DNA from: Bisporella sp. PMI_857
Lineage: Eukaryota > Ascomycota > Leotiomycetes > Helotiales > Helotiaceae
Reading direction: 5' to 3'
Assembly: GCA_021307315.1 (NCBI GenBank)
Contig: JAJSPD010000090.1
Location: 1 to 64,000 of the forward strand
Length of the DNA stretch: 64,000 nt
Shown here piece after piece: positions 1 through 64,000 of this stretch (the stretch's first letter is position 1; every line of letters begins with the position of its first letter). The notes below the pieces were generated by a model. It worked only from the letters and a program-made list of their open reading frames with translations, was not told the origin of the DNA and made no database searches. The position numbers were made by a program, and so were the translations under genes.

Positions 1-184
1 ATCGAGCACTAACACTGGTGAACGAGGCAATGCATCCCTCGATTGCATATCGTTCTTTTGGAAACAGGAGGAGGGGGGCTTCATCGGTACAAAAATCTAT
101 CAAATGTTCTAAAAAGACCGAGTAGACTTACTTCCCGACAGGAGTCCTTGTATTAGATCCCGTTCGCAAGCACAAGATCGTTAA

Positions 185-1254
185 AAAGCAATACAACCTC
201 TGGGGAGTAGAGGGAAAGGATCTACCAAGGTGATCGATTGCTTCGTTGACCACATGAACATTCGAGAGCGATTCATGGAGCAGCTCGAGAAGTGTAATGG
301 GAAAGACAACTTGAGCTCACTGAGGTCGACGATCCAGAACATTATCATCCAGATGATTGTGACTGACAGTGGTACGATCTTGTCTTCTCTCAACGAAGCA
401 CTGGACGAAATTGATCTGTCTATGTCGCAAGACGACATCTTGCGTGGATCTTTAGGGGAATGGCGCAACAATTTTGGTCGATGGAGGACGGGATTACAGC
501 ATCAACAAGCGTCCCTGGCGTATGTACGCAGAGTACTCGAAGCGGAAGAGCCATCCTCGAAGCCAAAAGGCGATTTCGTTGGCGTTGTTGAGATTTCTGA
601 TCTCGAGAGTGGACTAGCGGCTACTCAAAAGAGGGTAGATGGAACTTTTCAAGTCCTTATGTCCACAATGAGCATCATCGAAAGCCAAAAAGCTATTGCT
701 CAAGCCGAAACAGTGTCAAAATTAACCTATCTTGCATTTTTCTTCATCCCTCCGACCTTCGTCACTGGCATCTTTGGTATGAATATTGTGGTTAGTCTTT
801 CCCAGCCTTCTCCTATTCCGATATTAGACAATAGTCTATGCTAGGCCATGCACTAACATAGCCTGTATATAAAAAGGAGTTTGTAGGAAAGCTAAAAGTC
901 TGGATCTGGGTGACAGTCTCTCTTGGAGTCTCAACCTTAGCCTACATCTTTCTCTTCTGGAGTGAAATCGCTGCAAATGCCCGCCATACTCCCAATCTAG
1001 TCAGCCTAAATCGACGTCGAATGAGCGCGTGGGTGGCAAAGTGGTTCCGAACCATATACTATCTTGTGGCCGAGGTTCTCGTAGTTATCTTCCCATTAGC
1101 GCTCTCGCTCGGCTTTTTGGCAGGATTTGGGGTTGGCTTATGGAAACTTTATACCTCGCACTTGTCAGCAGGTGCCAAGGCTGGAATTTCGGTAGCGATT
1201 TTTCTTCCGATGCTGGCGGCTCTTATTTTTCCACTTTACCTGCAAAAGTCATAG
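185..1254 (+). CDS. CorA-like Mg2+/divalent cation transporter, C-terminal part
   Basis: Two exons are supported. The first is open from base 185 to about 790 and ends in a hydrophobic helix followed by the CorA signature GMN (within GIFGMNI). An intron follows from about 791 (GTTAGT) to 876 or 879, with a CACTAACA branch site near 851; both 3' sites keep frame. The second exon (to the stop at 1254) gives the second CorA helix (near 906-960) and two further hydrophobic helices near 1060-1240. CorA proteins are membrane channels whose GMN motif forms the selectivity filter. The 5' end is unresolved: no ATG lies in frame before 185, and bases 139-231 read as plausible coding in another frame, so an upstream exon or a lesion is likely. 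The segment before GMN is helical, as in CorA stalks. The family call is firm; the gene model is partial. Confidence 0.75.
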
Positions 1255-1503
1255 TTTTTTCTTACAAATTTAAACCAGCAATTTTTAACTTAATACTATT
1301 TAACAAATGTAAATTGCGAACTGTAAAGCGATTTTTATTCGCGATTATTGTGGCGCGATCGCGCGATGGCGGGGCGAGAGTTGCCCCATACGCCCGCCTT
1401 GTGCCCCTTAGACCCAAATAGACTGCCTAAAAACGTCAATGGGCACTCCGCCTTTATATAAAGGTGCTAATTATTATTAAAGTTATTGTCTGCAATTATT
1501 ATA

Positions 1504-3860
1504 TCACTTTAATGTGCTGCCATTGAAACTCCAAGCCCTGTGATAATTAGTTTGGATCGGAAGTAAAACAAGAAAGTTGAAACTCACCTGCAAAAGACGC
1601 GGCACCCAAGCACCCGCCACCGGGATTAGCTTTGGTGGACAAAATCTATATGATAGGTTAGGAAAAGCGGAAAGATATAGTTGAGCTAAGGAGGAAAGCT
1701 TACCTCTGACCCGATGTGTAGACAAATCCAGCCCAAAACATCCACTGAAAAATATAAATTACAAACCAATCGCAACAGCAAAGTTGATAAAAAGTTTTTT
1801 TTATGGCCGGCTTCCCGTTGCTCCAAGGTCTCCTCTGGAGGAGGCTGCCCCTTCTTTACTTCCTCTTTTGATTCATTCTCAGGGGTCTTAAATAAATCAT
1901 CTCGTGGCAAGTTTTCGTACGCTCTTGTTGTGTGAGGGTATTTTGGCGTCACATTTTGTACAATTGGTTCATTGGCTGTGGTCGAGCTTAGTTGCGAGTC
2001 AAAGGTGCCTTGCCCCAGGAGTGTTTCGCTGTCGGAACTGTTACTCTGTGCACTCAGCAGTCGGTCACTTGGATCAAGCCTCTCATTTCATGTCCCCCCA
2101 TGCCTTGCGGTACCAACCCTTTTGTTCATATCGCCTTCACTTATAATATTTGCTAGAGTTTTGTAGGTCACAACTCTCTCGTTGTGATCTGCCTCCTCAA
2201 TGTTGATATGGCGATGCTGGAGGAGCTTTTCTACCTCTCCTTCAGGAAAACCATCCAGTGCAGGATCTACTCTTTCACCCGCATGGCCAGATCCGACATC
2301 ACCATTGACTCTTTCTAGGTCCGGTGGAACAATCTCGTTGTCCCCCCACCTAAAAGTCGTGAGAAAAGCTCATTAGTACCTCCATTTTATGGCGGCGGAT
2401 CAATTGGACGGTGGTGGAACACCTTCCACGGCGGCCAAACGGTCTTCTTCGTCCTCCTTAGGGATTTTCTGATCTGGTCCAACCCTTAGTGAAGTAACCC
2501 GAGAAGGACAATACCGTAGTATAGTGCGAGGATCCAAGCAAGGAAAACAAAGACGCAAGCAATCAGCCAGAACAGCGCTCCAAGGTACATTGCCTGTACA
2601 TCAGAACCCCTCCAGTATGGCCGAAGATGGTGCACGAAGTAGAATCCACGAGATCGACCAGTGCTGGCAGTCAAGACCATAAAGTACGAACTGACCCGTT
2701 GTAGAGTAACCTTGCTGATCGCAAATCCGATGCCTATTGAATGTAGAGTGATCTTTGCCCTTTGGATATACTTAGCATTCTTAATGTCGAACCAGTCCTT
2801 CAGCGTTTTATCCCCTGTGTGCTCCAAGACCAAGGCTACCCAAGAAAGCCGTGGATGACAACAGAAAAGCAAGGCCAAGTGTCCGAGCGGAACGTTTTTG
2901 TATCCCGGGGTTTGCTTAATCAGGTAAACGCTCATGAAGTTGAGCCAGACCTGAAGTCCGGTCATGAAGACACTCCAAAGTACACCAAAGAGAACTTCGC
3001 GATTCTGATTAGGTACTTCTTCCGAATCATCATCTTCCATATCCCCATCGTTAATTCCCCGTCGCCTTCGTTCTTGGCTCAATTTCCACTTTCCATATTT
3101 CTCTTTCCATTGCCAAATTTCAACCACGTCAGAGGATGGCACAGATCTCTGATTCTTTTCACCCATCGCTGATCCCTCTCCGGCCATGGATATATCCGAG
3201 CTTTGCCGCCGACATTCCTACTGCGAAGAGAAGGAAGAGAACATTTTCAGCAGCAAAAGCCAGCAGTGCCAGTGGTCTTCCAGGGCACCTAGCTGGAACC
3301 AACTCCATTGCAGTTGTATCTTCAGGCCGCACTGTCTAGTTCCAAGGCAGAAGCCATTCACCCCAATCGAGCATTGCCACACCGCCGTAATAATCAAAAG
3401 GGTTTCTCCATTCAGACCCATTGCACATCCTACCGAACCATATCGCCAATTCGTATGATTGATTGCCCGCAGAACAGCAGGACCCTTGGTTTCCAAAGAG
3501 CCAAGTGTTTGGTGTGATATCACAGACGGCTGACACATTCAAGATAGGCCATCCGGGGATCCGACAGGCGATATCCTTTGCGCAACTGGAACACCAAGGT
3601 TGCTGGTACTCCCCGCTGATCAAATTCCATAGCTCCGAGCATGGCTCTCCTTGCGAACAGGTGTCGGACATTGAGGAAGGCATGTTAGTTATGCAACCAT
3701 CGATGAAGCATTGGGGTGCCCTTTCGAGAGTGGCGCTGTATTGGCGATAGGTAATGAGGGAGCTGCAGGTATTTTCGGCAACAACGAAAGACATATTCGT
3801 GTGCGAAGGCAAAGACAATAAGATGCAGAAGGCAACCAGCCTCTGGATGGTGTAAGCCAT
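1504..3860 (-). pseudogene. Multi-exon secreted-end/membrane-spanning fungal protein, interrupted
   Basis: Reading leftward, the first segment (3860-3336) begins with a signal-like stretch and a Cys-rich ectodomain and ends in WLLPWN just before an in-frame TAG at 3338-3336. The same frame continues after the stop with a membrane helix (about 3280-3210). The next block (3187-2499, frame shifted or joined by a weak intron) holds several helices. An intron at 2498-2350 (GTTACT, branch TACTAAT, TTTTAG) restores frame to an acidic tail. This continues to 1704 with one more in-frame TGA at 2090-2088. A clean intron at 1703-1588 (GTAAGC..TTGCAG) then leads to a last exon with a helix ending at 1504. 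The pattern matches fungal 'integral membrane protein' orphans of unknown function. The introns are convincing. The TAG sits where I expect Trp, so I call it a recent pseudogene. Confidence 0.6.
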
Positions 3861-4503
3861 GAAGACTACTCTGACATAGAAACGGCATTCCTCTTCTCGA
3901 AGATGTAAATATCTTCAGACCTGAAGTTGGTAGGCCAGCTTTGCTCCCAAGCTTGGGAGCCTTCCTTGGAGAATTCTCTCTAAATGTCACGCCTTACGCC
4001 TCATTAGAATGACCATTTCTCAGCTGCAAGCCAATCGCTCAATGGTTTGATCATGTTGCTGGAATAAACATCTTGCTTGCTAATTGGTAGGATATTTCAA
4101 GAAGATGAGAAGTCGCCCTCACCCAGCAACAAACCCGTGGAGCGAGATGCTAATTTTATTGTTCCTCCTTTGCTTGCCCATTTTTGCATCTTTGCCTGAT
4201 CAAATTGGGGCTTTGGGAATTTGTGCAGTACGGCCATCTACTTAGCTCCTTTTAGCCATGCGCTTCATTTCTAAAGTGTCCATAGTAAGAATGTATCACC
4301 TCAGCGTTATTTCAGTACAGATGCTCTGCTGCGAACTTTACTTGTAAGTGTAATTGGCAAAATCAAGATCAGCAGGACGCTTACCTCGTTTTGAATATAG
4401 GTGCGTGTGAATGCACAACCTTCAAGCAATTCTCTGGCTCGTGTTTCGATAGGTTGTGTGCAGCAGATCGAGTTAGCATGGCGCTCAACACGACTTCTTT
4501 CAT

Positions 4504-4905
4504 ATGTGTGCGGTGGCCAATCCTCCATCCACACCTACGCCCGTGTCTCTGTCTAGTTCTACCATAATTTCCAGTTCAGTGTCAACACCGACAACAACAA
4601 CCTCAGCGTTGAGCACTGCAGGCTCAACTTTGGTGTCAACGTTCTCGACAAGGTCTTCGAGCTCGACTTCTCTTACATCCTCAAGGCCATTATACCCTCC
4701 ATGTATTGCACAGCCGACACAATCTAGGTCATTCATCGTTTACTCCAACAGTTCGTGGTCAAACGGGACAGGAACATCCCACCCCTCTCGTCCTAATCAG
4801 ATATGTGTATTAATGCTACTAATTCAAGAAAGCGCTAGCACGAATGTCATCCTTGTGTGGTCCTTGGACTTTTACTTCTTCGCACAGTGCTATTTCTTCT
4901 TATAA
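4504..4905 (+). CDS. Ser/Thr-rich low-complexity ORF (uncertain)
   Basis: This 133-codon ORF is dominated by Ser and Thr over its first 65 codons, like O-glycosylated linkers of fungal wall or LysM proteins, followed by an Asn-rich stretch and a hydrophobic end. It has no signal peptide in frame and no domain I recognise. It could be the linker exon of a decayed secreted protein, or a chance low-complexity ORF; the opposite strand is also open over part of it. Kept because of its composition only. Confidence 0.25.
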   Translation: MCAVANPPSTPTPVSLSSSTIISSSVSTPTTTTSALSTAGSTLVSTFSTRSSSSTSLTSSRPLYPPCIAQPTQSRSFIVYSNSSWSNGTGTSHPSRPNQICVLMLLIQESASTNVILVWSLDFYFFAQCYFFL

Positions 4906-5063
4906 AGCACGCAGAGAATAGCTTCAATCTACCGAGTTAAAATTAATAATGTAATTTGATGTAACAATTAAACTTCACTTGAGTGACGCAGAAAATGATA
5001 GAATAATATCAGTATCAAGCGAACTCCATCTTCAGTTCTCGCCGCCACGTTCTCGGCCGTTTA

Positions 5064-6169
5064 TTATTGCCACAAACTGTAACATGGGAAAGCGGGAAAC
5101 GTCAAGATCCAATTGAAACAAAATCTATACGCTTGGTTCTCCCATTTCGGAAGGTTGTTCCACGATCTGTCAATCGAACAGATAACTTCATTGCAGCGGA
5201 CAACATCACTTCCAGCTCGCCTCGATTCAGGTGGGTCATCAGAGGCACATTTCCAAATTGTTACGGCAAATCGATTCCTAGGTGGGGGGGATCGAAGGGA
5301 TCGTCTGAAAGTGTATGAGGGCTTGTCCGCCTCAAGAACATCTGTGCCCTTTAGATTTTTCGCATCGGCTACCTTCTGGGCCATACACCGTTTTCGAAAG
5401 ATATTACTTACTTTCCTGACATACCAGTGCATCGATTCACTAGCCACGCGCTTCCGAGACGGTGCATCAAATTTTTTGTCCAGTTCATTATGTCTTTCCC
5501 GGTCAAAAGTCTCGAAAAATGAGATGCCATAGCTTAAGTGTGGGCGTCAAGAGATCACCGCAGGCGTTGGTATTCGCTCATCTAGGGCTGTATTGAGCGC
5601 GGGGTCAATGATGAGTTACCTTGCTTTGAGGACCGCTCCACGGCATACCGCTGTAATACTTACTACCTTTCGTCATGAATGTGTTCCGGTGGCTAGTTAG
5701 GGATATGCTTACGGTTTGTCACCATCCCTCTGTATAATAGCAAGATTTGGATATGCGCTGTGAAGTCTACTATAGATATCTCTGTTGCCTTCATGGCCTC
5801 CAACCAATATGAGCATCTATCGAATGGTGTTAGAAGAAGTCTAAAGAGGAGCAGATTCCTTTCCTTGGGGTTTCTCCTCTCTCTAGCCTTCGCCCTGGCA
5901 ATCTGCGATCCAACAAGTTTGATTATTTCCTCCGTCACGTTAGAGAATATAGTTGTGATGTTTTCCCTATAAAGTCAACGGTGAGTCCGTCTTGGCAATG
6001 AAACGTAAGGGTAAAGGGTGACTACCCACGTAGCAAAATAGACGTTGCTCTTATCTACCCTCAAATCGCCAGTCTTCCGCTTGTGTGGAAAGACTCGGCC
6101 TGTAGCTGACGCTTTGCCTATTGGGACTACCTCAGATTCGTCCCCGGTGCCATCGAAGTTGCATTTCAT
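5064..6169 (-). pseudogene. Hsp70-like ATPase remnant (C-terminal half)
   Basis: Several pieces in order on the minus strand resemble the divergent Hsp70-like proteins common in fungi. The piece from 6169 leads into an intron (about 6030-5968) and then a helix-rich segment with EEIIKLVGSQI, where Hsp70-like proteins have a conserved helix before the phosphate-2 loop. Next, near 5640, AVCRGAVLKA is readable, which is a typical C-terminal ATPase motif of this family. Near 5530-5440 comes SYGISFFETFD followed by a WYVRK segment, then the beta-rich end to 5064. The segments lie in different frames with stops between them, and the N-terminal ATPase lobe is not visible upstream. I infer a truncated, decayed copy; a heavily spliced gene is less likely. 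Confidence 0.55.
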
Positions 6170-6631
6170 TGATGTCCATCTGCCGCTTCTGAACTGATGT
6201 CGTTACTGAATGGTTAGGTCTGTCCAGCATTTTCCGAGCCACTTCGTCAGCCACTCCTCCAACGACTCATCGAGAAATATGGAGCCGCAGACACCCCCTG
6301 CAAATGGGTAATATTGAAGTGCAAGTAGTACACCACCTATTACATACCACCTCCTTCTACGCACTCCTTCACCTCCATTTTGTACCGGTCCTTCATCATA
6401 TACGTTACAAGACCCTATACTTGCTTAGCGTACGTTCTCTCTTAATGCTACAAGATAGAGGCCGTACCACAATGCCACCACCAGCATCACACGTCACAAA
6501 TATATCATTATTCTGGCCGGAGTATTAGCACCATTTCGCACTTACAGAACTACCTTTTAATGCCAAAGAACTTATCTCTAGCTCTCCCTCAACCCGTGCG
6601 TCCACCAAGATATAAGATGCTTCAACCGTTT

Positions 6632-6738
6632 ATCTCACCAACACCGCTCATTGAGTTAATATCGGCATCTCTTGCGAGAAGCAGCTTCACGATGTTCTCA
6701 TAGCCTCTTGCAGACGCTACTTTGAGGGTATTCCTATG
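6632..6738 (-). pseudogene. Ankyrin-repeat remnant
   Basis: In frame on the minus strand, this stretch reads as one ankyrin repeat: a TLKVASARGYENIVKLLLA core followed by RDADIN and a stop. The pattern (xLxxAxxxGxxxIVKLLLxxGADIN) is diagnostic. No neighbouring repeat is readable, so this is an isolated fragment. It may belong with the decayed material at 5064-6169 or to a separate lost gene. Confidence 0.55.
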
Positions 6739-6921
6739 TCATCTACAATGCTTACATATTAACAAGTGATAGCATCTTATTTTCTTCATATATAAAATCA
6801 TACTCAGTTCTGTCACCGAAGTAAATCTTCACTTTCAATCTCTATGTAAAGCGTGGTATACAGCTACAAATTTGCAAGTCTGAGATCAAACATTATCCTC
6901 CATTCTAGCACGATTATTTAA

Positions 6922-9900
6922 TCAACTCCCGTTGGCGCCCTGCACATACTCCCTCTTATAGTCGTATCTCCCCTTACTGTTAGGATTCAAATCATACCAC
7001 GGATCAATCAACAACAGAGTAAACCCAGGGTCATCAGCAGCGATCACCTTCGGCCAGCATTGATTATCATACATCCCATCGTCAAAGGGAGTGCCCGCTG
7101 TAGTCTGAAACCAACTGAAGCTAAACTCCGGCCTTTCGCTAACATCAAGGCCAACTAGAATCTGCTTCTGATTTTTCTTATTATGACCAATAGTCTGACC
7201 GCTCTGTGGTACTGCATTCACTTTAGCAATGAACGCATCGTCCGACATGGCCGCAATGGGATCGCGGAAGCACACAGGTTTCCATGAACTGCCCGCTCCG
7301 GTGTTTTGGTCGGCAGGAATCCAACGGATCAGTTGGCCTGTCTTGTCTGTGCCTCCTTTGACCATAACATCATCAGTATCTTTAAAAAAGTACGCAGGCG
7401 GGAATTCATCACGACTGCACCTGCGCGCAACTCGGCGGACGTCGCTTCGCCAGAGTTTGTCCCTCGGATGCTCCTTCTCCCAGGTTGCTGTTGCAGCCCC
7501 GTGCTCGCGATGAGAGGTGGTGGCCGCGAAGGGTGGACAGGTCAGCGTGGCCCAAGAGGGATTGACACGGATTGCTGAGCTGTAATGATAGCAAGCCTGG
7601 GACCATTTTTGCGAACAATGCTTTACAGCTGTAGTCGGTTTGGCATTGGCAGCATAGGTGAGCGAGGTAACTACAATCTCTTTAATGATAGTTTTGTCTA
7701 ACGAGCAGTATTTTTTTCGAATGGTGTGGCTTTTTTTGCCAACTTTACGTTCTTTCTGCTTGTCTGGAATTTTGCACTTTTTTGGCTTTGTTGGTTTGTT
7801 GATGCCACTATTACCCGTTGGCTGCTTGGGCATACCCGATTTGTCGATTTGGTTTGCGTTATTTCCTTTTCTACCGTTTCCTTTTGGGATGTTTTTTGGT
7901 GTTTTATAGCTCGACACCCCATTTGCGATTTGACTGAGAATTCCAAAGGCTTTTTTGATCTTGTCGGGCACTAAAAGTGTTCCTCCGCAAGGTTTCAACC
8001 ACCACGAGAAGGCGGCCTCGGGATCTTCCTTTTCCGGGTAGACGTAGGTAAGCAATTGGGCAGCACTAGTAGCAGCATTTATATATTTAGGTTAGCCAAG
8101 TGCGAGAACAGAGTCAAGTGAACAGGTCGCAAGTAAATCCACGTACCTAGGCCTGCATTAATGGCTTGCCCAACCCCTGGTATAAAATTTGAGCTTATTT
8201 CGACCACTAGTTTTAAAGATGACATCAGAATATAACAGCCAATCTACTACTGTCATTTATTATAATTTCTTAATCTAATCTGGGTTGACTTACTTGAGCA
8301 ATAGCTGGCAGAGCTTCTATAACAATATCAGCAAGGTCGTTCAAAAGAACATTATTACACATGCATATCCCAGGAGCATAATCAACAGGAATTGAATTCC
8401 CAGCCTCACTAACTCATGGAATTGGCTTATCAAGCGGGTAGAATTCAACGCAGCCCCAGTTAGTAGTCTTACTTTCCGCTTCAGCTGCCTTAATCTGGGG
8501 TCGGCAGTAGATACGGCACGGGTTGGTGCTCCAATGCTTGTACTGGCTATCCTTGACAATAGGGCACTTATCAGCGTTCGACAACTTGATATCAGAATAG
8601 TTTATCGGGCTGTCGCTGTCAAAATCCAGGAGATCCTGACTATTTATCTTCCAAGCATTTTTATTGGCAATGGTTGTACAGACTGTATCCGGGCAGTACT
8701 CATATTTACAGGCAAACTTGCAGAGGCGATTCACATCTACGTCGAAATCGTCCCATGCTACGACTTCCAAAGACATTGCCTCGGCCGGACGGGGCTCGAT
8801 TGGGCCAGTCTTATGGCATTTGCACAAGGATTTTGGACAGAATCCATAAGTGCATGAGAATGTGCATAGCTCTTCGGTATTAACCGTCAAGTCACTTCCA
8901 GAGATGCAACCGTCCCCGGATGACGGAATATCTGGTGGGACACCCATATCATTTACGGTGAATGATTGTAAATCGACCGCCCAGTCGATAGTGCCGGCAA
9001 AGTTTAACTTTGCCCAGTTACTACGTCGCGTTTCTTTCGTTGTTTCAGTCATATAGCTAACATAGTTCCCTATTGTGAAGTTAGTGTATTTAGCGGAAGG
9101 CTACAGGTATTTGCCACGAGCCTTTGTAGAGCATGACATCTGTGTTCGAATTATGATCGTGGAACAACTGAGCTTTATAGCTACGCTGAATGATTTCGGA
9201 GATTTCGGCTGCAGTTATATATCCAGCTGTCTTTGTGCATCTACCTTTCTGTGCATCCGAATGGGTCTTGGAGCCAGTAAACTCGCACATCGGACCCCAA
9301 CAGCCATTTTTGGCCATGCGGAAAGACTTGCCGTAAGAGGCTTCCCCGACAAAAATCTTGTTATTAGGCACGCTAGCTTTAGTGACTAGATTAATATTAG
9401 CGAAGAAATGCAGATTTCGGGGTGGGGTTAGAATTTACTTATACTAAGCGTATTTATAGTCTCCGTTAGGTTGACTAAATTAATGCAAATAATTAAACAC
9501 TCTTATGACTGGGTTCTGGACGGAGGGCTTTTTTACTGTGACTTCGAATGCATTGTCCAGAATCACACGAGTTAAATGAATTAGGATTGCTATAATCCCA
9601 CTGACCATGGAGATCGTAAGTCATGTAGATGATGTAGTCAATGACAGCAGCGATGCGGTCGATTGGGAACGCTTTCAAATACTAATACGATGCTGGAGCC
9701 GCAATTGATACTGTCTTGTCTGCCTCTGCTATTTGTGCCATCTTTGACCTTAAAGATCTGAGAAACTTAAGGTAAGCAATCCCATCGCTTTTCTGCCCGA
9801 TCACTTTGCCGTTAACCAGAATGTCAGGAGCCTGAAATGGTACTCGTTAGAGGGACCGTGTTTAAAGAGGAATTTCGGCAGTGAGTGCTTACCCCTGGGT

Positions 9901-12252
9901 ATTCCCAGTCAATATTTACACTATCGAGACTTTCCGTCTTTACAAATTGCGCCAAAGCTATGGCGAATGACTCACGGTTTTCGATAATTGCTTTCCGGAG
10001 AATGTTGTATGTTGCGGCTTCTGTCGAATAGGCCTATCTACCGAAAGATACGATACGTTTGACGCCAGTCAAGGCTTTGAAATCGGGCTACTGGTCCTTC
10101 GGGTCCCTGATAATAGGTGTCCAGTGAATAGGATCAATATCGGCAAATGCCCAATGGATATAGGTGTGGCGACCGTCAGCGTTAGCGTTCTTGGCCTTCA
10201 TCCATAAGCAGTTACGCTCTATATTCCAAGACTCGTAGTATTTTACACTTTGAAAGAATGATGGAGGACCTGAGTTTTGCTTGATTTCCATTTCGCAGTT
10301 CGAGATGCACGTGGTCAGAAAGCCAGGAGCCACCGCGCCAGGACCTCCATTCAAAGGGCGATGGATGTTGCAGTGTGATGGAAATGGGCCGCAATATCCC
10401 GGTTGCTACAGCATGCTTGTAAGGAATTGATGTTAGTTAATACAGATATATATACCTATATATACTTGGGGAACAACGTGAAGGAAGTACGCACTTTGAG
10501 TGGACACGGGTTGAGTAGTGACATATTCGCATTTGTTGTTGAAGCTACTGTGCCGGGAACGATGGGCCTGCACTCAGTTCCTTGATGCTGAAGTTAGTAC
10601 GTATTTCATCAAGGCACGAAAATAAAGAATATAGTGCGACCGATTCAACGTACCTGCCTGTGGTGGGGGATGTGGTGAGTTGCCTTCGCTTAAACACATG
10701 TTATAGCCCTTTTGCATACGCTTGCACTCGGACCATATCCACGTTTTGTCTTGGTTGAATTTCTCTAGATCATTAACCGTTAAGCCGAATCGCTTTGCTA
10801 GAACCCCACAAGTATCTCCGTCAGCGATAAGGTATGTAGCACATGTACCGTCTGCATTTTTCACAGGTTTGACAATTACTTGCAGACCACCTGCTGTGCA
10901 GCAAATGTCGTTACCTGGTTGGAGTCCCGAACAAAGGTTCGGCTGGGGTTTGAACTTTGAAAGGTCAGCGGAGGAGATTTTGCAGCGTGTGGCGAGCTGG
11001 GAACAGCTTTCTCCGAAGGCGACTTTGATAGTACTGCAGGTCGCTCTTTTTTCGAGATTTTCCAGCTTGTGACCGCCTCGACATAATATTCGGGAGATTA
11101 TGGTGCTGTTGGTTGTGGATGTTCTGTTCGTGGATCATTTCTCGTATCCACTAATCTCAAATACATCGACGCCTTTCAGCTCTCTTTTGAAATCAACATG
11201 TCTTTTCGTTGCGCAATTCCCTTTGCTCTAGTCTACGACAGTCTCCTGGGCTGCTGTCAAATTTCCAGTAGTATCGATCAAGATGCCGAACATTTGGTCC
11301 CTAACTCGCTCACTGCTGCAGAGTTGAGCAACTGTTCGGCTGGAACTCTTATTCGTCCGCAACTGAGTAGAAAGAGCTTTGATTGCAGAAGAGACTGTCG
11401 TTTTTCGAATATAATTTCCAGCATAAATACCTACTACTATATTCTCGTGAAATCCAAAAATGAACTTTTCATTACAATTGTCTTCGGTGTCAAAGAATGG
11501 CTGCATGCTTTCGAGTAAGTTTGTAATATCTGCGTCAGGGCCATTACTGCTGCGACTGCCGCGAGCTGATAGAAACTCCACAATGTCGTGACTCTGAGCA
11601 CTGGGACCTATGCAAGCCGGAGCATACTCTAGCGCTGGTCGATAAAGAGTTTTGGATTTCTTTGGGTTCCCTATGTCTGTGATAGTGGAAATTTTGGCGG
11701 CCCCAGCGAGGCTGCAGCTGCGAATCAAGACCGGAGTGGTTAGGTCCACGAGGGGCTGCGTAACTGAGATTTGCACAAGCATGGGTTCTTTGCAGCGGTT
11801 GAGGCGGCTGAGAGACTGGTAGCTAATCCAGCTGTGCACGTTGGAATAATCTACGCATGGAATTGGACAATCTATCACTCAAGGTTAGCATGACTAACTA
11901 CTGAAAATTGAGTGCCCTCGTTCGAGCTTTCTGTCTTGCTTATACATTTTGATAATTTTGGAATAGGGAGAATCGTACCATGCTGATCTGGAATATATGT
12001 ATTGGGCACACTGATAGGTGAAGCACCATCCTCGGAAGCCCACAGGGCCTGGCTGCCGTCAATGTTGATAGCAGCGAGCACAAAATTCGCCACCAAAAGG
12101 ACAAAGATGGAAACACAAATAGACTGGAAAAGCACAAGGAGAATTTGTTTAGTGCGACGCTCTTTCTCTATATAAGAGCCCAGCAGGTTGATAAACAAGC
12201 CGCATCTGAATGCTGAATATATCTTGCCGGACCTGGAGCCTGTAGTCCTCAA
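6922..12252 (-). pseudogene. Killer-toxin-type chitinase: LysM x2, GH18, C-terminal NucA/NucB-like nuclease (interrupted)
   Basis: Reading leftward: a hydrophobic export segment (12150-12070), a Cys-containing N-terminal domain (11878-11230), LysM 1 (about 11060-10930), LysM 2 (about 10865-10690), a CBM18-like piece (10390-10330), the GH18 barrel (10290-8960), a Cys-rich module (8930-8420), a small hydrophobic exon (about 8235-8140) and a C-terminal domain (8055-6922). GH18 has the DxxxDxE-type site as NIDWEYPG, with Asn in place of one Asp. The C-terminal domain has DEFPPAYF (about 7420-7385) and IPADQNTGAGSSW (about 7325-7275), matching NucA/NucB DNases, with Gln where bacterial enzymes have the catalytic Glu. 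Subgroup C fungal chitinases resemble yeast killer-toxin subunits that cross the wall of a target. In-frame stops are at 11230-11228, 11137-11135, 10090-10088, 10036-10034, 9684-9682 and near 8417, so the copy is dead. The start codon is not clear. Confidence 0.8.
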
Positions 12253-13496
12253 GGAGAAATCTTATAGATCATGGTAAGAAATCTGCGCTTCGCCAACTGA
12301 GGCACATTGAAAGTCTTTGCATTGAATAGTTCAAAAATTACTATGTCACAGGTCCGAGAACCTATACAGAAGTGTACTTACAGGGAAGTGCAATACGGCG
12401 AACAAGGAAAGATAGGGGTCTTTACTTTTTGATGCATTCTACTTAACGAATGTATGGTGGCCGCCTCGCCGATGCCCGAGTAGACTTGCTTAATTCTATT
12501 GTCTCCCTTTCAGAAACGGAGGTCGTAATGTGATTGATGTGTCAAGCGAGTGCGGCTGAGGGATCACAGTGCCACCGAGGGTCTGAGTTTCCAACAAAAT
12601 CTAATCTTAAATATACCTCTGGAGGGCTGGCTTTGTTAGGCAGGCTGTATTTCACATAAGATTCGGCTTGTCACCCGGTTATACTATTTGGTTACGCGGT
12701 AGCGAATAAGGGAATCCAGCCAACCCTCCATCCAATAAGAGGCTGTCCTTAGAAAGACACTCGGCTTGGTATTGGGGGATCAAGCTAAAGCTCTATGTAC
12801 TGTAACACCAACAGGCGGCATATCGGCTTCCGCTTGGCACTAGGGAATCTCCAACACCAACAGGTAATATAAGCTTGCTCGGTGAAGAATCCCACTTCAT
12901 ATTAGGAAATCAAGCTTGAACTCCATCTAATTCCAACGGGTGCCATACAGGCGGTGGCATAACCACAATAAGTATACCTCGTATGGCGAATGATACAGGG
13001 TACTAAAAATACAGCCCCCTATCTTACAATACTGTATGAACTGTACTCCGTACATATATGTAAGAGCAGCCCCTTTCTTGCTAGCGCGGGACACTTGTAG
13101 CCATCGGAATGCCGAGGCCTGCTCACATGATTACGACTAATTCTAGTAACGAAATACTGTCTTGGTGACATGTGAATCAAATAATACAACATGCCAGTAC
13201 TCCGTAGCTTGGAAGTAATCCGTGGTAGACTAAAGTCAATCCTTTCTTTTGAAGTCCTTAGTCATCTCCGTTGCATGTAGTGTCTATTCTTGGCATTGCC
13301 GCCAAGCAAATGCGCCGCCTCTCCTGAGAGAGGAAGGTCTCTATTTATCCAGGCGTGCTTGACGGCAAGCACTTATCTCAACCCTATCGTACCTTCTAGC
13401 CTCTTTAACTCAATCTCATTCCGTTATCGCAATAGCCTCGCTGCAAAACCTCCCAAGTCATTGATTCGCGTTCGATAATTCAACAAATCTAGCAAT
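12253..13496. other. Intergenic; degenerate short repeats
   Basis: No gene is recognised. Between about 12700 and 12960 a degenerate repeat recurs, built on 'ccaacaggcggcata' and 'aggaaatcaagctt' variants, which suggests an old tandem array. The last part, before 13497, is the likely promoter of the next gene. Confidence 0.3.
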
Positions 13497-14378
13497 ATGC
13501 CTGAACTCAGCGAGATTGAATACTCACGCGATGCGACCATCGCTGCCTTCCGCAATTATTATCAATTCCTCACAAAAATGTACTTCAAGGACTCCGACGT
13601 TATTGAGCCGCCAGAAGATGGCTGGCCCACTATTACTCCGGAAATTTTAAAAGGAATCAATAAGGACGATGAAGTGATTGAACTCTTTCGCTATCTTTTT
13701 TACACGCGCGAGATTGGGAGCGATTCACTCGACGTTGCCCCTTGGGCTAAGATGTTTGATTGGCAAGGTGCTTGCGAATCTCTCGCTGCCGGCAAGCACG
13801 CAACAGTAGCCGAGGCCTACAAACTGTTAACTGAAGGCGAATATGAAGGCAACGTCCTATCATTAGTTATAGGCATTACGGATGTTAAGCTATGCGTCGA
13901 GTGTTTCCTCCTCGACGTCGAACAGGGAGCTATTTATTGGCCAGGGTGTAATAGCAAAATCGAGGCCGATTGTACAGTTCCAGGAATTGTTGATGATCTA
14001 TATGATTACTGCGAAAATGAGGAAGAAGCCGAGTGGCGAGGTCTAACTTGCTGGGCTATTCCGGATTTCTTCGAAGTTCTCAAGGAGCAATTCCAAAAGT
14101 TGAATTTCATTCCAATCAGCACAGAGACAGTTATAGCCACTTACGGCAGGACAGGACCACTATGGGAAAAGGACATGGGGCCTATATTGCAACAGATTTA
14201 TCGGGATCATGGTTGGCCGAACCTAAACGAGTATCGGAAGGAGGAGTGCTTGAAAGCGGTACAGAAAGCTTTGGTAGAGCATTACCCTGATCGTGCGGAT
14301 TATTCTCAGCTCAATGAGGAGGAGGCAAAGGACTTAGACGCGAGAATAGAGGCGGCCCACGCGAAGAGATATCCCTAA
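13497..14378 (+). CDS. Conserved fungal protein of unknown function, 293 aa
   Basis: This is a single uninterrupted ORF with normal codon use and no introns. It starts at an ATG in a short A-rich context (agcaatATG). The protein is acidic, without signal peptide or membrane helix, so probably cytosolic. It starts with a helix containing YYQFLTKMY, then PPEDGWPTIT, a middle beta-like stretch around VLSLVIG and GAIYWPG (residues 119-155), and a late helix DFFEVLKEQF. I recognise it as a widespread fungal hypothetical family but know no function. The middle and late pieces loosely recall SMI1/KNR4 (SUKH) proteins, which serve as immunity proteins beside bacterial nuclease toxins; this is only a guess. 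It is the one open gene within a block of broken secreted-protein genes. Confidence 0.85.
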   Translation: MPELSEIEYSRDATIAAFRNYYQFLTKMYFKDSDVIEPPEDGWPTITPEILKGINKDDEVIELFRYLFYTREIGSDSLDVAPWAKMFDWQGACESLAAGKHATVAEAYKLLTEGEYEGNVLSLVIGITDVKLCVECFLLDVEQGAIYWPGCNSKIEADCTVPGIVDDLYDYCENEEEAEWRGLTCWAIPDFFEVLKEQFQKLNFIPISTETVIATYGRTGPLWEKDMGPILQQIYRDHGWPNLNEYRKEECLKAVQKALVEHYPDRADYSQLNEEEAKDLDARIEAAHAKRYP

Positions 14379-14556
14379 TACGCTAAGCCCAGTTTAGATA
14401 CATGAGCTCAGATGAACAGACTTATGCAGTGGTATCTGAAGATATTTTGACTGGTGGTTTGCGTGGATGGTTTTTAGAAATGAATTAGAAATTTGTTTCT
14501 CTTTTGCTTGAAAATGACATAATTTTTGAAACAATCGAGGTAAATCTGACTAACTA

Positions 14557-14716
14557 CGGAGGGACAGCCTATAAATATTACTAGAGGGGTGAGCAAAGGG
14601 TCATATTGTAGTATGACCGATTATTCTATATTACTACGAGGGTGCTATTAGCCGATGCAGAGTAGTGGATCATGATCCACTCGCCCTTTTAGTAATCTTT
14701 ATAGGCTGTACCTCCG
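14557..14716. mobile_element. MITE, TA-flanked, 160 bp
   Basis: The ends are inverted repeats of about 40 bp: the left begins CGGAGGGACAGCCTATAAA and the right is its near-complement (TTTATAGGCTGTACCTCCG). TA flanks each end (14555-14556 and 14717-14718), as expected for a Tc1/mariner-type target duplication. The interior holds two smaller palindromes (near 14600-14620 and 14665-14685, around GGATCATGATCC). A relative lies at 17050-17276. It is non-coding and would need a transposase supplied elsewhere. Confidence 0.75.
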
Positions 14717-14757
14717 TATACTTCGTCCTCTTGGCGGTATTTGCGCTTATATCGCGG

Positions 14758-15118
14758 TTATACAATGGGTCTGTTGAAATCTGACTTTCCGCCAAGGGGG
14801 CTAGTCAAGGCTGAAGGGAGATGTGCCATCGGCCCCTGTATATCTTGGCACTGAAGGGTTTCTAGAGACCGGAAATTGCTCATATGAAATACTGCATTGA
14901 ACCAGGCGCTAAAGTCAATGTCTCCAAGGCGACCTTTCTGCATATTAGTTCTACTATGTACGATGTACTCTACTTCGATTATTTCTTTGATTTTGAGCTT
15001 TTTTCAATAATTATATGTTAATAGCACTAAACACATTTTATTACACATATTTCAAACTTAGCTTCTTTTGGCTCTTTTGAACCGTCATACTTTACTGCAT
15101 AATATTACTTAAACAAAA
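14758..15118. other. Intergenic, no feature seen
   Basis: AT-rich sequence without a convincing ORF. The last 100 bases are the likely promoter of the secreted-protein gene starting at 15119. Confidence 0.3.
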
Positions 15119-15808
15119 ATGAAAATATACAATGTTTTTTGCTTTCTGTCGGCCTTTCTCCTTGCAAAAGCTATTGATGCTGACACTGAATTGGCGATTC
15201 TAATGCCCACGACCCCACTAGTAACCACGACGCTCGATTCCTGGCAATGCGCAACTGAAAACATCACGCACTATTTCGATATCCTAAGGGCGACTGGCGC
15301 ATTAAACTCAGCTCGGGTATCATATGGACGGTCTTTATTTAGCAGCTGTACCTTGACAGGACTCGACCGATCCACATGTCGAAATCCAGATTCCTCAGTT
15401 TGGTGCGCATTCGAAAGCGTCATACCATCAACCCTCCTATCTGTGTACTCGTCACACGCCAGCCTAGCCTCCTTGTAGTGGTCAGATCGCAAATCTGGGG
15501 CACTTTCTCTCGCGAGTAATTGCCCCCAATACTGATACCGAGCCGGTTCTCAAAATCTGTTTGGCTTTATCCCGTTGAATGATACTATTAATCTGGCCGG
15601 GTGCTATGCTTCAGCACATCTTACATCTGGGTCAGCGCCAGCCACACCAACGGGGCCGACTGCTACGCCTGGCTCGAAAGTGACCCTGAGTGGGCCGGCT
15701 CCAACTTCGACGCCAGAGGCAAACGCGGCTTTTGGGAGAGTGGAAAAGCTCGATATGTTGATGGCTGCGGGTGGTGGAATAGCCGCGGTTGCTGCAAATC
15801 GATTTTGA
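15119..15808 (+). pseudogene. Secreted, GPI-anchor-type fungal protein of unknown function, two stops
   Basis: One reading frame of 230 codons runs from the ATG at 15119 to the stop at 15808, broken only by TAG at 15476-15478 and TGA at 15533-15535. The start is a clear signal peptide (MKIYNVFCFLSAFLLAKA). A Cys-containing ectodomain follows (WQCATENITHYFD, GLDRSTC, LWCAF-like), then LNDTI and an Ala/Pro/Thr-rich linker. The C-terminus is hydrophobic (AAGGGIAAVAANRF), as in GPI-anchored proteins. Related secreted proteins are frequent in ascomycetes but have no known role. Both stops fall where relatives, as I recall them, have Trp. It lies between the chitinase and the LysM gene, all of them cell-surface proteins. 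The single continuous frame across both stops argues for a young pseudogene. Confidence 0.7.
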
Positions 15809-15957
15809 AAGGGTTTAGACAGGTAAAGAAGGGTGTATTAAGGCGGTGAACTTGTTGTTGAAATATAGATGAAGTTTTAGTCTGTTGGCTTGCAAATTCA
15901 TGGCTCTTACCATCTACTAGATCTGCGACTGAGATATGACTTGTCATGTTAAAAACA

Positions 15958-16644
15958 GCGGCAAATATCTGGGATACCACCGAAAAGTGCCCATATTTCT
16001 CGGATACCACCACTTTATTTGGAGGCTTTCTCAACGTACCACTTTTTTAAAACAGTGGTATATAAGATATCTTCCAAAAAAAAAATAGTAGTATCCCAGA
16101 AATACACAGGTGTAATGCTTGTTTTTCTGGAATACTATCATTTTGTCAGCAGATATGTAATATACTACTGTTTTGTTGCTAAAATACCAAAAAAAAAAAA
16201 TACTACAGGACTCACAAACTATTGAATTCAAATAATTCTTTCTTTGAAATCATTCTTTTTTATTGTGTATTCGGCGACAATATAGCTCTTTCTGTAAGCT
16301 GTCGATATTATGTTGGAGCTACGTAATAGCGACGACGACGAGCTTTCAGACGTCGATAGCGATATTTTCGATCAGGAACTTATTAAGCTTACCCCACTTG
16401 AATTACGATTTTCTACAAGGTCAGGAAAAGCGTATAAAATATAAATTGATTTTAGGCCTATATTCTATTTACAGCGTACTTACAGCCTGCCTACAGCGAG
16501 TGTTGGGGGCTTTCTGAAATACCACCAGTTATTTGGAAGATTTCTCAAATACCATCAAAAGTGGTATCTGAGAAAGCCTCCAAATAAAGTGGTGGTATCC
16601 GAGAAATATGGGCACTTTTCGGTGGTATCCCCAGATATTTGCCG
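15958..16644. mobile_element. Foldback element with ~90-bp terminal inverted repeats and 8-bp flanking repeat
   Basis: The left end (15958 to about 16045) and right end (about 16558-16644) are nearly identical in inverted orientation, starting from GGCAAATATCTGGGATACC. The octamer TAAAAACA flanks both sides (15950-15957 and 16645-16652), fitting a hAT-size target duplication. The interior repeats short pieces of the same motif (GGATACCACC variants and CAGAAATACAC) and contains an A-tract pair. It also holds a 44-codon acidic ORF at 16310-16444. It has no transposase. Confidence 0.7.
16310..16444 (+). CDS. Small acidic ORF (44 aa) inside the foldback element
   Basis: ATG at 16310, stop at 16442-16444. 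The product has an Asp-rich start (NSDDDELSDVDSD) and ends in TRSGKAYKI. Nothing places it in a family; it may be a leftover of a captured or transposon gene. Coding status is uncertain because only length and composition support it. Confidence 0.2.
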   Translation: MLELRNSDDDELSDVDSDIFDQELIKLTPLELRFSTRSGKAYKI

Positions 16645-17049
16645 TAAAAACAATAATTCATTGCCCACTTATTGACAACTTCTAGTCTACGGCCTACTCC
16701 TGTAGGGTTTTGCCAAGATCATCGAGCTTCCCGATAAAAGATTGAGCTTCGCATGAAGCATTGCAGAGCGCGATTATGATGCACTTTAGTGAGTCTAGCT
16801 AGGGGAGACGCCAAGATGCTGCAATTTGCTGGTACAAGCGCCAAGATTTCGCCTGATTTTTTCTTTTTGACTTGCATTCCTCGTGTGTTCCCCTTTTGGA
16901 AAAGGGTAAGGAAAAGGCAGCTGAGTACTTATCGTTACCCTGTATGGTGTCAAGTATCCCGCACTAGCAAGGGATACTACTCACACTACTTCAGGGATAC
17001 TTGTACACCGCCTGTTGGAATTGGCTGTAGGGCTGGTTAGATTCCCTTA

Positions 17050-17276
17050 CGGGGGTACGATGTACTCGCTGCAGCCCATGAAGATTACTGCTTATTGTAG
17101 AGGCGCGAGTAGATCATGATCCACTACTCTACATCGGCCAATAGCAACCCTGTAAAACAACCAACTTCAGCAAAGACTTTTGCTTACTTAATGCAGAATA
17201 ATGGGACACACTAGGCTCCCGCCCTCTACGGAGTAAGTAGCAATCTTTACGGTCTGTACGGTATGGAGTGCCTCCG
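17050..17276. mobile_element. Second copy of the TA-flanked MITE, inverted and diverged
   Basis: Bases 17092-17150 are the reverse complement of the core of the element at 14557-14716, including the AGTAGTGGATCATGATC palindrome and the GCTATTGGCCGATG segment. Ends read CGGGGGTACGATG (left) and GGAGTGCCTCCG (right), both flanked by TA. The right half contains extra unrelated sequence, so the copy is older or carries an insertion. Confidence 0.55.
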
Positions 17277-17278
17277 TA

Positions 17279-17525
17279 GAGCCAACCCGAATTCTTCAAT
17301 CAGGAAAGCCCGTATACGGAGCATTGTTTGTTAGTGTTGGGTGGTGCCGGGTTGATTCCTTTGGAGCCAACCCGAATTCACCACCGAGCGGAGCCTGTAT
17401 ATTATTTGTTGGTGTTGGGTTTACCCTGGTCTGATTCCCTTAGAGCCAATCCGAATTATTCACCGAAGGAAGCTCGTGTAATATTTTTTGGTGTTCGATG
17501 GAGGTCTGGCTTGATTCCCTTATCC
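17279..17525 (+). repeat. Tandem repeat, three diverged ~80-bp units
   Basis: The unit starts with GAGCCAACCCGAATT, continues through a variable AAGCCCGTATA-like part, then TTGTTGGTGTTGGGT, and ends in TTGATTCCCTT. Units begin at about 17279, 17362 and 17441. Much of it is open in one frame, but no recognisable protein results. It abuts the right end of the MITE. Confidence 0.6.
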
Positions 17526-17771
17526 GAGGCTGCTGGTTTTGGCAAAGGATATTAGACCAAGACTTTTGCTTCATTTCTTGCGTGGCACAGAAACTTTGCG
17601 AAAGAGTGGTAGCGTAGCGGGGATATCCGAGGAGTTTTTATAGATTACTTGCATCGCACATTATAAATCTTTTGACCAACTTTTAGATATTGAAGCAATG
17701 GAAAGGCTGAGGTTTCTCCTGAAATTCTTCAGCCACCGCCGATTGAAGACCGAGATCAAATTTACTCCACA

Positions 17772-19131
17772 ATGTTTCTATCCCAATATGCTTTGCGAGC
17801 AGTTTTGTTTTTCTTAGTCTTGATTGGCTTTTCTACTGCTACTATAATCGGTAAACATCGTCGAGATGGGTCAAGTCCGGCGTTTCTATATGATGAAAGC
17901 ACGACCAAATACTGTACTTTCTGGCTTGACAATAATGGATCATCACCTTGCTTCGCGGTTCCAGACGACTAGGCTATCTCAATGGCAGATTTTATAAGAT
18001 GGGTAAGTACTGTAATTCTCGAGCATAACGCTGTGACAAAGTTGCTGACTGCGATGTACGCAGAACTCCTCGGTTGGAAGTCAATGCACTAACTTCAAAG
18101 CTCAGTTTTCTTACTGCGTCGAAGCAGTGAACGAACCTTCCTCTATTTCTACTACTATTCCTTCTACTACGGTAGCTCTAATATCTACGCAGAAATCTAA
18201 CACTGTCACCACAAGCACTACAACTAGCAACGGAATCTCCATTCCCACCCTAATCCAGACCGGAATGGTGGCCAACTGCAACAAGTTCCATTATGTGAAT
18301 TAAGATCAGAGTTGCCAAAGTATTTTTGACGCAAACGGAATCACTATCGAGCAATTCTATGCATGGAATCCAGCCGTCGGCGTATTTTGTGGTAACCTTT
18401 GGGCCAATACCTACGCTTGTATAAGCTTAATTGGCTCGAAACCCGTCACCGTTACTTCAAAAACAGTCTCAACAGCGACTACCGCAACAGGGGTCTCCCT
18501 CACCCAAACTGGCATTATTAGCACCTGCACCGAATTTTATCACGCCAAAGACGGCGATATTTGCCAGAGCATTGTTGAAAAATACGGCACCTTTAACTTC
18601 GCTACTTTTTATTCCTGGAACCCAGCTGTGGGAAGCTCTTGTACTGGCCTAAAAGCCGAGTATTTTTATTGTATCGCCGTGCCTGGGACGCTAACTACTG
18701 GTCAGCGTATTAGCGTGGATGGAATTTGCGGGTTTAATGGAAGAACATGTATAGGAAGCAACTTTGGAAATTGCTGCAGCAAGAATTATTATTGCGGTTT
18801 TACTTTAGATTACTGTTCAGTATCTAATGGCTGCTTGGCTGCATTTGGAACTTGCCAGGCTATTACTGTAGATGGAATATGCGGATTTAATGGAAGGACA
18901 TGTCTTGGAGGAAATTTTGGAAATTGCTGTGGAAAGAATTACTATTGTAGCTCCTCAACAGACTTTTGCTTAGTATCTAATGGCTGCTTAGCTGACTTTG
19001 GAACTTGCCAGGCTATTACTGTAGATGGAATATGCGGGTTCAATGGAAGAACATGTTTTGGAGGCAAATTTGGAAATTGCTGCAGCAAGAATTATTATTG
19101 CGGCTTTACGACAGATTACTATGCTGTTTAA
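17772..19131 (+). pseudogene. LysM effector with three LysM-type modules and three chitin-binding (CBM18-like) repeats, interrupted
   Basis: The ATG at 17772 starts a signal peptide (hydrophobic to about residue 24). Exon 1 ends at 18002; the intron is 18003-18063 (GTAAGT..ACGCAG). Exon 2 completes LysM 1, then after a Ser/Thr linker gives LysM 2 (about 18265-18430) and LysM 3 (about 18505-18680). Each ends with a WNPAVG-type motif. Three tandem 46-aa Cys-rich modules follow (about 18712-19131), each with ICGFNGRTC and GNCC..NYYC, as in hevein-like chitin binders. Such proteins bind chitin and shield the wall or hide fragments from hosts. Breaks are TAG at 17970-17972, TAA at 18301-18303 and TAA at 19129-19131; the third repeat is legible for a few codons beyond the last one. 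LysM genes often neighbour subgroup C chitinases, as here. Confidence 0.8.
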
Positions 19132-21113
19132 AACTGTCTGCCTATTTTTGGAAATTGTAACACTACTTAATAGAATTATAATCTTTCGGTACTGGGTGCA
19201 CTGAGATCTGTCAATTTAAAATAATATAGACTATTGGTGGGAACGCTGTGCACCGGGCTATAAGCATGGCAGGAATGTATACTGCGCTCTTTGGTTTTGT
19301 ATAATGGGTTATTTTTATTGAAGCTATATAGAGGCAGATATATATTGACAGAAATCGGCCCTCGTAAGTAGTATTTTCCAAAACAATAAAGAAAAACTGA
19401 TCTGACATATTGTACTCCAAACCCTACTCAAATTCCAACTCCAATGTCTTGATACAAAATCAAAAATGACCTGCCGATCTCCCCTATTTAGGGCGGTGGT
19501 AAAGACAGTTCAGTTACTACCAGAATTCTGTCAAATTTGTTATATTCAACAACCCGAGACGCCAATGACGAAAAAGCCATTCCTGCACGATCTTATTTCC
19601 CTATACCAGCCAAAATAAAGTTGCAAGATTGGTGGCGGATCCGACATATATCCAATATCGTTTTTCTGGACGCTAGGCACTCCTTTTCCGACCTCGCTTT
19701 ATATAGTACGCTTGAATCCTGATGTTGCCCTTTGGTCTTCAAGAACTGGAGACGAGGCTTGACAGTTTCCTATCACTGGTCAATAGACTACCACATTGTC
19801 ATGGCCTCTCGATATTTGGCAACGGCAAATAAATTGCCAAATCTTCTAAATATAACTGCTGGATATTTGACAGCACCCCAACAGCATATGAATCTGAAAC
19901 AACGCTGTCTTTTAATATCAGACAAAGCAAAATTTGGGGTTTCCAGTCCGAATTAACTCTATTCTGATGGTATAAACAGTTAACCAAATAAAGAAGTCTA
20001 TTGTATGGTTCCTCAAAGGCGAGCCCAACATGTGTATGCTTGGCCCTTAGTACCTTATATAGCGTAGGAAGATTCCAAGTAGTCTAACGTGTCTTTACAT
20101 TACTCCTCCAATTCTAAGAAACAATCTTTAGTCAAATAGGTATTCAAACTTATATTAACTATCTGCTGTAATAATTCTCACATACTTCGCACACCGTCTG
20201 AAGCGGCAGGTGTTCCATACACAAGGGATATTGCATTCAACACCAAGAGCAAAATCTAGGGTAAGATGCTTCTAAAGGCCCGTGCTACAATAGTATTCTC
20301 TTACACGCTTGAGAGTAGGTTTAAAGTTTCGTGCTTCTAATTAAGATTTCCTGCATTATTACAGTTCTCTGTTCCCTCAGAACGACTACTTATCCTCATT
20401 TTTAATATGGTAAAGGTTCATCATATCACCTTACAGATCTAGTTGTGAGGATTATTTTCGCGATATAGCTAAGGCTAACTTTATATTATCTAGCTCCTAA
20501 TAATATCAAATATAAGTCTCTGTACCGATTTTATCTTACATGCCTTTCCTTGCCTTTTCCAAAGTATTTCTCAACACGCACACGCGCATATATGTGTAAT
20601 AGTCCAGGATCTATCAGTTCCCCTCTACGAATCTCCTTTACCACTCATGATACGTAGCGATATCCCCTTCCGTGCAGGGCTTTTATACTGCACCTCCACT
20701 CAGTCATTCTATTGAAAGAAGATATTGTCACATTCCCAGTGAGCAGCCTCTTAGCTCAAACCCAGATAGCCACCTGGCTCTTTCTATATTGACGACGTAA
20801 GCGTAAAGCTTCTTGAATTCATACAGACACCTGTAATTTAATCATAGCCCTCTCAGAAGCCATTTTATTCAAGCTGTAAGTCGTATCAACATATAGCTTC
20901 TGAACACGTTTACAAGGCTGATCAGGATTGCGTACATCTATATAAAGACCAAAACGGGTCCCTCCTCGGTTCTACAGAAAATGGCTCTATATAAATTAGC
21001 ACATTCCAACATCGCTGGGCCAAGTTTCCTAAGCTGTTTCGGGCCCAGAAGTAATCTGGTAGGTTTTACAGGCCTTTGCCAAGCAGATTGGAATATTTCC
21101 TGGAAACTGCACG
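19132..21113. other. About 2 kb without recognised genes
   Basis: AT-rich sequence with only short ORFs on both strands and no domain I recognise. It separates the broken LysM gene from the hAT-type MITE. Confidence 0.4.
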
Positions 21114-21121
21114 GTATAGGG

Positions 21122-21567
21122 CAGTGAACGAGTTAGTATCGTGGTATTTAGTAATATCGAGTCTCGAGACATATAAGATCGACTTTTTGATACTACGCTA
21201 GTATTAGTATGAGATTCTCGTAAAGCGCTAGTATTAGTATGGAAATTGAATCTTATATTATATTGGCAATAATACTAAATACTGTGCTATGGCCACTTTG
21301 GGGCTTTTTTACAAAAGTCTGAAATAAGCTTTATACCCTTTTTAGTACGAATAACCAAATTAAAAAGCTAAGACCCTTGCTGTATTGCTAATTTCGGAAT
21401 AGCGTCATTTAGAGTTGGTGTTGTAGTATATCGCGGTATAGTATGATATAATATGAGATTGCAAATTTTGCTGTAGTACGTATACAAATTTCAAATCTCA
21501 TATTGCGTGGTATATAGTATTAATTTTTAGGGGTCGATATATCACGATAATACTAACTCGCTCACTG
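21122..21567. mobile_element. hAT-type MITE, 446 bp, perfect 8-bp target duplication
   Basis: The left end reads CAGTGAACGAGTTAGTAT and the right end is its inverted match (ATACTAACTCGCTCACTG). The octamer GTATAGGG stands directly outside both ends (21114-21121 and 21568-21575), the target-site size of hAT elements. The interior is AT-rich with repeated GCTAGTATTAGTAT and GATTTGAAAT-type subterminal motifs, and there is no transposase ORF. Confidence 0.85.
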
Positions 21568-21575
21568 GTATAGGG

Positions 21576-22103
21576 AGGATCACTAACAGCAGTAACGTAG
21601 GAAGGGCCGAAATTTACATTTCAATTGAAGAAGTTTGTGCAGGAGAAATATTAGCTCAATGTTTTCTAGCATGAGCCTCACGCTCCTCTGAATGTGATGT
21701 CTTTATAGAGAAGAACTAAAACCAATTTTTGGACAGGTTTGTTCTAGAGAAACAGAAGGCTTTCTAAGAATCTGCCAGACGTCTCACTGTGGTGTTCCGG
21801 ATCTGATTCTTAGTGAGTGCGATCAGCTTTAATGTGTGGTCAGTGTAATTATAATATTCTCAATCCTACAAAACATATCACGCATTTCGTGGTCCATACT
21901 TATGATTGGCTGATATCCTTGCAAGTCAATATTTGACGAGCCATCTCTTGGCATCCGGATATACAAAGCCAATCCCAAGAGTGGATTGGCACCAAACCAC
22001 CCCGGCAGGGCGGATATAAATCCATATACAGCCCCCCAACTATCAGACCATTCTTAACATCATCCAATTCTTCTCGAAAATCCGAGCGATATCCGTATCG
22101 ACC
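21576..22103. other. Intergenic, no feature seen
   Basis: No convincing ORF. The end of the stretch precedes the zinc-cluster gene on the plus strand and probably held its promoter. Confidence 0.3.
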
Positions 22104-24320
22104 GTGAGGATGATGAGTGAGGCTGAGATATCATGGAGCACCAGCATTTCGCCACCGCCACCGCCACCACCGGTTAAAACGCAGATTCGCAATGCATGTG
22201 CTTGCGAAGCCTGCTGTGCCAGCAAGAGCCGCTGCTCGTTCCACGAGAACCAGAGCCTCCGCCAAAGATGCGCGAAGGCTAGAAATTCCTGCGCTGTGAG
22301 AACGAAAGCGCGGCCGATGCGGGCGCGCGGCGGCGTATGGTACCGAACCACTTGCACAAACGAGCATTTCTTCTAATGGCCAGCTAGGAGACCCCTATAT
22401 AGTGTTACCAAGACTATCTCTCCGCGACCCGATGGCTTAGAATTTTCTTTAGGATTACCGTCGTGTTCTGCCCCAGATGGGATTAAAGATGTGCTGGAGC
22501 TGCAGTAAGTTTCCTTTAGTGTGTCCGTGTCCAGTAGGGACGGCGGGAACGAGTTATCCTTTGTCCTCTTTGTCGATATTCCAAATTCATAAGACATAAG
22601 GTGCCTCACACATCTGGAAATATCAATACGTGCGAGGTTGCATTTGAAGCTGGTTTTCCAAAATATTATTAACTAATATTTTCGAAGTGATCACCACAAG
22701 CATGTATTTGGCGACAATGATTCGGATATCGCAGATACAGCCCCAGAGGTCGGGTCGGCAATCATTGGCCATCGAAAGTTGGATCTCAAAAAGGCGGACC
22801 GTCTTCTTTCCCGGTATCGACGGATGGAACCTTTTCCGCCTCCGTTGTTATTCCCAGCGATGCCACTGTCCCATCTCTCGCGCGGATATCCCCATTCTTG
22901 CTCTTGGCCATCCTGACGGCGGCTTCATCCATGGATACTCAACTTTGACATCAGATGGACCAAGAGTTCAGAAGAATACCGAGTGCAAAAGTCATTATAG
23001 ACGGTCAAAAGACTCTTGATTTTCTGCAGGGCCTGTTCCTTTATATTGCCTGGACAACAAAGCAACGTGGGCCGGGGATATTAATCGCTATATTAGGTAT
23101 CCTCTGCATTCTGGGTTTAAAAATAATCAAGCTTTCATGTATGTCAACCTGGCCATTAGTTTGGCGGTAGACTTTGGGCTTCACAATGAAAGCCCAAGCG
23201 CCAACGAGTTTACGGCTGTCAGGCAAGAGGGTTTGGTCGTCAATGGATCTTTGACACAAACAGCAAGAAAGGCATATCCCAGTGCTTATTACATCTCTTC
23301 TGGGTACGTCCGTTTTTGATCCCCGACAGCAGCAGAACTAATGGTTATCTTTAGCCTCTCGATGGGCTTCCAAAAACCAAATCATCTCCAATACCGTAAT
23401 CTCATGGGTGCTCAAGGGGAATCGCTTCTTCAGAGCGAGCACCAGGCGGAAGTAATAGCACTCATCATCATCCAGCGCCTGACTGAGAAGATCGCCAACT
23501 TCCACCGGGAGAGGCATGTTGACCCTGACGACCCCAATCGGATTGTCAACGCCGAGATCAGTTTGCAAATCTTCCACAGCGAGCTCGATCAGTGGCGACT
23601 GCCCCCTCCGACCGAAACTCAAAACATGCGTAAATATTTCCACCTCTCCGAAACCGTTCTTCGAGATCGTTTCTGACCATGCGGCATAGCCACCATTGCG
23701 CTCGCGGATCGATTCGCAGGTCTCTCCATTTACAGCTACGAGCTCGGCGTAAAGAAAAAGTCGTATCGCAGCCATATCAACTGTATCTCCAGCGCGGCGA
23801 TGCAATCGTCATCGCACCTCACGGCGTGCCTGGATGTCTGCAAGCGGTCCTTCGAGTACCTGCTGTCGGCGCCGGAATCGAACTACCTGAACTTCGGCAC
23901 GATCCAATGGTCGCTGATGGTGCAAGCGACGCTGGCGCTGTCGCGACTGACCTTCCTCCTAGCCGCCACCATAGGCTGGGACGCCAACAGCACGCGAGCC
24001 AACGTGCCCATGGCCATGTACCTTGACGCACTGTGTTACCGCTTCCAAACGCTGGGCAGCGTGAAGCGCAGCTATGAGAAGCGCGTTGCTAACGCCCAGC
24101 CCGCCCCGCCGCCCACAGATGCTCGTACCTCCCCCCGAGGCACTGTCCCATGCTGGATCCGACACTGCGCCCGTACTTTGCCGACTATCAAGCCGATCCC
24201 GCTGACGGTACGGCTTGGGAAACCGGCACGAGCTGTGCATTTACAGATACAGTGGGCAACTGTGGTATAATGCAAAAGAACCTAAAGCTAAAAAAGCTTG
24301 AGAAAAGCGGGTTCTATATA
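22104..24320 (+). pseudogene. Zn2Cys6 transcription factor, decayed
   Basis: The ATG at 22104 gives a Pro-rich start and then a zinc cluster (about 22175-22310): CEACCASKSRC for the first half, but the second half reads RQRCAKARNSC, missing one expected Cys. A six-base duplication adds an extra Cys-Ala before the cluster. ARPMRARG ends the exon, as in related regulators. The fungal transcription-factor middle region then appears in pieces and several frames: FLQGLFLYIAW (about 23010), NLAISLAVDFGL (about 23145), GESLLQSEHQAE to LDQWRLPPPTETQN (23400-23625) and LTACLDVCKRSFEYLLSAPESNY to DALCYRFQTLGS (23815-24060). Frameshifts and stops separate them. These proteins bind DNA as regulators of nearby pathways. 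It lies beside the glycoside hydrolase pair, which it may once have controlled. Confidence 0.65.
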
Positions 24321-24487
24321 CCTCTGGGTGGGTGCGCGGCTATCGTAAGTCACGTGTTATTCTTGGACGGGACATGACAACATGACTCCTCAACCAAAAC
24401 CAAAGTCTAGTCTGAAACACATGGATATAGGGCAAGTAACACTCTGATTGACTACAAGATTGGGCGCTTGAGATATTGCCCTTTCTC

Positions 24488-26322
24488 TCACGGCTCAGTG
24501 CTGAGTACCAACAGTGACACCTGTAAGCCACCTAAACCATCTGTCCCTGTCACGATTGCACCATCGACATCCCAGGTCGAATCACCCCAGAGCGTATTAT
24601 CGATGGATTCTACCAGGACACCATCTGGCAAAACCACCCGGATCTCATCGGAAAGGTCCTTGTAGTTGAGGTTTACGACGCTCAAAAGAGCTTTCTTATT
24701 CTCTTTGTTAACCCAGATCGCTGCGTCGATACGACTGCCACCCTGCACCTCCAGCCCCTGGAAAAGTGGGGCCTCAAGAAAAAAGCCGCCAGCGGTTGCG
24801 CTCGTTAATACGACCGCCATACGATTTGTCGCTTCAAGCAGTTCTGGCGTGGTCGGGTAGTTCCACATGACAATCCCCTTCGCCCCATGATTGATTGCAA
24901 GAAAAGTCATGACTGCCTCCTCTGCCGCTGTGGGATATCGAGCCCAGAATGTTTCATTACCGAATGCCTGCGGTGCGTACCACTGTGTTTTGGACCAGCC
25001 CAGAATGCCATCACGCCGATGAAACTCATCGATGCGGGTTGAAATATCCTCGAAAACGCCATCGCAATTGTCACAGCCGCAACAGCCGTATGTCAGGTTA
25101 CACTCAGTGTTATACACCGTAGAGAAGGTTGCGTTAATAGCAATAGGATAAGTGTCAGTCAGTACGATATCTCCCCCAGCCGCGTAGTTAGAGTAATAGA
25201 AGTCATGGCAGTTCAGCGCTAGCGAGATAGGATGGTATGGGTCCAGCTCCCTGATCTTTTCGTACGCGAGACCCGTCGAGTTTAGAGGGTTACTCTTACC
25301 ATCCGGCTCATCACTCTGGTACCAGAGAAGCATAGATGGATGACTTCTCAGGTGCTCGACTTGCTCCACCATTTCGGTAGAGTTCTGAGGCTGCCATATG
25401 ACGTCATACTGGAAGTAAAGCCCAAGCTCGTCCGCACGTTGCAAGTATGGCTCAAATTCGTCCCAAGGGAATGGCTTATCGCCAAGTGATCCCGTTGGAA
25501 CGATATGAATGACATTATAACCCAGAGCAGCAAAGTCATCAAGAGTTGTGATATTGCTGTTCCAGTACAGAGTCCATTGGACTACCTCTATCAGCTGAAT
25601 GTATCCCCAGTACTGAATGGAGTAGCGCTTACCATAGTACGTGTACGGGAAGATGTGACTCCAGGCTTCGTCACCCCTTTGTACCCAAAGTCCGCCATAC
25701 AAATTATCCACCCTTGAAATACTACCATAGTGCTCGGGGTATGGTAGCCGGAACAACTCTGCTGAGGCAGTGTAGACGGCATCTCTGCCCAATGTCGCTT
25801 CAATGCTTATATTATAGGCACCGAGGCTACCAGGGAAACACTCGAGATCAAGAGCGACTTCATTATTGGTCGTGCCAACGAACACAGAGGTAGTCTTCAC
25901 GATTCCGCCATCATAAATGACATCGACTTTTAGCAAAGTGGGGTTCAAAGCTGGATCTGAGTAATTTCTTGATGTTAGAGGTTGGCCTACTTGATATGAA
26001 ATCCCAGCATCGATGAGAAGACTCCCGTTTGACTCATTATCGAGATAGATGCTCATTCGAGGCCGCACTCTAAAGTTCAACAGTGGAAAACTTGACACCG
26101 CAGGTTCTTCGAACCGACCGCCAGGGTCAAATGAGGAGTTGCTGCCGCGAGTAGATTAGTATTGCCGACTTCGAAATGCCTGCATTTTTTCGGTGAAATC
26201 GAGACTCACGATTCACGATATGCTTTTCCGCACCATATGTCTACACCAGGCGCGTTGTTAAACTGGGCCGCGCAAAGCCCAAGGACAAGCGTCGACACAA
26301 GCCTCCGGAGGAATTGGCTCAT
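24488..26322 (-). CDS. Secreted TIM-barrel glycoside hydrolase, 588 aa
   Basis: Exon 1 is 26322-26210, starting with a signal peptide (MSQFLRRLVSTLVLGLCAA). The intron is 26209-26142 (GTGAGT..GGCAG) and exon 2 runs to the stop at 24488; frame is kept. The first third is beta-rich, the middle reads as a clan-A type barrel: GYNVIHIVPTG, FPWDEFEPYLQRADELGLYF, HPSMLLWYQSDEPDG, where DEP is a candidate acid/base, and TAAEEAVMTFLAINHGAKG. A Cys cluster (YGCCGCDNC) is near residue 380, and the end is a beta domain. Fungal relatives are secreted and uncharacterised; I cannot assign a CAZy number. It is transcribed away from the GH29 gene, with about 880 bp between the starts, so the two may share control. 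No lesion is seen. Confidence 0.85.
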
Positions 26323-27199
26323 CCTTTCTCCTGAATAGTATCAAGGCGGACTGTTCAGATGCAAACAGGAGATCAGTTCCCGGAACAAACTTTTAATACC
26401 ATGTAAGCCGTCTTGAATCCAGTAGGTAATGTAATCTCATCATTTCACATCTGGTGTTTCCCCCATTATAGATAACGATCCGCAATGTGCTTTTATATAC
26501 CCGGTACACGATACAGATCTGAGATGGGACCTACCACGTTACATGGAGATGTGAGAGTTGGTGATAATTGATAGCGGATGTAGAGCAGCATTAAAGAATC
26601 CAAACTTGGCTCCTCCTCTTAGCGCCTCGCTACCTCGATCCAGCATTGCGCCGTTGTTAGACTGTACCTCATAAAGTGATGATCCGCAGGACTGCCGGGA
26701 GTCTAAGGACATTTGGGAGAGATGGCCGGGTGGTGGCAGAAGTGGGGGAAGGATTAAAATGCTCAACCTGAGTGTTTGCATCGATGCGATGGTTGGTAAT
26801 GCAATACTACCTACCTACGTAATTCAATAGTGACTGCATCACCCACCTCTGGCGCAAAGTATCTTACTATATACGAGGTTGTATCGACGCTACAAGTTCA
26901 TAATGTTATTCTTTGAACTCTAAAAGTGGTCTGGCAACTTTCCCCCTCCCCGCTCGCTTTGATGTCTGCGCGGTTAATTTCAAAGTGGAGTAGATCCTCA
27001 ATCAGCTCTGAGAAAGCAGGAACGTTACGTTCGATTCTCCCTTCCCATCCTGAAAGACGAAAGTATCTGACGGGAGATACTGAAGCCTGAACAAGCCGGC
27101 GAGCTGCCAAAGTTCAAATGACGACCGTCCCCTACGCTGACTCCCCATTCGATATCGTCTCATCCTGTTGGTGGTCTATCGGAGCAAAGCTGTCACAGT
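26323..27199. promoter_or_regulatory. Shared promoter region of the divergent hydrolase pair
   Basis: About 880 bp separate the two start codons. No other convincing gene lies inside. A bidirectional promoter is inferred from the layout alone; no specific operator is identified. Confidence 0.4.
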
Positions 27200-29816
27200 A
27201 TGGTATCGTTTTTTGGCGGGGCAGCGATCTGGGTAACCGGGCTGCATGCTGTTAATACTGTCGCCAAGGTAAGCATTTTCTTTCGATGTCGTCTTTCGCA
27301 GCTCTGAGCTGATACTGGAAAGTCTGTTCCTTTGGACCTCGAGCCCTTGTACAACAACAAAGCTTTTGGGAAATTCTCAGGAGAGGCGAATTTCAACAAT
27401 TTGAACGAGTCATATCCTGCTCCCAGATTCGACTCACCTAACTATACCTCAATTGAGACTGGAGTAACATATTCCTTTCCCGGGTACACTGGACCAGGTA
27501 AACCCGACAATGTGATATGCGATGGGCAGACCATTTCTGTCCCCTATGGAGCGTACTTCTCAGCCTCGTTCCTCGTAGCAGCAGATCTAGAACTTTATAG
27601 TGTTTCGGCCAATGTGACATTCACTTACACTGACAACAGCACTTCTATGTGCGAACTGCGTAGCTTAAACTTTTTCAATTTCTTGACCATCAATCGGGGG
27701 GAGATCATCTTTCCATATCGCTTCACCGAGAATGGCACAAACTACAATACGACCCATATTTTTGAGCGTTCTGCAGCTCTGAATATTGGGAAGACGCTGA
27801 GTTCTATCACACTGCCTACAACGACCAATACAATCGAGGGCCGTCTCCATGTCTTCGCATTGTCTTTGTGGAAAGGCTCGAACATCGAGGTACAGTCTGT
27901 CCGGCCGACTCAGAAGTGGATTGGCCAAAATACGCAGATAGTGGAGGTTACTGTAAATAATGCAGGCTCTGAGTGTGTCTCTTGTGACGGGGCAACGCTG
28001 TCTCTCGCTGGGCCGGGATTTCGTACTGTCCGAGATGGAAGTTTGAAAAGGTTGTGTCCAGGTGATCAAAAAATTGTTACTATTGGGGTTGAGGGATCAA
28101 TAAATGGCTCCGTGCCCGTAGACGTAATCATTAATAGCGCAGTCGGTCGACAGAGCTCGTTATTTGAGGGTATTGAGATCGGCCTTAGCAAGTGGACCTC
28201 AGAGTCTAGCAGCTTAGCCAGACACGAGAGCCCTGAGTGGTTCAACGATGCCAAGTACGGAATCTTTATTCACTGGGGACCATACGCTGTCACGGGTTGG
28301 GGTAATTCATCACCGTACGAGAGCTATGCGGAATGGTTCTGGTATGTATAACAAATACCTTGAAGATGAATTGTGTCGCGATGTCCCGCTGATGGCAATT
28401 CTTCAAGGTGGTATTCTACACACCATCCGCAAGCAGACAGATCTGATTTTTACAATTACCGGCTAGAAACATTTGGTCCTGATTGGGTATACGACGACAC
28501 CTTTCTGGATTTCAATGCATCAAATTATGACCCGAAGATGTGAGGCATTCAGCATTTGTGCATGTTTGATCCGGTTGATACGTACCCCATTGTACGAAGG
28601 TAGCATGAAGAATCAAGACTGACACAACAAATTGTAGGTGGGTCGACTTGTTCTCGGACGCAGGTGCAAAATACTTTGTTATTACAAGTAAGCACCACGA
28701 TGGATTCTCAATTTTCGATGCCGGTGTCACCACAAATCGTTCTTCGATACATTATGGCCCCAAGCGTGATCTTCTCGGAGAGTTATTCGAGGCAGCAGAA
28801 AAGTATCAGCCCCAACTCAAGCGGGGCAGTTATTTTAGTCTCCCAGAGTGGTTTAACCCAGATTTCGGTCCGTATGGCTTTGACCAGCTGCCAACAGAAT
28901 CAACAGTCTCGTGGCCTGGTATTCTGGCAACAAATCCATACACTGGAGTTGAGGAACCCTATACAGGTCATGTCCCGATTGACGATTTCATCGATGATCT
29001 AATGGTGCCGCAAATGGAGATCCTCGCATTTGACTATAGTGTGGATATTATGTGGTGTGGTATGTATCTACTACCTTTCCGTGATCAGTATTTATTAAAG
29101 AAAGAGCAGACTGCGGTGCAGCGAATGGTACTGCCAATTTCGCGGCAAAATGGTGGAACAAGGCAAAGACCGAGAACCGCCAAGTAGCAATCAATTCAAG
29201 GTGCGGCATTGCTGAGGCGGCAGATTTTGACACACCAGAGTACCAGACCTTTAGCTCAGCACAACATCGCAAATGGGAGTCAAACCAGGGCATGGACCCA
29301 TATAGCTATGGTTACAACCGAGCTACACCAGACCAAGCGTATATGAATGCTTCTACTATTATATATACCTTGGTTGATATGGTCTCAAAGAACGGAAATC
29401 TGTTGCTAGATATCGGCCCTCGCGCCGATGGCAGCATTGTCCAGGCTGAGATAGATAACCTCCGGGAAGCAGGTAAGTGGATTAATGCGCATGAGGAGGC
29501 GATCTTCAACACGACGTACTGGTTTATACAGAGCGAGATCACGGACGGGCCGGAAGTGAGGTTCACACAAACGAACGAGGCATTCTACATCATATTTCTG
29601 AAAAAACCAGAACTATATGGCGGCGCAGTCAAGATTGCAGCTCCTATACCCATCTTAGATGGTGATGAGGTCACCTTGTTGGCAGTTGAAGGTGGAAGAT
29701 CGCTGACATGGGCGGTCTTAGATCAAGGCCCTGGCTCGGTCCTTAGTATCGAGGTTCCTGACGGTTTACTCGATCAAGGGGAGTTTGGCTGGGTGTTCAA
29801 GGTTTATTATAATTGA
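27200..29816 (+). CDS. GH29 alpha-L-fucosidase, secreted, 782 aa
   Basis: Five exons keep frame: 27200-27268, 27323-28341, 28408-28539, 28638-29059 and 29110-29816. Exon 1 encodes a short signal peptide. A beta-rich N-terminal region of about 320 residues precedes the GH29 barrel, as in large fungal members. Family landmarks are EWFNDAKYGIFIHWGPYAV (exon 2), YFVITSKHHDGFSIFD and SLPEWFNPDFGPYGF (exon 4), and DIMWC joined across the fourth intron to D-C-G, which places the likely catalytic nucleophile Asp at the exon 4/5 junction. GMDPYSYGYNR and NGNLLLDIGPRADG follow. The enzyme removes alpha-L-fucose from glycans; retaining mechanism is known for the family. No stop or frameshift is present. 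Exon 2's acceptor (GGAAAG) is the least certain splice site. Confidence 0.9.
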
Positions 29817-30710
29817 TATCACGGATTTTGTTGTTCTGGTCTACAATGTAGCCATACTTTGAATTTATATAGAATGTTAAGCATCTGCGGTGCATAAATA
29901 TTATAACAAAGGTATTTTTGCGAACACTTTTTTACTGCTGGCAGAAAGTAACCCCAAAAAGGTAATATTAAGTTCGTGAGTTATACTAGCATATTGTCAA
30001 CTGTGTTGCACGGTATTTATTTTTGGATGTTACCAACAGCAAACAATCTTGCTACAACGATCTCTCAATAACTGTTGCAAGTAAAACAAGTCCAGCAAGT
30101 AGCCAGCGACTTCGCAACCAAGCGAAAGTTTTATACCTACGCTATCTCGAGTTGACTCAAAGCTTAAAGAAAACGAGCGTTATCGCGAAATCAGATTCAA
30201 GCATTCTATCACGAAAAAGGATAACTGAACATGTTTTGCATAGTCGGGCACCCATTATTGTTAACTAGTTGTATGCTATGATTGTGGTTGTGGCTCCTGG
30301 TGTGAGATGTAGAGAGAAAGCAAAGGCCGTCATGTATTCGTTCGGTTCAACACTGACCAATTTCAGTCCTTTGGGCAGAAGTTCATATTTCACGTGAACG
30401 AGGCAGCAATACGTAGTGTGACGCTACAGAACCAATAAAACAAAGCGCCTATATGCCATCAGTCCTACCAATAGTAACCTACTTATAAAGTTGCGACAAG
30501 CGACGGTTGATCTGGCTCGCTGTGATAGAGAAGGTGATCTCACTATATCCTAATAAGCCGTGAACCGGAAGCTTCCACCAATGCTTGAAAAATAATATAG
30601 TACTAATATTTATACTTACTCTAAAGACTTCAGTAGCTGTGGTGTCGTATCCTCGTTGAGAAGCATGAGGTAGCGTTCTACACAATTTGTTCAGTCAACT
30701 CAACCGGCTT
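29817..30710. other. Intergenic, no feature seen
   Basis: AT-rich, with short ORFs only. It separates the converging fucosidase and the Zn2Cys6 remnant. Confidence 0.35.
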
Positions 30711-32270
30711 CTAAACTATCTTGCTCCACTCACCACAGCTCAACCACCGCTTCCCCTCGGCTCGCAAGAATTTCCTCAGAATTTTCAAGTTTTTCAAATC
30801 TTCGTAGGAATTTTTATCCATCAATAGCCTCTGCGTTACAATCGCTGCAGCTTTGAACACCAAAAATGCGACAAATGGTGGGAAGAGATTGAAGTCAATA
30901 GATTGCGTATCCAGCATAAAGAGCTCAACTACACTAGTTATAGTGTCAAGGAGGAGATAAGAGACGTATCGGAGATAAAAGCGCAATTCGCAGTTGCTCT
31001 AGAAGTAAGAGGAAGGACTTTGCTCCCATGCTCGAACGCCAGAAGCAAAGTGCTGTTTCACATCAGCATCAACATACACACCTATAGACTCAAAATTAAA
31101 AACATTGATAGCTCACATGTTACAAAGGTTCAAACCTCCAGCATAAAGGTGGATCCCATCTCCGACTTCCTGGTTCAGAGTCGTTTGGAGAACGATTAAC
31201 GTCTGAACGGTCAAGATCAGCTCTTCGATGTCAATTCGCGTTCTACTGAGGGGCTGTTGAGGTGGTATGAATCTTATCAAGAAGGGAGGAGGCTTCGGTG
31301 AGGCGTGAAAGGCGGCAAATAGAGCTTGTGCGGTCATGATTAGGCTCATGGGTTGGACAGATGGTGGGCTTCAGAAAACCCTAGATGGACAGGGAACGTG
31401 GACTAGTGATAGGCGGTTGCGGCCCGGATTCGACGGCGATGTATCTAGGAGTAGTAAGTAGATGACACCAAGGCTGCAACTCGGAGCGCTTTGTTAAAGG
31501 GATTCACCGGTCGAGGATTAGAATTCCGCACCAAATCAAAATTATCTCCTCCTGCTTTCTTCCTCATTTCGAATGGGAGAATGTGGTGCATCTACCCATG
31601 GACGAATGTCAAGTGCATCCGCGGCTCTGATGACGGCTCCAATCAAGATATAGGCTGCTGGGTAGAAGCCGTGTCCGACCTCAAAAAGAGTCACCAAAAT
31701 CCGTGACTTAACGATCGGAAACGAATTGATACCAAGTCCTTCGGTTGAGGCCAAACTACTCTTAATATAGAGATACATGGACTTGAACTCGGAAGTATCA
31801 TTGCCACTTTCTGGGGAGGAAGGTGGGGTGGCTCTGAGAAGGAGAATGCACAAACAGAGTAGTGCAAAGTCCAGAGGAGCCTAGTCCCAAGTTAGTGGGA
31901 GTCGGCTCCGTAGCCTAGAGATTGAAATAACGGGAAGCCATGGTTCGATAGCCTGGCAGTAAGACAACAGGACATCTTTAGGTGTGAGGGGAACAATTTC
32001 CCGGATGATAGCATCCTTAAGGTGGTCTAGTGTAACTATGCCTGAACGAAGAGATATCTCAGGCTTGGGGGACGGCGAAGGAGTTGGACCCGAAGATCCT
32101 CCTCGGGATATTTCATACTTGCATGGTTGACGGAGTCTACGAAAGCGCAGATTAGCAATATTATATTATACAGGTTAACAAGGTTCGCGCTTGTACTGTT
32201 TGCAGAGTCCGCAGTCTGGAAGCGCCTTGTCGCATCGTTCGAAAGGCATCCTAGTGAGTAATTGGAGGCA
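30711..32270 (-). pseudogene. Zn2Cys6 transcription factor, decayed
   Basis: Reading leftward, the zinc cluster's second half is clear: RCDKALPDCGLCKQ, and an intron (GTACAA..TCGTAG) joins it to LRQPCKYEI, giving the Cx6Cx2Cx6C spacing. A Pro/Ser linker and a helical region follow (HLKDAIIREIVPLTPKDVLLSYC). An in-frame TAG at 31883-31881 interrupts the frame just before APLDFALLCLCILLL. The fungal_trans middle region continues to 31542 (LVTLFEVGHGFYPAAYILIG) and then changes frame. The end (30986-30711) has FKAAAIVTQRLLMDKN and LRKFLRAEGKRW, typical of this family's C-terminus. The first half of the zinc cluster was not found. It is a second broken regulator beside the hydrolase pair. Confidence 0.65.
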
Positions 32271-32870
32271 AACCGCTGTAGAGAGGTTGTGTTATGGGTT
32301 GGTTGTTGGTAGGAGGAGGTGCGGGGACCGGCGGGCTTGTGAAGGTTGAGGTGGGATGCGGGATGTGCGGGCTCGTGAGCAGGAAGGTATGAGGACTGTC
32401 AAAGTGTTGCTTGCGTAGTAAGACATGCTTAAAAAATCATATGTATAGAATCTCGGTTAGCAAGAAACAATTGAAATGGCTTCCTTCAATCCAACTGCAA
32501 AAGCATAAAGGGAATGTGCCTTCCAGCGGATGCCCCCAAAGCACTACTGTAGTAGTAGTAGTAGTTTATTGCGCCCGGCTAAGCCTAAAGGGCCCTATTC
32601 TATATTACATTATACACTTCCTTCGGTGTTTCTAATGCCTCCTGAAGCCCATACAGAACTGCTTCTATTGATATTTTCCAATTTCAGTAACACATATTCA
32701 ACGTGGTCTCGTGCGTAGTTAGTGGCAAGTTAACTTGAAGTTCATTCCTCCAAGTGTTCAATGTCCTATTGTCGGCGACTGAAGCGAGACCTGCTGGGGA
32801 CACGAGGTGATAAGGGGTTAGTCGGGATAAAAGAAAGAAATGGGATTTCCTATTGTAGGAAGTTAGTTGC

Positions 32871-35800
32871 CTACTCTACTTCCATGTCCAGTCGTCTTGT
32901 GGCTATGGCGAACTTGATCGTTGCTCGAACCGCGTCTATATTTGGTGTCCATGTCTCTGGGTCAGATGGAGCTTTCCCCCCAAGATGGAAGGAGAGGTTG
33001 CCTCTTCTAGTGTCTGTCTGTGCTAGCATTTGCGTTCGGTGTGCGTCCCATCTCGTGCATCGGAAAAGGAAGTGCTTGATAGTTTCTGTTGCCTGTCCGC
33101 AGGCACATTGGTCAGATTCCGCTGCTCCAATCCGGTGAAGATATCCGTTCAGTCGTGCCATTCCTGTACGGAGCTGTGCTAATACGCTCGCTTCTCTCCG
33201 CTTGAGACCGTCGTATAGGGTACGAGTATGTTTTCCTGGCAGTGCGGTGTCTATTTCTCTGGAATACTTTCCCACCTCGTCTGGTAGTGTCCTTATTGCC
33301 TTTTCTGCTTTTCCCCTGTTGATAGTTGTAGATTTGGCTTGGTAGCACTGCCCTTGCGGTGTTCGGTCTGGCTCGGTAGCCTGTCGTGCGGCTTCCTTTG
33401 CTCTCCTGCCGAGCTCGAAGCTCTCCTGAGACGGGATCCATATCATCGAGATAGAATTGCCTCCTTTTCTCAGCGCAGACGCTACCTCGTAAATCTCTTT
33501 AATGCTGGTTTGTCCTGATTGATGTCTTGGTTGGCTCGTTGCTAGCAGGGCTCCCTGGTTGTTTGAAATAATCGTGATCTGTCTTCCCACCAGATGTAGC
33601 GGTAGGCGCTTCATTGCCATCGCGATCGCGGCGAGTTCAGCCGTGTACGGGTTCTGTTCCGTTCTTGCTCCCAGCGTGACCGAGTATGCAATCGGTTCTC
33701 TACCTGTTACAATGCCGAGAGAGTCGTGGATGGCTCCTCCCATCCCCACTATCCTCTTTCTCGCGGACGAGCTTGTCGCAATCCGAATACCGCAGATAGT
33801 GTTCGCAATGTTGGTAGTCTCCTCCGTTCCGAAGTCGATTGTAGCGGGGAGCCGTTCCTCCCACGGAGCGATTACATAAGGCTGAATAACCTCCATCTTA
33901 TTTGTTGGCATGTTTTGATGCGCACAAGCTATCTTTTGCAATGGTGACGTGAATCTCCGGAGTGCTCTGGTGTTTAGCTTCGATATTGGATTCGTTTCGG
34001 GCAGCGTGCGGATGTTGACCCACACTTTCGTAGCCCTCTCTGCAAACCGCTCGCTCACTGTACGTATGCTGGCCTCGGCTTCTGCAACTGCGGTGGCGAC
34101 GGTTCGGAAAGCTCCTGTGACGGCCTGTGCTCCGATTCTTTGTATTCGGTTCATTAAGGCCATGCCCTTGTGCCCGCAAGCATGCATCCACACATTTGAA
34201 GCGTAGTCCACGACTGGCGCTACCGTCGCTCCAAACAACTGCCTTGCAGTTGAGGGAGAGACCAGCCGTAGTCGTTTTAATGCCATCGCGGCAAGAAGGC
34301 CCTTGGTTGTTGCTTTCCCGATGTGCTGTACATACCGGAGTCCGGAGTCCATAACAACTCCTAAGATCTTGGTCGCCTCCTTTGGTGCGATTGCCTCACC
34401 TTTGATAGTGAACGGTCTGGTACTGATTCGGTCATGCCGTCTAGTGAAATGAATGATTGCTGTCTTCTTGCCTTCGAACGTGGCTCCGCTCCGCCTTTCC
34501 CAGTCCATTGCTTTGTCGATGATAGCTTGAATCCCTTCTCGGTTCACATCCGCTGATGACCCTGTAACCCACGCGTTATAGTCGTCCACAAATGCTATTG
34601 ATCCCCCATTTGCATTCAGTTTGTGTTGAACTAGGTCGGCATTGAAGAAGAGGAACAGGATTGGCGACAGTGGTGACCCTTGCGGTAGGCCGGCTTGTGG
34701 CAGTGGCTGCTGTTGAGACGTGTGGCCATTGACTAGTATGGTTGCGGTGCGTTCTGAGCAAAAAGCATCAATCCACCGTACTAGGGCCGGTGGGATGCCT
34801 CTCGCTGCGAGTCTCTGCAACAGCCTGTCCTTGTACACTCCATTGTATGCGCCCTTCACGTCGAAGCTAACCAAGCTCAGGACCTTCTTTGATCTCCATG
34901 CATTATAGATGTGTTCTTGCAACAGCAAAAGTGCCTGTTCAGCAGAGCGCTTCTTTCTGGCCCCGAAGTGATTCGTGGGGAGCAGACCAAAGGTCTCTAC
35001 TGCGTGCGATATTCTCTCAGCAATCACCGATTCTAGTGTTTTCCCCAGTGTGGAGAGCAGCGAGATCGGCCTCCATGATTCTGCAACCGTGTAATCACCT
35101 TTGTTTGGCTTCTTCAGCGGTATGATCTTGGCATTTCTCCATTGTGTAGGGAGTTCCCCTTCGTCCAACGACGTCTGAAAGAGGAGCAACACCCTGTCCT
35201 TGACCACTGGCCATACCTGCTTCCATACCATGGCTGGTAACCCATCCTCTCCTGGCGCCTTCCATGGCTTCGCCGCGAACATCCTCCGTTCGACTTCTTC
35301 CATGGTCAGGGGAGGCATCGACACTGCGGTTCGCTGTGGTCGTGGTCCTTCATCTTCTATCCTCTCCGGCAGTGGGGGAAAGAACACCGACAGCAGTTCC
35401 TCTGCTTGTTCAGTTTTGTTTTTCGTGGTGGATCCGTCTCTTCTCGTTAGCGGCGGTATCTTGTCAAATGCTGAACTGCCACGAGGATCTAGGTATTTTG
35501 CCGCTTGCCAGATGTTTGTGTCATCTGCGAGGAAGTCCTCCCAGTGCGCCTTTTTCTGTCTCCGGACAGCATCATGGTATTCCTTAGCAGCCTCATTTGC
35601 TTGCTGTTCTAGTTCAGGAAACATGCGACCCATCCGTCGTTGAGTTCTAGCCTGGTTCCTCCAGTACGTATAGACTCGCCGCAGCTGTGTGAGGTCTGTT
35701 GTCCACCATCTCTTCGCGTATGGTGAAGGTTTAGCCCTTGGGGTGAGTGCATGGACTGCCTCCAGCACCGCTGTCATTAACCCATCTGCCTGTTGCTGTA

Positions 35801-36632
35801 CACTGCCACCAAATGGAACGAAGCGAAGATTGGTAGTAATCCTGCCTTTTATGTCGGTCCACGGCGCATTTTTGAAAAGTAGCCTTGTTTCAACAGCTCG
35901 TTCCGGAGTCGCGACGTCGAACGTTGTCTGAATTGCTCTGTGATCGGATCCATGCTCGGTCGTGTGGACTGTACACTTCACCACTGATGTTGCCAATTCC
36001 TCGGAAGCCAGTACCAGATCAATTGTTGACTCATGATTCCCCCGTTGCCACGTCTTCGTTCCTCTCGAGAGCAAGCTGTGTAGGGCATGCTCACTCATGA
36101 GGTTGATGATCGGGTCGGCCTCTCCTTGCCTTTCCCGTGAGACGTCCTCTCCTCCCCATAATTGATCGTGCCGGTTGAAATCCCCGGCAAGTACCACATC
36201 CACGCGGGTGCCAATCTTGCTGCGTGTATCTCTTATTACCTGGTGTAATTCGCATATCGCAACCCTTAATGCCTCTGCATCCTGCGGTTCAACGTAGACT
36301 GACACGACCAGTATCGACCGGTCTGGGAGTCGCAATACCGCTGCCGTGAGGTCCGATGATTGTATTGGCACCTGTTCTGCTTCGATATCCTTCCGAATCC
36401 AGAGCATGCTTCGAACCGCCCACCTTTCCACACGTTGGACTGTGGGTACTATTTTGATCCAGTTTGGGTGTCCCATTGGGGCTGTCACCAAAGTGCCGTC
36501 GATGATCCTCGCATATGGTTCAGATATCGCCAACACTCCACAATCCTTCAATTGCTCATCACTCATTAAACTGTGTTGCACCTCTCGCTGCTTCCGGACA
36601 TTCAGTTGGAGTATTTGAAAGGTTTTACGCAT
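32871..36632 (-). CDS. LINE ORF2: endonuclease-reverse transcriptase-RNase H
   Basis: The likely start is the ATG at 36632, which overlaps the end of ORF1 as ATGCGTAA; the frame is also open upstream. APE-type endonuclease landmarks are QLNVRK, ISEPYA, LAGDFNRHD, STIDLVLAS and GSDHRAI. Reverse transcriptase landmarks are APGEDGLPAM, WRPISLLSTLGK, VSFDVKGAYNGV, AGLPQGSPLSPILF and the FVDD active site. The RNase H domain keeps YTAELAAIAMAM (Glu) but has ATSSSARK and ISNNQGAL where active enzymes have Asp, so it is probably inactive. A C-terminal zinc-knuckle-like CACG..H..C motif is typical. The enzyme would nick target DNA and copy its RNA there. Endonuclease and reverse transcriptase look functional. 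Confidence 0.9.
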   Translation of the reverse strand: MRKTFQILQLNVRKQREVQHSLMSDEQLKDCGVLAISEPYARIIDGTLVTAPMGHPNWIKIVPTVQRVERWAVRSMLWIRKDIEAEQVPIQSSDLTAAVLRLPDRSILVVSVYVEPQDAEALRVAICELHQVIRDTRSKIGTRVDVVLAGDFNRHDQLWGGEDVSRERQGEADPIINLMSEHALHSLLSRGTKTWQRGNHESTIDLVLASEELATSVVKCTVHTTEHGSDHRAIQTTFDVATPERAVETRLLFKNAPWTDIKGRITTNLRFVPFGGSVQQQADGLMTAVLEAVHALTPRAKPSPYAKRWWTTDLTQLRRVYTYWRNQARTQRRMGRMFPELEQQANEAAKEYHDAVRRQKKAHWEDFLADDTNIWQAAKYLDPRGSSAFDKIPPLTRRDGSTTKNKTEQAEELLSVFFPPLPERIEDEGPRPQRTAVSMPPLTMEEVERRMFAAKPWKAPGEDGLPAMVWKQVWPVVKDRVLLLFQTSLDEGELPTQWRNAKIIPLKKPNKGDYTVAESWRPISLLSTLGKTLESVIAERISHAVETFGLLPTNHFGARKKRSAEQALLLLQEHIYNAWRSKKVLSLVSFDVKGAYNGVYKDRLLQRLAARGIPPALVRWIDAFCSERTATILVNGHTSQQQPLPQAGLPQGSPLSPILFLFFNADLVQHKLNANGGSIAFVDDYNAWVTGSSADVNREGIQAIIDKAMDWERRSGATFEGKKTAIIHFTRRHDRISTRPFTIKGEAIAPKEATKILGVVMDSGLRYVQHIGKATTKGLLAAMALKRLRLVSPSTARQLFGATVAPVVDYASNVWMHACGHKGMALMNRIQRIGAQAVTGAFRTVATAVAEAEASIRTVSERFAERATKVWVNIRTLPETNPISKLNTRALRRFTSPLQKIACAHQNMPTNKMEVIQPYVIAPWEERLPATIDFGTEETTNIANTICGIRIATSSSARKRIVGMGGAIHDSLGIVTGREPIAYSVTLGARTEQNPYTAELAAIAMAMKRLPLHLVGRQITIISNNQGALLATSQPRHQSGQTSIKEIYEVASALRKGGNSISMIWIPSQESFELGRRAKEAARQATEPDRTPQGQCYQAKSTTINRGKAEKAIRTLPDEVGKYSREIDTALPGKHTRTLYDGLKRREASVLAQLRTGMARLNGYLHRIGAAESDQCACGQATETIKHFLFRCTRWDAHRTQMLAQTDTRRGNLSFHLGGKAPSDPETWTPNIDAVRATIKFAIATRRLDMEVE

Positions 36633-37995
36633 CCCGGGAGCGGTGGCGAGTTCCGCAGTTCCCGCTGAGCGATTCGTGTGGCCCTCCGCATGTGACACAC
36701 TTTGGTATTACTGCTTGACATTCACTGTGATGGTGTCCTACTTGAGCACACTTGGCACAGACTTGCGGTTGCGTGCATGAGTACGCCTTGTGCCCGATTT
36801 CCTGGCATCGATAGCATTTCTGTGGACCATATCGCGGCTCGAAGACCCTGGTGTAGGCCGACTCTCCTGCGACATGGAAATATTGGTCTTGTAGCAGTCG
36901 TGCTGCTTCGCTGCCTTTGGTGACGTAAACAACCATTGAACCATAAGCTTTCCCCGCGTCTTTCCTGCTGAGCCACCCGATCTTGGCTATGTGGACCCCG
37001 TTTTCCTCCCCAAGGACTTCGGCGGCGCCAGGTAAAACATTTCCGTCGTGATCAAGTATAGTTGTTCGATTGACATTGTCCACCTTGACCGGGTACAATT
37101 GGTCTCGCAGCACTCGGACTCCCTCGGCCGCAGTTTTCTGGACGGCTTCCTTGACCCGTTGGAGTTCAGCTTCGTCTCTGCATACAATCTTGATGCGTTC
37201 CGTGTTCCTGGCGTCTCTGATCACCGCAGCGCAGCGCCAATTTGCTTGTCCTTCCACGGTGCGAATCTCCTCCTCAATTGCCTTCCGAACTGCCCCAGGT
37301 TGTGCCTTGCTTCTCTCTCCCTCCCCAACTCTGGACGTGTCAACCGTGCAGTACAGCGTATCGGTCATTGTTGACGGTGTGGTGCGCAGGGAGGAGAGGG
37401 TTCGTACATTGCTGGGTAAGCTGTCTGGTGGCGTTCGGGCGACTTCTGCATACGATGGGGATGGGCTTGACGGTGCTTGGGCATTGGACAGCTGGGTCTG
37501 AATCTTTTCCGTCATCTCTGTAACCTCTGCCTTAAGCTCTGCCTTAAGCTCTGCCTTAAGTGTTTCTATCTGCTCCGTGAAGGTCCGCGTTATGGTTTTC
37601 ATCTGGGTCACGTGCTCCTTCTTCTGTTCCTCCATTGCTTTCAACAGCGACTTGACCAAGTCAGTGAGCACTTTGATCTGCATATTTACGCTTGCATTCG
37701 CTTTTTCGTGTACCGGCTGGTTCGGGGTCGCTGCCGCTGTTGCAGGACGTTCTCCAGCCTTCGCGGCGAGGGCCTTAACCTTCGTCGCTACACTTTGCTC
37801 CTTGGGATGCGCGCCGATCCCCGTTCGTCTAGTTTGCAATGGAATGGGAGCTTCCTCAATTACTTCAATCGTGTCCTCTATATCGCTTGACACCGCTCTA
37901 GATCTTCTCTTGGTCCATTCTGATGCCTTCGACGTCTGGACGCGTTCCCGGCTCGACTGACGCGTCACGGCCTCCATGTTCTCCTTCCTCCACAC
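36625..37995 (-). CDS. LINE ORF1: gag-like RNA-binding protein, 456 aa
   Basis: The ATG is at 37995. The first 100 residues are basic and Ser-rich. A coiled coil follows (about residues 110-165) and includes a perfect triplet repeat of ELKA encoded by a 12-bp DNA repeat (about 37527-37562). The C-terminus has three zinc knuckles: CYRCQEIGHKAYSC, CAKCAQVGHHHSEC and CVTCGGPHESLSGNC. Such proteins coat element RNA and form the ribonucleoprotein with ORF2. The stop at 36625-36627 overlaps the ORF2 start, suggesting termination-reinitiation. The frame is intact. Confidence 0.88.
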   Translation of the reverse strand: MWRKENMEAVTRQSSRERVQTSKASEWTKRRSRAVSSDIEDTIEVIEEAPIPLQTRRTGIGAHPKEQSVATKVKALAAKAGERPATAAATPNQPVHEKANASVNMQIKVLTDLVKSLLKAMEEQKKEHVTQMKTITRTFTEQIETLKAELKAELKAEVTEMTEKIQTQLSNAQAPSSPSPSYAEVARTPPDSLPSNVRTLSSLRTTPSTMTDTLYCTVDTSRVGEGERSKAQPGAVRKAIEEEIRTVEGQANWRCAAVIRDARNTERIKIVCRDEAELQRVKEAVQKTAAEGVRVLRDQLYPVKVDNVNRTTILDHDGNVLPGAAEVLGEENGVHIAKIGWLSRKDAGKAYGSMVVYVTKGSEAARLLQDQYFHVAGESAYTRVFEPRYGPQKCYRCQEIGHKAYSCTQPQVCAKCAQVGHHHSECQAVIPKCVTCGGPHESLSGNCGTRHRSRDA

Positions 37996-38082
37996 AACTA
38001 CTGATTCTCACTAATTTGATTGCTGGCTGACTTGATTGCTGGCTGCCTTCAAAGGCAATTCTATGGTAATTGTTCTTACATT

Positions 38083-38730
38083 TTATATCAATACAATACT
38101 ATTACTTTTGCATTGCCAGTCACGTGTCCTCATTGCATACATGTCTGTCACGGCCCTGGCCCTGTCTCGCTTAGAGCCCCTTGGGGCTCGGCCTTTAGGG
38201 CTCGGCCCCTGACGCCACAGGGCTCGCTTACGCTGGCCCTGGCCAGTCTCCTGTACATAAAGCACTGCCTCCTTCCCTTCTTCCGTCTGTAGCTTGTTCT
38301 CTTCGTTATAACAATTATATAAATAGCCCATCTTAGCCCGTTCCGTAGCGAAGTGATCGGCATTAGCTTTAAACTTGTCTTCGATTTGGATTCTCCAATC
38401 TTCGAAAGAAGTACTATCTTTCAAGTGGTCAGGATCAGGAATGCTTTTTGATTTTGCAGGCCGTTCAGGAGCCGGCGTGGCTGTAGCTGATGATGTTTTA
38501 ATGTGCTCCAAATGTGCAATGACAGCTTTCTTATTAGCTATGGCGACGGCTAGATTCGATGCCTGTTCCTCCATTTCCACAATTCTTGCCTCCCAGTCCT
38601 CTATTGTGTGCCGAGCCTGTTCCGCGGCTACAAGTAACCTTTCACCACCCAGATCTGCCATTTCTTTAGCGGTTCTGCAATTCAAGAATCTAGTCAATTC
38701 TGGAGCTGTATCAGGCTGGCCGAACATCAT
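38083..38730 (-). pseudogene. Retrotransposon gag fragment, cut by an LTR
   Basis: The minus-strand ORF begins MMFGQPDTAPELT, carries a coiled-coil segment, and then a Ty1/copia-like gag stretch (IPDPDHLKD..FEDWRIQIEDKFKANADHFATERAKMGYL). At YLYN the frame runs into an LTR-like repeat (TGTTATAACGAAG.. on the minus strand), so the remaining codons are not gag. Gag proteins package element RNA. No protease or polymerase follows in this copy. Confidence 0.6.
38141..38318 (-). repeat. LTR-like repeat, copy A
   Basis: About 85% similar by eye to 43262-43438. Shared blocks are GTCACGGCCCTGGCCCT, GGGGCTCGGCCTTTAGGGCT, a TATA-like CTGTACATAAAGC and CTTCGTTATAA. On the minus strand it starts TGTTATAACG within the gag frame. 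The short palindrome GAGCCCCTTGGGGCTC is conserved. No full element is attached. Confidence 0.6.
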
Positions 38731-39645
38731 AGAAACTCTTCTGTTATTCGGTGGGTCATTGTCAGGCCGAGATGTCGAAGCTTCGCCGGGATTTGAAAGG
38801 CGCGCTATTCTTGTAGATTCGCTAGTAAACAGCTCTAGCAGTAATCAATTATCAGTGAATCGGTAACAGTAACAGTGATAGTAGAGTTTTCGAGGGGCAA
38901 CGGATAAACCGGTGTTTAAAGTCGGCGAAGCTTTCCGAGTGTTGCGTTGTACACGTGAATTCAATAGAGCGTAGCAGAGAGTGTATTGTAGCTCGTAGAG
39001 CTGTAGGTCAATACAGGTAAAGTGGTTGAATTCACGTGTACAACGGAACAGTTATGAGCCCGGTCGGCAGCTATTAAAGCTTCCGAATTCGCATGTTGTG
39101 CTCGTTTAGAACGTAGCTTTTGTTATTTGACTGCTCTCAACCAACATCACCCAAACAGGCCCAACAACACCGATATGGGCGATGAGCTCTCTATAGGGCT
39201 ATCTCTAGCTCTGCCAGAGGATGTTCTCCTAAATGATAGAAGGAGCTGGCCGCCACGGAGAGTTCACCAACAACGCATGCAACACAGGTGCTTACGTTAG
39301 GGAGTGAGGCGCATGTCTTCAATGCGAGGTCCTTCCTTGCGTTGTTCCAGAGGGTTGATGGCGTCTTCGCCTTTCGGATCAATCAAATGCCACACCGACC
39401 TCATTCGGGATTGCCACAAGAGCTGGTTGTACCTTGTCGCGGCCCTGGCCCCTATCCCGATATCAAAATCTTGAGGATGATAGAACTCGTCTAGATTGAA
39501 CCTTACATCCCTGGTTCAAATAACTTTTTTTTTTTTTCAATAGAATCCAGATTCTAAATATGTTCGTTGAATCCCATTCAACGAAGTAACCTACATGTGC
39601 TCTAGGATCGAGCTTCCTGGCTTTAGTCTTTATCGCATCTCTATC

Positions 39646-40331
39646 CTAAGAGTAAGCTTTACAGCTTATTGGTTCCATGTGAGCTCTTTTCGGCTTTCTT
39701 TCCATTACGGCTTCAAAGGACGTTTTCCAATCCAGTTTCCGTACGAGTAGTCTCCTCTTGATATAAGCCGCGGCCTGTATCATTTCTGGCCATAAGTTGG
39801 TAGAAAACGAGCTCCAAACCATAGCACTCAAATGCTTATTCCTTTGTTAATTCGTTCCTGATTGGGGTTTACGACAGGTTAATCTTCCTCTCGAACCATC
39901 TGAGGATTTGGAATCCGATAGAACCCTGGTAAAACCATCATATCCCTTGCTAATGAACTGATCCTTCTTTCCAGTTTTCTCCAGCTCCTTATTTATCCTC
40001 TTGAATACCTCCTTCCGTGCCACCCAGTCGTCAGGTGTTCTAGACGGAACTAAGTAAAAGCACTTGGCTGGAGTATGTCCTCTCATTCCACATAAGCACC
40101 TCTCTTTCTCTTTCTCTTTCTCTTTCTCTTTCTCTTCCTTTCTATTTGTATTGTTTTCTTGGCCTTCCTCTTGTTGTTGACCTTTGATAGCCGTGAAGGA
40201 GAAGTCCGAATTACTGTTAGGTTAAAGAAAGCTAAAAGGATCCCCGAGATAGTCGGACTATCCAGAAAGACATAGCTTTCTAGGGGGGTTGAACGATATA
40301 TATAGCGCAATAGTAATTCGGCAAGAAGCAT
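39646..40331 (-). pseudogene. Ty1/copia-like remnants (gag zinc knuckle and integrase pieces)
   Basis: At 40086-39847 the sequence MRGHTPAKCFYL and KEVFKRINKELEK resembles the region behind a gag zinc knuckle in fungal copia elements. At 39831-39646, LWPEMIQAAAYIKRRL and LDWKTSFEAVMERKPKRAH resembles the C-terminal part of copia integrase. Most of pol between them is deleted. A (CTTTCT)n microsatellite occupies about 40100-40138. The upstream part (to about 40360) shares about 75 bp with 46992-47066, possibly the LTR of this element. Confidence 0.5.
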
Positions 40332-40356
40332 GTGCTTTTTGCCGTTTCACAACAGA
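40283..40356 (-). repeat. Short dispersed repeat, probable LTR fragment (copy 1)
   Basis: Matches 46992-47066 over about 75 bp, including GGCAAGAAGCATGTGCTTTT and a TATATA stretch. On the minus strand both begin TGT.AAACGGCAAAA, fitting the TG start of an LTR. It stands directly upstream of copia gag debris. Confidence 0.5.
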
Positions 40357-40644
40357 CGTGACACCCATAACATGCACCCGTATCAAATAGCAGCTTCCAG
40401 ATGCTTATGAGCTGACAATCGTGCTAACTAGAAACGGATAATCGAAGGCGATCAAGTCGCACAAGGCGATTATCCTGAGATCGACGATAACTAAGAAAAA
40501 TTGCAAGCGCTGAGAAGCAAAAGAGCATCGGGACTGGCGTTCGGCGACGGTGATGAAGAATATTAATAATTGAAATACAGGAATAGGCGGTGGCAAGCCG
40601 ATGTTCAGCTAATTGCTCTAATTGTAAATGGCAGATAAAGAGCT

Positions 40645-42470
40645 TTAACCCTGACCCTCGTTCACAGTAGCTCGTGTGCCTCGGCGAGTCCTTCTATAAT
40701 CATATACATTAAAGCTATTAATATCTTCAAGTGGAAGCGATGTGTCTTCTAATAGTTCTAGCGGAGTTATTGGAGGGAAAGTTAGGCTATTAGGCGAAGT
40801 GTATCTATTACCCACAGTGGAAATTTGTTTGAAGGGATCATCCTGATTGTACTCCTGGAAACTGGCGGAAGGCGGAGCGTACATACTGTCCGTAGCAGCA
40901 ATTTGCACAATGGACCTATCCTGATTGCTCGTCTAAAAACTTGACCAGTATTCCGTGAGTAATTGATTAGTTGGGTCCCCTCCGTTTCCGTATTCGTAGC
41001 TATTACTATCCGTAGAGTCGGCAGTCTCGCCTGGTACGCTTGGAGCGACAACGGATTCATTTTGATTGTTTTCCTGGAAACTGGTGGAAATTAGGGCATT
41101 TACCCCCATGCTGGAGTATTCTTGTACGCTTTTAGTTCCGCTGTTGTCTCCGCGAGACAATGACTCTTTGCGCCTGTGATTGCTGCTACTTGCGGAATCA
41201 CCCGAAGGTGGCGGACGGGATATGGCCAACTGGGAAGCAATCTTCTTGTTCTCCACGAGGAGGTTCTCTAACATTTTTTGAATCTCTTCCAAGCGCTTAT
41301 CCTTGCCCTAATCGATGATATTTCGGACGTACTTGCGGAACTCCAGGGATTGATCAGGCTCCTGAAGTAAGAAACTCTTCACATTCCGCATGTAGTAATC
41401 GAGCTCGCCATGCTTCCGCGAAATGTAAAGTCGCGCTTCCGCCGTTCATAGCGACGCTAAATACGACACTGTCAATCGGCCGAACCTCATCGCTCTTGCA
41501 CTGCTTCAGCCGGCAGTTGAGGCGTTCGGCAATATTAACACATGATGCAGAGCCTCCAAGACACTGATTCGCCGCTACTCACATACTCCCAGACTCTCCA
41601 GGACCATCAGCCCTGAACTCGATAACAAAGAACGGATACATCAAGTCTTGAGTGTTGGCTACCATCTCATTTCCTATAGAGAGAAGTTGGGCCTGCTGCT
41701 GGGGAAATGCTCTAACGCTATTATATCCGTAAAGCATATCAGGTACTGGAGTGCTAACTTTCAGCTTTAATGCGACTTCGGAACAGTATGCTTGCCCATC
41801 AGATTTTTGTCGATGCGTTTGAGACTATCCGATGATTTGGGATTAGGGAAGATATTAGCCTTGAAATAATTTTCAACAGCAGATTTTGCGCTGCCCATCT
41901 CAAGATCATACAAATCCGTATCTTGCCTTATTTGATCTGATGACGGACCTGGAGATGGACGGTCCCTGGCTACGCAATCAACCAGGTTAACAATACGTCC
42001 CGGGAGATTTTCGCAGGGATAGCGCATGTAGATCTTATTTGCACCAAGTTCGCCCGTCGGTCAGAGGGCTCTTCAACAAAGCTCCTTCGACCTAAACCAG
42101 TAGAGGCACCACCGATATCCGATGGTGCGATTGATGAGGTGGGTGTCGGCGGCATAACGAATCCATCAGCATCCCGTGTATACTCCATATTCGGCACCGA
42201 TTGTGTAAGTCTCCTAGGGATAAGTTTGCCGTCTGAGTGACCAAAAAGACTATCCGACCGGCATCGTCTTTCTCAGTAGGACTCCGATCCCGAAATAGAC
42301 TCGACCCCCTGGGTAATAACAGACTCTAGATGGTGTCTTTTCGGAGGAGGACTCAAGGGGAGCTGGTCCATAGAGTTTTCGAGGAATGATGCGTGTGGAC
42401 GCTTTAAAGGGAGAAGCCTTGGCTGTTGTACAGTCTTACGGGTTTGTGGCGGGCAACGATATTCTAGCAC
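40645..42470 (-). pseudogene. Fungal nuclear-type protein of unknown function, decayed
   Basis: Reading leftward: LEYRCPPQTRKTVQQPRLLPLKR with a bipartite-looking basic region (42470-42400), a segment with IVNLVDCVARDRPSPGPSSDQ (about 41990), KRIDKNLMGKHTVP (about 41790), remains of a core domain in several frames (41700-41320), then KYVRNIID, TAG at 41310-41308, and GKDKRLEEIQKMLENLL with Ser-rich tail to 40645. I recognise the order from a large fungal family of unknown function (possibly the one listed as DUF7924; number from memory). Frameshifts and stops make it a pseudogene. The TAG lies where I expect Trp. Confidence 0.55.
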
Positions 42471-43261
42471 ATCATATATGTATCAGCACGCTGCTTGTCA
42501 AAAACAATAACCACAACCAACCTTGAAACTATGCTTTTGAAGGTCCCGGTGCCGGTGCCTTGACAGGACCCGAAGTTAGTACACACATATTTGAGATCGT
42601 TTCAACAGACTGTGAAGTCTGGGGATCCGCTAGTCGTTGCTCAAGAGGGCTTTGAGATTCGTAGTAAGATCTTAGGATGTGGATCCAACTGCAGTCTTAG
42701 AGGAGCGCGAGGCTTGCAGATCCACGTAGATCGCAGCTGCATGATGAACTTGGGCAGTCGTAGATAAAGTGTAGTGATAAGTGTTTGGTTTGGACGGGCG
42801 AAGGCCGAGTTTGAGATACATATCCCATACAGCTTATCGCATCCTCGGCAAAGGCGGTTATCTTAGCAATTTGATTTGTTCGCGCTAAATTTGGGTGGAG
42901 TTGTGTAATGGTTGGTCAGTTGGTTCGCTGTCAACCCAATCAACGAACAGAAGCGCTTCTGTTCGTGCATTACTGAAAGTAATACGGAGCCTGAGGTTAT
43001 ATAACAACTATGTGATGAAGAGAGCAAGGCATCTCCCATTTTCTGGTTTTGTTATTCTACTAATGATAGGCGTATGGGCCGAGAGTTATTCCGAGGGTTC
43101 CCTGCTAGTCGAATAAAGAATTAATAAAGAAGGCCGGGTATAAAATGTGATCACGTGACAGGGCTCCTGAACTCTACCCTGTGGAAATGGCTCAAAGGAA
43201 GTAGCACTTACTGTACAGTAATACAATCAAACATTTTAATTTATTCTGTAGCCAAAAATGC
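42471..43261. other. No recognised gene
   Basis: Short ORFs only. The right end may include more of the LTR belonging to the repeat at 43262, since TGTGATCACGTGACAGGGC begins at 43146. Confidence 0.3.
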
Positions 43262-43438
43262 TCCATCCAGTCACGGCCCTGGCCCTATCTCGCTTAGAGC
43301 CCCGTGGGGCTCGGCCTTTAGGGCTCGGCCCCTGACACCACAAGGCCTCGCTTACACTGGGCACTGGCCATTCTCCTGTATATAAAGCCTGTTTTCCTTC
43401 CTTTCTTCTATTTGTAGTTTGTTTTCTTCGTTATAATA
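43262..43438 (-). repeat. LTR-like repeat, copy B
   Basis: The second copy of the repeat at 38141-38318, without gag or pol next to it, so a solo LTR or fragment. It keeps the CCTGTATATAAAGCC box and CTTCGTTATAATA end. No target duplication was identified. Confidence 0.55.
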
Positions 43439-44095
43439 ATTGATAGCCGTTCATACCTTTGAGTCCTTCTTCCTGGGATCTACGGATCGAGATCCCTGTT
43501 CGTCTTGAGTTGTTACACTTCTTTTATAGCAGAACAGACTTCCTTCCCTATAGCACTGCCGTTAAGCTCTTACTACTCTTCATACTTAGTTAATAATAGG
43601 GTGTTATTTAAGCCTTAGAACCTCGCTACAATGCTTGGAAGTTATTACTAGCTTTGTGCCTGCACATAATTATCACAGTATAATTTACTTACAGTGGCTG
43701 CCACGCCTCTGGCTGTCGTGTCTGTGGCTGCGTGAAGTCTTAGCAAGGGCCGACCTTAGCCCCGCAGCCTTGTGATCTAGCTCAACCTTGGCCATACCTC
43801 CACTCAACCAACTCACCTCTCATGTAAATCTGTGGGCTGGAGTGTCGTCCCGCACCTCAGACAATAACATCACATAATACATCCCGCTGCTACTTATCAT
43901 ATTATCTCACCTATCATTGTTTTGGCACATCTAGTGCGACATTATATATCACTTATAAGCATCACTGGGGCCCAGTTTCGTTTCGCTGAATGCAAGTCTG
44001 TTATTGCGGTCGATCAGCGTTTTCAATAGCAATCAGTCCCGGGCACGGACTGACCAACAATGAAATGATCGACTAACAAGTAGACCATACGCACC
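43439..44095. other. Upstream region of the HET gene
   Basis: No ORF of note. It must contain the promoter of the HET gene at 44096; no specific motif is claimed. Confidence 0.3.
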
Positions 44096-46117
44096 ATGTA
44101 TTCGCCTCTCGATCATAGTAGACGAGAGATTCGGCTCCTGCGCCTTCTGCCTGGCAACGGGGACTTCAATTCCAACATCCACTGCGAGCTATTCCCCGCC
44201 TCACTAGATAACAACCCCTCCTACAACGCCTTGTCATACGTATGGGGGGATTCATTGCCGTTGAACCACATTATGGTGAATCAGAAGACCGTTTCTGTTA
44301 GGGAAAATCTCGTGCTAGCCCTTAGAAGACTCCGCGCACACCACGCAATGAAGACGCCTCTAATCCTGTGGGTGGACGCGCTGTGCATCGACCAGAGTAA
44401 TACGAAGGAACGGGAGCTGCAGGTTAAGCTCATGAGCAGCATCTACTCTGGTTGCCAAGAGGTCTGTATCTGGCTTGGATCGTGCGGCTGCGATAAAATT
44501 CCCGGAGCATGGGGCGTCACAGACTTGTTGGACGATGAGCAGCCGTTGGCTTGCCAGGAGGGATCTCAAGAGGAACATCACCCGGTTCTGAAGGCCGACG
44601 GTGATGCTCTAGTCCTCTGCGCGCGCATTTTTGTTGCCATGGCTGCAGAAAAACATATTAACGAGATCGCGCCGTGGGCAGTTAGCGCTGAAGGCTCCTA
44701 CCAGCGAACCGTGGAGGGCATGGAGCAGCTGGCCAACAGCCCCTGGTTCACTCGTGCCTGGATAGTGCAGGAGGCGTATTTCGCTCCGAAAGCAACGGTA
44801 TACTTCGGCACCGCCGCCCTTCCAAGAGAGCTCCTTTGGGCCGCCCAGGCAAATAGGAAGGTGCTAACGACCAGCTGCGAGTGCTGTCGGACAACACCGA
44901 ATCTTGATCCACTGCTAGGCATCATGAACAAGTTTTTCGGCAACCTCGTGCGACTGATTGTAAGAGACCCAGCCCCCCCAGATGCTCCGACTACGTGGTC
45001 TAAGGAGAGACCTTTCCTCACCCTCATCGAGTTCATCACATCGAAAGACCAGCAGAATTGCACGGATAAACGCGACCGTATATACGCGTATCTCGGCATC
45101 GTGGAAGGGCTGCTCGGCAATGAACAACGGGACGCTGCCCAAGACGAGGACTCAATCGTTAACGACGACAATTCATTCCTTGTTGACTATAGCATTGAGC
45201 CACAGAAGCTGTTTCTGCGACTCTGCAAGGCTGCCGTGCTGAAGGACCGATCCCTGGCTTTCTTAGCCTGGAACACTGCCAAGAATGAATTCCCAGGCCT
45301 CCCATCCTGGGCCATGGACTTCACACAAACAAGATCGGCAGACGGAGTAGCCTGGCAACCCTGGAGCGTTCACTGGCAAAGCAGCCGTAACCTAGACTTC
45401 AACGCCGCGATTATTAACGATAAAACTCTAGTCGTCAGGGGCGCAATGGAGATTGATAAAGTCTCCACAGTCGGCCACCACATGCGAAGCTTCAAGGATG
45501 GCATATTTAACACCAAACTGTGGGAAAACTGGCGAGGGCTCGTGGGCCATCCAGATCGCCCTTATCCAGCAGGCAAGACCTACCGGCATGCCTGGTGGAG
45601 GGCGCTCTGCTTCGACAGTGCGGAAGCGGAACGCAAGCGCAGCAATCGGGACATCGCCGCCTTCGAGCTTATTTCCACCATACTGCATAAACTCGGCTTT
45701 AACTTCGATTGGGAGATCACCCCGGAGTGTCGCAAAATGTGCGACAATGGGGACCTCCCGATGAAGTTCGAGCCTGAACTGAAGTACATGTTTGAATTCG
45801 GGCTTGCCGACATGTGGGGTATCCTGCCGCATTTGTTGGGAGATCGTGGATTGATCGTGACCGAGAAGGGGTATCTCGGTTTCGCTAGGGATGGTGTGGA
45901 GGCTGCCGACGGGGTCTTCCTCCTGCCGACTTGTGCTACGCCTGTGATATTGAGGAAAACAGAGGGCAGGCTATCCGATGGAGAAATTAATGGACAGTCA
46001 CTCACTGACCAGCCCATCTACTCTTTGGTCAGTGATGCTTATATATATGGTATCATGGATGGAGAAATGGTAGAGAATGCGGAATCATCTAGTGTCCAGA
46101 TCGTATGCATTGAATGA
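44096..46117 (+). CDS. HET-domain protein, 673 aa, intact
   Basis: One open exon from the ATG at 44096. The HET domain fills about residues 40-235: YNALSYVWGD, the loop with LRALRRLRAH-like residues, LWVDALCIDQSNTKERELQVKLM and IYSGCQEVCIWLG, then WFTRAWIVQE. The C-terminal half has the usual LIEFITSKDQQNCTDKRDRIYAYLGI and ends with GLIVTEKGYLGFARDGVEAADGVFLLP, typical of this class. HET proteins trigger regulated cell death in hyphal incompatibility when partnered with a recognised allele. There is no NACHT or WD40 part in this gene. It lies next to other recognition-type genes, and no lesion is visible. Confidence 0.92.
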   Translation: MYSPLDHSRREIRLLRLLPGNGDFNSNIHCELFPASLDNNPSYNALSYVWGDSLPLNHIMVNQKTVSVRENLVLALRRLRAHHAMKTPLILWVDALCIDQSNTKERELQVKLMSSIYSGCQEVCIWLGSCGCDKIPGAWGVTDLLDDEQPLACQEGSQEEHHPVLKADGDALVLCARIFVAMAAEKHINEIAPWAVSAEGSYQRTVEGMEQLANSPWFTRAWIVQEAYFAPKATVYFGTAALPRELLWAAQANRKVLTTSCECCRTTPNLDPLLGIMNKFFGNLVRLIVRDPAPPDAPTTWSKERPFLTLIEFITSKDQQNCTDKRDRIYAYLGIVEGLLGNEQRDAAQDEDSIVNDDNSFLVDYSIEPQKLFLRLCKAAVLKDRSLAFLAWNTAKNEFPGLPSWAMDFTQTRSADGVAWQPWSVHWQSSRNLDFNAAIINDKTLVVRGAMEIDKVSTVGHHMRSFKDGIFNTKLWENWRGLVGHPDRPYPAGKTYRHAWWRALCFDSAEAERKRSNRDIAAFELISTILHKLGFNFDWEITPECRKMCDNGDLPMKFEPELKYMFEFGLADMWGILPHLLGDRGLIVTEKGYLGFARDGVEAADGVFLLPTCATPVILRKTEGRLSDGEINGQSLTDQPIYSLVSDAYIYGIMDGEMVENAESSSVQIVCIE

Positions 46118-46189
46118 TAAATCCAGATAGGTTAGTACGGATCTTTCGCGCCTACTAGATTGTGTCTTAGGTTTTCGACAGTTCATCAA

Positions 46190-46480
46190 ATAATCTTAAG
46201 CATCTCCGGCTTCTTCTCTTGCCGCAACAAAGCTTCTCCGTCCATGATCTCATGCACATAACAATCGCTAACCAACTGGAACTTCTTGCCTCAAGGCACC
46301 TGAAGCGGAGCAAACGGAACATGCGCGCCGTGAAGACGCCGATGGTATCGCCCCTTTAACATCCTCTCGGCAATATCCCACTATACGCCCTTGGCGGTTG
46401 ATGTCGCTAAAGCGGCCCAATAGGTAGCAAAAACTTTGTTTCCCTGAGGCCCGCCATACATTGCAAGTTTGCCACTTGAG
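46190..46480 (-). pseudogene. Remnant of a HET-type protein C-terminus
   Basis: The minus strand reads FATYWAAL near 46430 and, in a continuous frame, KKFQLVSDCYVHEIMDGEAL (about 46300-46240), a motif common at the end of fungal HET proteins. A stop precedes it. It lies tail-to-tail with the intact HET gene and may derive from an older copy. Confidence 0.4.
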
Positions 46481-46991
46481 CCTTACCGGGAGCAGACAAA
46501 CACCTTGATCACGCTAGCAGGGAGGATGGCCGACCCGCTCCGGCCATAGGGTTATGAGGCGGCGAGTCTATAGGAGGTACCGATAGGCGTACAGTAGTTG
46601 GTGACAACTGCCGCCGGCGACCCGGTTTGGGACCCGTTGTATCGTCGGCCGAGACTCACTCTCTTTATGGAAGATATTCTGGGTTGATAAACATACTAAT
46701 ACTAGTTATATTCGGATTCTTCAGAGTCCTCAGCCACCCACTGGTCGGTGGAGAGGGACATAAGGGCTGCAAAGAAAGTTAGACGGCTTTGTTCTCTTGA
46801 GCAATGTGCGAGTGCAGTACGCTACCTCTAGTTTTGCAAGAAGGTACATCTCTGAAGCCATATCTGGGATTGGAAATGGGACATGAATAAAGGAGTCGAA
46901 ACTTAGCAAGTCAAGAATCTCGCATGCCAAAGAGAGTGATCTCCCGAACGGACCGTTCAAGAGATTATTAAAATACAGCCGTCTAATAATG

Positions 46992-47066
46992 AGGGATTGT
47001 TGAACGGTATATAAGGCGCAGTAGTAGCTCGGCAAGAAGCATGTGCTTTTGCCGTTTGACAGATAT
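46992..47066 (-). repeat. Short dispersed repeat, probable LTR fragment (copy 2)
   Basis: Pairs with 40283-40356. It shares GGCAAGAAGCATGTGCTTTT and a TATA-like stretch. No retroelement genes are attached here, so it may be part of a solo LTR. Confidence 0.45.
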
Positions 47067-47459
47067 AACCTGCTATTTAGCCGAAGATTATAAATATCGC
47101 GGAGCAATACACAGCTCCCTTTCCACTAGGAAAACCAAATTGGGCCCTGTCTTCCTATTGAAATATAACTAGATAAAACAAGAATCGAGCAGCTACGGGT
47201 CCGACATCATTGCTATGACCATCCAGACGCTGCTGGCAGGTCCAAAATAGATGGCCACCATCTTTAGGCTACTAGTGGAGTGGAGTGACTAGGTGCAGAA
47301 GCAGGGGGCAGAAGGCAGAGACTGAATACCCACGATTAAAGTAACGGAATTTTCTTGAAGAAAATTGGCCTTTCACTTTTCGATATCAATAGTCAGACCA
47401 AGATCATGTAGCAAGAGTACGAATACTGTACATAATTGTAATTCTATCCATTTCTCCAT

Positions 47460-49601
47460 TCAGATCTTCCTATCATACGTCGGTCCCGTCACTACAGACC
47501 ACATTCTCACGGTCCAGTCGCTCGAACCCGACGCCAGATGCCTACCATCGGGAGAAAAGGCAACGGAACGGACGGGTGAGCTGTGCCCGTTATACCTGCC
47601 GATTTGCTTTCCCGTTATCGAGTCCCATAGCCTTACTGTCCCGTCGCTTGAAGCGGACGCCAACTGTTTGCTATCTGGAGAAAAGCTAATGGCGCCAATA
47701 CACTGATCATATGCTTCAAGCTGCTGGATCTGCTGGCCTGTCATTATATCCCATAATCGTATCGTTTGTCGCTCGAACCAGAGGCCAGCCGCAGGCCGTC
47801 TGGAGAGAAGGAAATAGTACGGACATGATTATTATGCCCTTCATATCGCTGAGACTGCTCCCCAGTCTCTGTGACCCACAGCCTAATCGACCTATCGAAC
47901 GACGTAGATGCCAGCTGCTTGTCGTCAGGTGAGAAGGACACGGCGCGTACGTGGTCTTCGTGTCCTTCGAGCTGCCCTGTCTGCTCTCCCGTTGCTGTGT
48001 TCCATAACTTAACTACCCGATCGCTCGCCGACACCAACTGCTGGCCATTAGGGGAAAATGCAACATCATTAACCTTGTCAATATGTCCCTCAAACTGCTG
48101 AACCTGCTCTCCTATAGCTGAATTCCACAGCCTAACTGTTTGATCGCTTGACGCTGAGGCTACTAATTTATTGTTAGGAGAGAAGGCCACGGGCGCTAAT
48201 ATACTGGTTGTGCCGGTCGAACTGCCAGATTTGCTGTCCCGTAGTTGTGTCCCATAGCCTGACCGTCCGATCATTGGACGCCGACGCTAGCTGATCGCCG
48301 TTCGGGGCAAAGGCGATCGGGTTCACCCAGCCGCAGTGTCCTTCAAGGACAACTCCATCGGCGGAACCCAACCTGGACTGATATTCGAAAGCATTTCTGT
48401 ATTTCGAGAAGGGTGCCGTTGATTGGCTAGATGACTCACTATTAATCCTCCTACTAATCACTTTCGTGAGTCTTTCCAAAGCTGGCGATCTTCCTTCGCC
48501 ATAGAGTAGCGGCATACAGACATCCAAAATACCCAGGAGACAGTAAGCAGAATCTTCTTCGCGTGTAGTTTCGCGATCATATGCCCACGATAATCGCTCC
48601 CGAATGCCAAATTGGGATAAAGAAGCTCCTCGAAGCGCCAAAACATCAATTCTGGTCGCCTCGTGAACTTTTGTTTCTAGACATGTCCTGTCACCGATAC
48701 GATTACCTTCTCAGGAAAAGAATTCGACCGACCGAGGAGCAAGGAGCTCTTGAAGTGTCCAGCCTCGTTTGGACTATCTGCTTGGCCGAAAAGCTGGTTC
48801 GCAAGGCAGCAGGCCGACCTTATCGTGGGCTCGCATGGCGGGCTGGGAACATCTGTGAGATAAACATAGCATTTGGCTGCGTTGTGGTACCACCGAAACA
48901 TGGAATTGATAGCGTCGGCAACCTCGGTGCGAGAGTATTTGCCGATGCAACAACTATCCACCCAGAAGCATTGTAACTCATCTCTAGCGGCTTGTTCCCC
49001 GCAGAATTTGATCTTCTCGAACCCAGCCTTGCCTTGGTTAGAACCTTCGGCCATGTCTTGAATGGTGACCTCTTCGTTCTCATCCCCCCATGTATGCAAG
49101 AGAATGGCATATCGAGGGATCTCACTGTCGAGGAATTTTCTGGTTAGGCAGATGTCCCCATCTGGTTGAAGTTCTAAGAGACGCATTGTCACTCGAGGTG
49201 GTGTCGAATCAGGAACTATAGTTTGCCACTTACTCTCCTTGCGCGGCTCCCAGAGCTGAGTCGATATCATTCGTAATGACTTACGCACTCCTCTTGCATA
49301 TAAGAAGAGCTTGTTTCCTGTATGTAGAAAACTTCAGAGATCAATCAATCGTTCATTGCATACTTTGTGAACTCCCTGAATCGATATTTTGGAACGCTGC
49401 TGCAAAGCCCGGATTCAGGATGATATTATTTTTTGCTCCGAATAACACCGTCTCCAGGGTGCCCAGCTCAGTCATAAATTCTCTGACATTGTCTGGTGCG
49501 TCCTTCCAATTCAACCGAAATTCGATTACTACTTGGGTGATCTGAAGGGATAGATCAAGAACCCCAACGATTCCGGCTCCGATTCCAAAAGGGTCTGCCA
49601 T
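47460..49601 (-). pseudogene. HET-WD40 protein without NACHT domain, frameshifted
   Basis: The ATG at 49601 starts a short helical N-terminus (DPFGIGAGIVGVLDLSLQITQ). The HET domain follows (49190-48790: LLELQPDGDICLTRKF, RYAILLHTWGDENEEVT, CFWVDSCCIGK, MFRWYHNAAKCYVYL) with its usual end (48640-48490: SQFGIRERLSWAYDRETTREEDSAYCLLGI). Directly after it seven WD40 repeats are legible (48330-47480), enough for a complete propeller. No P-loop or NACHT sequence lies between HET and WD40, unlike HET-E/HET-D. Frames change near 48680, near 48210 and at 47744 (a one-base loss in an A-run). It would have been a non-self-recognition receptor; this copy is broken. Confidence 0.75.
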
Positions 49602-50057
49602 AGCGTAATGGGGATCTGTGTCTTTAGGGAAACTATCGATAGGCTTTGTCCTACGGCTAATTTTCTTTTTGACGATAAGTACTAAATGTAGGACTCTGGC
49701 ATGGAGCTCTAAAAACCTCTATCAATCATGCTTTGAAAATGTGCGAGGTTCTTCAAAAGAAAAGAACCAGAAGGACGAAGGTTGACAAGATAGGTTTTGA
49801 TCATCGCCTGATCCATGTCATACTTGCATAAGATGCTTTGTTATCATTCGGAGACGCGTACAATATTGATTGCAGCATTGTTGGACTATGTTACCGTATT
49901 GTATCGTTCAGCACAGTGCCATACTATTCCTAGATCTGCGACCGCAATATCTGCGGCTCCACGCTCGCATAAGCATTGCCCTCAAGAGAGCCAGCTACCT
50001 GTCTTTGACACCAATATCGACAAAAGGGTCGCGTGCGAACGCAGACAATACTACATC
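49602..50057. other. Intergenic or transposon flank
   Basis: An ORF open from 49815 runs into the transposase frame, but upstream of 50058 its translation does not look like transposase. The end of the mariner element is probably here; I could not find its terminal repeat. Confidence 0.3.
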
Positions 50058-50870
50058 ATGGCTCCAAATCTCGCAGGCTCGCAACATGCGCAGATTCGTG
50101 ACATGATCCTTGCCAGACGTCCCATTGCTGAAATAGCTAATGTTGTTGGTTGCAGTGAACGTTCCGTCTATACGATAAAGTCAAACCTTCGTGTTTATGG
50201 CTCCACTAAAGCTCCCAATAACGGCGCCGGACGGTCTCGGAGCATTATGCCTCCGACGTTGGATGCTCTGTGTGAATACTTGCAGGAGAAGCCTGGTTTA
50301 TGTCGGGATGGAATGGTGCCTTTTCTGTTAGGCGTGTTTGGCGTCCAAGTAATACCCTCCAGTGTAAGCAGGGCGTTGAGAGCTCGCGATTGGGCCAAGA
50401 AAACGATTCGCCGTATAGCAAAAGCACGAAATGCTGATCTGCGAGACTTGTACTTACATAATTTGTGGGAGTCGGACTTCCGTTCGTATCACTATGTCTT
50501 CGGGATGAGTCTGGATGTGACCAACGGAGTGGATATCGACGGACGGGATGGGCTCCTCTTGGTGTGACTCCAGCCCAAATTGCCCACTTTCAACGTAAGA
50601 AGCGATATCAAATATTGCCAGCACATACAAAGGACGGCATTATCCTTGCTCGAGACTTCCAGGGATCTACAGACAGTGCAGTCGATGCAGAATTCATAGA
50701 GCAGCCCCTGCCTTTAATGAGGAAATGGCCTGGACCGAAATCGGTTCTTGCCGTGGGTAAGGCTTCTTTTCATCATACAGAACGAATCGAGCAAATGTGC
50801 TGCATTATTCCATATAAGAAGAAAATATTTGGGAGCCATAACAACACGAACTCTATTAAACTTTACTGGT
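50058..50870 (+). pseudogene. Tc1/mariner-like transposase remnant
   Basis: From the ATG at 50058 a helix-turn-helix region is clear (RPIAEIANVVGCSERSVYTIKSNL), then the second DNA-binding part (PGLCRDGMVPFLLGVFGV, SSVSRALRARDWAKKTIRR). Near 50490 the frame shifts just before the first catalytic Asp motif; ESGCDQRSGYRRTGWAP is legible in another frame, followed by QILPAHTKDGIILARDFQGSTD and SVLAVGKASFHHTERIEQMC, where the second Asp of the DDE site is lost. The last catalytic block (YSPDLNPIE in relatives) is absent. The enzyme would cut and paste the element at TA sites; this copy is inactive. Confidence 0.7.
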
Positions 50871-50994
50871 AAGGGGGGCCTACTCTCACGGGATAGCTCG
50901 GTGCGCGGTTAGCCAAAAACTGGCTAGCAGACCCCCTAAAACAGCGGCTTAACACCCCCGAAAACAGCAGCTTGTTAACCGTGACACCGTATAA

Positions 50995-51600
50995 TCTAGA
51001 AATAATCTTTCCGGTATACGTCCTCGATCTCGGTCCTTAAGCTTTTCTTCGTATTCGTAAGCTGCTTGCGAAGGTCTCCATGCTCTTTTCGCTTCTCCTT
51101 TAGCGCTTGCTTGATGAACTTGTATTCCTACTTAATCTCGGTATATGAAGTCTTGAATCTTTGCTCGAGGTCCACAATAGCAGGATCTGCTGCGAAAAGG
51201 CACTCCATTACTCTATTGAATACTTTCTTTGGAGCGCCTGAGTTGCAGCGAATACTCGTGTGTGCGAAAGCCCGGGTAAACTTATTATTAGAGACATTAC
51301 TCTCTAGGAAAGCGTTTTGCACGTTAAACCTGATAACATGGTTGATATACGCTCCGTTAAAGACTCCGGCGAAAGGATCGTGTCTCATATCCCGATCACG
51401 TACGGCATCTGGAGCAATACCTAAAAGAGCCATTGGCATCGAAACGCAAGTAAGAGCTAAATAAAATACATACCGTTGATCGTAAGTCATCAGCTTGTCC
51501 TCGAAGCCCGTCTCTTTCCCAAGACGATCAATGGGTAAGCAATAGATCGAGTAAGTCATAGGTTCAGTGTCTTTAATACCAATAAGAAGGGTCTGCAGCT
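50995..51600 (-). pseudogene. DUF3435 tyrosine-recombinase (Starship-captain/Crypton-type) C-terminal remnant
   Basis: The minus strand gives MTYSIYCLPIDRLGKETGFEDKL-type sequence (about 51560), then TYDQRY, RDRDMRHDPFAGVFNGAYI, RFNVQNAFLE, TRAFAHTSIRCNSGAP and an end region EYKFIKQALKEKR and RTEIEDVYRKDYF (to 50995). This order matches DUF3435 proteins, now known as tyrosine recombinases of Starship elements and relatives. A TAG at 51130-51128 interrupts the frame, and the segment after TYDQR is rearranged. The N-terminal half is missing; the sequence runs into the WD40 gene instead. Captains move very large cargo-carrying elements. I see only this fragment, with no element ends. Confidence 0.65.
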
Positions 51601-51690
51601 GTAAGAACAGTGCGGTCCCCACGCCTATAAATGACCCGATCAGGCCATAGGCCCTGATTACGCCAGCTCGCCGGAGAAGGGAATGGCGCA

Positions 51691-52928
51691 ACTAACTTGA
51701 TTTGATTGGTATGGCCTTCTATCCTTAGCACACTATGCCCTTTGTCATCTATTGCTGCCTTCGGTGGCCTAATACCAACTAACAATCTCCCTTTTGCAAC
51801 ATCCCAGACCAGTACCGTCTTATCGTACGAAGCCGATGCAAGCCAGCGGTTATTGGGCGAGAATGCGACCGACTCGACCCCATCGGTATGGCCTTTAAGC
51901 ATCTGCTGAAGTTTGCCCGTCGCTACATCCCAGATCCGTACCGTCTTATCGCGCGAAGCCGATGCAAGTCGGCCACCGCTAGGCGAGAATGCAACTGACA
52001 TGACCCTATCGGTATGGCCTTCGAGCGTCTGCTGAAGTTTACCCGTCGCCGCATCCCAGATCCGTACCGTCTTATCGTGCGAAGCTGATGCAAGTCGGCT
52101 CCCGTCAGATGAGAATGCGACTGACTCGACCCAACGGGTATGCCCCTCTAGCGTCTGCTGAAGTTCCCCCGTCGTCGCATCCCAGACTCGTACCGTCTTA
52201 TCGTACGAAGCCGATGCAAGCTGGCGGTTATTGGGCGAGAATGCGACTGACTCGACCCCATCGGTATGGCCTTTAAGCGTCTGCTGAAGTTCCCCCGTCG
52301 CCGCATCCCAGATCCGTACCGTCTTATCGTGCGAAGCTGATGCAAGTCGGCTGCCGTCAGACGAGAACGCGACTGACTCGACCCAACGAGTATGCCCCTC
52401 GAGCGTCTGCTGAAGTTCCCCCGTCACCGCATCCCAGACCCGTATCGTCTCATCGTGCGAAGCCGATACAAGTCGGCTACCGTTAGGTGAGAATACGACT
52501 GACATAACCCTATCGGTATGGCCTTCGAGCGTCTGCTGAAGTTCACCCGTCGCCGCATCCCAGATCCGTATTGTCTCATCGCACGACGCTGATGCAAGTT
52601 GGCTACTATCAGGCGAAAAAGTGACTGACGGGACAGGACCGGTGTGTCCGCAGAACGTCTGTTGTGATACCTCTGTTGCTGCATCCCACGCTCCCAGAGC
52701 ATTTTCAGGGTCGATTTTGCCGCAAGTATTCCTTACCTGGTTTGTAGTATTGTTGTTACAGGGTGCAATAGTCGCCGCAGTTTGTCGTGACACATCTGGC
52801 GAGGGCGTGACATCGACTGCAGGCCTGGGGGTGACTGTGGAGTCGTAAGCTTTCTTCAGCTTTAAGCTAGGTCGAAGCTTGTTTCTAAGCCGACTAAGCC
52901 TTTTCTTCAGTTTAGATTCTCTCCACAT
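51691..52928 (-). CDS. WD40-repeat protein (NLR-type) with seven near-identical repeats, no NACHT
   Basis: The ATG at 52928 begins a basic NLR-like N-terminus (RESKLKKRLSRLRNKLRPSL) and a Pro/Thr linker. Seven 42-residue WD40 repeats follow (about 52640-51750), each with GHT..V.SV.FS and D.T(I/V)R(I/V)WD. DNA units of 126 bp are so alike that duplication or gene conversion is recent; for example repeats 3 and 5 are almost identical, as are 4 and 7. Variation sits mainly at positions after GHT and around ASASxD, as in HNWD receptors of Podospora. No nucleotide-binding domain is present. The frame continues past 51691 into unrelated sequence and stops at 51573, so the true C-terminus is unclear. 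It may be an effector-less fragment of an HNWD-type gene. Confidence 0.7.
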
Positions 52929-53149
52929 GACATCGCACTTTCACTGATCAGTAACAGACTATTGATATCAACTGAGTATCTGAATTGGGGATGTTCAGCA
53001 GTGACGAGGGCCTGTAGCCCAGCACCTATGATCACGTAGACAGAATCCGCAAAGCGCACCCCCGCAAGCCATTTTTTACGCATCAACATCAGCAGACCAC
53101 TTCCATTCGTCCCGGAATCCTCGTCATGTATGGACATCGGAAGGCACAT
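52907..53149 (-). pseudogene. Possible NLR N-terminal exon fragment
   Basis: A minus-strand ORF just upstream of the WD40 gene reads FADSVYVIIGAGLQALVTAEHPQ, a helical piece that could be the lost region between an NLR N-terminus and NACHT domain. It is out of frame with, and partly overlaps, the WD40 ORF start. Evidence is weak. Confidence 0.2.
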
Positions 53150-53329
53150 AATGATTAGCCACGGACTAACCTAGGGGTACGCCAATGCTCCACTCGCGGG
53201 GTGCGGCATCCGATGGGAATATCGGGAACTATTGCCGCGGGTACCCGTGGCAATTCCCAATTAGGCTAGAACACCCTGTTTAGATGCATACAACCACGAC
53301 GCGATATTCCTGCCAATTCACGGAAATTG

Positions 53330-54510
53330 ACCGACCTAGAGGAGTCGATCCTTGTTCAATATATTCTCAACCTAGCTGCGAAAGGATGCCCTCCCTTGGT
53401 GTCTATTGTGGAAGATACGGCAAATCGACTTCTTATAACACATGACACACTACAAGTTGGGACGCGTAGGGCCTACAACTTTATCAATCGCCATCCAGAG
53501 CTCTGAACACGCTTTCAGCGGAAATACGACCATCAAAAAGCTATATGTGAGGATCCAGAAGTTATTCGTGGCTGGGTTGAGCTTGTACATAACACAATCG
53601 CGAAGTATGGAATCAACAACGTGGATATCTACAACTTTGATGAAACTGGGTTTATAATGGGTGTTATTTCAACTGGAATAGTTGTGACGAGTTCAGATTG
53701 GCGTGTTAAAGCCAAAAAAAATGCAGCCTGGCAACCGAGAATCGGCTACAGTGACCCAGGGCATCAATTCTCAAAGTTGGTCGTTGCCGCCCTTTGTCAT
53801 TCTCGCGAAGAAAAGCCACCTCGAGTCTTGGTACCAAAACAGCGGATTTCCACTCAACTGGGTTATCGCAGTCTCTGAAAATGGTTGGACTACAATTAAA
53901 GAAGCATGGATTGGATTCGGCATTTTGAAAAGCACACTCAGTCTCGAAATGTTGGTAGTTTATCGCATTTTGGTCTCGATAGGCATGAAAGCCACCACTC
54001 GGTCGATTTTGAGGAGTATTGCAAGGAACACAACATTATTACGCTTTGTATGCCTCCTCATTCAACTCACATCCTTCGGCCGTTTGATATTGGTTGTTTT
54101 AGCCCGCTGAAGAAAGCTTTCGGTCGGCAAATCGAAAATATGATGCGGCTTATATTAACCGCAATGCCAAGGACGACTTTCTTCCTGCTTTCCGCGCTGC
54201 ACCTCAGGAAACAATAACGGAAGGCAATATTCAAGGAAGTTTTCAAGAAGCTGGACTTGGCCGATTTGACCCTGAAAAAAAATCACTTCTACTCTTGACT
54301 TGAGGTTAAAAACACCTACCCCTCCAAATTCTCGCCCAGGGACGGCTTATGCCTGGATTCCTCAGACCCCGAATAACCCTACTGAAGCTTCTTCACGAAT
54401 TACTTTCATTAAGAATCGAATTGGCCCGTCCCTCAAAATAGCCTTCCGACATCAATCCTGGCAGTTGACCAAACTACAAAAGGGTTTTCGAAAATAATGC
54501 ATAATTACGC
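53330..54510 (+). pseudogene. pogo/Fot1-like (DDE_1) transposase remnant
   Basis: Pieces in three frames follow the order of Fot1-type transposases: LEESILVQYILNLAAKGCPP (about 53340), DTLQVGTRRAYNFINRHPEL (about 53440), KAICEDPEVIRGW, then NNVDIYNFDETGFIMGV with the first catalytic Asp (53615-53660), NREWxTVxQGINSQ-like sequence, NGWTTIKEAW, a damaged second Asp block (LDRHESHHSVDFEEYC at about 53980), NIITLCMPPHSTHILRPFDIGCFSPLKKAFGRQIE and a tail with RLKTPTPPNSR and PQTPNNPTEASS. Multiple frameshifts make it inactive. Terminal inverted repeats were not found. Confidence 0.7.
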
Positions 54511-55012
54511 GTTGTTGCAAGCCGAGAGTAAATGAACAAGTTAGTTAACCAAACTTATTCCAGGAGTGGTAGTGGTAGTAGCAAGACTTTGCCAGCCTCG
54601 TGCTGCCATTTTCACGTGAGTGAGAAATTGAATGCTTATTTGAAGCAGCACCGGCGTGACCAATCTTTCAATACTGCTGATTGAGAAGAAAGAATAAGGT
54701 CTTGTTATGAAAATTCCGTAAATATTAAATACGAAAGCACTTCGGAACCCAATTTGCCTTCCCGCAGAAGCAGTTCAAAAATTCTTTTTATCAATGCTCA
54801 CAACCTGTACCACCGAGCTTGCTAGCCCTCGAGACAGCAAGAGAATTTACCCCGCCTTGCTCCAGAACGTCGTCCTCCACAAACCTTAAAGCGCAGCGGG
54901 TCCTCCGCATCCAGATCTGTAAGGGCGCTGTCCAATCATGCTCTAAGACGTCTCGGGAGTAGATGTCAAACCTTATTCGCTCCACCACGAGCCGTGGGGC
55001 CTTCTAAAACGC
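54511..55012. other. Intergenic, no feature seen
   Basis: Short ORFs only, between the Fot1-like remnant and the 3' end of the MYND gene. Confidence 0.3.
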
Positions 55013-55686
55013 CTATGGACGTCCCACCATCATACATCCCACGCAACACAATCCTCCCCCTGGAGCATATGAATGAGGCTCACTCCCCATTTTAATCCCC
55101 TTCCCACAAGTGATACACTTCGAACCTTCAAAAGTCGGAGGATTCGCCCAGATATCATGTTTAAAGTTGAACGAGCTTGTTCCCTTCCCCACATAATCCT
55201 CCTTATTTCTAAAGCTCTCTTCACATTTCTTGCAATCTTGCCATTTCACGTTTGGATCGTGCGATTCGCGGAAGTGGTAGCTGCAGAGTGTATATCGATG
55301 GTGATTTCGGGAACAGGAGATATTGGAGTATGTGAAAGGCTGATATTTATGGTTGTCATCGCAAATGGCGTGGTTGCAGCATTCCGTCTTGGTTAGGTTG
55401 GATGTCGCGCCGCAGAGGCCGCAGTAGGTGTCTGGAGATGGGGGATTCTGTTGCTGGTAGATTTTGCAGAGTTTCTTGTGCTTGAACCAGCCCTGAGACC
55501 ATTGTGAGATTGCGGCGAGGTGGTGGAGCAGGCATAAGGGTGAGAGATAGGAGAGAGAACCTGACTTACATCTTTCTGGTGCTCCTTGGAGCAATATGAG
55601 ACTTGCTGGCATCCTGCACAGCGTTTACTAGCTGGATAGGCGCATATAGCGCAAGGAGTCTTCGTTGGCGTAGTGGCTGAAGACAT
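55013..55686 (-). CDS. MYND-type zinc-finger protein, 198 aa
   Basis: Exon 1 is 55686-55570, the intron 55569-55493 (GTAAGT..TCTCAG) and exon 2 runs to the stop at 55013; frame is kept. The splice joins the two halves of a MYND finger: CAICAYPASKRCAGCQQVSYCSKEHQKD from exon 1 and GWFKHKKLC from exon 2, giving all expected Cys and His ligands. A second Cys/His-rich region follows (YCGLCGATSNLTKTECC, HAICDDNHKYQPF, CSRNHHRYTLCSYHF) and a third pair near the end (KCITCGKG, CCVGCM). MYND fingers bind proteins rather than DNA. Relatives are widespread in ascomycetes without known function. The gene is intact. Confidence 0.9.
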
Positions 55687-55689
55687 AGT

Positions 55690-56435
55690 GTATGGCTAAT
55701 TGGAAGTTGAGAGTTTTGGTAGACGCGTCGTGATGGTTCGTGTTCTAAGGCACGTGATTATTTTCAGGGCTTGTCCGTGTTAGGAACTGGCTTACATAAT
55801 AGGCCAAGGAACTAGAAAATCTCTGTCACCACATATTTACGGCTTAGAACTGTAGACAATATCATCATACATAACGCTCTTACAAGCCTGTATTCCATCG
55901 CTCTGATATCTTCCAATCGATTCCTCGCCTGATATATCCTATTTCTAACAGTCCGTTCTAACAGTGGCTGACATGATTCTGGACGCACGGGCCAGCCTCA
56001 CCAAATATCAAGGGGCCAAATTTATAGGGGAGTGTGCGCCATACACTATAAAGCGCTTTTGCATAATATTCGACATGTCAGTTATATGTGGAACTTTCTT
56101 TTGATTTACTGCAAGCACTGTTCGTTAAATGACAAGGGGCTGGGCTATTTTAATAAAGGCAGAGAGATATGAAGTATAATGTAGAGAATCGCTTAATGTG
56201 CCAAGGTTAGCACGTGACCAGCTCATGTGTGTTCCTCAATTGGGACTAGTGGCCCGTTACCTGAGAACTTGACTTAGCCGACAGCTCCAGAGTTTGTACT
56301 TTTTCTCTTTAGTTTAGTATTTTCGTATTGAAGCACCTACAAACCGCCTTTCCAGGCTTATAGGACTGTCTTCGCAACACTTCGCGACGCTCGAACCACA
56401 TAGATGTATTATAGCTTTGTATATAGCAATAAAAT
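55690..56435. other. Intergenic, no gene seen
   Basis: AT-rich, no convincing ORF. The left end is the MYND gene promoter. Confidence 0.3.
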
Positions 56436-56679
56436 CAGTGTAGCCAGTAGTACGTATGGCCGTACAAAAGCTCGGGCCATACGCTAATCGCTGTACTGCA
56501 TAAGCGCCAAGAGGAATTTCTACAGGGATATTTTTTGGTGTATTCCGTACAATATTTTGAAAATACAGCCAGTATACGGCTACACGGCCTGTACGTACCC
56601 CCGTAAAAATACAGCCATTTTTTATTACTAATTAAACCGTACCGTATTTCTTCTCGAGACTGTACTGTTGGCTACACTG
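56436..56679. mobile_element. Possible MITE, 244 bp, short inverted ends
   Basis: The ends CAGTGTAGCCAGTAGTAC and GTACTGTTGGCTACACTG are inverted matches with two differences. The interior is rich in GGCCGTAC and CGTAC palindromes. No target-site duplication could be seen, so the call is tentative. Confidence 0.45.
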
Positions 56680-56945
56680 TGGGAATGCCACTAAAGCTTC
56701 GGTGATCTATTCCCATATTCCTAACATAGAGATTTTCCTATACACACCTAAATTTCGACGGCGCCGCGATTCTATTCCCATATACCAGAATCCAACGTTA
56801 CCAGATTTCACCGTACTCCTTTATTCAGCGGCCTGACCCGCAACCCTATGATAGTAAACCTGACAATAGTAATCATTTACTTCGAACAGTCACGCTAGAG
56901 CTAACTTTCTTCACAGGTGATTGAAACAGCCAAAATCTCATTATT

Positions 56946-57701
56946 CTAGTACAATTTCTTCACCGCTCTAAGTTCATAAAGCTCCTTACTTGACCGACAA
57001 TACCGCAAATCTCCATATCCGTTAATAAATGTCTGCGCAGTACCATTGGGCCATGTACCTGCACGCTCAAATGTACCATCTGCAGCACAAAGAACAGCCT
57101 TCTTAAAGTCAGAAATAAGTGCCTAAGGATTTAGCGTTGTTGAGATACCTGTCTAAGAAAATGCAGACAATGTGGCCAGTGAGTATTGTCTCTCTGGTCC
57201 AACCCAATTTCCTTTCTCTCCCTAGCATCTTGTAAGGCTTTACGTATTGCGGCTAGACAATGAAGTTGATGGAACCTTACAAGAAGTTAGTATAGAACCC
57301 TCATCTATTAACATTTAATTCTACGACTATGAATTCAAAGTATTAACAAAATCAACTTGCATTGTTATCTGAACAACATGTTTGTTTTCGTCAAATATGA
57401 GAGCCGATTGTCCCGTCTCATTCCACAAATGATCATACACGTGGTCCAAGGACATATATGCGGTGTCTCGATGCCATCTCGTCTCTATAATATCCGCTCC
57501 TTGTGAGGCTGACTTCCTTGCGCAAATCGGAATCATGGACCAAAATCGTATAATGAAGATAAATTGAATAATCAAAAAGACAATCGTCAACGCTTGTGTA
57601 AACGTAAGCATTCGGCTTTTGCAAGCAGAATCGAAATTTGTATTTTGTTTTTCTGCATCCACATCGTCTTTGAGATCTTGCACTACATGCTCATAGGCCA
57701 T
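56946..57701 (-). CDS. UstYa-type (DUF3328) oxidase 1, possibly damaged at a splice site
   Basis: The ATG at 57701 gives a cytosolic start, one membrane helix (about residues 33-55: FTQALTIVFLIIQFIFIIRFW) and YMSLDHVYDHLWNETG, typical of the family. The exon ends near VVQITMQ (about 57360). After an intron with TACTAAC near 57295, exon 2 has FHQLHCLAAIRK and HWPHCLHFLRQ, the two HxxHC motifs. An intron (GTATCT..TTTAAG, about 57164-57115) leads to exon 3 with LCAADGTFER and NGYGDLRYC, ending at 56946. UstYa proteins are membrane-bound oxidases that crosslink or modify RiPP core peptides. The first splice junction does not keep frame with standard GT/AG sites, so a small lesion or a non-obvious site must be checked. 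Confidence 0.75.
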
Positions 57702-58588
57702 GACTCTCTTAGCCAAAGTTGGAAGTTCATGAAAGTCTACATAGCATCACCGTTCAAGATTTTGGCAAAAGACGCAGTGAGACTAGGTAAGGGGTGGCGG
57801 GATTAGGAAAAGCGTCATAAGACTCTAGACTAAGCAATTGTTTATGCTCAGGCGCATGCTGACAGGTGGCAATCCACCCCACTATATGGGTAAGCGAGCA
57901 TTAGGGCGTAAGAGAGCGTAAACGAGCTCAATAGCGTAATTACCCTCTTTTACTTGCCCTCTAAAGCGTCATTTACCCTTGGCGCTTATGGAATGGCATC
58001 AACATAGACAAATGCGAGATGGTTAGCGTAGGAGGATACCCTCCGATGTTGTCACTTCCCTTTGATGCTGGGTATCGTATCTACTCTTCGCTTATACATG
58101 GCAGGCGGTTCCCATTTCAAGAATCGCAGCACGATGCACAATAGTTGAGCACTTTTTATACTAACATTAATTAGAGGGACAGGTAAACGAAGGAAATCGT
58201 CTATTGGACCTAGCTACGTATATCGATGCTAGGCCCTGATTAACCAAGAGATAATGATCATCTTTATAGAAGAGTTTTCGTTCTTCAACTGTTGTGAGAG
58301 TGTCTGAATAGCGAAATATGGACTCGAATTCACATAGTTCTCACGACATACAGCGCAGGTGGAAAGCAAGAACAAGCTCTTGGGAGCCATAGATTTAGTA
58401 ATAACCAACCAAAATTTTTACAATTTGTCTTTTCTGCGGTGATCACAACTCTAATCGTTGATTTGTAGAATCAAAAAAGAAGTAAGAGGGTTAGAGAGCC
58501 TGCCTTTGAGATGGATAGCCCATCAGGACTCTCATTATTCTTGCTGTTCTATTGCTATCCTTCAGGCTCGAAAACTTAGTGGTATAGT
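57702..58588. other. Intergenic between UstYa-type genes 1 and 2
   Basis: No convincing gene. Around 57895-57970 short motifs (AGCGTAA, AGCGT) recur in both orientations, perhaps a degenerate repeat. Confidence 0.3.
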
Positions 58589-59726
58589 TTATGGGATAGT
58601 GCTAGGCTTAATAGATTCATCCCAGTCGCCAATATCATGTTCTGGTCGCATTGCCCATTCCGTAAGCGCGTCGTAGTCTATCGTCGAATTAGTATTGTAT
58701 ATAACTGGGATTTTTAAGGGGCTTTGGTGCTCTGAAACTTTGGAACTTTTTGGAGGGTAAGTGAACAAAATATATATATTAGCACGCCGCTCCTGAAACA
58801 GCCCCAAAGCTCTGGATTTTTCATATAGAATAATGGCAATTGAGTATGGGGATGTCCCTTACCTCTACAGGTGTGTGGCACACCCAATGATCCCAATGCC
58901 TTTCCCATGGACTCTACCCACTCATAAGGAACCGGCGTTATGTCAGCGCCGCACATGATAGTCTGGCGTAGTGAGTCAAAGCAGTGGTCGATGTGGTGCG
59001 GCGCGAGAACTGCATTGTTGATTATTGGATTCTTATCCATATTATCGGTGTGGCCATAGTAGAGATGGCGGATGGAATCCAAGCAATGTAACTCGTGGAA
59101 AACGCTGATGAGTACGGGGAAGTGATCTTCGTCACCGGCGATGGGAAGTGTTTTGTTGACTAACTGGTCGGCTGAGGACTTGGGAATACGCACCACTGTC
59201 CGCGGGTAGAGATTAAACCAGGCTTCGTCCGCAGCGGCGGAGTTACCCATGTATTTGGTCTTCTGGTCGCCGAAACCACTGGAGAATAGTACTGACTTAT
59301 AACGGATCGCGTCCTGGGCCGGGGCTAGAGGGTTTGACAGGCTCGTTAGCATCACTACCAGCAACAAAACATATTTATGTCCCTCATCCGTCAGGAAGAC
59401 CGCATCATGAATTCTCGGGAACAGGTGGGGTTTACACTCAGAAACAAGCAAATCAAGGACTTACAGTACAGTGACTGAGGGAAAATAGGGTTTGATGGAC
59501 CGCGATGTGAATACCTATAGGCAATGAAGCCTAACACTGATAGATTTAGAAGACCCGAGCACGTGAGCAAGGTGCTCATAATAATCTTATATCTCCATGA
59601 GGCAGAAGAAGGCAGTGGACGTCTCTTCTGACTGAGGAAGCCTTCGCCTTCTTCACCGTCCAAGCCATCTTCAGAAAACGCAGAAGTGGCCTTTTCATAG
59701 GCGAAGTCGCTGCGAAAGTTAACCAT
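58589..59726 (-). CDS. UstYa-type (DUF3328) oxidase 2, intact, 270 aa
   Basis: Three exons keep frame: 59726-59465, 59324-58863 and 58677-58589; introns have GTAAGT..TCTAG and GTAAGG..GATAG ends. The N-terminus is cytosolic with LPSSASWRYK, then one membrane helix (about residues 48-70). The lumenal part begins SPAQDAIRYKSVLF, the family's usual post-helix segment, and includes DEAWFNLYPRTVVRI, FHELHC (first HxxHC) and HHIDHCFDSLRQTIMCGADITP (second HxxHC). The end reads YDALTEWAMRPEHDIGDW. The His/Cys pairs are thought to bind metal. The gene is transcribed away from the precursor at 60323, with about 600 bp between their starts, so a shared promoter is likely. No lesion is seen. Confidence 0.92.
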
Positions 59727-60322
59727 CTCGTCGTTAGCGAGATTTGTTAGAGAGTGGTGGTCAGTAGAAGAAGTGTTTAATAGGAGATAGGGGTTTCCTT
59801 CATGTTACAAGTGCAAGGTCGAAGAAGAGTGTCTCAATATAGAATGACCGACTAAGATTGGGTATCAGTGGAGTGGGAAACCTGTTGAGTCTAAGGTGTT
59901 ACAGTTGGTGAGATATTCTTCTGAGGCTGTGGAAGAGTCCGTCTTGCTGATCACACTTACTTTCCCCTTACCTCGTGCAGCCATCTTTTATGGCCCACAA
60001 TAAGCATGCATAATGGGGTTTGATTATACTAAAAGCGCTAGTGTCGAATGGAACGTTGAACCTATCCCGGGACTTCTGGTTGTAATTTTTTTTTCTTGGT
60101 CACGTTCATTTTGCGAGATATCACCACAGCCGTAAGGGTAGTATTAAAGGCCGCACAAGCCAACCTGGCTCTTGATTCTAACTGCAAATTGTTCATACTC
60201 CGGTCAGATACCTACACGAGACAAAAGCCAATAACACCAAAGCCATCGAGATTACAGATCTGGTAGCTGTTTGTGCCTTTCCAGTATCTGTCTTTCCGTT
60301 GCTGATATCCTTCTTAGTAAAC
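59727..60322. promoter_or_regulatory. Divergent promoter region, UstYa-type 2 and RiPP precursor
   Basis: About 600 bp between two divergent starts with no ORF of note. Co-regulation is inferred from position; no binding site is claimed. Confidence 0.4.
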
Positions 60323-60729
60323 ATGAAGCTCTCGACTTATATCCTAGCAACGATAAGCTTGTCTACGTCGGTTTTGGCCGCTCCCATGATTATGGGGAGA
60401 TCCCCAGACATTAAAGTGAGATGTTTTAGCTTATTCTGCTGAAAGGTTAAGTGCTAATACACATATACAGGCCCGCTCTCCGCAGGGCTCATTTATCTGG
60501 TTATGGTATGGAGAGGATGCTGACCCTACCGCTGAGTCCACAGAGACCACTGTGGTTGAAAAAAGATCCACAGACATAAAGGTGAGATACTCTAACTTAT
60601 GCCGCCGCGAGATCAAGTACTAACACACATACACAGGCCCGCTCTCCACAAGGCTCATTCATCTGGTTATGGTACGGGGAGGATGCTGACCCTACCGCTG
60701 AGTCTACCGAGGGCGAGTCCACTGCTTAA
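60323..60729 (+). CDS. RiPP precursor with two repeated Trp/Tyr-rich core peptides, 98 aa
   Basis: Three exons keep frame: 60323-60415, 60471-60581 and 60637-60729. Exon 1 encodes a signal peptide (MKLSTYILATISLSTSVLA) and a short leader ending SPDIK. Exons 2 and 3 each start with ARSPQG and carry SFIWLWYGEDADP followed by TAESTE; the repeats are identical over 25 residues. Between them, VVEKR gives a Kex2-type Lys-Arg site, and STDIK before repeat 2 mirrors SPDIK before repeat 1. Both introns are 55 bp and similar in sequence, so exon and intron were duplicated together. Secreted precursors with repeated cores next to UstYa-type genes define dikaritin-like fungal RiPPs; the aromatic residues would be the crosslinking partners. 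The core is unlike ustiloxin, phomopsin or asperipin cores as I know them. Function is inferred. Confidence 0.85.
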
Positions 60730-62181
60730 GAAGTTGAAACATGCCACCTTCCTTCTGGTGATGATATGTGACGGATACTGCTCGCTCTTTGTTATCAAGT
60801 CCCGGCAAACGTTAATTCTTAGGAAATGGGGGCATTTGCTTATCATCACTGACGTGCCCGAGCAGCCCTGAGGAGGCATTGATCACACTGTCTTTTCGCT
60901 CTTGGTCTGGTGCAGCACGTCAGAAGGGGTGTATGCGGAACGATGGTTGACATGCGGTTCGTTGAATGGGACAGATTGTGATGACAAGCGTTCGACTGCA
61001 AGACTTGTTTTCTCGTTATTTGCATTCTTATTACTTCAGTACTCATTAATTCCGCTCTTGTTTGCTCTCTCTCTATGTTATGTAGAGCAATGTCACTTTT
61101 GTTTTCTCCACCCTTGCCAGTAAAACTGATTGACTTAACAATGTAGGCTAGCTGGCCAGCTATCCTGTAAGTGCTGATCAGTTAGCCTAGTATATGTAAA
61201 GTACTTGTGAAGTAGTATAAATTGTATTATAAGAAAAACATTCCTATATTATTAAATACTTTTGCTAACTATTATATAAAAGATAGGTGAATTTGTAACA
61301 TATTGCTTAAATAAGCATATATGAGTTGTGTAGATTCAATTTATATAATTTATGTCGAAGGATTCATGTGGCATAAAATTAGTCATGATTTATTCTCATA
61401 TCTAGTTTCGTTAGGGAAGATTAAGTAATTATATTGTAACGTTCCAAAAATCTGTGATTATATAGCAATAATTATAATAATTTATTATTTCAAGTAAACT
61501 GTACGTGATGACGCTATTAAAAATTTTTTAACTGAGTAGCAGTTCTTGGCAAACCGACTTATTTGGAATTTTATGCATGAGCAGACTCTTTCTTAGTCGA
61601 CAACTCATGTCCATTCTGCAAAGTATTATGTGTGACCGCATGGTCTTCTCAGAAAGTTTTCAATCCTCAGCATCCACGAGTACGACAAGAGGTTTGCATA
61701 AGTGGGATCAAACTACCCCTCAGATCCGATTTGCTGTCCTTCAGAAGTACAAGAACTTTGATCATCCTCTAATCCCCTTTAGCGAGCTCACTGCATATGC
61801 GGGCTTACTGCATTTTCGCATGATAGTGGATAGAAAATTTAGTGTTTCTAGAAAGTAGACGACCAGGGTGAATATGTACGTAACCTACGTAGCACCTTTT
61901 AATGGCATTTAGCGTTCCTCCGTCCGACGTGGCGTCAAAATCCTCCCCACACAATCGGATTTGATGTCAATGTCACCCGCCTGGGGCATTGTGTTAATCC
62001 GCGGTATAGTATTCAGCTAGAACAGTGCAACCCCACTTCTTACCCGTCAATGGTTGATCTATGCCACGAGGTGGTTACTAGAATTCGATCTAGAATTCGA
62101 TCTAGAGGCGTCTCCATTCTTTTAAGAGACTTGCTGGCTCATACCCTCTACCTTGAGTCATTCTAAGGTTGTGGATGCAAG
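60730..62181. other. 1.45 kb without a clear gene
   Basis: AT-rich, especially 61140-61560. One ORF at 61577-61858 (93 codons, plus strand, with WDQTTPQIRFAVLQKY and FSELTAYAGLLHF) looks protein-like but matches nothing I know; it could be an unrecognised exon or cluster gene. A 14-base direct repeat, GAATTCGATCTAGA, occurs at 62080-62106. Confidence 0.3.
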
Positions 62182-63244
62182 ATGCGGCATTCGCAAGCAA
62201 TATACCAAACGGCCGAGCTGGACGCAGCCGAAGAGGGTCTCCTACAGAGCGAAAAATCTGACGGAGCATTTGTTTTGAAGACAGAGCCAAATCTTGATCG
62301 ATATAGGCGTAGCTGGCTCCGCCTGAATTGGAGTTGGATCCTCCAGTCGGTCATGTTGGTGTGCTCTTCGACACTTTTCATCCTATGTTGGTATGGCGAG
62401 CCATCAGATGCGACATGTACACGGAAATTGTTTCCATACTGTCAGTCAAATTCACCTAGCCAAGCTGGGAGGCGGCAGTCTGATATATATCCGTTCCTCG
62501 CTGACTAGTTGTTTGAACAGCACCAGCACTAGCGGCCGTCACGTATCACGAGGAGACGCTACTAGGCGCCTTTTTACAACCTTCACCCTACCGTGGAACG
62601 CCCACGCCTGAGATCGACTCTCGCTGGGAGGATATCTGGGATTGGGGTGCATTCAACATCGCAGATGACAAGATTCACCTCTTGAACAAATCTAGGTCTG
62701 TGAAGTGGCATCATACAGACCCAGAATTCGGTGGGGGTGTAGCAGCGCTTTCCTGGGGCTTCCATCAGATCCATTGCCTGGTAAGGTGTTCCGTGGAGAC
62801 ACAACGACTATCCTAGTGGAATTCTCAGACTCATGGAGTTCACTACAGGACCTCCTTCGCCAAATGACGTACAAAGAAGAATACGAACTAGCTGGGCGAC
62901 TGCCTGCGATTCTCCGCGTTGAGGAAGGACTACGCCGGGACCACTTGGGTGAGTCTTTCATCACCCATTCTGGCTCGGCGTTATGAATGCAAAAAACAAC
63001 CAGTTCCCTAATATCTATAGATCACTGCATTGAGCTGATCCGTATTGATATGATGTGTCAAGCCGATGTGACACCGTATTTTATAGTAGAAGCTTCTCTA
63101 GGCGATGCGCCTGATGACCTTAACATCGATTTTTCTGTCTTCAAAAAGTGCCGAGATTTTGGAAAGATTAAAGATTGGATGAAAGATCATGTCGCTATAG
63201 AGAGCGTCAGGGATAGTCAACTTCATAGTCATGGTCGCGTGTAA
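62182..63244 (+). CDS. UstYa-type (DUF3328) oxidase 3, intact, 280 aa
   Basis: Four exons keep frame: 62182-62440, 62521-62780, 62849-62948 and 63021-63244. The start gives a cytosolic tail with TAELDAAEEGLLQ, then one membrane helix (SWILQSVMLVCSSTLFILCWY). Exon 2 begins SPALAAVTYHEETLLGAF and has RWEDIWDWGAFNI, DPEFGGGVAALSWGFHQIHC (first HxxHC). Exon 3 ends and exon 4 begins in the second HxxHC, HLDHCIELIRIDMMCQADVTP, so the motif is split by an intron. The C-terminus reads RDFGKIKDWMKDH. The role is presumably a second oxidation or a different crosslink on the core peptide made at 60323. Splice sites are standard, except that the first donor is GTCAGT. Confidence 0.9.
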
Positions 63245-63505
63245 CTTCGCGGAGTTAGTCTAGAACAATATAGGAAACATATTATGTCGTAGCTAGTCAT
63301 ACTGAGGGGTTCACAAGCCAGATTCTACATCTATGTAAAATAGCTGACTAATCTAGTTAAGAATTCTGTTAAGAATGCAAAGAGACAAAACAGGTTTTGG
63401 CAAGCTGGTAAAGCTTGTTCATTCAGCTATGTTAGGTGAACTAAGAACTCGAAAAGCGCAGATCTTAAGCCCGATACTAAATACAATTTTGACCCAGTTC
63501 ACTAG
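63245..63505. other. Short convergent intergenic region
   Basis: Separates the 3' ends of UstYa-type genes 3 and 4. No feature is seen. Confidence 0.3.
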
Positions 63506-64000
63506 TTATCGCTGTTCGAGCACCAACTTCTCTTGAGGGTAGAATTGAGCTTTACGGGAATTTTGCCAGTCTTTGATTAAACTGTGGTTGCGGCACTGCT
63601 TCGTTACATTGAACTCTGGTTGGAACACGTTGTACTCCTCGATTAACTTCACCGTCGCAACTCCAACATCTGCGTAGCAGAGAAGCGTTTGATACAGATA
63701 GCTAAAGCAGTGATCGGCGTGTTTTGCAAGACTAAAAGTTTCAGTGTGACTATCACTAAAGTATGACTTTCGAAGATAGTTCTAAATGCAGTTTGATTAG
63801 CTAAAGCATTAAACATGCGGGTTCCAGAGAGAAGCAGCTCACTAGGCAATGCAATTGATGGAACATTTCAATTGATACTGCGTAGCCGTTTTGTTCTCCG
63901 TATGCTCTTGCAGTGTCTCGCCCGCCAGGGAGGTTCTTCTTCTCTTCTTCAGTTATAACAATGATAATATTTTCGATTGGGTCAGCCCAAACAGAGTCTA
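63506..64000 (-). CDS. UstYa-type (DUF3328) oxidase 4, partial at window edge
   Basis: The 5' part lies beyond base 64000. The first visible exon (64000-63843) reads DSVWADPIENIIIVITEEE and ends in EMFHQLHCL, the first HxxHC motif, followed by a donor GTGAGC at 63842. The last exon has KHADHCFSYLYQTLLCYADVGVAT, the second HxxHC, then CRNHSLIKDWQNSRKA and ends at 63508-63506. Relatives usually have about 25 residues between the two motifs; the corresponding exon is not readable here between about 63840 and 63735, so either it is short and missed or this copy is damaged. It is the fourth member of the cluster, and its presence suggests the cluster continues to the right. Confidence 0.75.

Follow-up and report, generated by a model that had tools for sequence, protein, structure and literature searches.

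A UstYa-flanked repeat precursor in Bisporella sp. PMI_857: a probable dikaritin-type RiPP locus

A short gene for a secreted repeat peptide lies among UstYa-type oxidase genes close to the end of a 64,000-nucleotide stretch of Bisporella sp. PMI_857 DNA (contig JAJSPD010000090.1, positions 1 to 64,000; hereafter the window), which raises the question whether the peptide is oxidised by these enzymes and, if so, by which of them. In the ustiloxin and asperipin-2a pathways, UstYa proteins perform the cyclisation, and the desaturation of phomopsin requires them (PMC10512285, PMC6514808). Among 7878 Kex2-repeat precursors, 1758 are located near DUF3328 genes; the figures for Tyr in repeats are 65.6% near DUF3328 genes versus 38.2% elsewhere, whereas Trp is not enriched (20.5% versus 24.5%; PMC7329392). 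Set against these 1758 precursors beside UstYa genes, only five dikaritins had been reported from filamentous fungi according to a 2022 review (PMC10512285).

The features of the locus are listed in Table 1. The secreted, Trp/Tyr-rich two-copy precursor with a Lys-Arg site that had been proposed in the preliminary description proved to be real. Its spliced product is identical in sequence to the public annotation B0O99DRAFT_747326 and begins with a likely signal peptide; it carries ARSPQGSFIWLWYGEDADPTAESTE twice, with two Trp and one Tyr per copy, along with one Lys-Arg site. Over the 25 codons shared by the copies, 7 synonymous and 0 non-synonymous changes were counted (chance probability about 3e-5; 5e-5 by simulation, 1 of 20,000 runs), while introns 1 and 2 differ at 14 of 55 bases; the repeat peptide is therefore under selection. 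Since this selection spans all 25 shared residues, it does not single out SFIWLWYGEDADP, within which the core had previously been placed. The intron itself forms part of the repeat unit, an aspect not previously noted; the literature passages searched contain no mention of introns inside repeats.

Table 1. Positions of the precursor gene, its sequence elements and the UstYa genes of the window
Feature	Position	Strand	Details and basis
Precursor gene	60323..60729	+	Exons 60323-60415, 60471-60581 and 60637-60729; 98 aa
Predicted signal peptide MKLSTYILATISLSTSVLA	60323..60379	+	19 aa; hydropathy and V-x-A cleavage pattern by eye
Intron 1	60416..60470	+	55 nt; homologous to intron 2; intron comparison
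SFIWLWYGEDADP, copy 1	60489..60527	+	Sequence
Lys-Arg	60561..60566	+	Residues 62-63; sole dibasic (Kex2-type) site; sequence
Intron 2	60582..60636	+	55 nt; intron comparison
SFIWLWYGEDADP, copy 2	60655..60693	+	Sequence
UstYa gene A	56946..57701	-	206 aa; HQLHC and HWPHC; first intron GC-AG; the analysis's own model alone
UstYa gene B	58589..59726	-	270 aa; HELHC and HIDHC; model identical to B0O99DRAFT_747325; in recurrent module
UstYa gene C	62182..63244	+	280 aa; HQIHC and HLDHC; model identical to B0O99DRAFT_747327; in recurrent module
UstYa gene D	63506..64455 (64464 with longer start)	-	HQLHC and HADHC; extends beyond window end 64000, with 63506..64000, including both motifs, inside; model equals own-contig protein P0018 except for three extra N-terminal residues; in recurrent module

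The four genes reported to encode UstYa proteins with two HxxHC motifs each were confirmed, as A to D all match the Pfam UstYa profile above the cut-off (E-values of 3.9e-19, 1.3e-44, 8.3e-41 and 9.8e-34, respectively). With gene E, which also combines a profile match over the cut-off with two HxxHC motifs, five UstYa (PF11807) genes span 56.9–68.7 kb. E and a further double-HxxHC gene, F (70.2–70.8 kb; Pfam-negative), lie beyond the window and had no place in the preliminary description. The start codon of B is located 597 bp upstream of that of the precursor gene, and C starts 1.45 kb downstream of the precursor stop codon. Genome-wide (55.6 Mb), 75 exon-level UstYa matches were found, equivalent to 38 loci when matches are merged over gaps of less than 15 kb; the precursor locus (contig C275) and one locus on contig C101 are the richest, with 7 matches each.

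Judged by protein comparison, B, C and D recur together in distant fungi. Their closest relatives elsewhere show full-length identities of 60–75% (B), 50–69% (C) and 51–69% (D), in genomes that we take to belong to the Eurotiomycetes, Sordariomycetes and Dothideomycetes. Eight of the nine C relatives apparently share a contig with a B or D relative, contigs being matched by size. In Apiospora hydei, the locus tags follow the order D-C-(one number)-B, and those of Aspergillus tubingensis run C-(one number)-B; in both species, the one-number gap between the C and B relatives (PG997_014141 and AtubIFM55763_010581, respectively) corresponds to the slot occupied here by the precursor gene. Pairwise identities of B and C are correlated (r 0.90; nine genomes), with the 36 pairs being non-independent and the correlation partly reflecting shared descent. 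In M. robertsii, C is apparently carried on a different contig from B and D of the same species (also matched by size), although a further contig holds both B and C, 97% and 92% identical to those of M. robertsii. Among the matches listed, no relative with at least 38% identity has A as its best match and E has five partial relatives, and the membership of A in the pathway is uncertain. Rather than four oxidases serving one short core, as initially suggested, the relatives point to B, C and D as the recurring set. The M. robertsii tags MAA_06597 to MAA_06600 are absent from the literature searched and, judged by title and abstract, no paper on the module was found under UstYa in Aspergillus niger, Metarhizium RiPPs or Bisporella; the module may be among the Aspergillus types of Nagano 2016. 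A recurrent module with an exact precursor slot offers a testable handle, since an alignment of the genes intervening between C and B would show which residues the three oxidases need.

The end of the window had been held responsible for the absence of a tyrosinase, and a search for tyrosinase and S41 peptidase genes past position 64000 had been advised. None of the 36 tyrosinase (PF00264) matches of the genome and no S41 peptidase (PF03572) match is located on the full 167,723-bp contig, so the window end does not account for the absence. The sole peptidase-like neighbour found is encoded at 73.7–75.4 kb, an alpha/beta hydrolase whose C-terminus is TAP-like. At the locus, neither a reductase nor a transporter was recognised, the latter with 9 of 698 MFS candidates scored.

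In the definition excerpted from PMC9632046, a dikaritin cluster combines a DUF3328/UstYa gene near the precursor gene, an N-terminal signal peptide and one or more tandem repeats, each 10 residues or longer, with kexin sites as separators. Here, B and C adjoin the precursor gene, hydropathy and cleavage pattern indicate the signal peptide, and two identical 25-residue copies are separated by one KR. The original assignment as a dikaritin-type cluster thus stands as far as UstYa genes and a repeat precursor are concerned, with the number of oxidases, the tyrosinase absence and the core corrected. As a compound class, dikaritins are products in which an ether bond joins Tyr to a second side chain (PMC11253845); each copy here has one Tyr. 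The precursor is not filed as a KEP in the strict sense, because it has two repeats and one dibasic site, where at least three repeats of at least eight residues between dibasic sites are called for (Umemura 2020; PMC7329392). A protein search for relatives of the precursor, much as suggested at the outset for the repeat, returned the precursor itself only (1 protein from 1 candidate, among proteins of ~54–171 aa sharing 5-residue words). Within what was searched, the epithet 'undescribed' holds for the peptide, whose core strings WLWYG, IWLWY and FIWLW are absent from that literature, but not for the kind of system, which is well catalogued (PMC7329392). The best reading is that the peptide is new within the material searched and the system of a known kind, the locus probably adding one more case to an already recognised family of ring-peptide pathways in fungi.

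Among known systems, the asperipin-2a cluster of Aspergillus flavus (aprA, aprY, aprT, aprR) resembles the present locus in its UstYa-type oxidase and in a repeat precursor whose core, FYYTGY, is aromatic; with four genes, it likewise lacks a tyrosinase (PMC6514808). It differs in having one UstYa gene, as against three to five here, and a core with three Tyr and no Trp; for its reductase and transporter, no counterpart was recognised here, with 9 of 698 MFS candidates scored for the latter. Ustiloxin and phomopsin also derive from secreted, Kex2-cut repeat precursors, their clusters having two UstYa genes in the case of ustiloxin and five in that of phomopsin (PMC7329392), but involve a tyrosinase and EDYxI-type cores (PMC7329392, PMC6339444), whereas here the contig has no tyrosinase match and ARSPQGSFIWLWYGEDADPTAESTE no EDYxI motif; the ustiloxin precursor has 16 repeats versus two (PMC10512285). 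Epichloecyclins (gigA) resemble the locus in signal peptide, repeats, kexin sites and a UstYa-like cyclase (PMC8982410) and differ in their core and, in the described case, in having four repeats (PMC6514808). The C101 cluster of the same genome likewise has UstYa genes adjoining a W/Y-rich repeat precursor, so that this arrangement occurs twice in the genome, which speaks for a dikaritin-type reading of the precursor locus; it differs in having tyrosinase matches on both sides and 7 PSWYYDKKR repeats in one open frame, with no introns between them.

It is highly probable that the locus is of the dikaritin type, with a Kex2-cut repeat precursor oxidised by B, C and D in a pathway without a tyrosinase on the contig. 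The precursor would enter the secretory pathway via its predicted signal peptide, and Kex2 would cut at the Lys-Arg site, releasing two pieces with one W-L-W-Y-containing repeat each. B, C and D, each predicted to be membrane-anchored by one N-terminal helix, would then perform oxidative side-chain chemistry on the aromatic stretch, namely cross-linking and perhaps desaturation, the residues joined and the number of oxidations being presumptive. The computed [M+H]+ values of the linear forms are 984.498 for FIWLWYG, 1071.530 for SFIWLWYG and 1598.716 for SFIWLWYGEDADP, from which every cross-link or desaturation would subtract 2.016. Peptidases, possibly including the TAP-like hydrolase, may trim the ends before the product is secreted, and any role of A, E and F is putative. 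Counting against this reading are the low numbers of repeats and dibasic sites, the lack of precursor relatives in the search, the missing tyrosinase and S41 matches, the Trp frequencies near DUF3328 genes and the apparent separation of C from B and D in M. robertsii.

Alternatively, the repeat peptide could be secreted in linear form, as a signal, a pheromone or a component of the wall, with the UstYa genes acting on something else. Kex2-repeat precursors can act unmodified, given that the majority (6120 of 7878) lie away from DUF3328 genes (PMC7329392), and two repeats are few. However, B and C immediately flank the precursor gene, and in two distant species exactly one gene number separates their relatives; pheromone-type precursors almost all lack DUF3328 neighbours, with three exceptions. 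In the comparison with Pfam profiles, no pheromone match, including MF_alpha, was obtained, and the sole listed match (AcrF31) is below its cut-off (17.5 bits, cut-off 27). A linear role is accordingly improbable. Still less credit is due to the idea that the precursor is incidental and the UstYa enzymes modify some other metabolite, such as a non-ribosomal one. In cyclochlorotine clusters, UstYa proteins hydroxylate and chlorinate (PMC12048977), and some C relatives are named 'Cyclochlorotine biosynthesis protein O'; yet the precursor repeat is under strong selection, and no synthetase was found among long open frames (at least 150 aa in the window, at least 100 aa at 63–103 kb) in a non-exhaustive check with Pfam scans of twenty frames, ten each from the window and its right flank. 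That the locus is a silent or degenerating relic without a product, in line with the low repeat number, the missing accessory genes and the retroelement, HET gene and WD40 genes upstream, is least probable of all, as the precursor gene, B, C and D have unbroken frames that match database proteins, the models of A, E and F are likewise open, and the repeat has changed only synonymously.

A further, tentative reading of the dikaritin-type locus is that B, C and D constitute a shared three-UstYa machine, transferred as one unit among ascomycete classes, which might cross-link Trp and Tyr in a W-L-W-Y core independently of a tyrosinase and so define a dikaritin subclass with Trp-based rings. No described dikaritin is known to be Trp-linked. 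The odds of this reading are slightly lowered by the lack of Trp enrichment near DUF3328 genes.

The predicted precursor, a 98-residue, putatively secreted repeat-peptide protein encoded in three exons, was identical at 98/98 residues to hypothetical protein B0O99DRAFT_747326 of Bisporella sp. PMI_857 in a protein database search, so that the splicing proposed in the preliminary description is also that adopted in the independent annotation. Comparison of database proteins with our own splice models identified the UstYa genes (Pfam PF11807, DUF3328) B and C as B0O99DRAFT_747325 and B0O99DRAFT_747327. The precursor starts with a hydrophobic N-terminus resembling a signal peptide (by hydropathy), followed by APMIMGRSPDIK, ARSPQGSFIWLWYGEDADPTAESTE, TTVVEKRSTDIK, ARSPQGSFIWLWYGEDADPTAESTE and GESTA, and has a single dibasic site. 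The duplicated DNA unit spans the intron as well (148-base repeat, 166-base spacing, 84% identical), and the two repeat introns, equal in length, differ at 14/55 positions. Over the 25 codons shared by the copies, 7/7 differences are synonymous, with a chance of about 3e-5 given 17.0 synonymous and 58.0 non-synonymous sites (5e-5 by simulation). The copies are thus old enough for divergence, yet the peptide has been kept constant; the constraint extends over the full 25 residues and so marks out no core.

Splice models and Pfam place five UstYa genes (A to E) around the precursor on contig C275, which comprises 167,723 bp of a 55.6-Mb genome in 284 contigs and has the window as its bases 1-64000. 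Features right of the window are tabulated below. The continuation past base 64000, where the preliminary description looked to tyrosinase and S41 peptidase genes, supplied neither (0 matches on C275, against 36 tyrosinase and 2 S41 matches genome-wide). Protein F had no Pfam match. Besides itself it has 11 matches genome-wide, 4 of them no more than 5 kb from a UstYa match (with 38 loci and 6-kb margins, the post-hoc chance is 1.4e-6), so proteins of its kind tend to accompany UstYa genes. The genes detected by Pfam right of the hydrolase (a 2EXR/DUF7730 frame, NmrA, a fungal transcription factor and PhyH) are read as non-cluster. The first intron of gene A (window 57276-57360) is of the GC-AG type with a GCAAGT donor, and a splice search restricted to GT-AG yielded no model for this gene. 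Left of the cluster are a HET-domain gene and WD40-repeat frames (window 44084-52940). Retroelement frames occupy window 32874-38007, including a 1278-aa frame (32874-36707) with endonuclease and reverse transcriptase domains.

Features on C275 to the right of the window
Feature	Position on C275	Remarks	Basis
E, UstYa gene	67895-68656	outside window	splice model, Pfam
F	70184-70846	motifs HLGHC, HTLHC; membrane-type protein	splice model
alpha/beta hydrolase with TAP-like C-terminus	73.7-75.4 kb	after F	splice model, Pfam

With C as query, the protein database gave 16 proteins reaching E 1e-10, C itself among them. Nine of the others are 50-69% identical over at least 190 residues. Matches of C to further Bisporella sp. 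PMI_857 genes are shorter, at 25-41% identity, with 33% for the one of best E-value. A profile built from A, B, D and E returned at least 100 proteins at 1e-20. Among the matches listed, full-length named relatives of B are 60-75% identical, those of D 51-69% (more down to 44%), E is the closest gene for five partial proteins (43-53%), and A is the best match of no protein at 38% or more. Nine protein clusters of environmental-type origin, JGI included, are also among the matches listed, with fragments 72-84% identical to B; a B-like gene is thus present in close relatives beyond the named species.

Contig sharing was inferred from matching labels, the label being the length of the longest contig. 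Relatives of C and B lie on one contig in Aspergillus ibericus, A. tubingensis, A. niger, Apiospora hydei, Lophiotrema nucula, Pyrenochaeta sp. and another, 191,043-base contig, whose genes are 92-97% identical to those of Metarhizium robertsii. Apiospora aurea has its C and D relatives on the same contig, and overall 8/9 C relatives share a contig with a B or D relative. In M. robertsii, B and D have a common label and the C entry's differs. The order in Bisporella sp. PMI_857 is B, precursor, C, D. In Apiospora hydei the locus numbers are 014139 for D, 014140 for C and 014142 for B; in Aspergillus tubingensis they are 010580 for C and 010582 for B. We infer that the number skipped between C and B is the precursor. 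Pairwise identities correlate for B-C (r 0.90, 36 pairs, nine genomes), B-D (0.79, 10 pairs) and C-D (0.65, 15 pairs). The pairs are non-independent, shared ancestry by itself would produce a degree of correlation, and the sequences include fragments. Apiospora hydei is nearer Aspergillus ibericus than M. robertsii at 3/3 genes (73 vs 63, 74 vs 62, 63 vs 54), and the class membership of these fungi runs counter to this closeness. Either transfer of the genes as a block or the loss of old paralogous clusters would explain the discordance.

In a second UstYa gene region, C101:660500-678000, a repeat frame with 7 PSWYYDKKR copies (666029-666430) is bracketed by tyrosinase matches (661.3-662.0 and 671.2-671.8 kb). 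With its W-Y-Y stretch, this is a dikaritin-type cluster of the ordinary kind. The presence of this W/Y-repeat cluster in the same genome makes a dikaritin-type reading of C275 more likely. C275 differs in having no tyrosinase, two repeats and introns inside the repeat. At C112:933500-942999, UstYa motif-bearing frames lie about 2-3 kb from a tyrosinase match; a repeat precursor was not evident among the open frames listed. At the level of its genes, we file the C275 locus as dikaritin-type. With two repeats, the precursor lies outside the strict three-repeat definition of Kex2-processed repeat precursors (KEP). The preliminary description put the cluster forward as a candidate undescribed one. 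This holds for the peptide, which was absent from the literature searched and had no relative besides itself among database proteins of about 54-171 aa sharing 5-residue words, but not for its kind: according to excerpts of the sources, loci with precursor and UstYa genes are already widely catalogued (1758/7878; PMC7329392), and Venturia inaequalis alone has nine dikaritin clusters (PMC9632046).

As a proposed mechanism, B, C and D would each make an oxidative change on S-F-I-W-L-W-Y-G. A copper-dependent DUF3328 macrocyclase was reportedly described in 2025. The structure model of B (pLDDT 76.7) has one N-terminal helix (44-73), then a domain in which helices 161-176 and 196-212 hold both motifs; the first helix would suit a membrane anchor, and the layout fits that expected for a lumen-facing enzyme. 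For the ustiloxin pathway, Kex2 cleavage is speculated to precede the UstYa enzymes (PMC6514808, in excerpt). In the excerpted part of PMC7329392, repeats near DUF3328 genes show no enrichment of Trp (20.5% vs 24.5%), whereas Tyr is enriched in them (65.6% vs 38.2%); this would count against Trp as oxidation site.
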